This document shows, one piece after another, positions 1 through 41,127 of a DNA stretch of 41,127 bases. Both the position numbers and the translations under genes were made by a program. Position 1 is the stretch's first letter; each line of letters opens with the position of its first letter. The notes beneath the pieces were generated by a model, which ran no database searches, was not told the DNA's origin, and saw nothing but the letters and a program-made list of their open reading frames with translations. Origin of the DNA: Nostoc sp. FACHB-280 (GTDB lineage: Bacteria > Cyanobacteriota > Cyanobacteriia > Cyanobacteriales > Nostocaceae); contig NZ_JACJSD010000057.1 of NCBI RefSeq assembly GCF_014697615.1, positions 1 through 41,127 of the forward strand. The letters run 5' to 3'.

Positions 1-302
1 GGCTGTGCTTATAAAACGCCCGTCAAAACTGCTAAAACCCAATCATGAACTTTTTTTTCTCAAACCCAGATTCCACAATACTTTCAGCCTATCTTGCCCC
101 TAGTGACAGCTTCGCTATATCTACGCCTATTTATTGCTATTACAGTAGATTCACTCCATTTTGAGGGTGATGGAACTCATAGCTTATTAGAAGGTATTCC
201 TAAATTTTTGAGTGGGCTGAATGTCGCGCTTTATTTTTGGTTTGTCTGCTATCGAGAAGTACTACACTCCTTGCAGTCTGCTAAAAGTGACAACTCTTAC
301 CG
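1..302. other. Gap at window edge, no supported gene
   Basis: A plus-strand frame stays open from 94 to 306 with a TTG start. Its translation has no recognisable motif and no Shine-Dalgarno sequence precedes it. I see no hairpin or repeat here. This is the 3' side of the minus-strand recombinase operon and may hold its terminator, but none is obvious. Confidence 0.4.
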
Positions 303-977
303 CTAACTGCAAGCAGTGTGCGTTACTACCCAAACATTTTCACTTTCATAAAAGTCCCCTCGTTGCTCTAATCTAAAATCACCCAGCAACAATCCCAACC
401 ATACCTCTACCATCGGCATTTTCAATTTCTGTTGTAGTAAAGTCAGCGTTATTTCACTTTTAGTTTGTTCCAAATACAAGGCGATCGCACCAGTCCATTT
501 TTGTACATCTTCATCCCCAGCCAGCCGATGAACATCCTCTAAAGTCTGAATTTCCAGCATTGTCAAGACATTTTGTTTCTCGACGGGAGCCGCTACCGAA
601 TCAATGCTAGTCGTAGGATAAGTGAAATGGTGTGGCCCATGTGGTCTAAAGGTCTGCTGTGGTGGTTCTTCAATTAGGTCATCCAAATCTAGCTGCATCG
701 TTGTTCTCACCAACCCAGCAAAGATATCAGTACTGATAACTGGCCCCTCTGTATCGTTCTGAGCCTTTACATCTTCTAGCAATAGCCCAGCACGAGATAG
801 GAGAATATCTGCAATTTGATAAAATGCTGCTGCTGCGGTTGATAACTGCGCTTCGGTTGGTAAATTTTCCAGTTCTGTGTCTAAGAACTCCCACACTGGC
901 GCTAGTGACGAGGTGGGTGGAGCTGAAGATACCTCATCTAGTACATCCCAAATTGTTAACTGGCGATACGTTGTCAT
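303..977 (-). CDS. Hypothetical protein, 224 aa, third gene of recombinase operon
   Basis: I do not recognise the family. The protein is acidic, with a central Pro/His-rich stretch (about residues 105-125) between two predicted helical parts, and has no signal peptide or membrane segment. Residues 6-10 read QLTIW, which resembles the five-residue beta-clamp-binding peptide; this is only a resemblance. The start lies one base after the stop of the 155-aa gene, which itself begins 3 bases after the recombinase, so the three are almost certainly one minus-strand transcript. That context suggests an accessory role in recombination or plasmid maintenance (inference). The coding assignment rests on length, tight operon spacing and the lack of a competing frame. 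Confidence 0.7.
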   Translation of the reverse strand: MTTYRQLTIWDVLDEVSSAPPTSSLAPVWEFLDTELENLPTEAQLSTAAAAFYQIADILLSRAGLLLEDVKAQNDTEGPVISTDIFAGLVRTTMQLDLDDLIEEPPQQTFRPHGPHHFTYPTTSIDSVAAPVEKQNVLTMLEIQTLEDVHRLAGDEDVQKWTGAIALYLEQTKSEITLTLLQQKLKMPMVEVWLGLLLGDFRLEQRGDFYESENVWVVTHTACS

Positions 978-978
978 T

Positions 979-1446
979 TTATGATTCTGGATTTAACGGA
1001 CAAGGACGCACTGGGCAATGAATGGGGGAAATTTCAAACATATCCTTATATTGATGCAGCGAAATACCATATTGTTTGGCAAATGCTTGCAGCACCTGCT
1101 CTGTATAGGTATGGATTTTCCCGGCAGTCAATCCAAAACAGTGGATTGGCTCTAGCCGACAAACAGGTTTTTGTCCTAGCCATAGTTCTGCACTCAAGGC
1201 GTGCAACGGTTTATCTCCCGCTTCCTTGTAAAGATACAGCACTGCATAATATGTTGCTGGCGGTTCGACCTTAATCTTATCTATTTGTCCTGATTTATCA
1301 TCACTGCGACGACGATAAAACGAACGCCGGTTATGGCACACTTTCGGATTCCAGCATTTGTCTCCCTCCGGGCCATGTAGCACTTTCGCTTTCGATGAAG
1401 GCATTTTGGCGCATAATTGGCACTTCGGGTCTAATGGTTTTGGCAT
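979..1446 (-). CDS. Cys-rich putative zinc-binding protein, 155 aa, in recombinase operon
   Basis: The N-terminus carries C9-x2-C12 and, about 18 residues later, C31-x4-C36, followed at once by a very basic segment (RRSFYRRR). This looks like a small zinc-binding, nucleic-acid-binding head. The rest (about residues 60-150) is a mixed domain with further Cys and His near the C-terminus that I cannot assign. It begins 3 bases downstream of the tyrosine recombinase stop and ends 1 base before the 224-aa gene, so it is co-transcribed with the recombinase. A DNA-binding accessory factor for the recombinase is a reasonable inference; no enzyme motif is visible. Confidence 0.7.
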   Translation of the reverse strand: MPKPLDPKCQLCAKMPSSKAKVLHGPEGDKCWNPKVCHNRRSFYRRRSDDKSGQIDKIKVEPPATYYAVLYLYKEAGDKPLHALSAELWLGQKPVCRLEPIHCFGLTAGKIHTYTEQVLQAFAKQYGISLHQYKDMFEISPIHCPVRPCPLNPES

Positions 1447-1449
1447 TTC

Positions 1450-2553
1450 CTACTCCACCTCTGGCTCTTCCCCAATGGCGCGGTAGTAAGCTGAGATCGC
1501 CGCTTCTTGTTCCGAGCGCAGTGTGTACCGCCTAAATGCTTTTTCGCTTTGGTGTCCGGTCAGTTTCCTTGCATGACCTGGATCTACACCCAACAGTAAT
1601 AAGTCCGTAGCATAAGTGTGCCTAAACGAATGCGGGTGTAGTTCTTCAATGCCTGCCATCTCACCTATTTTCTCCACCGCGAAATAAATGCCGTGGTAAC
1701 TTAAGCGTTCTCCTTTATATGAAGCATGGTATGAAACCATCAACGGGGTCAGGCTATTTAATTCTTCTCCCTGCTCACTACGCGATCGCAAATACGCCTC
1801 TAACGAGTCGCGGCTTTCTTTCTTCAATGGCACTAAGCGGGGTTCATTCGTTTTTGTATCTGGCAAAAACAACAGCTTGCCATCATAAGACCCAACATTT
1901 AATTCGACAATTTCTCCTGCCCTCAATCCATGAGAGAGTATGTGTACCAGTGCCTTATCTCTAAGCTTTGTTTCTCCTAACAACTCCAATGCCGCCCACA
2001 CTTTCTCCATCTGTTCTGGCGTTAAGCTTTGGGCTGGTGGTAACGGAATTTTTTCCAATTTTATTCCCAATGTCGGATTCGTAGCAATTATATCTGGGTA
2101 CGTGTAACACATCCATTTAAAAAAACTTTTAAGCGCAGAAATCCCTGCATTGATGCTACTTTTTGAAAGCTTTTTACCTGTATCAGTCTGTACTTCGTCG
2201 CGGAGATATTCCTTATATAAAGCCAAGTGACGTGGCCTTAGCTCATTGTAGTGCAGTTGCGTCCATCCCAAAAATCGCTTCAGTTCTCTTTCGTACAACT
2301 TCCGGCTATTTACCGACAGATTGTTGCTCCGTAAAAATTCCAGCACTTTTACATGGCGAATATCAGTTGTTGGTCGCCCCGGTAATGGGCGCTGCAATGC
2401 TTGTAACTTTTCACCATTCAATGGAATTAGCTTTATTGGTGGTAGATTATTCAGTTCGGGGTTGTTCACAACAGAGGCGATCGCACAGCGAAGGGATAAA
2501 TTTTGATAGTCCAGTCTACACCAAAAGTTGGGAGAATATAAAATAAGAAACAA
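1450..2553 (-). CDS. Tyrosine recombinase / integrase (XerC/D-like), complete active site
   Basis: Site-specific DNA strand exchange by a covalent phosphotyrosine intermediate. A SAM-like core-binding domain spans about residues 65-155 (LRSNNLSVNSRKLYEREL), and the catalytic domain spans about 175-360. The full set of residues is present: R211 (HGLRAGE), K234 (DTKTNEPR), H308-x2-R311 (HPHSFRHTYATDL), H334 (TGHQ) and Y343 (RRYTL). The annotated start gives 367 aa; the first 28 residues look unlike protein, and the GTG at 2469 (MNNPELNNLPP) is a plausible true start. It leads an operon with the Cys-rich 155-aa and the 224-aa genes. Likely roles are element integration/excision or plasmid dimer resolution; the target site is not identifiable here. 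Confidence 0.9.
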   Translation of the reverse strand: MFLILYSPNFWCRLDYQNLSLRCAIASVVNNPELNNLPPIKLIPLNGEKLQALQRPLPGRPTTDIRHVKVLEFLRSNNLSVNSRKLYERELKRFLGWTQLHYNELRPRHLALYKEYLRDEVQTDTGKKLSKSSINAGISALKSFFKWMCYTYPDIIATNPTLGIKLEKIPLPPAQSLTPEQMEKVWAALELLGETKLRDKALVHILSHGLRAGEIVELNVGSYDGKLLFLPDTKTNEPRLVPLKKESRDSLEAYLRSRSEQGEELNSLTPLMVSYHASYKGERLSYHGIYFAVEKIGEMAGIEELHPHSFRHTYATDLLLLGVDPGHARKLTGHQSEKAFRRYTLRSEQEAAISAYYRAIGEEPEVE

Positions 2554-3019
2554 TTATCTTTTATCCGATGAAAACTACGATTAAATTTACGCAGAATTAT
2601 TCTTCTATTAATTTTGTATAAATTTATATACCAGCTTCAGTGTTTAGAAGAGTTTAGAAGAGGCGCGATCGCCATACTCCAGTGTTCAAGTACCTCAAAC
2701 CCTTGTTCTGGCGTTGGAAAAATTCTCGCTTGTCTGCAAACCCACATTTGGATAAGTTGGGGAGATACTGTTTTAAGCAATTTGATATTGCCTATTTCTT
2801 ACTTACAAGTTGAAAGGCAGGTTCTGAAAGAGTTTTGAGAGCCAGTGTCGTGCATCGCTGTTGCCCAGCATTAGCAGCCCCAAACATTTACTACAAGTGG
2901 TTAGCAGCCAAAATAAATAACCGTTGCTTCCTTTTCTGGCACGGTGATGGCTCTTTTGTAGAATGCTGCACCAGTTGGATTTGCCATAGAAATTTTCTTG
3001 AACTACATACAATTGTCTT
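2554..3019. other. Gap with no supported gene
   Basis: Short overlapping frames occur on both strands, none with a ribosome binding site or recognisable motif. A minus-strand frame at about 2650-2760 reads smoothly for about 35 residues but has no start context. A HIP1 site (GCGATCGC) is at about 2665. It could be decayed coding DNA; I see no promoter or terminator I would defend. Confidence 0.35.
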
Positions 3020-3196
3020 TTACTTAAGTATGAATTTGCTCAACAATTCGTAGCAATATCCTCCAATTAAAACTCCAGCAGCACCAATCAACCCCATCAA
3101 TGGTGGTACTGGTGCAGGTAATTTCAAAAAACCAAATGCCACCCCAATAATCCAACCGCCAAGTAAAGCCATTCCCGCATCTTTAAAAAAGCTCAC
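3020..3196 (-). CDS. XapX-domain small membrane protein, 58 aa
   Basis: Translated from a GTG at 3196 to a TAA at 3020. The sequence has the XapX (DUF1427) pattern: a glycine-rich hydrophobic helix (MALLGGWIIGVAFGFLKL), the central PAPVPPLMGL motif, and a second hydrophobic helix (GAAGVLIGGY). XapX proteins are about 50-90 aa inner-membrane proteins with two helices and no known function. An AAGGAGAA Shine-Dalgarno lies about six bases upstream of the GTG; an ATG a little upstream is in another frame that stops after nine codons, so GTG is the start. It stands alone. Easily missed because of its size; the motif makes it convincing. Confidence 0.8.
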   Translation of the reverse strand: MSFFKDAGMALLGGWIIGVAFGFLKLPAPVPPLMGLIGAAGVLIGGYCYELLSKFILK

Positions 3197-3346
3197 TAAT
3201 TTCTCCTTTCATCTCGCACTCAGGACTTTACTACTCTCAAAGCTTCACATCTAACTATTTCAAATTTATAATGACTTTGCCTGCAACTGTTCTATTTAAA
3301 ACCTATTCTTAGGCAATTACTGCATCTTGAAGTGGGTATGATTGGG

Positions 3347-3439
3347 TTAAAGCCGTTCTACGTCTAACTGGATAAGCTTATCAAGATATTCTTCATTAAG
3401 TGAGTTTGTTTGCTGGGCTGTTAATTCATGAATTTCCAT
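3347..3439 (-). CDS. Possible 30-aa ORF, unknown
   Basis: ATG at 3439 to TAA at 3347. The product is acidic and predicted helical (for example LNEEYLDKLIQLDVERL). There is no Shine-Dalgarno upstream and I recognise no family. It lies just downstream of the 81-aa gene on the same strand, so it could be a small third member of that group or chance coding. Confidence 0.22.
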   Translation of the reverse strand: MEIHELTAQQTNSLNEEYLDKLIQLDVERL

Positions 3440-3471
3440 AGTTTATGTGCTAAACAAACTCTTATTTTGTC

Positions 3472-3717
3472 TCAAATGTTGTTTTCTAGCCAAGTTAGGA
3501 GATTATTTAGTTCTTGTTCCATTCCTGGCTTTTTACCATGATAAGCACTGCATAAAGTAGTTGGGCGTATACCAATTTCTGGAGCAACTTCTCTAAAAGT
3601 TCTATCTTTCATTTTTAAACGAACTTTTAAACCTAAAGATTCATCAACAGGTCTTGAAATAGGCTTGTATTCTTTTGTAAATCTTACTTTCTTTCCTGTT
3701 AAATCCATATTAATCAA
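3472..3717 (-). CDS. Small putative DNA-binding protein, 81 aa (possible antitoxin)
   Basis: Residues about 38-60 (TFREVAPEIGIRPTTLCSAYHGKK) have the spacing of a helix-turn-helix of the XRE type: helix, turn with Gly, recognition helix. The rest is basic, with a C-terminal helix (ELNNLLTWLENN). It starts 3 bases after the stop of the 105-aa gene on the same strand, so the two are one transcript. A two-gene unit of a small HTH protein and a small helical acidic protein fits toxin-antitoxin organisation, but neither belongs to a family I can name. It could also be a simple autorepressor. Confidence 0.6.
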   Translation of the reverse strand: MINMDLTGKKVRFTKEYKPISRPVDESLGLKVRLKMKDRTFREVAPEIGIRPTTLCSAYHGKKPGMEQELNNLLTWLENNI

Positions 3718-3720
3718 AAG

Positions 3721-4038
3721 TTAAATTTTGTCTTTGTAAGTAAATTCAGGTATTTTACTAGATGATTCCACAAAATAAGATAAACAAATTTTAATAGTTT
3801 CAATATCCTTTTTGAGTTGATTTCTTGTAGACTTTATTCGTGACAATGCAGCATACAAGTAAGTATCAATTGACTCTTGATCCGTTCCCTCTGCAAATTC
3901 TTCTTTTAAATCTTCTAGGTTTTCAATAGAAAAATCTAAATGACTTAGATGGCTACCAAAGTCATCTAAATAGTAAGATACCCTAGCTAAGGCTGCCCTA
4001 ATATCAGTGGCTATCGTTTCATCTATGCACATAATCAA
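3721..4038 (-). CDS. Helical acidic protein, 105 aa, partner of the 81-aa HTH gene
   Basis: Unrecognised. Predicted almost wholly alpha-helical, acidic in the middle (about residues 38-55) and Lys-rich near the C-terminus. Heptad-like spacing suggests coiled-coil packing. No catalytic motif, signal peptide or membrane segment. The first gene of the pair: its stop is 3 bases before the start of the 81-aa gene. A run of A/T-rich DNA with palindromes lies upstream (4233-4318) and could carry its control region. Confidence 0.6.
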   Translation of the reverse strand: MIMCIDETIATDIRAALARVSYYLDDFGSHLSHLDFSIENLEDLKEEFAEGTDQESIDTYLYAALSRIKSTRNQLKKDIETIKICLSYFVESSSKIPEFTYKDKI

Positions 4039-4663
4039 AAGTTAGATTTTATCACTTTTATTAATATAAGTATTTCCGGTTACAAGCTCGTGTTAACAGC
4101 TTGTATACTTATTCAATATATCACGTAAATTATCAACTTTTACTAGCTAGTTCTCACTTTTAAAAATGCCTAACTAAATAGATATTTAATTTTATCATTA
4201 TTACTTTATGGGTATTTCTAAAAATATATCTTAAGCGAACGCTTCAATGAGTGTCATTCGTCACATCAATACCAATATAGATAATCAACCGCACTACACG
4301 AAAGGGCTATTTCGTGTAATCCTGCCTCACAAAGATAAAAATCGTTCTGCACGTTAATTTACATCACCAGGTGCGTGTCTTTTATCAAACAGCGATCGCA
4401 CTCTTGTGTCTGTTACTATTGCCGTTCAGCTATTACCCTAAACAACTTGCCCCAAGAATTTCTCAAAAATGTTAGTCCAATTGGTTTGGCATTTAATCAC
4501 GATGAGCAGTCGTGTTGTTCCCCTTTCCTCGTTGCCGCTGTCGCTCAATTAGGGGTTGGGTATGGTTGAGAGATTACTTGTTGGTGTTTGAGACTAAGAT
4601 AATTTTGAACAGATCGCTAAGAGTTGAAAATTAAAGTCCAAGTTACAGTTTGGTAAGGTTGAG
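4039..4663. other. Intergenic region, A/T-rich with palindromes
   Basis: A 625-base gap between the divergent 105-aa gene (minus) and the hydrolase gene (plus). It holds a 12-base palindrome (AAGCGAACGCTT, 4233-4244), the 24-base inverted repeat at 4295-4318 and a HIP1 site near 4392. A 64-codon plus-strand frame at 4375-4569 has no supporting features. Probably contains the promoters of both flanking genes. Confidence 0.4.
4295..4318. repeat. Perfect 9-bp inverted repeat, 6-nt loop
   Basis: TACACGAAA at 4295-4303 and its exact complement TTTCGTGTA at 4310-4318, separated by GGGCTA. No T-run follows on either strand, so a regulatory site or RNA hairpin is more likely than a terminator. It lies between two divergent transcription units. 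Confidence 0.6.
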
Positions 4664-5500
4664 ATGAATCAAGCTGAACAATTGCAAGATCAGTATGTCA
4701 AAGTCGGCTCTGTAAATACCCGATATTGGCAAGCTGGAGATTCAGGTAGCACGGTCATTTTGCTTCATGGTGGTGGCGGTTACATTGAGTTGTGGAAGTA
4801 CAATATCCTTGAATTAGCCAAACATCATCGGGTTTATGCGTTTGATATGGTGGGTGCAGGTCGATCCGATAAACCCGATGCTGCTCATTACACCTTTGAC
4901 TTCATGGCTCTGTTCACGCGAGATTTCATGAAGGTTTTAGAGATACCCAAGGCAAATTTGATTGGAACTTCTGCCGGCGGTGGAGTCGCACTCACTTTAA
5001 CGTTGAACTTCCCACAATTAGTTGAGCGACTAATTCTGGTTGGCAGTGCGGGTCTAGGGAAAGAACTTAATTTTCTGCTTCGAGTTACCACAATTCCTGG
5101 TTTAGCTAAGTTGTTTAGTTCACCAAGTAAATCAGGTGTAGCGATGTTGTGTAAACAGGCAGTGTACGACTCAAAACTCATCACTGATGAAATTGTCGAA
5201 GAGTTTTATCAAATGGCAACGCTTCCTGGCGCAGCACAAGCAACATTAAATCTAGGTCGTTCAAACTTTAATATCTGGGGGCAATTCTATCACTCAATTG
5301 CTGACAAATTGCATACTATCGAGGTTCCGACCCTCATTATTTGGGGCAGACAAGATCCGATGGTTCCTGTAACCCATGCTCAGAATGCCGTTAAGATTAT
5401 TTCTCATGCTCAGTTGGAGATTATTGAAGAGTGCGGTCATTGGAGTCCGATTGAGCATCCACAAAAATTTAATCAGCTAGTTCTAGAGTTTCTATCGTGA
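4664..5500 (+). CDS. Alpha/beta-hydrolase fold protein, 278 aa
   Basis: A cytosolic serine hydrolase of the MhpC / C-C hydrolase and esterase group. The oxyanion region is LLHGGGG (about residues 33-39), the nucleophile elbow is G-T-S103-A-G, the acid is D231 (WGRQDPMVP) and the base is H259 (ECGHW), all in the expected order and spacing. There is no signal peptide and the length is typical. The substrate cannot be read from the sequence. AAGG lies about six bases before the ATG, supporting this start. It stands upstream of two recombinase genes on the same strand, with about 150 bases between; there is no sign that they share a function. Confidence 0.88.
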   Translation: MNQAEQLQDQYVKVGSVNTRYWQAGDSGSTVILLHGGGGYIELWKYNILELAKHHRVYAFDMVGAGRSDKPDAAHYTFDFMALFTRDFMKVLEIPKANLIGTSAGGGVALTLTLNFPQLVERLILVGSAGLGKELNFLLRVTTIPGLAKLFSSPSKSGVAMLCKQAVYDSKLITDEIVEEFYQMATLPGAAQATLNLGRSNFNIWGQFYHSIADKLHTIEVPTLIIWGRQDPMVPVTHAQNAVKIISHAQLEIIEECGHWSPIEHPQKFNQLVLEFLS

Positions 5501-5648
5501 TTTTTGAATTGGTTCACGGTTGCCAGCTTGATACTCACACCCCGTACCCAAAGTACCAAAGTATGACTGTACCTGCTTGTTTGGCTGTAGATTACTTATC
5601 AAAATATAACTGTGCGGAATATAATTTTCTAGAAGATTTAGATCCGCA

Positions 5649-6569
5649 ATGTCTACCAACTCTTTTACTTCATTGGTTTTGACGAGTACGCCACCTTTGA
5701 TCCAACACCCGGCAATTATTTATCTCTCGACACTAAGTCCGGGATCGAAACCGACAATGAAGCACTCGCTCAACCTGATTGCTCAATTGCTCACAGATCA
5801 TCAAGCTGACCATTTGACTTTGAATTGGTCAGGATTGCGCTACAAACACACCCATGCTCTTCGCACCGCACTCATCCAAAAGTACGAGCCAGCAACAGTT
5901 AACCGAATACTATGCGCCTTAAGGGGCGTTTTGAAACAAGCTCTACACTCCGAGCTGATTAACCCGATTGATTATGCCCGTGCTGTTGACATCAAGAATG
6001 TCAAAGTATCAAAAGAATTAAGCGGAAGGGTGCTTAGTCAAGATGAGCTTGATGCTTTAATGCAGACTTGCTTTAGCGATCTCACCCCAGCAGGTTTTAG
6101 AGACGCTGCACTCATCGCTTTCCTTCGCGGTGCTGGTCTGCGACGGAGTGAAGTGGTTGGTCTGGAGCTAAAAGATTTTTATCATTCTGGAGACATCAAA
6201 CTCCACTCCAGTCACCCAAGAGTTGATCGGATTGTTTATTTATCTCCAAGCGCGATCGCTATCGTTAATGATTGGATTGAAATCCGAACTCGCACACCCG
6301 GCCCCTTGCTATGTCAAGTCAATAAATCTGGGCGTGTAGTTCACAAACGGCTTACGCCCCAGGCAGTGTTATTTATTTTACACAAACGGGGTGAACAAGC
6401 TGGTATCAAACCATTCTCGCCTCACGATCTGCGGCATACGTTCATTTGGGATTTGTTAAATGCTGGTGTTGATATTGTAACTGTACAGAGTTTAGCTGGA
6501 CTTTCAACCCCTGCTCTCACTGCACGCTATGGCTTTGCCGCCCCACAAACAACACAAGCCGTCAGCTGA
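5649..6569 (+). CDS. Tyrosine recombinase family protein with degenerate active site, 306 aa
   Basis: Full-length member of the phage-integrase/XerD fold: an N-terminal core-binding domain (HPAIIYLSTLSPGSKPTM, residues 20-37) and a catalytic domain from about 125. R165 (GAGLRRSEV), H259-x2-R262 (SPHDLRHTF) and Y294 (TARYGF) are present. The beta-hairpin lysine, usually in a GKGNKER-like motif, is replaced by SSHPRVDR (about residues 187-194), and the second His of the usual LxGH motif is L285 (SLAGLSTP). Two of six catalytic positions are therefore changed. It may be a decaying integrase, a DNA-binding-only regulator, or an unusual active variant. A second recombinase follows 36 bases downstream on the same strand. 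Confidence 0.85.
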   Translation: MSTNSFTSLVLTSTPPLIQHPAIIYLSTLSPGSKPTMKHSLNLIAQLLTDHQADHLTLNWSGLRYKHTHALRTALIQKYEPATVNRILCALRGVLKQALHSELINPIDYARAVDIKNVKVSKELSGRVLSQDELDALMQTCFSDLTPAGFRDAALIAFLRGAGLRRSEVVGLELKDFYHSGDIKLHSSHPRVDRIVYLSPSAIAIVNDWIEIRTRTPGPLLCQVNKSGRVVHKRLTPQAVLFILHKRGEQAGIKPFSPHDLRHTFIWDLLNAGVDIVTVQSLAGLSTPALTARYGFAAPQTTQAVS

Positions 6570-6605
6570 TAGGATGATTAACTATCGGAGGTAATCATCA
6601 ACGGC

Positions 6606-7253
6606 GTGAAAATCGACCGACACGGCAAGGCCAAAATCCTCACCCCAGAAGAAATTGAGGGTTTATTTACAAAAGGGTTGGTGACAGCGCGAGACAAAAC
6701 CCTCGTCGCCGTAATGCTGTACACCGCTTGTCGTGTTAATGAAGCAGTTACCCTCAAAATTAAAGATGTTTATGACAGTAAAAAACGAGTCAGATCGGAG
6801 TTGATTTTCCGCAAAGGTAACACAAAAGGAAAATTAGCAACCCGGACGATACCAGTCCTGGAAGATTTAAGACAATTTTTGGAACAGTACAAACCAACCA
6901 ACTCCCAAGACGGTTTTTTATTTCCCGGTCGATGGGGGCGTGGCCACTTGCACTCGGAATATGCAAGTCTGATTTTCAGGGAAGCTTGCTGGCGAGTAAA
7001 CATTGAAGGAGCCAGCACTCACAGTTGCCGCCGCACGGCACTTACTTTAATGAGTAATGCTGGAATCCCGTTGCGCGTGATTCAAGAAATTAGCGGACAC
7101 CGAAATTTGGAGCAATTGCAAAACTACCTGGAGGTTGAAATATCCCAAGTACGGGGTGCGATCGCTGCATTATCGATGCTGACACCCCCAAAAGAAGGCA
7201 GTAGCAAATTTAACTGTACTGAGTGGGAGAATCCGAAACTGACCACCGAGTGA
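6606..7253 (+). CDS. Short tyrosine recombinase, catalytic domain only, 215 aa
   Basis: Lacks the N-terminal core-binding domain but keeps a complete active site: R43 (TACRVNEA), K70 or K76 in the beta hairpin (FRKGNTKGK), H139-x2-R142 (STHSCRRTA), H165 (ISGHRN) and Y174 (LQNYL). Core-only integrases of this type occur in cyanobacteria and phages. The start is GTG at 6606; GGAGGT is at 6587-6592, 13 bases upstream, somewhat far. It follows the degenerate recombinase by 36 bases and probably shares its transcript, so the degenerate one could supply DNA binding while this one supplies catalysis (inference). A strong hairpin follows the stop. Confidence 0.85.
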   Translation: MKIDRHGKAKILTPEEIEGLFTKGLVTARDKTLVAVMLYTACRVNEAVTLKIKDVYDSKKRVRSELIFRKGNTKGKLATRTIPVLEDLRQFLEQYKPTNSQDGFLFPGRWGRGHLHSEYASLIFREACWRVNIEGASTHSCRRTALTLMSNAGIPLRVIQEISGHRNLEQLQNYLEVEISQVRGAIAALSMLTPPKEGSSKFNCTEWENPKLTTE

Positions 7254-7254
7254 T

Positions 7255-7282
7255 AGATCAGGAAATATAGATTTCTTGATCT
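7255..7282. terminator. Hairpin between convergent genes, likely terminator
   Basis: Twelve base pairs with one G-T pair: AGATCAGGAAAT at 7255-7266 pairs with ATTTCTTGATCT at 7271-7282 around an ATAG loop. It begins two bases after the plus-strand recombinase stop and about 50 bases from the end of the minus-strand primase gene. A TTTTTT run follows for the plus strand at 7316-7321, but not directly after the stem, so termination is inferred from position. Confidence 0.6.
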
Positions 7283-7333
7283 AGACAGAAAGTAGCTATT
7301 CCATAGGCTAGAGAGTTTTTTGGAAAAAAGCGA

Positions 7334-10300
7334 TTACTCAGAGACTGGTAGCACAGATTCATCAAGCCATTGATAAAAATGAGGCATAGATTGTTCTAAA
7401 TTACGTAGCTCATCCTGTGCAATCACTTCCAGTTGCAACACAACTTCCCAGCGCAAATTACTAGCCCAACGTTTGAGAATGCCTTTGATAGCATCCGCTC
7501 CTAAAGCTAGACTTTCGCGTAGGGCTTGTGTGCATTCACTCAGGTTGTTGATGGTTTCTACAGCTTCGGTTCCCTGATTTAACAGTCGTAATTCATTTTT
7601 AAAGTAGCGATCAGTTTTTTTGGGTTTTTCTTGCCAGTGTTCCCAAGCTATCCACACTTCATCGCCCAAGTCTTCAATTACCTCACCTTTGGCGTTATAC
7701 AAGGAACAATAAATGTCGCTATGGGCAACAATCGAACCAACTTTAATCAATTCGTCATTAGAAGAAACTGAAACAGCAGTGGTTTCGTGAACAACAAGGG
7801 GTGGGGGTGAGTGCTGTTCAGTATGATTGCAATGATATTCTATGACCATCGGTATGTCACTAATATTACTGTCTGCAATTGTCATTGGTGACACATCTAT
7901 TGGCGGTGACACATTTATTGCTTGTACAGCAGGGGTTTGGTAAATTGTCACAGTGTCGCCAAGCTGTTGAGAATTTTGTACGAGTTCTATTTTCTGTGGT
8001 TGTGGAATTGGTGGTGTCGGCGGAGTATTGAGCTTGGCGACAAACTTAATTTGTCTGCCAATTTTTACAACTGTACCTTTCCCCATCCGCTCTAAGTGTC
8101 CAAATAATTCAGCCGTGTAAGCCCCAGCAGAGCGAAAAGCTTGCTTTGCCCTGTACTGAATGGACTTAATATTTCTGTAAGCGTCTCTGGTGCTAATACC
8201 ATCTGCGTACTTGGTCACAGCCGCATCCCAGATTTTTAACAACACAGAACTGATATCATCACTTTCTGTAGTTGATTCCTGGATGTAACAGAAAGAACTT
8301 CTGTAGTATTGGGCAAATAACACGGCTCGTTTTAATGTGTCGGTTTGCAGTTGCCAAAAGTTACGTTGGCTTTCGCCATAACATTCAATCAAGTGCAAAC
8401 CCAGGGCTATTCTTAATAGTTGTGTGGGTAGCTTGAACATCCACGCTCTGATTGCTGGTTGTGTTGTTTCCCACGCCTGTTGTCCAATTACTGAACAGAG
8501 TTTTGTGTAATAAGCATCAGCCTCTTTACTGAGTTTAATTACACCCATTGGGCAATTTTCCAGCCATTCGTAGAGATTCGGCAGTTTATCAGATAATACA
8601 CAGTAGCCTTTTACACGACGTGGTATAAGTGGGTTGGCTTTAGCTACTAGAAACCGTGCCAGCATCCCTTGTGAATCATCAGGGTCAGAGAAAATTTTGC
8701 GGAATACCCCTGGCTGAATGCCTCCGGTGAGTGACAATGCCGTTTCTTGGCATACATAAGAGTCAACTTGGCTAACTCGGTCAACTTGGGCTGGTGAGCC
8801 GTCCCACAGTTTCAGCAAACATTCTAGCCCTTCATTTTCCCCCTTACCAAACTGACCAAAGGATTTAAATAAACCTGCTAATTCATCCCTTGCCCACAAC
8901 ACACCATTATCGTCCTGTTCGCTCAGTCTTTTGATAACGGCTTGAATTGTGGCCATCTCGAACATATATTTACGCTCGATTGGGTAGGGAGGGCGATCAT
9001 CAGCTTCCCCTTGCCAGTTCTGATATGCTTCTACTTCTTGTTGATACCGTTTTCTCTCTTCAATTTGCTTGCGCTTAAGTGGCGACAATACCAAGCTGTC
9101 AGCACGGGTTTTACCACCACCTGATTCTAAGACGGTTGCTGTCCAGGCGATCGCCGGGACGCTGTGCGATTCGACATCCAGTTTTATGCGTTTCCCCACC
9201 AGGGACAGTACGGTGGAAAGTAGCGGTTGCCAAATAACAATCGGCTCAACGTTGAGTATTTCGGCATCGTGCATTAAGTCTGCTGCCATGCTGGGAAGGG
9301 CTTGATAAAAATCCAGTTGGGAAGAGTGCCAGTTAATTAAACTCTCCAGTCTGATTTCGTCACAAGGCTGGACTTCATCTAATTGAGTTCGGACTGAAGA
9401 AACAATCTGCCAAAATGCAGATTTCGTTACAATCGTACTACTTAGAAGTTCTTCTAAGCGTTGGGTTTCCTCATAGTCTGTTAAACCAGCCTTGAGAATC
9501 CTGGTGACACTGGTGACAATTGATGTAATCTCGTCAAATCCTCGGTTAGAACCGTCACCAAATTTAGCACTGTCACCAGTGACACTTTGGTTTTTACTGT
9601 CATTAACCCGTGATTGTTGATAATTAGCTGCCTGTTGTCGCTGCCACGATTTTATACAATTCTCTAAAGCTTCGTCCGTAAGTGTGGCGGTGGGATTGTC
9701 TTTGCTGGCAGACTTCCAAATTAAATCAGCCTCCCTCGCATCCAGCGCCGGCGAACAGCGACAGCAGTATTCATCAAACAAACTTCTGGGATTACCAGAA
9801 TATCTGTGTCCCAGGTAAGTGAGTCTATTTGCTGTACCAATGAGGTTACGGGCCAGCTTTGCACCTTGGTTATTCCTATCGCCCTTGCCAGCACCATCGT
9901 CAATTAATGCTCTGTCCGCTTTGGTTAAGCAGCACTCCAATGGAAAATCACCACTACTTATATATAGTGGAATTGACGTAGCAACTTTGGGCTGAGGAAT
10001 TATCGCCCTCAGTTCGTCGTAACTGTAACGTTTATTAGTGTTGAGAACGATCTGACTTTGCCCATTTGGTACGTTATTTGACCCAAAGTGCCAACAGCCA
10101 GCCAGCCGCATCACCCGCGACGGATTTTTCAGGGCGCGATCTCCGTCAGCATACTCTAATAAATCAGTTTGCAGCTGTTTCCATTGCGCTGGGTCAATGA
10201 AGGAGTCCAGAATCCAATAACTGTGGATGGATTTACCACCTGTGTCTATCTGTAAGCTGGGTTCTGGTAGCGAGAGCTTACGCCACAGTTGTTTTTGTAA

Positions 10301-10591
10301 TTCTTTGTCGAGATTGTCATGCTCGTAAAAGATGGCACGGCAGTTAGTTACATCTTTGTCGCTGTGTCCGCCACCGTTGATGACGATGTACACGCCTCTG
10401 CCATCGGACTGCCAAGCTGTAACTGTTCTGATTAATTGTTTGATATTGCGTACTTCTGCACTTCTACCTTTATCTTCGGTTTTGCGTGGGTCGTCGCTGG
10501 GATAGAAACTACGGAGGTAGACTGCATCTCCTGTTTTATAGCCTAATGCTGTTAAATGTTGCTCTATTTGTTTTGTATCTAATTTAAACAC
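7334..10591 (-). CDS. Plasmid primase-helicase (AEP-like primase plus DUF3987-type helicase), 1085 aa
   Basis: Probable replicase of the element. The N-terminal 200 residues have features of a RepB-type archaeo-eukaryotic primase: an acidic motif (IFYEHDN, about 87-93) and an S-x-H motif (GGKSIHSYW, about 118-126), then conserved SRVMRLAGCWHFG. A second region from about 450 to 760 is a DUF3987-type P-loop domain, with Walker A ESGGGKTRADS near 489-499 and a downstream acidic motif (LWARDELAGLF). The C-terminal third has a Pro-rich linker and a small domain (VGSIVAHSDIYCSLYNAKG) that I cannot name. Such fusions are typical of large cyanobacterial plasmids. The 664-base gap upstream is a candidate origin/control region. 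Confidence 0.8.
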   Translation of the reverse strand: MFKLDTKQIEQHLTALGYKTGDAVYLRSFYPSDDPRKTEDKGRSAEVRNIKQLIRTVTAWQSDGRGVYIVINGGGHSDKDVTNCRAIFYEHDNLDKELQKQLWRKLSLPEPSLQIDTGGKSIHSYWILDSFIDPAQWKQLQTDLLEYADGDRALKNPSRVMRLAGCWHFGSNNVPNGQSQIVLNTNKRYSYDELRAIIPQPKVATSIPLYISSGDFPLECCLTKADRALIDDGAGKGDRNNQGAKLARNLIGTANRLTYLGHRYSGNPRSLFDEYCCRCSPALDAREADLIWKSASKDNPTATLTDEALENCIKSWQRQQAANYQQSRVNDSKNQSVTGDSAKFGDGSNRGFDEITSIVTSVTRILKAGLTDYEETQRLEELLSSTIVTKSAFWQIVSSVRTQLDEVQPCDEIRLESLINWHSSQLDFYQALPSMAADLMHDAEILNVEPIVIWQPLLSTVLSLVGKRIKLDVESHSVPAIAWTATVLESGGGKTRADSLVLSPLKRKQIEERKRYQQEVEAYQNWQGEADDRPPYPIERKYMFEMATIQAVIKRLSEQDDNGVLWARDELAGLFKSFGQFGKGENEGLECLLKLWDGSPAQVDRVSQVDSYVCQETALSLTGGIQPGVFRKIFSDPDDSQGMLARFLVAKANPLIPRRVKGYCVLSDKLPNLYEWLENCPMGVIKLSKEADAYYTKLCSVIGQQAWETTQPAIRAWMFKLPTQLLRIALGLHLIECYGESQRNFWQLQTDTLKRAVLFAQYYRSSFCYIQESTTESDDISSVLLKIWDAAVTKYADGISTRDAYRNIKSIQYRAKQAFRSAGAYTAELFGHLERMGKGTVVKIGRQIKFVAKLNTPPTPPIPQPQKIELVQNSQQLGDTVTIYQTPAVQAINVSPPIDVSPMTIADSNISDIPMVIEYHCNHTEQHSPPPLVVHETTAVSVSSNDELIKVGSIVAHSDIYCSLYNAKGEVIEDLGDEVWIAWEHWQEKPKKTDRYFKNELRLLNQGTEAVETINNLSECTQALRESLALGADAIKGILKRWASNLRWEVVLQLEVIAQDELRNLEQSMPHFYQWLDESVLPVSE

Positions 10592-11255
10592 AGTAGATTC
10601 CTCTGATAGCTATGATTTTCAGCTTCAGAGAGAGGTTTTCACACTGCTTTATAAAAATTTACATAATGAAATTATAAATTTTTTGCCAAAATGCCAAAAA
10701 GTAGGCAGCAAGAAGTAGCTGTACTTGTGCCTTTGTCGCTATAATGGCAAAGTAAAGCAGCGTGGGTTCCTTGACAAGTTAGTGGTTTCTAGTCGCCAAA
10801 CTTTCGGCCACTTTCTTAGTCACTCTCAGAACAACCCCGCTCTGGAAATATTCGACTTTCTAGCTCCCAGGCAAAGCGATACTCCCTAGTACGTTTTGCC
10901 TACATTTTTATGTGTTGGTTGTATTCCTCCGTTGTTAGTTTACTCATTAACAAGCCTGATCTTACAAAAATCTGGCTTTTTTCGCACTGATAAGGTTTCG
11001 TTTGTTAACTTGTGTTTCCTCCCTGTTTGTTTAACTGTTTTTGCTCCTCAAGTAGTTCCCAGCGTTATTATGCTTTTGGCTACTTGAAAATCTGTTGACT
11101 GACCACATTATTGAAGAGGGGTTACTGCAATACATTGGGGATAGTTACTTGCAGCATCGGTCAGCTTTAGCTATCTGTGCCAATTATGATGTGTTTGTTG
11201 CAGCAGTTCACTGATTTTTATTGTTATCTTTAGCTTCACTGTCGTCTCTGCCTCC
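10592..11255. other. Intergenic region upstream of primase-helicase, candidate origin or control region
   Basis: No supported gene; a 63-codon plus-strand frame at 10896-11087 has no motif or ribosome site. The part nearest the primase start is A/T-rich (about 10640-10690) and holds a short direct repeat, TGCCAAAA followed by TGCCAAAAA, near 10684-10700. A TATAAT hexamer on the plus strand is at 10740-10745 without a clear -35. I found no convincing iterons by eye. Position next to a replicase is the main reason to suspect an origin. Confidence 0.35.
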
Positions 11256-12737
11256 TCAAGATGCGATCGCCATTTGTTGCGATGAATGTACCAGTCCTTG
11301 GGGGTCTTTCAAGATATACTTTTTAACTGCTGGTTGAAGCGTAAAATTTATTATCTTGGAGTTTGGGTCATTAAAAGTTTCAATTAATGAAAGTTTTTCA
11401 AGCGTTTCTAAAGCCAAAATTAATTCAGAGGTTGATATATATGTTTGAAGTTTCCGCTTGAGTTCGTTTAATAAATTATTAAAGTTAGTCCATTGTGAAC
11501 CAACAGCTATTTCTTCTGCCAGATAAATCATGATTTGTCGTTGAAGCTCGTTTAACAAGTAACCAAAACTTTGATCAAGCATTGCTTGAAGTTGACTACT
11601 AAAAAGTGTGGTTTTATTTTCAAGGAATTTTTCTGTGCTTCCGCCAAAGAAATGATTAATTCGATTAGCAACTGTTTTTAATTCTAAAGGATTGCCATAG
11701 TATATTTGAACTAACTCGCTGCATTTTTCTTCATTTTCTAATCCTTGAGAATATAAAAACTGTAATGCTGAGTTGGCATCTAAACCCTTTATTTTTAAAT
11801 AGCTAACAGGACGGCCTGCTACTACTAAATCTTCAAGGTCATCAGGGAATACTCGATGAGTTAATAGTAAACAGCTATGGTTAACTTCCTCGATAACGCG
11901 ACGGAAAAATAGTTTATATTCTAGCTTTTGCTCCAAATTGTTTATATTAAACAATGAATCAGATTCATCTAATATCAGCAAGCAACGGTGGGCTTGCATG
12001 TAGCTGATCAGCATCGAAACTGTTGCCTTAGTAAATTGAGCTAAAGCTGGTTCACTTTCTGATGAGTATATGAGTGTTAATAATTCGTTTACAAAATCTT
12101 GAAACGATGGTGTATGTGCAACTGATTTCCAGATTATGTAATCAAAACTATGTCGGTGTTCTGCATTAATTTCTTGTATTAACTTTGCAGCTAGTGCTGT
12201 TTTACCAATGCCTGCTGCCCCTATTAGTGATACGCAACGATGCTTCGCTATCAATTTTTTTAAAGTAGATAACTCTTCTGTGCGGCCATAAAAATTAGAT
12301 ATATCAGGGGGTTGACCTCCTAGTAGCTTTATCAAATTCTCTGTAGAGGGTTTTAGCCCTTCTATTGCTGTATATTTGGCAGACTGACCATGATGCCTTT
12401 GTACGGCTTGCTCTAAAAAATTCCGCACATTTTTTTTATTAACTCGTTGGCCATATCCAATTGTTTTTGTAAGAATCTCCCACAATCTAGTAGCTACGCC
12501 CCGTTGTAGGTAATTGATGCTATATGGTGAATCCTCTGCTATCTCTACAAATTCACGGTTGTTCCACGATCCTCTCATAATAAGTATCTCTGGCTCAGAC
12601 AAGCTTTTACCTCTTGTGTGACCCACTAAATCATCGACCACAGCTAAAGCTTCATCAAAAGTTGGCATAGCGTGTCTTCCAGATTGCGAAATGATAGAAG
12701 CTTGCACATTTAGGGCTTGTAGGGTGTTGGAATCCAT
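11256..12737 (-). CDS. STAND NTPase with N-terminal vMAP-type HTH and NB-ARC domain, about 493 aa
   Basis: Residues about 24-115 (MPTFDEALAVVDDLV to KKNVRNFLEQ) match the helical domain found at the start of many cyanobacterial NB-ARC and CHAT proteins (vWA-MoxR-associated type). The NB-ARC ATPase follows: Walker A GAAGIGKTA (about 173-181), Walker B CLLILDE (about 252-258), a sensor-like LLLTHR, then a winged-helix region to about 480. No TPR, WD40 or LRR sensor is attached, so it may sense through its C-terminus or a partner. Three starts are possible: TTG at 12767, ATG at 12737 (used here) and ATG at 12668, which has GGAAG seven bases upstream and fits the usual domain start. It is divergent from the Ser/Thr kinase gene. 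Confidence 0.82.
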   Translation of the reverse strand: MDSNTLQALNVQASIISQSGRHAMPTFDEALAVVDDLVGHTRGKSLSEPEILIMRGSWNNREFVEIAEDSPYSINYLQRGVATRLWEILTKTIGYGQRVNKKNVRNFLEQAVQRHHGQSAKYTAIEGLKPSTENLIKLLGGQPPDISNFYGRTEELSTLKKLIAKHRCVSLIGAAGIGKTALAAKLIQEINAEHRHSFDYIIWKSVAHTPSFQDFVNELLTLIYSSESEPALAQFTKATVSMLISYMQAHRCLLILDESDSLFNINNLEQKLEYKLFFRRVIEEVNHSCLLLTHRVFPDDLEDLVVAGRPVSYLKIKGLDANSALQFLYSQGLENEEKCSELVQIYYGNPLELKTVANRINHFFGGSTEKFLENKTTLFSSQLQAMLDQSFGYLLNELQRQIMIYLAEEIAVGSQWTNFNNLLNELKRKLQTYISTSELILALETLEKLSLIETFNDPNSKIINFTLQPAVKKYILKDPQGLVHSSQQMAIAS

Positions 12738-13088
12738 AGCGACACTTGTTCTCTTCTTTTGTTTCAAGTAGCCTCTGAGGTATTATCCGATGATCAAGTC
12801 TGATCTTACTTGATTTATCTAGTTATTAACAGCTGTTTCTTTCAAAAAGAATACTTCAAGTCACAAAGTATGCCAAAAGAAAGAGTAAGTTAGTCTAACA
12901 GGTTTGAGGGCTTATTGATAATATTCTCAATAAACTTTAGTTATAGACTCAAGCTAAGTTATATAATATACTTTAATCATAGGAAAAATACTGGAGCATA
13001 GTTAAAGTATTATGCTCGTAATTCTCAGCAACGATAAGAAGTGCTAGATTTATGGTGAGCATTTTATTTTCGGCTATTTTCTGCAAAT
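12738..13088. other. Divergent promoter region between STAND ATPase and kinase genes
   Basis: About 350 A/T-rich bases with no gene. A TATAAT hexamer on the plus strand at 12962-12967 is about 125 bases before the kinase GTG and is a possible -10 element; no good -35 is visible. Shared regulation of the two divergent genes is possible. Confidence 0.35.
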
Positions 13089-14954
13089 GTGACTTATTGC
13101 ATTAATCCCCTGTGCGGCAAGCAGCGTCAAAATCCTGACGAAGTAGAACACTGTCTCTCTTGTGGTACTTCACTCCTGATTAATGAGCGTATTCGCCTGA
13201 TTAAGCCATTAAGAGAACTGAATGAGAATCCATTCAGCTATACAGAAGTGTTTGAGGTGGATGATGCTGGTAATCAGTGGAATCCTGTCCGCAAGCGAAG
13301 AATTATGAAAATTTTAAAATCCGACTCACCTAAATTAGTTGAATTAATCGAGAGAGAATCTCTTGGTTTACGGTTGATTCATCATCCAAATATTCCTAAA
13401 AGTACCTTAGATGATTTTTTTACTTTTGTCCCTAATCGAAGCTCATTAACCTTGCATTGCTTGGTAATGGACAGAATAGAGGGACAAGATTTAGATAAAT
13501 GGATAAAATCAAACGGGTCTATTTCACAATCTACTGCACTAGAATGGCTTAAGCAGTTAGTTGAAATCCTTGATACGGTACACAAAACTAATTTTTTTCA
13601 TCGAGATATTAAACCTTCTAATATAGTCCTTCAGCCAAATGGTCAACTAGCATTAATTGATTTTGGTACTGTACGAAGAGTGACTGATACTTATTTAGCA
13701 AAAATAGGTGGAAGCGGAGGAGCTAACACTTCTAGAGGTGGGAAGTATGAAATCACATCTCTTGGTACGCCTCGTTACTCTCCACCAGAACAGGCTGATG
13801 GACAAGCATTACCTCAGTCAGATTTTTATGCTTTAGGACGAACATTTGTCCATATTATTACGGCAACTCAACTAACTGATTTACCTACAGATAAGCAAAC
13901 GGGAAGACTTATTTGGAGAGATAAAGCACCTCAAATCGACAAACCGTTTGCTGATTTTATTGATGAACTGATGGCTCCCTTTCCTGGGCAGCGTCCGCCA
14001 TCTACGCAAGTAATATTACAAAGATTAGAACGTCTGCCACTACAAACAAAGATCAATCGAATAATTAAATCAAAATTATTTAGAATGAGTGTGATTGCTA
14101 TATTTGTCCCAACTGTTTTGGGTTTATATAATGTATCACGTCCAGCGATTGCAGATTATTTGGTAAATGAAGGAAGGAAAGCACAACAAGAAAATAGGTT
14201 TGAAGATGCTCAGAACAAATTTCGTCAAGCAATTAGCATAGAGCCTTCCACGGCAAATTCAATATCGAAGTTTTATGTTGAGCAGGGAAATCAGCGTAAT
14301 CTTAATCCTGAAGATGCCAGAAAATATTATGAATTAGCTATTAAATTTAATCCTAAGAATGATACTGCTTATAATAATTTAGGGTTGTTATGTCAACAAT
14401 TACATGATTTCCAGTGTGTTAATAATAGTTATGCGGCTGTCTTTAAATTGAAACCTCATAAATGGGAATCGCACTATGGTTTGGGAAACTTTTATGATGA
14501 TTTGGGTCAGTATGATTTAGCAAAAAAACAATATAAATTAGCTATAGAAAGCAGCAATTTAGCTTTGGATGCTGTTAGTAATTTGGCAAGAATAAAAATT
14601 TTGCAAGGCGAATATAATGAAGCTATTAATACAGCTTTGCAAGGATTAAAAAAAGCAAAAGAAGATAAACTAAAGGCAGCTTTATATAAAAGCATAGGTT
14701 GGGCAAAGTTAGAACAGCATAAATATGATGAAGCTAAAAGGTATTTACAAAAAGCACTAGAATTGGATGGTCAAAGGACGGATACTTATTGTTTATTGGC
14801 GAAAACGCAAGAAGCGTTAGAAAATTTTGATAAAGCTTGGGATTGGTGGGAACCTTGTATATTACTAGATTCAAAGTTGCCAGAAGTTATCCAATGGAGA
14901 GTCACAATTTTAGAAAGAATAAAAATACTGAAGAGCTACAAACAAAAAACTTAG
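13089..14954 (+). CDS. Ser/Thr protein kinase with zinc ribbon, TM helix and TPRs, 621 aa
   Basis: Eukaryotic-type (Hanks) kinase. A zinc ribbon opens the protein (C4, C9, C22, C25). The kinase domain spans about 35-315: probable lysine K74 (RRIMKIL), H171-R-D173-IKPSN catalytic loop, D191-F-G, and the activation-loop end GTPRYSPPEQADG. The glycine-rich loop is not recognisable (LRELNENPFSYTEVFEV), which is unusual. A membrane helix lies at about 333-349, followed by TPR repeats (about 355-610) that should sit outside the cytoplasm. The start is GTG without a clear Shine-Dalgarno, but the zinc-ribbon start fits the family. The secreted TPR gene follows within 50 bases on the same strand and is probably co-transcribed. 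Confidence 0.9.
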   Translation: MTYCINPLCGKQRQNPDEVEHCLSCGTSLLINERIRLIKPLRELNENPFSYTEVFEVDDAGNQWNPVRKRRIMKILKSDSPKLVELIERESLGLRLIHHPNIPKSTLDDFFTFVPNRSSLTLHCLVMDRIEGQDLDKWIKSNGSISQSTALEWLKQLVEILDTVHKTNFFHRDIKPSNIVLQPNGQLALIDFGTVRRVTDTYLAKIGGSGGANTSRGGKYEITSLGTPRYSPPEQADGQALPQSDFYALGRTFVHIITATQLTDLPTDKQTGRLIWRDKAPQIDKPFADFIDELMAPFPGQRPPSTQVILQRLERLPLQTKINRIIKSKLFRMSVIAIFVPTVLGLYNVSRPAIADYLVNEGRKAQQENRFEDAQNKFRQAISIEPSTANSISKFYVEQGNQRNLNPEDARKYYELAIKFNPKNDTAYNNLGLLCQQLHDFQCVNNSYAAVFKLKPHKWESHYGLGNFYDDLGQYDLAKKQYKLAIESSNLALDAVSNLARIKILQGEYNEAINTALQGLKKAKEDKLKAALYKSIGWAKLEQHKYDEAKRYLQKALELDGQRTDTYCLLAKTQEALENFDKAWDWWEPCILLDSKLPEVIQWRVTILERIKILKSYKQKT

Positions 14955-15000
14955 ATTGATTTGTATTATTCTTAAAGTTGTAGGTCTTTGTGAAGCTTTT

Positions 15001-15990
15001 ATGCTTAAATTTAAAAGATTTATCACCATAGTGTCGGGGGTGACAATAATTCCTTTTTTAAATTGGAATGGTGCATGGAGTCGAACCCAACCATTAGTAA
15101 CAATGGGTAGTTGTATTAGACCTATTGGAAGAATTATTTACCTTGGTAGGAGTAGCCAAATTTGTAAAGATGAACAGATTAACATAGCGAATAATGCTAT
15201 GCTTATATGCTACCTTAGTAAAAAAATTGTAACACTTCATGCGGGAGTTTACAAAACAAATTCGGTATGTAATTCACTTCAAACTGATACAGTGCAGCGA
15301 TGTACTCTTATAACTCCAGAAACCTGTCCTAACAGGAAAGGGCCAAATGAAGACAACGAAAATGCTCCAAAGATAGTTCAGCCTTACGGGAAAATTGTGA
15401 TAAACAATCGACCTTTAATATCTTGGATTGCCGTTCCCGGAGCTACTAGTTACATTGTGCAAGTTAAGAGTCATTACGTAAATTGGGTAAAACAAGTCAA
15501 TGGCACTAGCCTGAGCTACCCGCCAGAGCAAGAAAAATTGCATTATGGCAGTGCATTTAAAATTGTTGTCATAGCAAATAAAGGTGATTCTCCTATTAGT
15601 GCAGATACTTTAGTTGTTCACCTATTACCTGAGCGTGAAGTTACACAAATCAACCAAACAGTACAGCAAGTGGCTTCTTTGGGTTTACCTCCAGATGAAG
15701 TATTGCTAGATTTGGATACAATTTATATGTCTCAAGGATTATTAAATAAAGCGATTGAGACTTTACAAGGACAGATAGAAAAAGGTAGTCAAGACCCAGC
15801 TTTGTATAGAATTTTGGGCGATCGTTATGTAGATGCGTGGTTGCCTCAAGAAGCTGTGAATGCGTACAAAAAGGCACTGGAATTAGCGACAGTTCAAGGT
15901 AAAAAAGATGAGCAGGTCATCGCTCAAGCCCGTTTAAGATTGCTGAATCCTCAAAGCCAACTTCCCACAAGAATGAATGCAGCCCAATAA
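15001..15990 (+). CDS. Secreted protein with Ig-like domain and TPRs, 329 aa
   Basis: I chose ATG 15001 because it opens a good signal peptide (MLKFKRFITIVSGVTIIPFL); the frame stays open to a TTG at 14956. The N-terminal half has several cysteines and no known fold. The middle (about 140-205) has the WxxVPGATSYIVQV pattern of an Ig/fibronectin-like or carbohydrate-binding beta-sandwich. The C-terminal third contains TPR-like helices (TIYMSQGLLNKAIETL, DAWLPQEAVNAYKKAL). It begins 46 bases after the kinase and ends overlapping the 3' end of the convergent CHAT gene by 40 bases. An extracytoplasmic partner of the kinase's TPR tail is a reasonable inference. Confidence 0.75.
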   Translation: MLKFKRFITIVSGVTIIPFLNWNGAWSRTQPLVTMGSCIRPIGRIIYLGRSSQICKDEQINIANNAMLICYLSKKIVTLHAGVYKTNSVCNSLQTDTVQRCTLITPETCPNRKGPNEDNENAPKIVQPYGKIVINNRPLISWIAVPGATSYIVQVKSHYVNWVKQVNGTSLSYPPEQEKLHYGSAFKIVVIANKGDSPISADTLVVHLLPEREVTQINQTVQQVASLGLPPDEVLLDLDTIYMSQGLLNKAIETLQGQIEKGSQDPALYRILGDRYVDAWLPQEAVNAYKKALELATVQGKKDEQVIAQARLRLLNPQSQLPTRMNAAQ

Positions 15991-18446
15991 TAGGGATGAT
16001 GATATTGAGGATCGGAAAGCAGGCTAAGTTGAGCTTGTCGTAGAGATTCTGCTTTTATCAGGTTGTGGTTTACGCTCCGATAGAACTTTTCGGCAAGCAT
16101 AGCTGTAGATGTAGAATCTACTAACCATAAGCTGGCAATTACACTTCGTGCGCCAGCTTGTACGGCTATTCCTGTAATTCCTAAAGTTGATCGCTTGTTT
16201 CCTTTAGCAGTTTGACAAGCACTTAATATTAGTAACTCAATTGGATCTTGGTTTTGTTGAGCTTTTAACCAGCCGTCAAGCTCTCGGATGCTGATGGGTT
16301 TGTCCCAAGCCAGTAGAATTGTACGCTCAGGATCGGAGCTAAATTGTCCGTGAGTAGTGATATGAACTACAGGAAAAACACCTCTATTTAATTCTCGTTT
16401 AAAACGCTGACTTGTAAATTTTTCGTTGAGCATAACAGATGAATTTATTTGCTTATTGATGCTTGCTATTTCCTGCTCAACTTCCGGTAAAGGTTTTATG
16501 TTTTCAGGAACGTTTGTGGCATTGAAGCTAGGGCTAATCTTAGACAATCCAGCAATGAGGGCTTTTCTTTGTTGTTCACTTAAAATTTTGGGAGGTCTAA
16601 TTTGAGAACCTAAAGTCGTAGTAATACTGTACTGCTTGATTAAGTAATCTTTGCCATCATGCAGTAAACTCATCGGTATACTTTGAAATGATTTATCAAG
16701 AGTAAAAACTAGGGTTCCAGATGGTGGTAGATATTTTTTAATAGGTTTAATTAGCTGATTATAAATTATCTGAGAATGAGAAATAAGTACGGATTCTTGA
16801 GTATTATAAAAGTTATTATCTTGTAGAGCTTCTAATAAACTTTCGACAGAATCTCTTATTAAATTTGGATTGACAGAGTAGTGATGTAGTGACTGGTCAG
16901 GTGATTGGGTAATTACTTCTATACTACTTTCTAAATCAATCACATGAATGACAGTATAATTATTTAATTTTTGAATTTTGTTTAAAGCAATTAGTTCCAA
17001 TTTACCACATTTAAGAAAATTCTCTAGTTCTGCTATTTGAAATTGTTCGTTAGTTTGGATAGCATTCTTCAAATCAGAATTAGCTATCAATAACTTCAAG
17101 TAATCTCGATAAATAGGATCTACTGTTTCATAAAATGAGTACTGTAAGTCTATGTTCGTTGATAAAAGGTCATTCCGAACTCTTTGAAGATTTGTAACTG
17201 CGGCTTTGTACATTTCGAGAGCTTTATCCTGTTTACTCTGCTTCTTGTACAAAGCTCCTAATTGTCCTTGCCATTGGTAAGCTAAATCCCATGCTCGAAT
17301 TTGTTGAGCCTGATTTAAAGCTTTCTCGAAGTAGGATCGAGCCTTATCCGAATCATTCTGCAATTTACCTAGTATACCTAAACTCTCCGATTCTAATCTT
17401 TGATTATTCATATCTTGAGCTACTTTCAAGGCTGATTTAGCATACTGAATTGCCACAGTATGCAGATCATTATCTGGGATTTGACTCAAACTATTAGCAA
17501 AATTGAGTTTAGTATAGACGAATTGGCTAGGAGATAGTTCAGAAAATAAAGAAGAAATTTTTAATGTTGAATTTATTGACTGCTGGATTTGTTTCTCAGT
17601 TTTAGATTGTTGTTCAGCAAAATTTACTAATGAAGTGGATACTATTTTTAGCCATTGTTTAAAATCTATAAGTAGGCTTAACTGATAAACTTGAGAGTGC
17701 ATTATTGATTCAAATGAACTATTTGAATCTTTGATAATTTGTTGATAAATGCCAATTGTTTCTAAAGCTTTTTGATTGATTGTATTAACTATTTTTTGCT
17801 GATAGATAGGTTCTTCTATATCAGTGTATCTATCTTTTAATCGCTTATATTTGTACCTTTTTGTATTAGCTAATGATAGCAAAATTTTAGTGATTTCATT
17901 AGAAGATGTTTGTTTAGCTAGTAGAATTATTTTTTGTAATATAATTTCAGATTCATCAAGTTTACCTAACTGGCGTAAAACATTTCCTAAATTATGTATT
18001 CCTAATAAGTAAATAGGTGGCTTAGATTGCTGATCGAGTATTTTTGCTAATGAATTTTCTATCAATTCATCTGATTGTTCTGATGAAGGATTACACAGCC
18101 AATCATCTGATTTGATTTTAAAAGCTAGTAAAAGTGTTGTACAAGCTTGAGAATTTAAACCTAAAGCTTGCAATGCTAAATTTTGATTTATGAGGCTTCC
18201 TGTGACTCCTTCATCATAATTTAGTTGTTGATAAATCTTTGTAGCCTCTTTAAAATAATCAAGAGCTTCTATTGGATTAGCCAATCTTAATTGCTCATTA
18301 CCTTTTTTAGTTAATAATTGTGCTTGTGTACGCTGTACATCTCTGCTAATAGCAACATTTGCAATTACAAATGGTTGGTTTACAAAAAGAAAAAAGCCAA
18401 TAAGTATTAGTAGAAAATATTTGGTGAAGTGACGATATCTAATCAT
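15951..18446 (-). CDS. CHAT-domain caspase-like protease with TPRs and signal sequence, 831 aa
   Basis: Residues about 10-30 form a hydrophobic signal or anchor (YFLLILIGFFLFVNQPFVIA), so the protein is probably exported. TPR-like helices fill about 35-450. The C-terminal CHAT domain (about 560-831) has the Cys-His dyad of clan CD proteases: H699 in HITTHGQF and C744 in ILSACQTA, followed by GLxxAF-like GITGIAVQAGARSVIASLW. CHAT/TPR proteins are proteases in several bacterial conflict and death systems. It is the last gene of an operon: it starts 4 bases after the adhesin stop. Its 3' end overlaps the convergent secreted TPR gene by 40 bases. Confidence 0.9.
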   Translation of the reverse strand: MIRYRHFTKYFLLILIGFFLFVNQPFVIANVAISRDVQRTQAQLLTKKGNEQLRLANPIEALDYFKEATKIYQQLNYDEGVTGSLINQNLALQALGLNSQACTTLLLAFKIKSDDWLCNPSSEQSDELIENSLAKILDQQSKPPIYLLGIHNLGNVLRQLGKLDESEIILQKIILLAKQTSSNEITKILLSLANTKRYKYKRLKDRYTDIEEPIYQQKIVNTINQKALETIGIYQQIIKDSNSSFESIMHSQVYQLSLLIDFKQWLKIVSTSLVNFAEQQSKTEKQIQQSINSTLKISSLFSELSPSQFVYTKLNFANSLSQIPDNDLHTVAIQYAKSALKVAQDMNNQRLESESLGILGKLQNDSDKARSYFEKALNQAQQIRAWDLAYQWQGQLGALYKKQSKQDKALEMYKAAVTNLQRVRNDLLSTNIDLQYSFYETVDPIYRDYLKLLIANSDLKNAIQTNEQFQIAELENFLKCGKLELIALNKIQKLNNYTVIHVIDLESSIEVITQSPDQSLHHYSVNPNLIRDSVESLLEALQDNNFYNTQESVLISHSQIIYNQLIKPIKKYLPPSGTLVFTLDKSFQSIPMSLLHDGKDYLIKQYSITTTLGSQIRPPKILSEQQRKALIAGLSKISPSFNATNVPENIKPLPEVEQEIASINKQINSSVMLNEKFTSQRFKRELNRGVFPVVHITTHGQFSSDPERTILLAWDKPISIRELDGWLKAQQNQDPIELLILSACQTAKGNKRSTLGITGIAVQAGARSVIASLWLVDSTSTAMLAEKFYRSVNHNLIKAESLRQAQLSLLSDPQYHHPYYWAAFILVGSWL

Positions 18447-18450
18447 TTAC

Positions 18451-20874
18451 CTAGTTCTCTACACTGGGTTTAGAAGAACAAGAATGCCTAGATAAATAAG
18501 CTTGGGCATTGATAATACTTGATGTTTTGGTTAATGTGACTGTCCCGTCAGAGTTAAATTGCCAGCCTTGTGCGGGAATCATAGCAATTTCTTGGGGGGA
18601 AGACTTCAATAAATCGTAACTAGTTGTTGTTTGAGTAGTGGTGGAGTTATCCTGCCAACTGAGATCGGTTGGAATATCGTTAAATCCTTGTGGTAATCCA
18701 CCTGTACCAGTAATTACAAATCTATTCTCTGTATCTCCTCGCCCTTGACATACTGACGCGATTTTTGGGTTTTGTTTTGGAGGCTCTGGTGTTCTGTTGG
18801 TGGTTTCTAGTTGGTTTCGGGAAGCATTTATCTCCACAGCCCCGCTAATTCCTCGCTTAGAACTTGCTGTGATTATGCTGTTATGAGAAAAGAATAGTCC
18901 TTGGATATTAATTCTGATATTGCCGCCTCTACCCTCAAAAGCATTGGCAGTAATGCTGCTGTTGTTGAAGCCAGTAATAACATCAGCATTGATGATGATG
19001 TTGCCGCCGTTGCCATTCGTACCTTGTTGACCTGCGGTAGCAGATATAGTGCCGTTGTTTAGTTGAAGAATGTTTGACTCAATGCCGATATTTCCTCCTT
19101 CGGCGATCGCGGTAGTGGCTGTAATGCCTCCATTGTTAGTAATGTTGATTCTGTTTGCAGCAATATTGATGTTCCCAGCATTGCCAGAACCGTCGTTTTG
19201 AACATTAACTAGACTACCATTACTTATATTTAAATTTGGAGTGTTAATGGTTACATCACCAGAGTTCCCAGTTGGAAAAGAAGGAACTCTGAGTTGTTGT
19301 TGCAATGGTTGAGCTAGAACAATAGCTGACGAATCAACTAGAGAAGGAGTTATTGAACCTAGTCCTACACCGTCAATTACTACAAAGTCAGAAGCGTTGA
19401 TAGTTACGCTTCCAGCATTACCAGAGGCGGTAGTGGAAGAAGCAACTGCTCCTCCATTTTCCAGACGTAATCTTGAGGAATTTATTACTACTTGTCCTGC
19501 ATTACCATTGCTAAAAGTTGCGGCGTTAATCGTGCTAGGAGTTAAAAATCCCGGCACAACCCCAATCAGAGTAACGTCAGAACTGTTGATGGTAACATTT
19601 CCTCCAGAACCGTTACCGAAAGTAGCAGAGCCTATTTGAATTCCATTAATTCCAACTAATTGATTTGTGGTAACAGTCAAATTACCTGCATCTCCAGTAC
19701 CAAAAGTTGCAGCACTAATGTTGCTGAAGAGGTTAGGATAAAGAATTGAGAATCCAATGACCTGCATTGACTCAGAAGCATTAATTATTGAATTGCCGCC
19801 TCTTCCACTGCCGAAAGCTCTAGGAAGTATTTGCCCTCCGTCTTGAACGATAATTCTTTTAGCGGCAACGTTAATATCTCCACCACTACCGTTGTTTAAG
19901 GTTTCTGTTAGCAAGGTGCTGGCAATTCTACCATCTGGGGCTGTACCAGATACTTTCAGCAGGTCAGAAGCGTTTACATTGATTCCACCTGATGATTGCC
20001 CTCCTTGATTTTGAATGAAAATTGCCGAGCCATCACTTATGTCTATTGTCTGTCCTTGTACCTGAATAGAACCAGTAAGACTGCCACTAGCATCCACTAA
20101 AGCTTGACGTGATAACTCAATATCCTGAAAATTTTGTATACCTTGGTAATTTAAATCCCAATCTGAAGCAAGAGTAACCAATCCACTCCCAACACTTCCA
20201 ATTTCAATACGTCCAGCCTTTAAAATTCCCCCATCTAAAACCACCTTATTTCCCACAAGTGCTAAGTTTTTTCCTGGTCGCAATTGTAATCCTGATAAAT
20301 TATTAAGCCCTAAGATTGGGGTAAATATTGGATTGATAAGAGTATGTCCATTTCCTTGTACTTTTATTGCACCAGAATTATTCTCAAAGCTCAAGCCAAT
20401 AGGTGCGCTGATCGTTAACAAAGGAGTATTTTGCAATGCAGTAGTAGTGAAAAAAGTACCATCATTAAATTTAAGCGCATTAGCAGTGGTAGCTAAAAAC
20501 GAACCACCAATATTTAGTCGTGCATTCTGACCAAATATAATTCCATTTGTGTTAATCAGAAATAAATTAGCATTTCCATTAGCTGCGATTAAACCGTTGA
20601 TATTAGAAACTTTTCCCCCTGTAACACGAGTGATTATATTTTCAATATTTAAGCTGTTATTAAAAAAAACTGTGCTTTTATTTTTAACAGAAAACTCTTG
20701 AAAACTATGAAACAGATTAGTACCTCGTGTAGCTCCTCCAGAAATTGTATTAATTTTATCGTTTTGTCTAACAATAGAATTCTCAATTCCTAATGTAGAA
20801 TCTGGAATAATTTGAGCTAATACTGGGCTACTGGTTAAACAGCTTAAAATATAAAAAACTAATACTTTTTTCAT
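18451..20874 (-). CDS. Two-partner-secretion filamentous hemagglutinin-type adhesin, 807 aa
   Basis: Signal peptide (MKKVLVFYILSCLTSSPVLA) followed by a TPS domain: residues about 22-150 contain the family motifs NGLIAANGNANLFLINTNG and IIFGQNARLNIGGSFLATTA. The rest is a beta-helix of short repeats with the rhythm GNAGxVxINAS and NGSGGNVTIN. A C-terminal segment (SVCQGRG, ITGTGGLP, TDLSWQD) is typical of cyanobacterial members. Such proteins are exported by an Omp85-type TpsB pore, but no TpsB gene lies in this window. It starts 3 bases after the radical SAM stop and ends 4 bases before the CHAT start. Surface adhesin or contact-dependent effector are both possible; I see no toxin domain. 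Confidence 0.9.
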   Translation of the reverse strand: MKKVLVFYILSCLTSSPVLAQIIPDSTLGIENSIVRQNDKINTISGGATRGTNLFHSFQEFSVKNKSTVFFNNSLNIENIITRVTGGKVSNINGLIAANGNANLFLINTNGIIFGQNARLNIGGSFLATTANALKFNDGTFFTTTALQNTPLLTISAPIGLSFENNSGAIKVQGNGHTLINPIFTPILGLNNLSGLQLRPGKNLALVGNKVVLDGGILKAGRIEIGSVGSGLVTLASDWDLNYQGIQNFQDIELSRQALVDASGSLTGSIQVQGQTIDISDGSAIFIQNQGGQSSGGINVNASDLLKVSGTAPDGRIASTLLTETLNNGSGGDINVAAKRIIVQDGGQILPRAFGSGRGGNSIINASESMQVIGFSILYPNLFSNISAATFGTGDAGNLTVTTNQLVGINGIQIGSATFGNGSGGNVTINSSDVTLIGVVPGFLTPSTINAATFSNGNAGQVVINSSRLRLENGGAVASSTTASGNAGSVTINASDFVVIDGVGLGSITPSLVDSSAIVLAQPLQQQLRVPSFPTGNSGDVTINTPNLNISNGSLVNVQNDGSGNAGNINIAANRINITNNGGITATTAIAEGGNIGIESNILQLNNGTISATAGQQGTNGNGGNIIINADVITGFNNSSITANAFEGRGGNIRINIQGLFFSHNSIITASSKRGISGAVEINASRNQLETTNRTPEPPKQNPKIASVCQGRGDTENRFVITGTGGLPQGFNDIPTDLSWQDNSTTTQTTTSYDLLKSSPQEIAMIPAQGWQFNSDGTVTLTKTSSIINAQAYLSRHSCSSKPSVEN

Positions 20875-20877
20875 AGA

Positions 20878-21927
20878 TCAGCCAAAAGTTGCTTGCAGAA
20901 TTCCCAAAATAGTTGGGATATCTAGACTGTCAATTCCTTGTGCTAACCCCGTAATATTGCATACACAAGTTTCACAATCAATTTCATCTCTCAAAACACA
21001 TTTGCCTACATTCTTACCTTCAAAATTCAGGCTTTCAACTCGCCTAGCTACCGAGCAAGCGGACGAATCGTGAATAATATATTTTTCATCAAATAAGAAT
21101 TCATTAACTTTTGGCTGGTTAAATGGAAATAGCTCCCATCCATACTTTTGAGCGCAAAATTCAATCAAACCTTTGAGCTTTTGCCTATCTTGAATTTGAA
21201 GTGTAACAGGGTCATCTTTATCTTTAGTGGCTGCGCCAGAAACAACAATACCTCGCAACTTGTTGACATCTTTTACTAGCCAATCAACAGCATCAACAAA
21301 GTATTCTATTGATTGCCGTGTGAGAGTTATGTGTACATAAGCTCCACGCTCTGATTCATTAATATTTTTGACAATGGACGCAGCCATTCCTGTTAAAGTT
21401 CCGTAACGGCTTTTAGCAAAAAAACCTAAAGGATCTCTGGATTTATTATGGTATTCAGGAGTACCGTCAATACTGACAAAAACAACAGATGAATTAGGAA
21501 GATTAGGAAGTTTAGCTACACCATTAGTAACGACCCAGACCACAGGAAATAGCTCGGCGGCTCGCTGTATTGCTTTTGGAGCTAGTGCTGTTTCCCCTCC
21601 TACGACTGTGACGTGGACAATGCCTTGCTTGTGAAGTTTTTCTAAAGTTTCAAAAACTTGTTTTTCTTTTTGGTGATGCTCTTTTGAAGATAATTGTAAA
21701 TACCCTTGTATACGTTTATTTTGATCCCAATCAGAATGATAAACGTAGCAATAATGACATCCAGCATTACAGCGATCTGTAACTTCTACAGAAGCAGCAA
21801 ACTTAGTTCTAGTTTGCAGAAGTAAATGTGAAGCAACGGTAGAAGTAGCAGTTAGAATAGCACTCAATCTCTCAAATCTTTCAGATAAAGTATATGGTGG
21901 TTTATAGGGAGAAAAGTAATTGCTCAT
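20878..21927 (-). CDS. Radical SAM enzyme, 349 aa
   Basis: The 4Fe-4S-binding motif is C53-x3-C57-x2-C60 (DRCNAGCHYC), followed by the conserved VVGGETAL (GGE motif) and strands of the partial TIM barrel (VVWVVTNG, VVFVSIDG). The C-terminus has a second cysteine group (CSVARR, CVLRDEIDCETCVC), which could bind an auxiliary cluster as in SPASM-type or HpnH-like enzymes. Substrate unknown. It is the first gene of the rSAM-adhesin-CHAT operon, separated by 3 bases from the adhesin, so a modification of the adhesin, its anchor or a cell-envelope lipid is worth considering (inference). I saw no small precursor-peptide gene next to it. Confidence 0.88.
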   Translation of the reverse strand: MSNYFSPYKPPYTLSERFERLSAILTATSTVASHLLLQTRTKFAASVEVTDRCNAGCHYCYVYHSDWDQNKRIQGYLQLSSKEHHQKEKQVFETLEKLHKQGIVHVTVVGGETALAPKAIQRAAELFPVVWVVTNGVAKLPNLPNSSVVFVSIDGTPEYHNKSRDPLGFFAKSRYGTLTGMAASIVKNINESERGAYVHITLTRQSIEYFVDAVDWLVKDVNKLRGIVVSGAATKDKDDPVTLQIQDRQKLKGLIEFCAQKYGWELFPFNQPKVNEFLFDEKYIIHDSSACSVARRVESLNFEGKNVGKCVLRDEIDCETCVCNITGLAQGIDSLDIPTILGILQATFG

Positions 21928-22864
21928 ACTTAAAATTGAGATTTACAATTAGCTGTTATCTAACGTAAAACATTAGATGTTTTTTTACAAATTGAATGAG
22001 AAGGTAAATTCATAAATATTTAATAAATACTTTAACATATTTTAGAAAATAAAAACATTGATAAATTTAAAATTAAATCATATTAAATTCTTGTTTATTT
22101 ATAAATAAGAAAATAGTCAATACATCTATAGATAGAAAATAATATTAATTTATCTATCTTTAGGTGCTTGTTAATAAAAGGTAAAATTGCCTTTAAAAAT
22201 AATTACTATTACCAGTTGAAAATACTAAATTTTGAGAATTATCTAAATGCTAAAAAATAAATTTACTAGAAGTGTTAATTAGCTAATTATTACACTTTCA
22301 AATAAAGCCAAAATCCACAACATAAAATCCTGATTTAAAAGCTGCATTTAAATATTCTATATATTAAGTAGAAATGATAGTGTTATAAAAATATTAATAA
22401 TTGAAATTGCTTACATCCTAACATCAACAGACTTAGCATGAGATATTACATGAATATACATAAATATTAAAAGTGTCTGACTACACCTTTTTTAAAAAGA
22501 ACTGCCGTGAGTATTACTAGGGGAGAATATGCTTAACACAAATTTTTTAAACACCAGTAGAAACCTAAAACAAAGCGGAATTCCGGTTTTTTGATAATGG
22601 GGTTCATGTTTGTTCAGGTGTAAAAGGCTTGGATTAGGTAAATATCCCATCTATAGTGAGTAATTTGGTAGTACTAAACAAGTAGTGATAACAGGGTAGG
22701 AAGTTCGGTCGATGAATGACCTGGCCAATAACAAATGCAAAGATAGAAGCAGCCAATGAAAAACCCCAGCCCTTTTGAACAGGTTGGGGAATTGTATAAA
22801 AGACTATTCTCATCATGACACAACCAAAAACTTGTTCCACCATCTTTAGCCTGGAAGTGGAACA
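21928..22864. other. Long A/T-rich intergenic region between rSAM operon and ParB-like gene
   Basis: About 940 bases without a supported gene; the middle (22000-22500) is strikingly A/T-rich and full of stop codons in all frames. Visible elements: an A/T-rich inverted repeat AAAACAT-TAG-ATGTTTT (21967-21983) about 40 bases upstream of the rSAM start, an imperfect AAAGG/CCTTT inverted repeat near 22179-22196, and the stronger hairpin at 22764-22789. Two minus-strand frames at 22634-22939 overlap the ParB-like start and look spurious. A centromere-like or origin function beside a ParB-like gene is possible but unproven. Confidence 0.4.
22764..22789 (+). other. GC-rich hairpin upstream of ParB-like gene
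   Basis: CCCCAGCC (22764-22771) pairs with GGTTGGGG (22782-22789) with one G-T pair, around a 10-base loop, in an otherwise A/T-rich region. It lies 75 bases upstream of the start codon. No T-run follows, so a leader-RNA structure or protein-binding site is more likely than a terminator. Confidence 0.5.
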
Positions 22865-23821
22865 ATGACCAACTCTTCTTCTCGCAAAAAGACCACAGCC
22901 CAAGCTTCCGCTTCTCCAAAGCGAACTCCTAAAATTCAACAGCAGGATGACCAGCAGTTAGAAACCATTGAGGTGAGGGCTGTTGAAGTAACGGCGGTGG
23001 AGGTAACATCTGCCGTTACTTCAGAAGAGTTAACAGCAGATGAACAAGGCGATCGCTTGAACTTGGAACGTAAGGTCGAACACGCATTTTATGAAGCAGG
23101 GAAAGCTTTGAGGGAGTTGCGCGATCGTCGGCTTTACCGTTCGACGCACAAAACATTTGAGGAGTATTGCCGCGATCGCTTTGGGTATAGCCGTGATGCT
23201 GCTTACCTGAAAATATCTGCTACTACTGTATATGAGAATATTCAGAAAAATTTGCCGACCATTGGTCAGCAAATTCCTCTACCAAGTAGTGAGCGTCAAC
23301 TACGTTCCGTTGCCAAAGCAGAGTTAGAACCTGCTCAACAAGCGTATGTTTGGCAACAAGCAGTACAAGAAGCTGAAGAAAAAATCCCGTCTGGGCGCAT
23401 AGTTCAAAGTGTTGTAGACAAAATTCGAGAAAGAACCAAAGTACCCAATCCCTTCCGAGAGGGGGAAATCTGCGTTCTTGTACCCAAAGAAAATCCAGAC
23501 TTGAGAGGTAAAGGTGGTTGCTGGGGCGTAGTCAGCCACGTTGGTGATTATAGTTGCACAGTGCAAACCTGGGATGGAGAATACACAGTGAAAATAGAAC
23601 ACCTAAAATCCTTAGAACTGCTAGATGATGATTGTAAATCAATGCAGCAGTTACGTACACGATTGCGGCGATTGCAACAAGTGGCAGACCATGACCCGGC
23701 TGTGGATTGGCTGTTGCAGGGGTTGGGAAAACAGGCGAAGCCGTATTTGTCAGGGTTGCAAGCGAAGCTGTTGGGGGCGGTGGAGAGGGAGTATGGGCTG
23801 GATAGCAAGCAGAAGAAGTGA
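22865..23821 (+). CDS. ParB/plasmid-type DNA-binding protein, 318 aa
   Basis: A Lys/Ala-rich disordered N-terminus (about 1-55) is followed by a helical domain (about 60-130: RKVEHAFYEAGKALRELRDRR, TFEEYCRDRFGYSRDAAY). This FEEYC-R-R-G-S-R-AY pattern is found in many plasmid- and phage-encoded DNA-binding proteins of cyanobacteria. The C-terminal half has a small beta-rich module (about 195-245: FREGEICVLVPKENPDLRG, GGCWGVVSHV) and helices. No ParA gene is in the window, so a partition role is only inferred from family resemblance. GGAAGTGGAAC just before the ATG supplies the ribosome site. It stands alone after a long A/T-rich region. Confidence 0.6.
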   Translation: MTNSSSRKKTTAQASASPKRTPKIQQQDDQQLETIEVRAVEVTAVEVTSAVTSEELTADEQGDRLNLERKVEHAFYEAGKALRELRDRRLYRSTHKTFEEYCRDRFGYSRDAAYLKISATTVYENIQKNLPTIGQQIPLPSSERQLRSVAKAELEPAQQAYVWQQAVQEAEEKIPSGRIVQSVVDKIRERTKVPNPFREGEICVLVPKENPDLRGKGGCWGVVSHVGDYSCTVQTWDGEYTVKIEHLKSLELLDDDCKSMQQLRTRLRRLQQVADHDPAVDWLLQGLGKQAKPYLSGLQAKLLGAVEREYGLDSKQKK

Positions 23822-23946
23822 TGTGGAATAAGTTGCTGGAGTCAAGCCCATAATCCGATGAACAGACCTTTTTAAAATACTATGATCCCTACCAGGGAGA
23901 AAAGTAAACTCTAGATACAAAAAAACTCAGAGTAGGGAAAATAATT

Positions 23947-24095
23947 ATGGGCAAACGGATCTTAATAACGGGCGTAAGTAAAGGTCTAGGCTACGCTATG
24001 ACGGAGGGTTTTATTGCACAGGGTCATACAGTGATTGGTTGCGCTCGTTCAGTGGCGGCGATTGAGAAAATGAAAAATAGTTTTAGTGCGCCTAA
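23947..24095 (+). pseudogene. 5' fragment of a short-chain dehydrogenase/reductase gene
   Basis: The first 48 residues are a normal SDR N-terminus: Rossmann motif LITGVSKGLGYA (T-G-x3-G-x-G) and the next strand with a Cys-Ala-Arg (TVIGCARS). After about codon 48 the frame runs into DNA that is coding on the opposite strand for an IS607-type transposase head, and the rest of the SDR (catalytic YxxxK included) is missing. AGGGA lies upstream of the ATG. A broken gene; the full-length frame 23947-24231 is a fusion artefact. Confidence 0.75.
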
Positions 24096-24239
24096 TAGGA
24101 CGGAATCAATGTCATATCTCCTCTGTCCGTTTGGGGTTCTGATTGTCTTAATTTTTCCTGATTCTTCCCACCGCAGCAGTGTTTTGAGTGTGACTCCCAA
24201 CGCTAATTGTGCCTTTCTGGCTGGGACATAGTGGGTCAT
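24096..24239 (-). pseudogene. N-terminal fragment of IS607-family serine recombinase (MerR-like HTH)
   Basis: ATG at 24239 opens a 48-residue stretch with the IS607 TnpA head pattern: YVPARKAQLALGV, TLLRWEESGKIKTIRTP, GQRRYD. This is the MerR-like DNA-binding part; the catalytic serine-recombinase domain is absent, because the sequence joins the SDR fragment at about 24090-24096. It might be an isolated HTH regulator instead, but the abrupt fusion to another broken gene favours an IS remnant. Confidence 0.65.
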
Positions 24240-24257
24240 TACTATCTTGATAGTAAT
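24238..24257. promoter_or_regulatory. Perfect palindrome at start of IS607-type fragment
   Basis: ATTACTATC (24238-24246) and its exact complement GATAGTAAT (24249-24257) flank TT. A third half-site ACTATC follows at about 24266-24271. It touches the start codon of the MerR-like fragment, so it could be the operator of that gene or part of the IS end. Confidence 0.5.
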
Positions 24258-24345
24258 ACATTTATACTATCACGTAATATCCACCAATGTTCAATGAAGT
24301 ACAGTTAATCTTTAACTAGAGATCAACTCCCCTAACAGTTCCCGG

Positions 24346-24377
24346 TTGAGAACTATATAGTGCTAATGTACTATAAT
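24346..24377 (+). promoter_or_regulatory. LexA (SOS) box overlapping a promoter upstream of dinB
   Basis: TAGTGCTAATGTACTA at 24358-24373 matches the cyanobacterial LexA consensus (RGTACNNNDGTWCB) with one difference in the left half. A -10 hexamer TATAAT (24372-24377) overlaps its right half, and TTGAGA (24346-24351) is a possible -35, 20 bases upstream. LexA binding here would block the promoter. It is 60 bases before the dinB start. Confidence 0.7.
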
Positions 24378-24432
24378 AGGGCGGAATTGGTGAAGATACT
24401 ACCCTAGTTTTTAAAGAATGCCGCCAGTATAA

Positions 24433-25539
24433 ATGTGTGATGCCGCAACTCCTAAGCCCTGGAGGAAAATAATACACGTAGACATGGACGCTTTTTACGC
24501 ATCGGTAGAGCAACGGGACAACCCACAATACCGAGGCAAAGCATTAGTGGTCGGTGGTAGCCCCAATCAAAGGGGTGTGGTCGCAGCCGCCAGCTATGAA
24601 GCAAGGAAATTTGGTATCCATTCAGCTATGCCATCAGTCACAGCGATCTCTCGTTGTCCTGAGCTAATATTCGTGCGACCGAGATTTGATGTCTACCGAG
24701 AAGTATCGGCTAAAATCCACGAAATATTCAGACGCTACACCGATGTTGTCGAAGGGGTAGCCTTGGATGAAGCGTATTTGGATGTGACCGAGAATAAAAA
24801 AAATATTCCCTACGCTTACACCATTGCCAGACACATCAAAGCTGCAATCAGGGAAGAAACTCTTTTAACAGCAACAGCCGGAGTGTCGATTAATAAGTTC
24901 TTAGCAAAGATGGCATCAGGACAGAACAAGCCCAACGGATTAACGGTGATTTTACCGGAGGATGCAATCGCTTTTGTGGAAGGGTTAGCGATTGAGAAGT
25001 TTCATGGCATAGGAGAAGTGACAGCAGCAAAAATGCACTCTCTGGGGATTCATACAGGTGCAGATTTAAAAGCGCGATCGCTGTCTGAACTGACTCAACA
25101 TTTTGGAAAGGTAGGGCATCACTATTACAAGATAGCCAGGGCAGAAGATGACCGCACAGTTGAGCCAAACAGAGTTCGTAAATCGGTTGGTGCAGAAACA
25201 TCATTTGCGGTTAATCTGAGTGATCGCGCGGTTTTGCTACACGAACTCGAACAAATTGCTCAAATTGTGCAACAACGGCTAGAACAAAATTCCATAAGGG
25301 GACGGACGTTAACGCTAAAAATCAAGTTTTCTGATTATCAACAAATCACGCGCAGCAAGACTCTAGCTAATTACACTCGTGAGTTAGATACCATAATCAC
25401 CACAGCGACAGAACTGTTTGAGGCAGTTGAGAAAGAGAACCGTAGTATTAGGTTGTTAGGAATTGCATTGTCCAATCTAGAAAACGCGAAACAAGCGCCC
25501 ATTATACAACTGCCACTGTTTGAGGGCAGTGGTGAATGA
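24433..25539 (+). CDS. dinB: DNA polymerase IV (Y family), 368 aa
   Basis: Translesion DNA polymerase. Catalytic carboxylates are in HVDMDAFYASVEQ (about residues 15-27) and ALDEAYLDVT (about 109-118). The steric-gate region, palm (TATAGVSINKFLAKMASGQNKPNG) and helix-hairpin-helix thumb (FHGIGEVTAAKMHSLGI) follow, then the little-finger domain (VGAETSF). The C-terminus ends in QLPLF, a standard beta-clamp-binding peptide, so the gene is complete and probably active. Control: a LexA box lies directly upstream. Error-prone polymerases are common plasmid cargo. The spacing from the broken SDR/IS607 region suggests it arrived separately. Confidence 0.95.
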   Translation: MCDAATPKPWRKIIHVDMDAFYASVEQRDNPQYRGKALVVGGSPNQRGVVAAASYEARKFGIHSAMPSVTAISRCPELIFVRPRFDVYREVSAKIHEIFRRYTDVVEGVALDEAYLDVTENKKNIPYAYTIARHIKAAIREETLLTATAGVSINKFLAKMASGQNKPNGLTVILPEDAIAFVEGLAIEKFHGIGEVTAAKMHSLGIHTGADLKARSLSELTQHFGKVGHHYYKIARAEDDRTVEPNRVRKSVGAETSFAVNLSDRAVLLHELEQIAQIVQQRLEQNSIRGRTLTLKIKFSDYQQITRSKTLANYTRELDTIITTATELFEAVEKENRSIRLLGIALSNLENAKQAPIIQLPLFEGSGE

Positions 25540-25755
25540 ATTGTAACCAACCTTATGAAAAGAATGGATGCGTAGATGCTTTGGCAGCTTGTCGAGTGAC
25601 ATGGCGTTTTGATTCGGACTAAATCGGGAATACTTTCACCAATCATTTGAGCGAAAACGGGTCGAACATTATCGTTTTCGGTGATAGATGCCAGAATGTT
25701 GGGATTAAGCCTTGAAGTTTCATTGACACGGAAGTATTCGATGAAATTGAAGAAG

Positions 25756-27975
25756 TTACTGTTGGATAGGCAACTGAATTATAAATTTAGTACCCTCACC
25801 AATGGTAGAAAAACATTGCAATTTCCCTTTGTGTTTTTCTGTAATAATTTGGTAGCTGATTGCCATACCCATACCTGTACCTTTACCTACAGGCTTTGTA
25901 GTAAAGAATGGATCGAATAGTCGTTTTTGAACTATTTCTGGCATTCCTTGTGCATTATCAGTAATCGAAATTTCTACCAATTGAGAATCAATTACGGAAG
26001 TGCTGATAATAATTTGGCTGAGATTTTCCTGTATTTGTTGATAAGTGCGCTTGCTATCTAATTCATCAAGGGCATCTATTGCATTAACCAGAATATTCAT
26101 AAAAACTTGATTTAGTTGACCAGGATAGCATTCTATTGGCGGTAAATTGTCATAATCTCGAATTACTTCAATTGCTGCGCGGTCTGGTTTGTCTTTGAGG
26201 CGGTATTGCAGAATTAATAGCGTGCTTTCGATGCCTTCATGAATATCAACTGTTTTAAATTCTGCTTCATCCATACGCGAAAAATTCCGCAAAGACAGCA
26301 CAATATTACGAATTCTCTCAGTCCCCATCTTCATTGAAGACAGCATCTTCTGTAAATCATCTTTGAGGAATTCTAGATCAATTTCCTGGGCTAATGCTTG
26401 AATTTCTGGATCATGGCTAGAATAGCGTTCTTGGCAAAAATAAATCATCTGCAACAAGTTTTGTGTATATTCATCCAAGTGAGTAATATTGCCGTGAATA
26501 AAGTTGACTGGGTTATTGATTTCATGGGCAATACCTGCTACGAGTTGACCCAGGCTAGACATTTTTTCACTTTGAACTACTTGTGCTTGGGTAAGCTGCA
26601 ACTCACTTAAGGTCGTTTTGAGTTCAAAAGTCCGTGCTTCAACTCGCGCTTCCAGTTCGGCATTACTATTTTCTAAAGTAAGAAAAGATTGACGCAGTTG
26701 CCCTGCCATGTGGTTAAACGAATGGGCAAGGACGTTAAGTTCTAGAATATTGCCATCTCTAACTGTTTGGACTAAATTGCCAGATGCCATCGCCTGGCTT
26801 GCCTGCTTCAGACGCATGACAGGATGTGAAATCCAGTGTCCGGTAAAAATACCACTTATGGTTGCTAATACAAGTGCCACAAAACAAAGTAAAACAGTAA
26901 TCTGGGTATTAGCATTGATTTGGGACATAAAGGCACTGTGTGGGATGCTAGTCATAACCAGCCAGTCCAAGCCATAAGAGTCGCGCCAAGGCGCAATATG
27001 CACAGAATAATCTTCTCCTTGAAAATTGACTTGCAGTTCTTGGGTACTAGTAATTGTCCGAAGATTAGGAATTCTTTGTTGAAGCTGTTTAGCAATCCCC
27101 TGCACAACTGGATTAGGACTCTGTGTTGCTTTCAGGCGTTTAATTTCGTTCTTGTTGACAGTAAAAGGTTGCTCTGGACAAGAATTAGCAACCAACATCC
27201 CGTCACGTTCGACAATAAATACTTGTCCAGAGCGACTGATATCTAATGTTCGCAGAAATTCGCTCAATTTCAATAAGTGAATGTCAACCCCCACAACGGC
27301 AATCAGCTTTTTACTGGGATTGTAAACCGGGCTACCTGCTGATGCTGCTATATAGGGAGGATAGGCAGGATCATAGTAGGTGTATATCCTTGTCCAAATT
27401 TGTTTTCCAGCTTTGGCAGGTTCCGTGTAATTAGGTTCGTTCAGCGTATCCCATGTAGCGGTAGACAACAGTTGAGTACGATTGCCATCGTTGTCTGTCA
27501 AGTAAGTTTTAGTATTTTTTGGCAAGCTAGGTGTTTTGATAGTGTTCTCGTCGATCGTAACTGTTTTGCCATCATAGCGACCGGCTCCACCTCCTTCCCC
27601 AGTTGGTAGATTTATGCTGATGTAGGTCAGATCATAGGCTTGCATTTGGTACCAGAAGAATTTGCCAATAGTTTTGCGATCTCGGACATCTAGTAATCCC
27701 ATACGAATTGCATTAGCATTGAGCTGGATGACTTTATGTGGAATTGACAAGTAAGCATCTAAATGATGATTTACCTCACTGCTTGTTCGCTTCATTAACT
27801 GCTTTGATAGATCCTCCACTGCCTTCTCACCATTTTTAAACGACAAGTATCCCACCAAACCCACTGCACCAAAAACTTGCACTACGAAAGGGACAATGAG
27901 GACAAGCTGCAATGGCAATGCCCAGAATTTGCTAGATGATGAACAGGTTTTCATAAGGTAGAAATCTAAGTACAT
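25756..27975 (-). CDS. Membrane sensor histidine kinase (dCache-HAMP-HisKA-HATPase), 739 aa
   Basis: Two membrane helices (about 18-45 and 359-380) enclose a large extracytoplasmic dCache-type sensor (VGVDIHLLKLSEFL, GQVFIVERDGMLVANS). HAMP (about 381-434) and a coiled coil follow, then H484 in the H-box GIAHEINNPVNFI, and the ATPase with N-box (FMNILVNAIDALDE) and G-boxes (DNAQGMP, GKGTGMGMAIS). The HEINNPVNF form is the cyanobacterial HWE-unrelated HisKA type seen with cytoplasmic receiver partners. No receiver gene is adjacent on its strand; the RpaB-like regulator is 2.8 kb away. ATG 27954 (MKTCSSSSK) is an alternative start. A 217-base gap separates it from dinB; a minus frame there reads smoothly for about 75 codons but is unassigned. 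Confidence 0.92.
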   Translation of the reverse strand: MYLDFYLMKTCSSSSKFWALPLQLVLIVPFVVQVFGAVGLVGYLSFKNGEKAVEDLSKQLMKRTSSEVNHHLDAYLSIPHKVIQLNANAIRMGLLDVRDRKTIGKFFWYQMQAYDLTYISINLPTGEGGGAGRYDGKTVTIDENTIKTPSLPKNTKTYLTDNDGNRTQLLSTATWDTLNEPNYTEPAKAGKQIWTRIYTYYDPAYPPYIAASAGSPVYNPSKKLIAVVGVDIHLLKLSEFLRTLDISRSGQVFIVERDGMLVANSCPEQPFTVNKNEIKRLKATQSPNPVVQGIAKQLQQRIPNLRTITSTQELQVNFQGEDYSVHIAPWRDSYGLDWLVMTSIPHSAFMSQINANTQITVLLCFVALVLATISGIFTGHWISHPVMRLKQASQAMASGNLVQTVRDGNILELNVLAHSFNHMAGQLRQSFLTLENSNAELEARVEARTFELKTTLSELQLTQAQVVQSEKMSSLGQLVAGIAHEINNPVNFIHGNITHLDEYTQNLLQMIYFCQERYSSHDPEIQALAQEIDLEFLKDDLQKMLSSMKMGTERIRNIVLSLRNFSRMDEAEFKTVDIHEGIESTLLILQYRLKDKPDRAAIEVIRDYDNLPPIECYPGQLNQVFMNILVNAIDALDELDSKRTYQQIQENLSQIIISTSVIDSQLVEISITDNAQGMPEIVQKRLFDPFFTTKPVGKGTGMGMAISYQIITEKHKGKLQCFSTIGEGTKFIIQLPIQQ

Positions 27976-28103
27976 TTAGAATGCTTGATACAGCTTTAAA
28001 CTTGTTAAAGCCAGTATAATTTGTTGCCATAGTAAAAATAATTCCCTAAAAATATGTATCTCGAACATAAATGACTGTGGTGATTTAAATTCAAGAGGAA
28101 CTT

Positions 28104-28362
28104 AAAATTAGTGTGATTTACTTGCTTTCATTAAAGATAATTGCTCACTCTCGCAACATTACACTACCCGATGCCTCAAATTAAAGTTGACACAGTTTTG
28201 TGTATCAACAACAGTATCCTAATCGTCTATTACACGCCCGGTCAGTGCTGGCAATTCCGCATCATTAGCAGTACAGGTGGCATATTCGGTGAGATGAAAA
28301 TCTATTACACGGTTGAAGCGGCACGAAGGACTGGGCTGGAGTGGATGCGGGATGAGGAGTGA
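28104..28362 (+). repeat. Direct repeat copy A (upstream region plus 63-aa gene)
   Basis: About 260 bases closely resembling 31791-32050, including non-coding DNA before the gene (TTACTTGCTTTCAT in both) and the whole 63-codon gene. The two copies lie in the same orientation about 3.7 kb apart and have diverged by point changes, so the duplication is not recent. Confidence 0.85.
28171..28362 (+). CDS. Small hypothetical protein, 63 aa (copy A)
   Basis: ATG at 28171 is chosen because the paralogue at 31859 starts at the same residue (MPQIKVDTV); a frame extension to 28141 is not conserved in the other copy. The predicted fold is short beta strands (SILIVYYTPGQCWQF) and a C-terminal helix (AEAARRTGLEWMR-like). 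55 of 63 residues are identical to the second copy, and changes are conservative, which suggests that both are translated and selected. Function unknown. Confidence 0.7.
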   Translation: MPQIKVDTVLCINNSILIVYYTPGQCWQFRIISSTGGIFGEMKIYYTVEAARRTGLEWMRDEE

Positions 28363-28397
28363 GGAGTGCAATGCGATCGCAAGTCATAGCAAAATGA

Positions 28398-28520
28398 CTA
28401 CTGTTGTTCATGACCATTACCGCTTTGCTTGAGAAACCGCCTGACCAATTCTTCTATACGGTCAACAGCGTAATCATCAGGGGTGAGGATGGCGTAGCGA
28501 ATGCAGTTGAAGCATTTCAT
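28398..28520 (-). CDS. Possible 40-aa CxxC protein
   Basis: ATG at 28520 to TAG at 28398. It contains C-F-N-C near the start and a regular amphipathic helix (DRIEELVRRFLKQ). The composition is protein-like, but there is no Shine-Dalgarno and no family I recognise. It lies between the 63-aa gene and cas1, on the opposite strand from both. Confidence 0.35.
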   Translation of the reverse strand: MKCFNCIRYAILTPDDYAVDRIEELVRRFLKQSGNGHEQQ

Positions 28521-28570
28521 CGGTATTTGGGGTTGATGGGGTAAGTTAGTGGCAGCGAAAACCTAGAAAT

Positions 28571-29620
28571 ATGGAAGAGAAATTGGAATACAGTTCTGGC
28601 ATGAACATTCCTAAACCCACTCAAAAATTCACCATAGAGCGAAGTCTGGTGACACTTTATCTGGGAGCAGGCACAAAGATTGAACTTTCGACCGACCCAA
28701 ACTATTTATATATTCAACAGCCTGAGAATAATAGCTGTGCTGCCTTAAATTCACTCAAAGCAATTGTGACAATCGAGCCAGTAGCAATTGAGCCACAAGC
28801 ATTATCTAAAATCATAAATTATCAAATTCCCATTGTGATATTTTCACAAACTGGCTCCTTTATGGGAAAGATTGCTGGGGCAAGCTCAATCAAGGAGAAA
28901 ATTGACATTGCCCAAGCCAACATGAACCAGGAAATGAAGTTAAAGATAATGCAGCCCTCTGTGTGGGGAAACCTGCGGCGATGCCGTCGTTATCTGATGC
29001 GTTCGCGTGGTGAATCTAATAGTGCTGTTGATATTGCCTGTGAGCAGATGGAACAACTTATCAATCGAGTTTATCAACAAGAAACTATTACTGCACTTAT
29101 AGAAACCTTTCAACAAGGACAACAACTGTACTACAGTGCTTTTGGGCATTTGCTCAAACATGAGTGGGGTTTAAAATGCCATGAACCAAATTCCGTTGTC
29201 AGCAGGATGTTAGATTTTAGCTATAAATTGCTAGAAGAATCGGTAAAAATAGCAGTTGAAAATGTCGGACTAAACCCCACAATCGGATTTTGGCACACGA
29301 ATCAGTATCAACAACAAGCCTTGATTGCAGATTTAGCGAATGAGTTTAAGCTCTACAGCGATCGCGTGGTAGTCAAAGTATTAAATAAACAAGCGATTGT
29401 GAAGGAAGATTTTGATAAACATGGAGATAAACCAGGATTACCACTTTCTGTAGTTCATCTACTCCTCTACTCATATATGCAAAAAATGAACGAGCGAGTT
29501 ACCTATCCAGGGGCAAAAATCAAATGCTCTTATGAACAACTTTTGTGCTTGCAAGCTAAACAAATTGCTATGGTGTTATGTGGTGAAATTAGTGATTACT
29601 ATTCGCCTGATTTGCGTTAA
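28571..29620 (+). CDS. cas1: Cas1-family integrase with altered active site, 349 aa
   Basis: The C-terminal domain is clearly Cas1: YYSAFGHLLKHEWG (187-200), the helix around MLDFSYKLLEESVKIAV, then GLNPTIGFWHTNQY with H242, and LIADLANEF with D254. The N-terminal beta domain (TLYLGAGTKIEL, IPIVIFSQTG) is also typical. The third metal ligand, a Glu in the usual EG-x-x-A-x-x-YF motif, is missing: the aligned stretch reads FQQGQQLYY (180-188). Cas1 normally works with Cas2 to insert spacers; no cas2, cas4 or effector gene is nearby. It converges on the trailer end of the CRISPR array. The start could also be ATG 28601; neither has a good ribosome site. Confidence 0.85.
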   Translation: MEEKLEYSSGMNIPKPTQKFTIERSLVTLYLGAGTKIELSTDPNYLYIQQPENNSCAALNSLKAIVTIEPVAIEPQALSKIINYQIPIVIFSQTGSFMGKIAGASSIKEKIDIAQANMNQEMKLKIMQPSVWGNLRRCRRYLMRSRGESNSAVDIACEQMEQLINRVYQQETITALIETFQQGQQLYYSAFGHLLKHEWGLKCHEPNSVVSRMLDFSYKLLEESVKIAVENVGLNPTIGFWHTNQYQQQALIADLANEFKLYSDRVVVKVLNKQAIVKEDFDKHGDKPGLPLSVVHLLLYSYMQKMNERVTYPGAKIKCSYEQLLCLQAKQIAMVLCGEISDYYSPDLR

Positions 29621-29691
29621 ATAGTCCATAAATAAACTAGAGAATTAATATTCATGAGTGCCAGTCAATATTTAAAATCTGAAAAGTGAAA

Positions 29692-30314
29692 GTTTCAATC
29701 CCTGATAGGGATTAATTGAAATTGCAATAGTCTGTTGTTAATGGTGTTTTAGCTGCTTCTTTATGTTTCAATCCCTGATAGGGATTAATTGAAATTGCAA
29801 TTCATGTCTGCGGTCTTCATGATGGATGTTTGCGTGTTTCAATCCCTGATAGGGATTAATTGAAATTGCAATTCATAGATAGCCTAAGTAATTCCTCTAC
29901 TCTTCATAATCCGTTTCAATCCCTGATAGGGATTAATTGAAATTGCAATTAGCGAAGCTGATCCAGTCTTCATGCTGGAAATTTGTTTCAATCCCTGATA
30001 GGGATTAATTGAAATTGCAATAATGCAAATACAAGCTGAAATACAAGCGCGGCAACGTTTCAATCCCTGATAGGGATTAATTGAAATTGCAATGGAGATA
30101 CCCGATGCAATCATCGCTCGATTCCCGGCAAGAATGTTTCAATCCCTGATAGGGATTAATTGAAATTGCAATTTCAGTCCGTCGCCACTGCCAACTGCAA
30201 TCACCCCGTTTCAATCCCTGATAGGGATTAATTGAAATTGCAATGTACCTTTCAAATTGGCGTTCAAGGGACTAACTGTTTCAATCCCTGATAGGGATTA
30301 ATTGAAATTGCAAT
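29692..30314 (-). CRISPR. CRISPR array, nine 37-nt repeats and eight spacers
   Basis: Repeats start at 29692, 29765, 29836, 29913, 29985, 30057, 30136, 30208 and 30278; all nine look identical. Spacers are 36, 34, 40, 35, 35, 42, 35 and 33 nt. On the plus strand the repeat begins GTTTCAATCCCTGATAGGG and ends TTGAAATTGCAAT. On the minus strand it begins ATTGCAATTTCAATTAATCC and ends ATTGAAAC, the 3' handle usual for cyanobacterial type I-D and III arrays, so transcription is leftward from a leader above 30314. AATCCCT and AGGGATT form a 7-bp stem. Identical repeats at both ends argue that the array is not decayed. No effector genes lie in the window. Confidence 0.97.
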
Positions 30315-30763
30315 GGCTGGAGCCTGAAAGCTAAACTGTATTCGGTTTTCAAGGTTCAATACCGCCAATAGTTCAATTGTAACCTGTATAAATTTCAATT
30401 GATTGACACTAAATCGCCCAAACGCAGAATAGATAAGGGGCGCGGAGGATTTTAACTGGTTTTCGCCCGAAAGGCATGTGGTGAGAGGGACACAGCGATT
30501 TTTCTGCAAGACCGATTTTGTACACCTACCCATTCGCGTATTTAGCTGAAAATTTTGTTGTGTTTTGGTAATTTTCACTCTTGATTATAACCCGCACAAG
30601 ACAACGGATGCTTCTTTAAACTGGTATTGGTGTGATTGCTTGAACGCTCTTGAAGATAGATTTTTAGGCATTTGAAGTCCGAATAAAATTATGTTGCAGC
30701 AACACTTCAACAGTAACTTGCTCGAATATGATAATTTTCTAACTGCACACAAGTATTAAAAAC
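30315..30763 (-). promoter_or_regulatory. CRISPR leader and upstream region of the RpaB-like gene
   Basis: No gene fits here; a minus frame at 30264-30578 reads through a repeat and is spurious. By repeat polarity this is the leader side. A minus-strand TATAAT (30584-30589) is a possible -10, about 270 bases before the first repeat; no good -35 accompanies it. One HLR1-like half-site (GTTACAAT, minus strand near 30376-30383) is present, but no second half at the 10-base spacing that RpaB prefers. The rightward promoter of the RpaB-like gene must also lie here. Confidence 0.55.
30515..30531. repeat. 17-bp direct repeat, left copy
   Basis: ATTTTGTACACCTACCC, found again exactly at 31507-31523. 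The two copies flank the RpaB-like gene at a distance of 992 bases. Confidence 0.7.
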
Positions 30764-31492
30764 GTGGACACTCGTAAAGAAAAAATCTTGGTGGTAGACG
30801 ACGAAGCAAGTATTCGACGGATTTTGGAAACACGACTGTCCATGATTGGTTATGATGTGGTCACGGCAGGTGATGGCGAAGAAGCATTAGTAGTGTTCCG
30901 TTCATCCTTGCCGGATTTAATTGTTTTGGATGTGATGATGCCGAAGCTAGACGGTTACGGTGTCTGCCAAGAATTACGCAAAGAAACTGATGTGCCAATT
31001 ATTATGCTGACAGCTCTAACAGATGTTGCAGACCGAATCACAGGACTGGAATTAGGTGCTGATGACTACGTAGCAAAACCATTTTCACCAAAAGAGTTAG
31101 AGTCGAGAATTCGTTGCGTACTGCGGCGGCGGGCCAATAGAACAAGTGCTGCTAACATTCCCAATTCGGGAATCATGTACGTCGGCAATATCAAAATTGA
31201 TACCAACAAGCGACAAGTTCACAAAGGGGATGAGCGAATTAAGCTTACAGGTGTAGAGTACAGTCTGCTGGAATTACTGGTAAGTCACTCAGGCAAACCG
31301 TTTTCTCGTGGAGAGATTTTACAGCAAGTTTGGGGATATACTTCAGAACAACATGTGGATACTCGTGTAGTAGATGTGCATATCTCCCGATTGAGGGGAA
31401 AGCTAGAAGATGACCCAGAAAATCCAGAGTTAATTTTGACAGCCAGAGGTTCGGGCTATCTCTTTCAACGAATTACTGAACCAGAGCATTAA
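30764..31492 (+). CDS. rpaB: RpaB/Ycf27-type OmpR-family response regulator, 242 aa
   Basis: A receiver domain (acidic pair D12-D13, phospho-acceptor D56 in VLDVMMPKLDGYG, T83, K105) and a winged-helix DNA-binding domain (VEYSLLELLVSHSGKPFSR, VVDVHISRLRGKL, ARGSGYLFQRI). The sequence is so close to chromosomal RpaB as I remember it (KEKILVVDDEASIRRILETR) that it is best read as an RpaB paralogue. RpaB is the redox and high-light regulator that works with NblS in cyanobacteria. Start is GTG 30764, matching the family's N-terminus. It sits on the leader side of the CRISPR array, transcribed away from it, and is flanked by a 17-bp direct repeat. Confidence 0.9.
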   Translation: MDTRKEKILVVDDEASIRRILETRLSMIGYDVVTAGDGEEALVVFRSSLPDLIVLDVMMPKLDGYGVCQELRKETDVPIIMLTALTDVADRITGLELGADDYVAKPFSPKELESRIRCVLRRRANRTSAANIPNSGIMYVGNIKIDTNKRQVHKGDERIKLTGVEYSLLELLVSHSGKPFSRGEILQQVWGYTSEQHVDTRVVDVHISRLRGKLEDDPENPELILTARGSGYLFQRITEPEH

Positions 31493-31858
31493 TGATGAAA
31501 AGGGCAATTTTGTACACCTACCCCGCCGTACTATTGGCTCCTGCCTCAACAAAAATTTTTTGTCAACTGTACCAGATAGCCTGTAGAGCAACGTTATTCT
31601 GTGCATTGGCGTTCATGAGAGCTGCGTTTGTAGACCCCACGGAGCAAAATTTTTCCTAAAACTATATTCTGCACAGTAATATTTTGATAAGTAATCCATA
31701 GCGATATCAGCAAATTTCCCACCCTCGCCCCTGACTGGTAAGGGTTTCGTAGTTAGGGTGAGGAGCGCAAGAATTAACTACCGGGACTGAAAATTTGTGT
31801 GACTTACTTGCTTTCATCAAGGACAATTGCAGATAACTCAGCTTAACACTCACAAATA
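31493..31858. other. Gap downstream of RpaB-like gene
   Basis: Holds the right 17-bp repeat copy (31507-31523) 15 bases after the stop and the start of direct repeat copy B (from about 31791). Nothing else recognisable; no gene. Confidence 0.45.
31507..31523. repeat. 17-bp direct repeat, right copy
   Basis: Exact copy of 30515-30531 (ATTTTGTACACCTACCC), 15 bases beyond the RpaB-like stop codon. Confidence 0.7.
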
Positions 31859-32050
31859 ATGCCCCAAATCAAAGTTGACACAGTTGTTTGTATCAACAAC
31901 AGTATCCTAATCGTCTATTACACGCCCGGCCAGTGCTGGCAGTTTCGGGTCATCAGCAGTACAGGTGGCATATTTGGTCAAACCAAAATCCATTACACAG
32001 CTGAAGCGGCACGAAGGACTGGGCTGGAGTGGATGAGGGATCAGAGGTGA
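31791..32050 (+). repeat. Direct repeat copy B (upstream region plus 63-aa gene)
   Basis: Counterpart of 28104-28362. The similarity covers about 40 bases of non-coding DNA around ACTTGCTTTCAT, drops for about 30 bases before the start codon, then runs through the whole gene. Confidence 0.85.
31859..32050 (+). CDS. Small hypothetical protein, 63 aa (copy B)
   Basis: Begins MPQIKVDTVVC and ends in EWMRDQR. It differs from copy A at eight positions, mostly near the C-terminus. Most DNA differences between the copies are silent or conservative, evidence that this is a real gene. No known domain. The two copies bracket cas1, the CRISPR array and the RpaB-like gene. Confidence 0.7.
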   Translation: MPQIKVDTVVCINNSILIVYYTPGQCWQFRVISSTGGIFGQTKIHYTAEAARRTGLEWMRDQR

Positions 32051-32604
32051 AGGGTGCGTGGGATTGGGAAGCATTGTCAATTAAGGATTCTAGCTGTTTT
32101 GAGCAACCAGTTGGTGGGATTATTTCAACGTCACCAAGTTGAAGCTCAGTCTATAATGCGCGATCTCCATCACCACACCAGACTCATCGCCGCAGAACAT
32201 ACAGATTGCAAGTTGAGTAATATAAACCCCCACAAAATAGATTTCATGCTACAGTCCGTAAAAGCGCACATTCGGTAAAAAAATCCACAGTGTTCCAGTA
32301 GCAGGACTTTTGAGGGGATGAGGCAGTGGGAAAACTCAGGGAGATTTGGCAGAGATTGTTTTCTAATGACGAGCAGTTAGAAAAAACTAAAGACAGCGTA
32401 GAACAGGGAACAGAGTTTTCTTAAAACGTCAATAGATTTAGCAATCACCAAATCTAGAATGACCTTCACATTCTTCCAGTCAGGAGTAGATAGTCGTAAC
32501 TCTTGACCCTACCCACGCATCAATAGCAGAATTTCAAGTATAACTAATAACTTTAAGAAACATGAGCAAAGAGAGCAACGTCAAAAAAGGGAAGCATTTA
32601 ATTT
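32051..32604. other. Gap with a possible small ORF
   Basis: No firm gene. A GTG-started 32-codon frame at 32326-32424 (plus) has GAGGGG about ten bases upstream and a protein-like sequence (GKLREIWQRLFSNDEQ). It may be a small gene or the head of a lost one. A 74-codon frame at 32054-32278 has no supporting features. The promoter of the SLH gene should lie in the last 150 bases. Confidence 0.3.
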
Positions 32605-33357
32605 ATGATAAAACCTTTGCTCAAACCAACTTTTAACTTATTTTTGGGTTCACTAACAGCCAAAGCTTTAAAACAGGTAAGTGCGATTATACTATTATGC
32701 GCTTTGACAACCAAAGCAGTGCTGGCCCAAGCTCCAAGCTTTACTGATGTTGAGACTGATGTTTATGCTAAAGAGATTCAACAGGCTGTTGAAACAGGAC
32801 TGATTGCTGGCTTCAGTTCTAACAATACTTTTCGTCCCACGTTAGAACTAACAAGGGAACAAATGGTGTCAATGGTAATAAATGCGCTCAGTAAGTTACC
32901 TGTAAGCCCTTTAACTGTGCCACATGACCCACCACCAGCAGCCGGAAACTTATCGAAAGTGACGAGCAAGCCTTATCGGGATGTAGAGGTAACTCGTTGG
33001 AGTGCGGCAATGATTGAGTGGGCAAAATTTAACTCGATTGTACTCGGCTATTCTGATGGCACTTTTCGTCCTAGCCAAACAGTAACTCGCGCTGAGTTGA
33101 TGGCGGTATTGCGTAAAGCTGTGCAGTATGCCGATGAAGCAGGAGCAGGTTCTAGCATAGCAAACAACAAGCCAGCAATAGCGTTTAGTGATATATCCAA
33201 TCATTGGGCGCACAAACAAATCGTAGAAATGTCTGCTTACTGCGGTGTGGCAACTCCCGTCAATGAAACTGGAAACGCCTTCTTTCCGAATTCTGGGACA
33301 CGGCGTAATTATGGAGCAGCAGCCACATTAAGGATGCTCAACTGTCTTAGGAAGTAG
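32605..33357 (+). CDS. SLH-domain secreted/envelope protein, 250 aa
   Basis: A signal peptide (about 20-40, ending VLAQA) is followed by three S-layer homology units: FTDVETDVYAKEIQQAVETG, YRDVEVTRWSAAMIEWAKFN with GYSDGTFRPSQTVTRAELM, and FSDISNHWAHKQIVEMSA. SLH modules bind pyruvylated wall polymer or peptidoglycan; in cyanobacteria they also occur at the start of outer-membrane porins, but this one ends after the SLH region and has no barrel. It probably tethers something at the cell wall. Start ATG 32605 follows GGGAAG about 14 bases upstream. It stands alone. Confidence 0.88.
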   Translation: MIKPLLKPTFNLFLGSLTAKALKQVSAIILLCALTTKAVLAQAPSFTDVETDVYAKEIQQAVETGLIAGFSSNNTFRPTLELTREQMVSMVINALSKLPVSPLTVPHDPPPAAGNLSKVTSKPYRDVEVTRWSAAMIEWAKFNSIVLGYSDGTFRPSQTVTRAELMAVLRKAVQYADEAGAGSSIANNKPAIAFSDISNHWAHKQIVEMSAYCGVATPVNETGNAFFPNSGTRRNYGAAATLRMLNCLRK

Positions 33358-33530
33358 CCTCTGTGTTAATTCTTGCCGTGCCAACTGGTCTGCTTCCTGA
33401 TTAGCAGCAACTTGCTCCAAATTACTTTATTAAGTGATTAAAGCACTTTATCGCCCAAAGCAAATACAGGCTTATCAGCTACTTCCAGGTGTAATGTACC
33501 AGCAAGTTTCGAGCGAGTTGATCAAGTTAG

Positions 33531-34964
33531 TCATAGAATTACTCCTAATAACTGCTTTTGAACGTGAGCAAATAACTGCGCGGCGAACTTTGGCGGAACC
33601 GAATACCCGATAATTGACCCAGCCGTTGCTGTCTCCTTGGGGAATTCGTACCATTTGGGAAACCCTTGCAAAACTGCCGTCCCTTCAATAGACAAAGATT
33701 TGACCCTACCATCCGGCAACCAGATATCAGCGAATTTATTCCTATTGCACCCCTTGTGATCAGTGAAATGCGATCTCACGATAGTATTGGCAGGTAAATG
33801 CCCAGGCTTATACTTGAGTCCATTCCGCCCACCAACCCGTTCAATCAGTAGTGGTGCTGGTTCGTTGTTAGCCAAAAATCGTTCTACCGCTTGCTGTTGT
33901 CGAGTAAGTAATTGAGAATCGAGCATCATGCGGATGAGATGAGCAATCGCCCCATACCAACCGATAGGGCCAGATGTTGGTGGTAGAGAGAGAGTCAAAT
34001 CCCGGCAAGCAATCAGAACTAACCGCCGTCGCGCCTGGGGCAAGCCGAAGTCTGCCATGTTTACCACGCGGTAATTGACGTGATAACTAAGGGATTCCAA
34101 AGCATCCAGGATAATGGCGAAACTTTGACTGCTTTGATAACGTGGAACATTTTCGAGCGTGAACACCCGTGGCCGCAACTGCCGAATAGCTTCAGCTACG
34201 GCTTGCGCTGCGGTCAGGTCATCATCCGTTTCTATCGCAGTACCAGCTTTGGCTGTGTGAGCTTGAGAAAAGTTGGCACACACCGGGGAAGCATGGAGGT
34301 AGTCGGGGTTGCCTGGAAATCCGATGAAACCAGCCCGTGCTAACTCCTGTACTGTTTGCTGGATGACTTTGCAACCATACTCGTGGAAGTTGCGGTGATG
34401 GGTGTGGGCGATCGCCTGACTTAGTTGCGGTTTAGTCGGGTCATGTTCTACCGCAATGACCGGACGAATGCCAGCTTGTACCATCCCGGCTTCTACACCG
34501 CCGCCACCTGCGAATAATACAACAGCGATCGGTGCATTGATTGGTAGTACAGGTTTGGTAGAAAGTGGTTTTTTGGCTTTGGCTCGTTTGATAAAAGCAA
34601 TAATATTTTCTCTGGTTGACCTGGAGCGTTGCATCTCTCGGATGAGAGGGACAGCATTGTAGGGGATAGAACCGATACTTCGACATTTCCATATACCATT
34701 AACTTTGTCTTTCCAGTTAAAACCCCAACGCCAATGCTTAGGGTTCTCTGGATCTCGCTCACCGATCACACGGGGGTATGATGCTGTTGAGCCGTCTTGT
34801 AGCTTTTTGGTTTCAAGGTACGGATAAAGGTATCCGACTGATGCGTTTGATGTAGCTTGCAGCCCTTTCTCTAAGAATTTTTCGGGTATCGCTTCTAACG
34901 ATGATTCCTTTAATGTACTGGAGTTAAAGGATGGATGAGAGCCAGTAAGAACTGCTTGAGCCAT
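33531..34964 (-). CDS. DNA (cytosine-5) methyltransferase, 477 aa
   Basis: Transfers methyl from SAM to C5 of cytosine in DNA. Motif I is VLFAGGGGVEAG (149-160), the catalytic Cys is C229 in ASPVCANFSQA (the usual PCQ is VCA here), motif VI is L-E271-N-V, motif VIII is QARRRLVLIA, and motifs IX-X are in the C-terminal third (LQGFPKWYEF, IIGYSVPP). About 140 N-terminal residues (YLETKKLQDG, HWRWGFNWKDK) form an extra domain also seen in cyanobacterial orphan enzymes. No restriction endonuclease is next to it, so it looks like an orphan. AGGAGG six bases before the ATG fixes the start. Last gene of the Rep-DnaB-126 aa transcript. Confidence 0.92.
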   Translation of the reverse strand: MAQAVLTGSHPSFNSSTLKESSLEAIPEKFLEKGLQATSNASVGYLYPYLETKKLQDGSTASYPRVIGERDPENPKHWRWGFNWKDKVNGIWKCRSIGSIPYNAVPLIREMQRSRSTRENIIAFIKRAKAKKPLSTKPVLPINAPIAVVLFAGGGGVEAGMVQAGIRPVIAVEHDPTKPQLSQAIAHTHHRNFHEYGCKVIQQTVQELARAGFIGFPGNPDYLHASPVCANFSQAHTAKAGTAIETDDDLTAAQAVAEAIRQLRPRVFTLENVPRYQSSQSFAIILDALESLSYHVNYRVVNMADFGLPQARRRLVLIACRDLTLSLPPTSGPIGWYGAIAHLIRMMLDSQLLTRQQQAVERFLANNEPAPLLIERVGGRNGLKYKPGHLPANTIVRSHFTDHKGCNRNKFADIWLPDGRVKSLSIEGTAVLQGFPKWYEFPKETATAGSIIGYSVPPKFAAQLFAHVQKQLLGVIL

Positions 34965-34974
34965 ACCTAACCTC

Positions 34975-35355
34975 CTAAAACTCCAATAACTGAATGTATG
35001 CGTCTAACGCCGCAATAGCCGGATGAAGCTGCGGTTGAGACTTCAGACCATTGCAAATGACCGCAGTAATCCCAAGTTCAGTAAAAGTAAACCCAATGCT
35101 GGATTGTCGAGCAGCGCAGTGATTGATGATGGTTAACAGAATGAAGTTAAGTTGTTCTAAAGCTTGTCCTTCATGGGTGGACAAACGCCACTCAATATTT
35201 TCAGAACTGACGACACGCGAAGCATTGGTTGAATTGCGCTTTTCGACTATGGGCAGGATTTTGACCTTGAACTTGTAGTCACGGTCTGTAATTTGGCATT
35301 CGTCAGGTGCAAGGGAAGCCCACTGGTTGAGGAGTTCTTGGTAGATGGTACTCAT
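34975..35355 (-). CDS. Hypothetical protein, 126 aa, between dnaB and C5 methyltransferase
   Basis: Unrecognised. Mixed alpha/beta, no signal peptide, membrane helix or metal motif; an Arg/Lys-rich strand region (DYKFKVKILPIVEKR) could contact nucleic acid. Spacing is 5 bases to the dnaB stop and 10 bases to the methyltransferase start, so it belongs to that operon. A replication-associated accessory factor is inferred from context only. Confidence 0.7.
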   Translation of the reverse strand: MSTIYQELLNQWASLAPDECQITDRDYKFKVKILPIVEKRNSTNASRVVSSENIEWRLSTHEGQALEQLNFILLTIINHCAARQSSIGFTFTELGITAVICNGLKSQPQLHPAIAALDAYIQLLEF

Positions 35356-35360
35356 ATTTA

Positions 35361-36722
35361 TTAAAACCCCCGACCACGAGACAAATTCTTGAAAGAGATA
35401 AACTGATGGTCAAACAAAAGCTTGACTGTGCCAGTAGGGCCATTACGTTGTTTGCGAATGATTAACTCAGCAATGCCCCGATCTGGGGTATCTTCGTTGT
35501 ACAATTCTTCGCGGTAGAGCATGATCACAAAATCACTGTCTTGCTCCACTGCACCACTGGAACGCAAATCGCTGAGTATGGGGCGTTTGTCATTGCGGTG
35601 TTCAACTTCACGGCTTAACTGGGATAGAGCCAGAACTGGAACATCCAAATCTTTAGCAAGTTTCTTCAATCCCCGGCTGATTTCGGCAACACGCTCAGTC
35701 ATATTTGCCTTGGAATCAGCAGCTTCAGCCATTAGTTGTAAGTAGTCCACAATCACAAGCCCAACGCCACCGTAATGGGATGAAATTCGGCGGACTTGAC
35801 TACGGATTTCATTGAGAGAAGGGCAAGATTCGTCGTTGATGAAAATCTGTTGTTCACTCAGTTGAGAGATCGCCCCACTCAAAGGTTGCCATTGACCCTC
35901 AGAAATAGCGCCTCTTTCGAGAAAATTGTTTTCAATGCCAGATTCGCTGCTCAAAAATCGCTGTGTGTACTCTTCAATTGACATTTCCAAGCTGAAAACG
36001 CAAATAGGCAACTTTCCAGTTTTGGCAACATTGAGAGCGAGATTGCCAGCCAATGCAGATTTACCAACAGAGGGACGAGCCGCTAGGACATACAACCGCC
36101 CTTTCTTCAAACCACCTCCGAGCAAATTATCCAGATCATAAAATCCGGTGGACAGTGCCGGAGCAACTGTACCCGCATGACGCGCCTCAATTTCGGTAAA
36201 AGTGTTGGCTAAGGCATGAGAAATGTGAACTAAGTCAGAGGCAGAATGCTCTGAAGCAATGCCATAGACTTTTTGTTCAGCCTCGTCCAGGACATTGGTG
36301 AATTCGGCTTCGGTAGCATAGCCCAGTTGAACAATTTCAGTGCCGGCTTTGATCAACTGCCGTCTTTGGTATTTCTCCATGACCAAATCAGCCAAAGCAT
36401 CGATGTTAACGGCTGTGACAGTGCGATCTACCAGTGTGGCCAGTTTATTGCGTCCACCGATGCGGAACAATAAACCATTGTCAGACAACCAGTTGGTGAT
36501 GCAAAGCAAATCCGTTGGTAGCCCTTGGCTATAAAGTCGTTGTGCGGCTTGATAGATGTCTTTATGAGCATTGACGTAGAAAGCATCTGCAACCAAGCGA
36601 TCGCTGATTCGGCTCATAGCAGCAGGGTCAAGCATAATGCCACCGAGAATTGCTTCTTCAGCCTCAATGCTTTGTGGGGGTAAGCGGTCTTGCTGTGATG
36701 TGAAGTTTAGTTCGTGTGTCAT
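35361..36722 (-). CDS. dnaB: Replicative DNA helicase DnaB, 453 aa
   Basis: Hexameric 5'-3' helicase at the replication fork. The N-terminal domain begins PPQSIEAEEAILGGIMLD (15-32). The RecA-like domain has Walker A ARPSVGKSAL (about 215-224), Walker B VGLVIVDYLQLM, and the arginine-finger region (SDLRSSGAVEQDSDFV). There is no intein, although cyanobacterial DnaB often carries one. Normal length. GAGG lies before the ATG. As it sits with a Rep-like gene and an orphan methyltransferase, it is probably a plasmid copy rather than the chromosomal dnaB. Confidence 0.95.
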   Translation of the reverse strand: MTHELNFTSQQDRLPPQSIEAEEAILGGIMLDPAAMSRISDRLVADAFYVNAHKDIYQAAQRLYSQGLPTDLLCITNWLSDNGLLFRIGGRNKLATLVDRTVTAVNIDALADLVMEKYQRRQLIKAGTEIVQLGYATEAEFTNVLDEAEQKVYGIASEHSASDLVHISHALANTFTEIEARHAGTVAPALSTGFYDLDNLLGGGLKKGRLYVLAARPSVGKSALAGNLALNVAKTGKLPICVFSLEMSIEEYTQRFLSSESGIENNFLERGAISEGQWQPLSGAISQLSEQQIFINDESCPSLNEIRSQVRRISSHYGGVGLVIVDYLQLMAEAADSKANMTERVAEISRGLKKLAKDLDVPVLALSQLSREVEHRNDKRPILSDLRSSGAVEQDSDFVIMLYREELYNEDTPDRGIAELIIRKQRNGPTGTVKLLFDHQFISFKNLSRGRGF

Positions 36723-36746
36723 AAATCCTCAAAAAGAAGTCAGAAT

Positions 36747-36851
36747 TCGGAAGTCGGAGGTCGGAAGTTAAGAGTGAAGAACAGAAGCAGGGAAAGTCAA
36801 GAAGAAAGCCGAATTTGGAGAAAATACTTCCGACTTCCGACCTCCGACCTC
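36747..36851. repeat. STRR-like heptamer repeats forming a long inverted repeat
   Basis: The left block (36747-36768) is tandem heptamers of the GTCGGAA / GTCGGAG type; the right block (36826-36851) is the complementary series. GTCGGAGGTCGGAAG (36753-36767) pairs exactly with 36834-36848, leaving a 66-base interior. It fills the 132-base gap between the Rep-like and dnaB genes and could attenuate transcription between them. Short tandem heptamers of this kind are common in heterocystous cyanobacteria. Confidence 0.75.
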
Positions 36852-36854
36852 AAC

Positions 36855-38177
36855 TCATGCTGCACTTGGATGTAGATATACATACATGGAAGGATGTGTT
36901 AGTTTTAACCACTCCAGCCATTTGTCAGTCGCACCCTTGTCTTGCTGGTCATAGCGAGTGCTGAACTGTGTGGTCGCACTCTCAAGTCCAACTTCATCCA
37001 TACGGTCTAGAAATTCGCTGAAGGTGGCCTTATGCCAATCAAGAGAACGATTCGAGTAGTAGCCGATGGGTTGGCTGTTGGCTGTTGATTCTTCAGACGT
37101 TTTCGGGTCTGACTCCATAACTTTTGACCAATAGCCCAGCAGTTCTTCTAAACCAGCTTTACTCATCTCCAAATTGCTGATGGATTTGATCACAGTGGGG
37201 ATTTTTTGCTGCCAATCAACCTTGTCCCACCCGGCTCTCTCCTTGGCGATTAACTCCACTAAACGGCGATCGCAGGTTTGGTAAATTTTGTCTCTGGTAT
37301 TTGTGCGCCAGGGGAAACGCCAACAGCGCAGTTTGATTTCGTTTTTGTAAACTGCGGGTAATGGCTCAGATGCCATGATGCTGGGGTCAAGCAGAATGTG
37401 ATTGAGCAAATCCTCGATGGACTGAAATTTTGGTTTGCTGGGTTTATTGTTCGGTTGTTCGCCTTTCTCGAATGACCCCGCCGCAGTAGTTGGTCGAAAT
37501 GAGGGATTGTCTGTGTGATGCGAAGTCTCGGATTGATTTGACAACGAAGCGAGAGATTCAGGAATTGGTTCTTTTTCCTGGTTTGGTTGTAAGTAAGAGT
37601 CAGTTTCTTCACACACACATTCTTGGGTGGGGGGTGCGCCGAGGGAAGGGGGCGCTTTTTTAGGGTGTTTTTCTTCTAATTGATTTTCTTCTAATTGTTT
37701 TTCTATATGAGGGGTGGATGCTCCAACGTTGGATAGCCCACCGTTGGGTAAGCCACCTGTGGGTGAGCCATCGTTGGACAACCCACCTATGGATGAACCA
37801 CCGACGGATGAGCCATCGACGGGTGATCCACCTATGGGCAACCTACCTATGGATGAGTGATTGTCTCGAAATAACTTTGTGTCGTCTTTGCTGGTAAAAA
37901 TGTAATATTGCCAGTCAAACTTGCCATTGTTCGGGTTATGCTCTTGGACTCTTACTAAATAGTCATTTTGTTCAGCATTTTTGATAGCGTTACGGATTTT
38001 GTCTCGTTTGTAGCCCAAATGTTTTTCGATTACCGTAAAGCTAATATCAAAGTTTTCGTCGTGAGAAGCTACCCAACAAATTAATCTAAATGTTGAATCA
38101 GTGAGATTGTCATCCCGAATTAAATTGTTAGGAATGGCTGTAAACTGTTTGGAGGGTTTACCATTACGAAATCCCAT
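36855..38177 (-). CDS. Rep-like protein with N-terminal winged helix and pentapeptide tract, 440 aa
   Basis: The first 95 residues (FTAIPNNLIRDDNLTDSTFRLICWVAS, IEKHLGYKRDKIRNAIKNAEQ, YYIFTS) form a winged-helix domain like those at the start of plasmid replication initiators and DnaD-like helicase loaders. Residues 109-153 are nine pentapeptides of the form [SP]-x-[GD]-G-[SL], then a disordered, acidic and Pro-rich linker to about 250. The C-terminal domain (about 255-440) is helical and unnamed. AAGGAGG sits five bases before the ATG. It precedes dnaB on the same strand, fitting a loader or initiator for that helicase (inference). Confidence 0.7.
   Translation of the reverse strand: MGFRNGKPSKQFTAIPNNLIRDDNLTDSTFRLICWVASHDENFDISFTVIEKHLGYKRDKIRNAIKNAEQNDYLVRVQEHNPNNGKFDWQYYIFTSKDDTKLFRDNHSSIGRLPIGGSPVDGSSVGGSSIGGLSNDGSPTGGLPNGGLSNVGASTPHIEKQLEENQLEEKHPKKAPPSLGAPPTQECVCEETDSYLQPNQEKEPIPESLASLSNQSETSHHTDNPSFRPTTAAGSFEKGEQPNNKPSKPKFQSIEDLLNHILLDPSIMASEPLPAVYKNEIKLRCWRFPWRTNTRDKIYQTCDRRLVELIAKERAGWDKVDWQQKIPTVIKSISNLEMSKAGLEELLGYWSKVMESDPKTSEESTANSQPIGYYSNRSLDWHKATFSEFLDRMDEVGLESATTQFSTRYDQQDKGATDKWLEWLKLTHPSMYVYLHPSAA
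37719..37853 (-). repeat. 15-bp coding minisatellite (nine units) within the Rep-like gene
   Basis: Imperfect 15-base units encode residues 109-153 of the Rep-like protein as nearly exact pentapeptides (for example PIGGS, SVGGS, SIGGL, PTGGL, PNGGL). Units remain in frame, so copy-number changes would lengthen or shorten a flexible linker without breaking the gene. Confidence 0.8.
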
Positions 38178-38321
38178 AAATTCCTCCTTGAATTTTCATA
38201 ATTTTGGATACATCTAAGTCACTCAAAAAGAACGTGCAAATGATATTATCTGTTAAGTCCGTCCATTCTATATTTATTGACATAATTGCACCTGATTAAT
38301 TTCAAATCGAATAGTTTTTTT

Positions 38322-39278
38322 ATGACTAATAAAACACCTCAAACGGAATATGATTCGCCTTGGAAACAGATGCTACAACTGTATTTTCAAGATTTTATGT
38401 TGTTCTTTTTTCCTCAAGCACATAATGAGATTGATTGGAGTCGTGGTTTTATTTTTCTAGATCAGGAACTCCAGCAAGTAGTTCGTGATGCGGAATTAGG
38501 AAAGCGACTGATTGATAAATTGGTGAAAATCTATCGCATTGGGGGTGAAGAAGAATGGTTATTAATCCATGTCGAAGTTCAAAGTCAAGAGGAAACTGTT
38601 TTTCCTAAACGGATGTTTGTCTACAACTATCGAATTTTTGACCGTTATGATCGCTCTGTTGCTTCCTTGGCAGTGCTTGGGGATGACAACATCAACTGGC
38701 GGCCATCGCAGTTTGGGTACGATTTGTTTGGCTGTACGGTTAATTTTCAGTTTCCTATCATAAAGTTGTTAGACTATCAACAAAGGTTGTCGGAGCTAGA
38801 AGCTAGTCGTAACCCCTTTGCTACAGTGGTAATGGCTCACTTGGTGGCAGTACAGACCCGCAGTAATAGATCGCAAAGGAAACAATCAAAACTGGCTTTA
38901 GTTCGTCGGCTGTATGAGCAGGGATTTGAACGTGAGGCTGTTGTAAACCTGTTGGCTTTTATTGATTGGATGCTGACGCTACCATTAGATTTAGAACTAG
39001 AGTTTCAACAGGAAGTAGAACAATTGGAGGCACAACAGCGTATGCAGTATGTAACATCATTTGAACGCAGTGGTATTCGCTTGGGACTGTTAGAAGGGAT
39101 TGAGTTAGGTTTAGAACTTAAATTCGGTGCTTCTTCACTCTTTGTAATGGATGAAGTTTCCCAAATTTATGACATTGAACAATTACGAAAAATTAAAGAA
39201 GGTATAAAAACAGCGACTTCAATTGATGAATTGCGTTCTATTTACCAAACAGCAGATGACACTCCAAGAGAAAATTAA
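38322..39278 (+). CDS. PD-(D/E)XK nuclease family (Rpn / cyanobacterial transposase-like) protein, 318 aa
   Basis: The N-terminal half has the pattern of the Rpn-type nuclease family: EYDSPWKQMLQLYFQDFMLFFFP, IDWSRGFIFLDQELQQV, and the core strand-helix IHVEVQSQEETVFPKRMFVYNYRIFD, which holds the E-x-Q catalytic motif. The C-terminal half is helical (VRRLYEQGFEREAVVNLLAFIDWM, GIRLGLLEGIELGLELKFG), as is usual for members with a regulatory tail. Related Rpn proteins are DNA nucleases that raise recombination. ATG 38322 is preferred over an upstream TTG at 38286, because family members start near the TEYDSPWK motif. It is divergent from the Rep-like gene and convergent with the AlkB gene. Confidence 0.85.
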   Translation: MTNKTPQTEYDSPWKQMLQLYFQDFMLFFFPQAHNEIDWSRGFIFLDQELQQVVRDAELGKRLIDKLVKIYRIGGEEEWLLIHVEVQSQEETVFPKRMFVYNYRIFDRYDRSVASLAVLGDDNINWRPSQFGYDLFGCTVNFQFPIIKLLDYQQRLSELEASRNPFATVVMAHLVAVQTRSNRSQRKQSKLALVRRLYEQGFEREAVVNLLAFIDWMLTLPLDLELEFQQEVEQLEAQQRMQYVTSFERSGIRLGLLEGIELGLELKFGASSLFVMDEVSQIYDIEQLRKIKEGIKTATSIDELRSIYQTADDTPREN

Positions 39279-39322
39279 AGTCTTAATTTGCTGGTAATTT
39301 TCCTCTTTTAATTAGCAATTAG

Positions 39323-39922
39323 TTAGGATTTCCCCCCAACGTGCGGTCGGAAAGTCAGATTAATCCGTGTAGTTACAAGCTTGTTGGTCTTCGGAACCTG
39401 ATGCAGATGAGTAGTCTGACAACCAGGAAGCATCACCAGCAAACTCCCATGCTCCAGCCAGAAATCAGTAGGCTTACCTCCGATGGCCTTAATTTGGAAT
39501 TTGCGAACCGAACCTAAACTTATGGAAGCGATCGCCGGATTTAGCCCCATCGAAGTCTCGCTATCGTTATGCCAGCCGATACTGTCTTGGCTGCTTCTGT
39601 ACTGATTGCCAATGACGATACGGAAGCTGTAACCAGTAGCGGCGGTGATTTTATCTCGCAGTTGTGCCAGTGGTTCTGTCCAAGGCTGGGGTTTGAGTAA
39701 AACGCTCTTGGAGTAGAGATAATCACAGCCCTCGTCACCGTAAATACATTCCAGTCGCGGAACAGGCATCGTTTTGCCCAGCATTTTTATCTGATTCTGT
39801 TGCCATTGCAGTTGTTGGCAATATTGATATAGTTCGTCAGCTTCCGCGAGAGTGAGAAACTCTGGATAGTAATTGACTGGTAAAACTGTTGTGGGTTCAT
39901 CAAATAGCGTCATCTGTTTCAT
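39323..39922 (-). CDS. AlkB-type 2-oxoglutarate/Fe(II) dioxygenase, 199 aa
   Basis: Oxidative demethylation of alkylated bases. Iron ligands are H118-x-D120 (IGWHND) and H174 (THLHQVPK); R186 and R192 in RINLTFR are the 2-oxoglutarate arginines with the spacing of E. coli R204/R210. The closest pattern is the ALKBH2/bacterial DNA-repair group. I set the start at ATG 39922, since its ATG overlaps the methyltransferase stop (ATGA) and AGGGGAATT precedes it; the longer frame to 40096 is the methyltransferase's shadow. Residues 3-7 (QMTLF) resemble a beta-clamp-binding peptide. Last gene of the coupled operon. Confidence 0.9.
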   Translation of the reverse strand: MKQMTLFDEPTTVLPVNYYPEFLTLAEADELYQYCQQLQWQQNQIKMLGKTMPVPRLECIYGDEGCDYLYSKSVLLKPQPWTEPLAQLRDKITAATGYSFRIVIGNQYRSSQDSIGWHNDSETSMGLNPAIASISLGSVRKFQIKAIGGKPTDFWLEHGSLLVMLPGCQTTHLHQVPKTNKLVTTRINLTFRPHVGGKS

Positions 39923-40626
39923 AATTCCCCTATGGCGTAGACGCAAAGCGGCTTGTCCTTGGACATCGCCCGTACAATTTCTTCTGCCCGTTCTTGTGAA
40001 ATAGCCTGTTCGGGATTCTTGTAAAACCCAACAATTTGAGATTTGGGACGCACGATAATGCGCTGCGTGGTTACACGTTTGTCCCACACAAAACACGAGA
40101 TGGTGATGTTATCTGTAGCCCAACGAGTACCCCGTTTATCCTTGCGAAAGCAGAAGCGGGGCAGAGTTAACACCAGTGAAGGCGGATATTGCATCATAAA
40201 ATCCGCCCGGTCATCGCAGGGTTCGAGAAAGCTGGTCAACAAGAACGCCGCAACGCCCACACGGGCTTTATGGTAGGCATTTTTGATAATAGGTGCAGCA
40301 AACTCCGCATAAGGTGGATTTGTGCAGATCCAGTCACACTCTGGAAACTTAGCCCAAGACTCGGATAACGTTGCATCCAAATGGTAATCAGCTGCTTTAT
40401 GTGGATCAATATCGTTCGTCCACATTTGTTTGGTGTAAGGCCATGCCTGGAGTAATGATGCGATCGCACGATGTCCAACACAAGGTTCACCAATCACACC
40501 AGACAACGGGACATGACGCAGGAGTTCGGTGGTGAACCACGAAGGAGACTCGTAGAAGTTGAGAGGGTGACGGGTGACAGGTTCAATAACAGCCTTTTGG
40601 GGTGTTAATAATGGTGTGACTGTCAT
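39919..40626 (-). CDS. DNA methyltransferase with NPPY motif, 235 aa
   Basis: A Rossmann-type SAM-dependent enzyme for exocyclic amino groups: a divergent motif I (VIGEPCVGHRAI, 44-55), an acidic motif (TNDIDPHKAADYHLDAT) and the catalytic T-N103-P-P-Y106. The order I to IV fits the gamma-like adenine class. At 235 aa there is little room for a target-recognition domain, so specificity may be low or come from a partner. The 67-aa gene upstream ends ATGA into this start, with GCAGGAGG in front, and its own stop overlaps the AlkB start in the same way. The genes are therefore translationally coupled. Confidence 0.85.
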   Translation of the reverse strand: MTVTPLLTPQKAVIEPVTRHPLNFYESPSWFTTELLRHVPLSGVIGEPCVGHRAIASLLQAWPYTKQMWTNDIDPHKAADYHLDATLSESWAKFPECDWICTNPPYAEFAAPIIKNAYHKARVGVAAFLLTSFLEPCDDRADFMMQYPPSLVLTLPRFCFRKDKRGTRWATDNITISCFVWDKRVTTQRIIVRPKSQIVGFYKNPEQAISQERAEEIVRAMSKDKPLCVYAIGEL

Positions 40627-40826
40627 GTTACCTCCTGCGGTTGTTGGACAATCGTTGCACTGATGGATTCAAATTTAACCTGAAAGATATTTAAATCTGG
40701 AGTTATTTCGCCGGAATTATATCGGTCTGTAATGATTTGTCTGATGGCTGCTTCTGTCAGTCCATCGGGTATATCTAAGTGAGCTTCCTGATAAACTTTT
40801 TCTACTACTTGAACTACTATTTTCAT
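40623..40826 (-). CDS. Hypothetical protein, 67 aa, in coupled methyltransferase operon
   Basis: ATG 40826 is chosen because it overlaps the stop of the upstream truncated gene (ATGA) and GGGAG lies about seven bases before it; an earlier in-frame start at 40841 would lie inside that gene. The sequence begins MKIVVQVVEKV and contains IPDGLTEAAIRQIITDRYNSG, a strand-helix pattern without known motif. Conserved coupling suggests a stoichiometric partner of the methyltransferase. Confidence 0.7.
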   Translation of the reverse strand: MKIVVQVVEKVYQEAHLDIPDGLTEAAIRQIITDRYNSGEITPDLNIFQVKFESISATIVQQPQEVT

Positions 40827-40955
40827 GAATTGTTCTCCCAAAATTCAATTTGACTTATCGTTTGAAACTGTGCAGCCAGTGTGCTTAAGTATTCCTGTAG
40901 TTCTTCTGTTGCTTCTTTGGGGCTAATTTCTTTTTCACAAAAATAACGCAGGAAG
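40823..40955 (-). pseudogene. 3' remnant of the first gene of the methyltransferase operon, cut by an IS
   Basis: A 42-44 residue C-terminal tail (RYFCEKEISPKEATEELQ, then EYLSTLAAQFQTISQIEFW) ends in TGA at 40823, overlapping the 67-aa start. Upstream it runs into the IS200/IS605 end near 40950-40960, and the remainder of the gene is not in this window. Helical and acidic; family unknown. Boundary estimated to about 10 bases. Confidence 0.65.
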
Positions 40956-41127
40956 CGGGAAGCTCAGAGGCTTTAGCCCTGAGAGGCAAGCGACGGGAGG
41001 GAATTTATTCGCCGTTGTCTTTTTAGTTTTTGGCGTGGTGCGGGTCTTCAATATATCGCTTAATAACTGCACTGCTAACATTACCTGCGGTGCTGACAAA
41101 GTAACTGCTAGTCCACAGTGTAGGCAG
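40956..41127 (-). mobile_element. IS200/IS605-family element, right end, runs off the window
   Basis: Contains the tnpA 3' end and, beyond it, the subterminal hairpin typical of this family: 40963-40983, five base pairs CTCAG/CTGAG, a single bulged A, three pairs GGC/GCC and a TTTA loop. Elements of this family move as single strands and recognise such bulged hairpins. The outer boundary near 40950-40956 is an estimate from where the interrupted gene's frame resumes. Confidence 0.75.
41023..41127 (-). CDS. IS200/IS605 TnpA (Y1 transposase), C-terminal 34 codons
   Basis: Partial; the gene begins beyond the window. The visible tail has the family signature LWTSSYFVST followed by a helix with VIKRYIEDP, where the Tyr should be the catalytic Y1 nucleophile. 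Stop TAA at 41023. Confidence 0.85.
   Translation of the reverse strand: MPTLWTSSYFVSTAGNVSSAVIKRYIEDPHHAKN

Follow-up and report, generated by a model that had tools for sequence, protein, structure and literature searches.

The window analyzed here, 41,127 nucleotides of a contig from Nostoc sp. FACHB-280, raises the question of what a radical SAM enzyme (rSAM) does beside a TPS exoprotein, a CHAT protease, a secreted TPR protein (secTPR), a Ser/Thr kinase and a STAND NTPase. A first-pass annotation had drawn these six genes together, and their ORF coordinates, the gaps of 3 and 4 bases at rSAM/TPS and TPS/CHAT and the 40-base convergent overlap of CHAT with secTPR were confirmed (Table 1). 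We propose to read this gene set as a single copy of a plasmid-borne surface-signaling module with an exchangeable enzyme slot, and assign this reading a probability of roughly 45%.

Table 1. Genes of the module and its flanks in the window.
Feature	Position	Strand	Basis
Rep-like flank gene, DUF3987, 1085 aa	7334..10591	-	Pfam DUF3987; occupies CyRepA1 position of other loci
STAND NTPase (NACHT/NB-ARC type), exchange block 1	11256..12767	-	Pfam
Zn-ribbon Ser/Thr kinase with C-terminal TPRs, exchange block 1	13089..14954	+	Pfam
Secreted Cys-rich FN3-TPR protein (secTPR), exchange block 2	14956..15990	+	Structure model, homologues
TPR-CHAT caspase-like protease with N-terminal signal-like segment, exchange block 2	15951..18446	-	Pfam
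TPS (TpsA-type) exoprotein, exchange block 3	18451..20874	-	Pfam TPS domain
Slot gene: radical SAM enzyme (rSAM), exchange block 3	20878..21927	-	Pfam, CxxxCxxC
w22865, 318-aa protein flanking the slot opposite TPS	22865..23821	+	Recurs across loci

A recurrent gene order beside plasmid replication genes

Pfam assigns the STAND protein to NACHT (51 bits) ahead of NB-ARC (44 bits), with no usable match for its N-terminal domain, and places the kinase in Pkinase (88 bits) and the protease in CHAT (193.5 bits). The exoprotein carries an N-terminal TPS domain (202 bits), the sole Pfam domain found in it, as expected of a TpsA protein, and rSAM belongs to the Radical SAM superfamily (37.5 bits against a cutoff of 29.5). 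No Pfam match was obtained for w22865, nor for the 344-residue secTPR at E ≤ 0.001, where TPRs appear only below threshold. The structure model of secTPR consists of a beta domain, an FN3-like domain and TPR helices. Its homologues begin about 15 codons past the annotated TTG, and the true start is probably near 15001.

The order STAND, then kinase and secTPR genes reading toward CHAT and TPS genes on the opposite strand, is complete in 77 of 96 listed locus pieces, a count that disregards other genes lying in between; the remaining pieces are partial (16), rearranged (1) or without the secTPR end (2). Among these loci, the first ten without rSAM (L112–L121) were selected for TPS and CHAT lying close together, and a further 80 were drawn from the listed secTPR matches, mostly the best-ranked ones, with some skipped. 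The STAND gene is divergent from the kinase and secTPR genes in 49 listed loci and co-directional in 43. Of 20 held-out loci, hand-picked among the leftover secTPR matches with a preference for genomes holding other copies, 18 show the complete order and two are cut short; in five of the 18, CHAT and TPS are separated by a TpsB-type gene. Plasmid A of Trichormus variabilis ATCC 29413 has the same order, with a VOC gene in the slot, as does pREC1 of Acaryochloris marina, where a P450 gene fills the slot. By our count among the matches listed, the top secTPR match reaches E ≤ 1e-80 in 72 of 217 genomes; 29 genomes with weaker matches, which were left out of the locus set, may hold other paralogues.

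All six genes occur in this order in four other genomes, with the STAND gene inverted in two of them (L018 and L041). The rSAM family itself is matched at E ≤ 1e-30 in only 8 of 217 Nostocaceae genomes, so the grouping exceeds chance, and the earlier view of the gene set as one surface-signaling unit holds.

The module usually lies beside the rep gene of large cyanobacterial plasmids. A rep gene is present beyond STAND in 73 listed loci and absent in three with at least 2 kb of flank, and 16 flanks are too short; short-flank loci entered this count only where a rep gene was seen, which biases it slightly toward linkage. The neighboring rep gene is annotated as CyRepA1 family; of the 73 loci, 68 have CyRepA1 there and five have the DUF3987 type. 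The latter type stands in the window, where the match to CyRepA1 is confined to the C-terminal 67–83 residues and the protein is only distantly CyRepA1-like. A check for a closed circle detected no overlap between the two ends of the window contig. Fifteen of the 20 held-out loci also have a rep gene next to the module. In PLSDB, by our count, 30 of 37 named plasmid records with a CyRepA1 match (at least 60% identical) have secTPR 4.4–6.8 kb away, and seven have no listed secTPR; four records beyond the best 33 (H79, H84, H85 and H86) were scored as lacking it since none belongs to an organism in the secTPR tally, and NZ_CP091915 could belong to the four secTPR records absent from the listing. 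In Fischerella AP018300, secTPR is distant from rep. CyRepA1 has been established as a Rep by experiment in Synechocystis (PMC9978351, PMC10899382, PMC10079941), and the words CHAT and hemagglutinin are absent from the main text of these papers, as far as it was covered. The plasmid linkage was not visible from the window on which the first-pass annotation was based.

A replaceable gene beside the exoprotein

The rSAM gene lies beside TPS and CHAT in all five loci in which rSAM is at least 77% identical and free of internal stops, one of them with the gene split over two contigs, and the rSAM–TPS gap is −8 to 33 bp in each. None of 12 more distant homologues (51–71% identity) has TPS or CHAT neighbors in the stretch covered, which on the downstream side ends within 0.5 kb at L034 and L051. 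Two broken copies, one of 63 codons (G004) and one with an in-frame stop that is 81% identical over residues 168–349 (G011), also have no TPS or CHAT alongside. The suggested co-occurrence of rSAM with these genes stands for close relatives and, in the stretches covered, fails for distant ones. We reject rSAM as a core part. Since most core copies hold another gene at that position and the distant homologues have neither TPS nor CHAT beside them in the stretch covered, rSAM is best described as a replaceable slot gene.

Across 80 listed loci, the slot beside TPS holds a recognized enzyme or lipid-binding class in 70, another gene in six, and nothing or a contig end in four. Occupants at other loci include GNAT, methyltransferase, glycosyltransferase, P450, oxygenase and PAP-fibrillin genes, among others; one cluster (K2, glycosyltransferase) is loose, those of its members on the plus strand may be something other than glycosyltransferases, and the FAD match of another (K13) is weak. 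A point against the proposed reading is that slot classes such as PAP-fibrillin, DUF3598, DUF3386 and rubrerythrin do not readily suggest protein modification.

The three cysteines of the rSAM CxxxCxxC motif (C53, C57 and C60) are invariant in 20 of 20 sequences. Five further cysteines lie toward the C-terminus, three invariant and two nearly so; a SPASM domain has seven. The profile scores of rSAM fall far short of the SPASM/Twitch peptide maturase cutoffs (PapB, 43.5 of 340; SkfB, 36.5 of 300), and its structure model matches the SuiB, TYW1 and viperin-like folds weakly, with SuiB nearest. A pattern scan of viral contigs found no rSAM relative, and named plasmids yielded nothing beyond a remnant (18%) on plasmid1 of Nostoc HK-01 and a radical SAM protein of Anaerococcus that is distant at 23%. 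A precursor peptide was sought in the 950 bases upstream of rSAM and rejected, as no small ORF out of 107 was common to all six genomes; small ORFs upstream of rSAM in G534 and G525 matched nothing elsewhere in the six stretches.

Covariation of exoprotein and slot gene

The class of the slot gene is tracked by TPS residues of about 181–540. The AUC for slot class is 0.87 for TPS versus 0.49–0.57 for STAND, kinase, secTPR and CHAT (83 and 1586 pairs), and in 22 thinned loci it is 0.95 versus 0.39–0.49 for kinase, CHAT and secTPR (16 and 215 pairs). Label permutation gives p = 0.0005 for TPS and 0.07 for CHAT. Along the protein, the signal is already present at residues 1–60 (AUC 0.81), peaks at residues 361–420 (0.90) and hardly remains at residues 601–780 (0.60–0.64). 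Of the 18 held-out loci that include TPS, 12 were assigned a slot class; there, the nearest relative shared the class for TPS in 5 of 11 cases and for CHAT, kinase and secTPR in two, one and none of 12, respectively. The residue composition of the TPS middle region shows no clear modification signature by slot class, and the region contains no Cys.

Gene divergence along the module follows a similar division into STAND with kinase, secTPR with CHAT, and TPS with the slot gene. The correlations (rho) are 0.72 and 0.72 within pairs and 0.31 and 0.38 over the neighboring borders, a contrast that held in 300 of 300 bootstraps; these statistics use 61 of the 96 pieces, those in which the genes are complete and the slot has a class, or 59 and 22 once similar loci are removed. 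The contrast is weaker in the held-out loci, with rho of 0.67, 0.59, 0.69 and 0.49 along the module. From these sequence comparisons, the module appears to be reshuffled as three exchangeable pairs, in which the TPS protein and its adjoining slot gene appear to be swapped together.

Could the slot instead be an accessory-gene hot spot, with unrelated hitch-hiking cargo beside TPS and a core that serves the host in adhesion or biofilm formation? Many unrelated families occupy the slot, 18 of the 70 classified slot genes are on the opposite strand, and codivergence within slot classes is not specific to TPS (pooled rho 0.55 versus 0.47 for CHAT, and 0.71 for w22865, n = 26), so that the covariation of TPS and slot gene could be plain co-inheritance of neighbors. 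However, w22865, the other neighbor of the slot, tracks slot class less well: in the 26 loci that have it, the AUC is 0.64 for w22865 and 1.00 for TPS, from 14 same-class pairs. In these loci, CHAT (0.77) and the kinase (0.71) also track slot class to a lesser degree, which counts against the module reading. (w22865 is the more conserved protein, which narrows its AUC range.) The TPS signal also peaks away from the slot-adjacent end, and in each of the five rSAM loci the slot gene almost abuts TPS. We consider the hot spot somewhat unlikely.

Competing functions and a proposed working

CHAT and STAND proteins and kinases act in bacterial immunity. The first-pass annotation had accordingly offered contact sensing or conflict as the function. 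In a conflict system, an encounter at the surface or an attack by phage would activate the kinase, STAND and CHAT, and either the cell itself or a competitor would die. In favor of conflict, CHAT is a defence effector in the parts of PMC10907252 covered, and the kinase matches PADLOC PD-T4-6 models at 1e-95. Active-site residues are conserved as well: all 91 kinase homologues retain the catalytic Lys, HRD, Lys and Asp along with four Cys at the N-terminus, and all 72 full-length CHAT homologues retain His699 and Cys744. A similar mix, in which STAND or other NTPases meet caspase-like proteases and kinases, is present in multicellular bacteria in the VMAP/ternary and STAND conflict systems (PMC7159879 and PMC10907252, in the passages covered). 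These differ in that the present module has signal-like segments on the protease and its TPR partner, a TPS adhesin, a slot enzyme and, mostly, linkage to rep, and no vWA or MoxR Pfam match occurs among 20 window ORFs.

Several further results weigh against conflict, which we judge distinctly unlikely. The other PADLOC matches among the six genes (STAND, viperin-like) are weak; the kinase is the only strong match among them, apparently short of a full component set. A hydrophobic segment lies before residue 40 in 50 of 72 CHAT homologues and at the N-terminus in 82 of 94 secTPR homologues, so these proteins would act outside the cytoplasm. The partner-tracking variation of TPS is N-terminal and central; its C-terminus is conserved, unlike the variable toxin tip of CdiA, Pfam detects nothing in the protein but the TPS domain, and no immunity gene was recognized. 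A replication gene is, moreover, an unusual neighbor for a defence island. HetF, the CHAT and TPR protein of heterocystous cyanobacteria, is a divisome protein whose CHAT domain spans residues 1–555 (PMC8406250, in the parts covered), whereas the CHAT domain of the module lies at the C-terminus of a protein that begins with a signal-like segment and shares an operon with TPS.

The rep linkage would also suit a role in replication or copy-number control, with the cell surface sensed by the module and rep regulated by STAND, the core gene closest to it. This is improbable, since STAND and Rep show no covariation (rho 0.10, bootstrap −0.08 to 0.28), while Rep tracks the far flank gene w22865 (rho 0.76, from few loci). 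FxSxx-COOH peptide systems pair a radical SAM enzyme with NB-ARC/TPR proteins; here, the profile scores are low (FxsB, 26.0 of 370; FxSxx-TPR, 29.5 of 300) and no precursor peptide is shared. A RiPP-type system, in which rSAM matures a small peptide sensed by the remaining genes, is very improbable: the closest profile relatives are the peptide maturases SkfB and PapB and the closest fold is SuiB, yet rSAM lies far below the SPASM cutoffs and unrelated genes replace it at other loci.

For the surface-signaling module, the closest parallels are the three-gene TPS operons HMW1ABC and cdiBCAI, which include a cytoplasmic modifying enzyme (the acyltransferase CdiC in the latter) and thus likewise place a TPS exoprotein gene beside an enzyme that modifies, or might modify, the TPS protein (PMC5422565, in the passages covered). 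In contrast to these operons, the enzyme family in the module varies from plasmid to plasmid, CHAT, kinase, secTPR and STAND are added, and an adjoining tpsB is often not seen. Maturation-protease genes apparently lie outside TPS operons, according to the same passages. In the window, none of the 20 ORFs scanned with Pfam, out of 24 of at least 200 aa, encodes TpsB; at other loci, the single Pfam-tested member of a cluster of 21 ORFs is ShlB/FhaC, and POTRA/ShlB genes are present in L118 and L120. The full combination of STAND, kinase, secTPR, CHAT, TPS and slot gene, which the first-pass annotation had not recognized as described, is also undescribed in the titles, abstracts and passages covered among the papers listed, a set without subscription journals and bioRxiv.

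In the working that we propose, the TPS protein would be exported to the cell surface through a TpsB, and the slot enzyme, here rSAM, would alter it prior to export, while still cytoplasmic, as HMW1C modifies HMW1; alternatively, the slot enzyme could produce a ligand bound by the TPS protein. CHAT and secTPR would form a periplasmic protease/partner pair, either reading the TPS protein or processing it. A kinase oriented with its TPRs outside and its kinase domain inside would then relay this state inward to STAND, its partner, and the output of STAND would act on the plasmid or the cell. Crude scans place a hydrophobic segment at residues 300–380 in 89 of 91 kinase homologues, with none above the cutoff in the window protein, find only 66 of 87 STAND proteins free of such segments, and give only 28 of 69 TPS proteins an N-terminal one.

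Contact sensing by the module is plausible, and its likeliest use, judging from sequence comparisons, would be plasmid-type-specific recognition between cells or plasmids, whether for exclusion, for recognizing mates or as a private tag of identity. One specific form, which we think rather unlikely as it stands, would be a plasmid identity system: a private surface protein and its private tailoring enzyme would mark the type, the protease/partner and kinase/STAND pairs would read it, and same-type cells or incoming plasmids would be recognized. Nostoc strains can hold several large plasmids at once. Under an identity system, co-resident plasmids must carry different types, and this fits the finding that none of 44 pairs of co-resident modules shares a slot class against 3.1 expected (P = 0.03, uncorrected for relatedness; P = 0.12 with 28 pairs before loci were added). 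How several large plasmids coexist in one cyanobacterium is an open question in the covered part of PMC10899382. The mixed enzyme genes beside these adhesins may have a role in common and, if the module does work in recognition, it would give plasmids an identity code that is both chemical and surface-based.

Gene content of the window and the radical SAM family

An ORF and Pfam check placed the six genes of the signalling island exactly where the first-pass annotation had put them, with its 3- and 4-base gaps and 40-base overlap likewise confirmed. Among 20 ORFs scanned with Pfam, we also found tyrosine recombinases, DnaB, a DUF3987 gene, DNA polymerase IV, Cas1, and a C5 methylase; judged by these genes, the window looks like part of a plasmid. 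The window is an entire contig of 41,127 bases; no overlap was found between its ends, and therefore a circular form is not supported. No other cas genes were recognized beside Cas1 among the 20 ORFs.

Coordinates of features in the window and in two homologous loci
Feature	Sequence	Position	Strand	Remark
Tyrosine recombinase genes	window	1450-7253		three within 6 kb, two side by side
STAND	window	11256-12767	-	
Kinase (STK)	window	13089-14954	+	
Secreted TPR (secTPR)	window	14956-15990	+	
CHAT	window	15951-18446	-	
TPS	window	18451-20874	-	
Radical SAM (rSAM)	window	20878-21927	-	gene in the variable slot adjoining TPS
w22865	window	22865-23821	+	318 aa, far side of slot
Cas1 and repeats	window	28571-30314		Cas1 gene, then nine CRISPR-DR5 repeats
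Kinase adjoining rSAM module	L040 (G534)	17148-19021		two ORFs
K1-family gene	L226	16425-17132	-	example of family

The window rSAM protein has a CxxxCxxC motif and, toward its C-terminus, five conserved cysteines. Its closest solved relative is SkfB by sequence and SuiB by fold, with a modest TM-score of 0.49. A family search with a cut-off of E ≤ 0.001 gave 97 proteins; 96 score E ≤ 1.1e-98, and the last is a single distant protein. Of 217 Nostocaceae genomes, 8 have a match, as do 10 of 388 genomes sampled from the class. By these searches, the family is discrete, rare, and cyanobacterial.

The first-pass annotation had tied rSAM to TPS and CHAT, a co-occurrence that holds in five loci with close copies and was not seen in twelve with rSAM genes 51–71% identical to that of the window. 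In the five genomes (window, L017, L018, L040, and L041), TPS and CHAT follow rSAM, then secTPR, kinase, and STAND, and the rSAM copies are at least 77% identical to the window protein with no internal stop. The L018 gene runs off its contig end, its start lying on a different contig, and the L040 kinase frame is split in two, so that module copy may be broken. No TPS or CHAT neighbor was found at the twelve loci within the stretch available, which ends within 0.5 kb downstream in L034 and L051, or alongside two broken rSAM copies (L020 and L021). Stand-alone homologues L048, L049, and L050 have common neighbors across related genomes, which suggests a role for the family outside the module. 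On Nostoc HK-01 plasmid1 (L021/L022), a 63-codon rSAM remnant with its upstream region adjoins a w22865 homologue, ∼20 kb from a module carrying GNAT in its slot; this remnant is likely a footprint of slot replacement.

A plasmid-linked module with a variable slot

A CHAT and TPS search of 16 genomes also found this pair in loci without rSAM, which contain the same core genes with another gene adjoining TPS (GNAT in two). The secTPR profile matched 101 of 217 Nostocaceae genomes, with at most nine matches in one genome. We retrieved 80 further loci. Ignoring intervening genes, 77 of 96 locus pieces have the full order of STAND, then kinase and secTPR converging on CHAT and TPS; the order is partial in 16 (TPS lost at a contig end in 12) and rearranged in one, and the secTPR end is missing in two. 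Held-out loci show the full order in 18 of 20 cases, the other two being incomplete at a sequence edge, and a TpsB-type gene separates CHAT from TPS in five of these 18.

Such a gene (ShlB by Pfam, or same cluster) was seen in L237, L250, L251, L253, L254, L118, and L120, four of which have a rubrerythrin-like slot gene. STAND is co-directional with the kinase in 43 loci and divergent in 49, roughly half being inverted, and both proteins form two types that track this orientation (AUC 0.86 for STAND and 0.78 for kinase). Between the slot and w22865, many loci carry a member of K1, a recurrent family of ∼235-aa proteins that contain hydrophobic stretches and match nothing in Pfam at E ≤ 0.001.

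Taking as slot gene the first one past TPS that encodes at least 110 aa, we classified 80 loci with TPS: methyltransferases of three families (17), GNAT (10), PAP-fibrillin (7), glycosyltransferase-like (6), radical SAM (5), P450 (5), DUF3598, FAD monooxygenase, and TauD (3 each), seven smaller classes (11 together), other genes (6), and none or contig end (4). Families were named by Pfam on representatives, except clusters K10, K42, K50, and K67, assigned by eye from sequence. Among 70 classified slot genes, 52 share the strand of TPS and 18 are opposite.

Beyond STAND, 73 loci have a rep gene (68 CyRepA1 and 5 window-type DUF3987, proteins with only a C-terminal tail in common); it was not found in three loci whose flank spans at least 2 kb, and 16 further flanks are too short to show it. 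A rep gene also lies beside the module in 15 of 20 held-out loci. A replication-initiator role of CyRepA1 has been demonstrated (PMC9978351). CyRepA1 matches reach at least 60% identity in 37 named plasmid records, 30 of which by manual count have secTPR 4.4–6.8 kb from CyRepA1; the others are NZ_CP091915, AP018313, AP018209, NZ_CP050443, NZ_CP043058, NZ_CP043057, and AP025022. A long distance separates the two genes in Fischerella AP018300. Annotated examples include Trichormus variabilis ATCC 29413 plasmid A and Nostoc UHCC 0926 pn2, and the phylogenetically distant Acaryochloris marina pREC1 has a module with P450 in the slot. A small number of module copies are on contigs the size of a chromosome (8.2 and 5.5 Mb).

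The CHAT His/Cys dyad is invariant in 72/72 homologues; in the kinase, the catalytic residues and the four cysteines of the zinc ribbon are invariant in 91/91. A simple hydropathy scan detected N-terminal signal-like segments in CHAT (50/72), secTPR (82/94), and TPS (28/69), and a mid-protein hydrophobic segment in 89/91 kinases, the window kinase falling under the cut-off. The modeled secTPR structure has a predicted FN3-TPR end resembling the MtxA C-terminal domain.

Co-variation of module genes

Among locus pairs with distant kinases (<70%), TPS identity has a median of 0.57 within and 0.43 between slot classes (AUC 0.87; 83 and 1586 pairs), whereas the same pairs are near flat for STK (AUC 0.51), secTPR (0.55), CHAT (0.57), and STAND (0.49). 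For TPS, shuffled slot labels gave p = 0.0005; the CHAT value was 0.07. In 46 of 60 loci, the nearest TPS comes from a locus of matching slot class; the same is true of 5 loci for CHAT, 9 for secTPR, and 4 for STK. Most of the signal comes from TPS residues ∼181–540, fading toward the C-terminus, and strict thinning to 22 loci left AUCs of 0.95 for TPS and 0.45 for CHAT. In 26 loci with w22865 (14 same-class pairs), values were 1.00 for TPS, 0.77 for CHAT, 0.71 for STK, and 0.64 for both secTPR and w22865.

Slot class aside, identities co-vary for STAND–kinase and secTPR–CHAT (rho 0.72 each), and less across the neighboring borders, kinase–secTPR (0.31) and CHAT–TPS (0.38, despite a median spacing of 4 bp). 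This contrast was upheld in 300/300 bootstraps. Rep and w22865, on the outside, co-vary mutually (rho 0.76, from few loci and with no bootstrap), and their co-variation with the inner genes is lower (0.10–0.42). Along the module, rho was 0.67, 0.59, 0.69, and 0.49 in held-out loci, compared with 0.74, 0.42, 0.70, and 0.56 in the original loci, a weaker contrast in the same direction. The module therefore behaves as three exchangeable pairs within a plasmid backbone. Shared descent of neighboring genes can explain part of the pair and slot co-variation, and a within-slot-class co-divergence test was not decisive for TPS–slot coupling.

Possible working and novelty

The co-varying pairings suggest which module proteins may interact. 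For the order of events, the slot-enzyme chemistry, and the final output, we infer as most likely a scheme in which CHAT and secTPR would read or process TPS and the kinase would signal inward to STAND. Several slot families, namely P450, TauD, FAD monooxygenases, macrolide-type glycosyltransferases, and lipid-binding proteins, are encountered more typically in small-molecule chemistry; therefore, the slot enzyme could equally make a ligand matched to TPS or modify the TPS protein. Precedents for an enzyme gene adjoining a TPS gene are HMW1C and CdiC (PMC5422565). Classified modules co-resident in one genome never shared a slot class, with 0 of 28 pairs in the initial set (expected 2.0, P = 0.12) and, with added loci, 0 of 44 (expected 3.1, P = 0.03), which is suggestive of, but does not establish, exclusion of the same class.

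Literature searches found no published account of the assembly, the rep-gene adjacency, or the swappable slot, and membership tests placed the module outside the known systems considered; for these reasons, we regard it as new as a category. The individual parts are all of known kinds, and the function of the module is putative.
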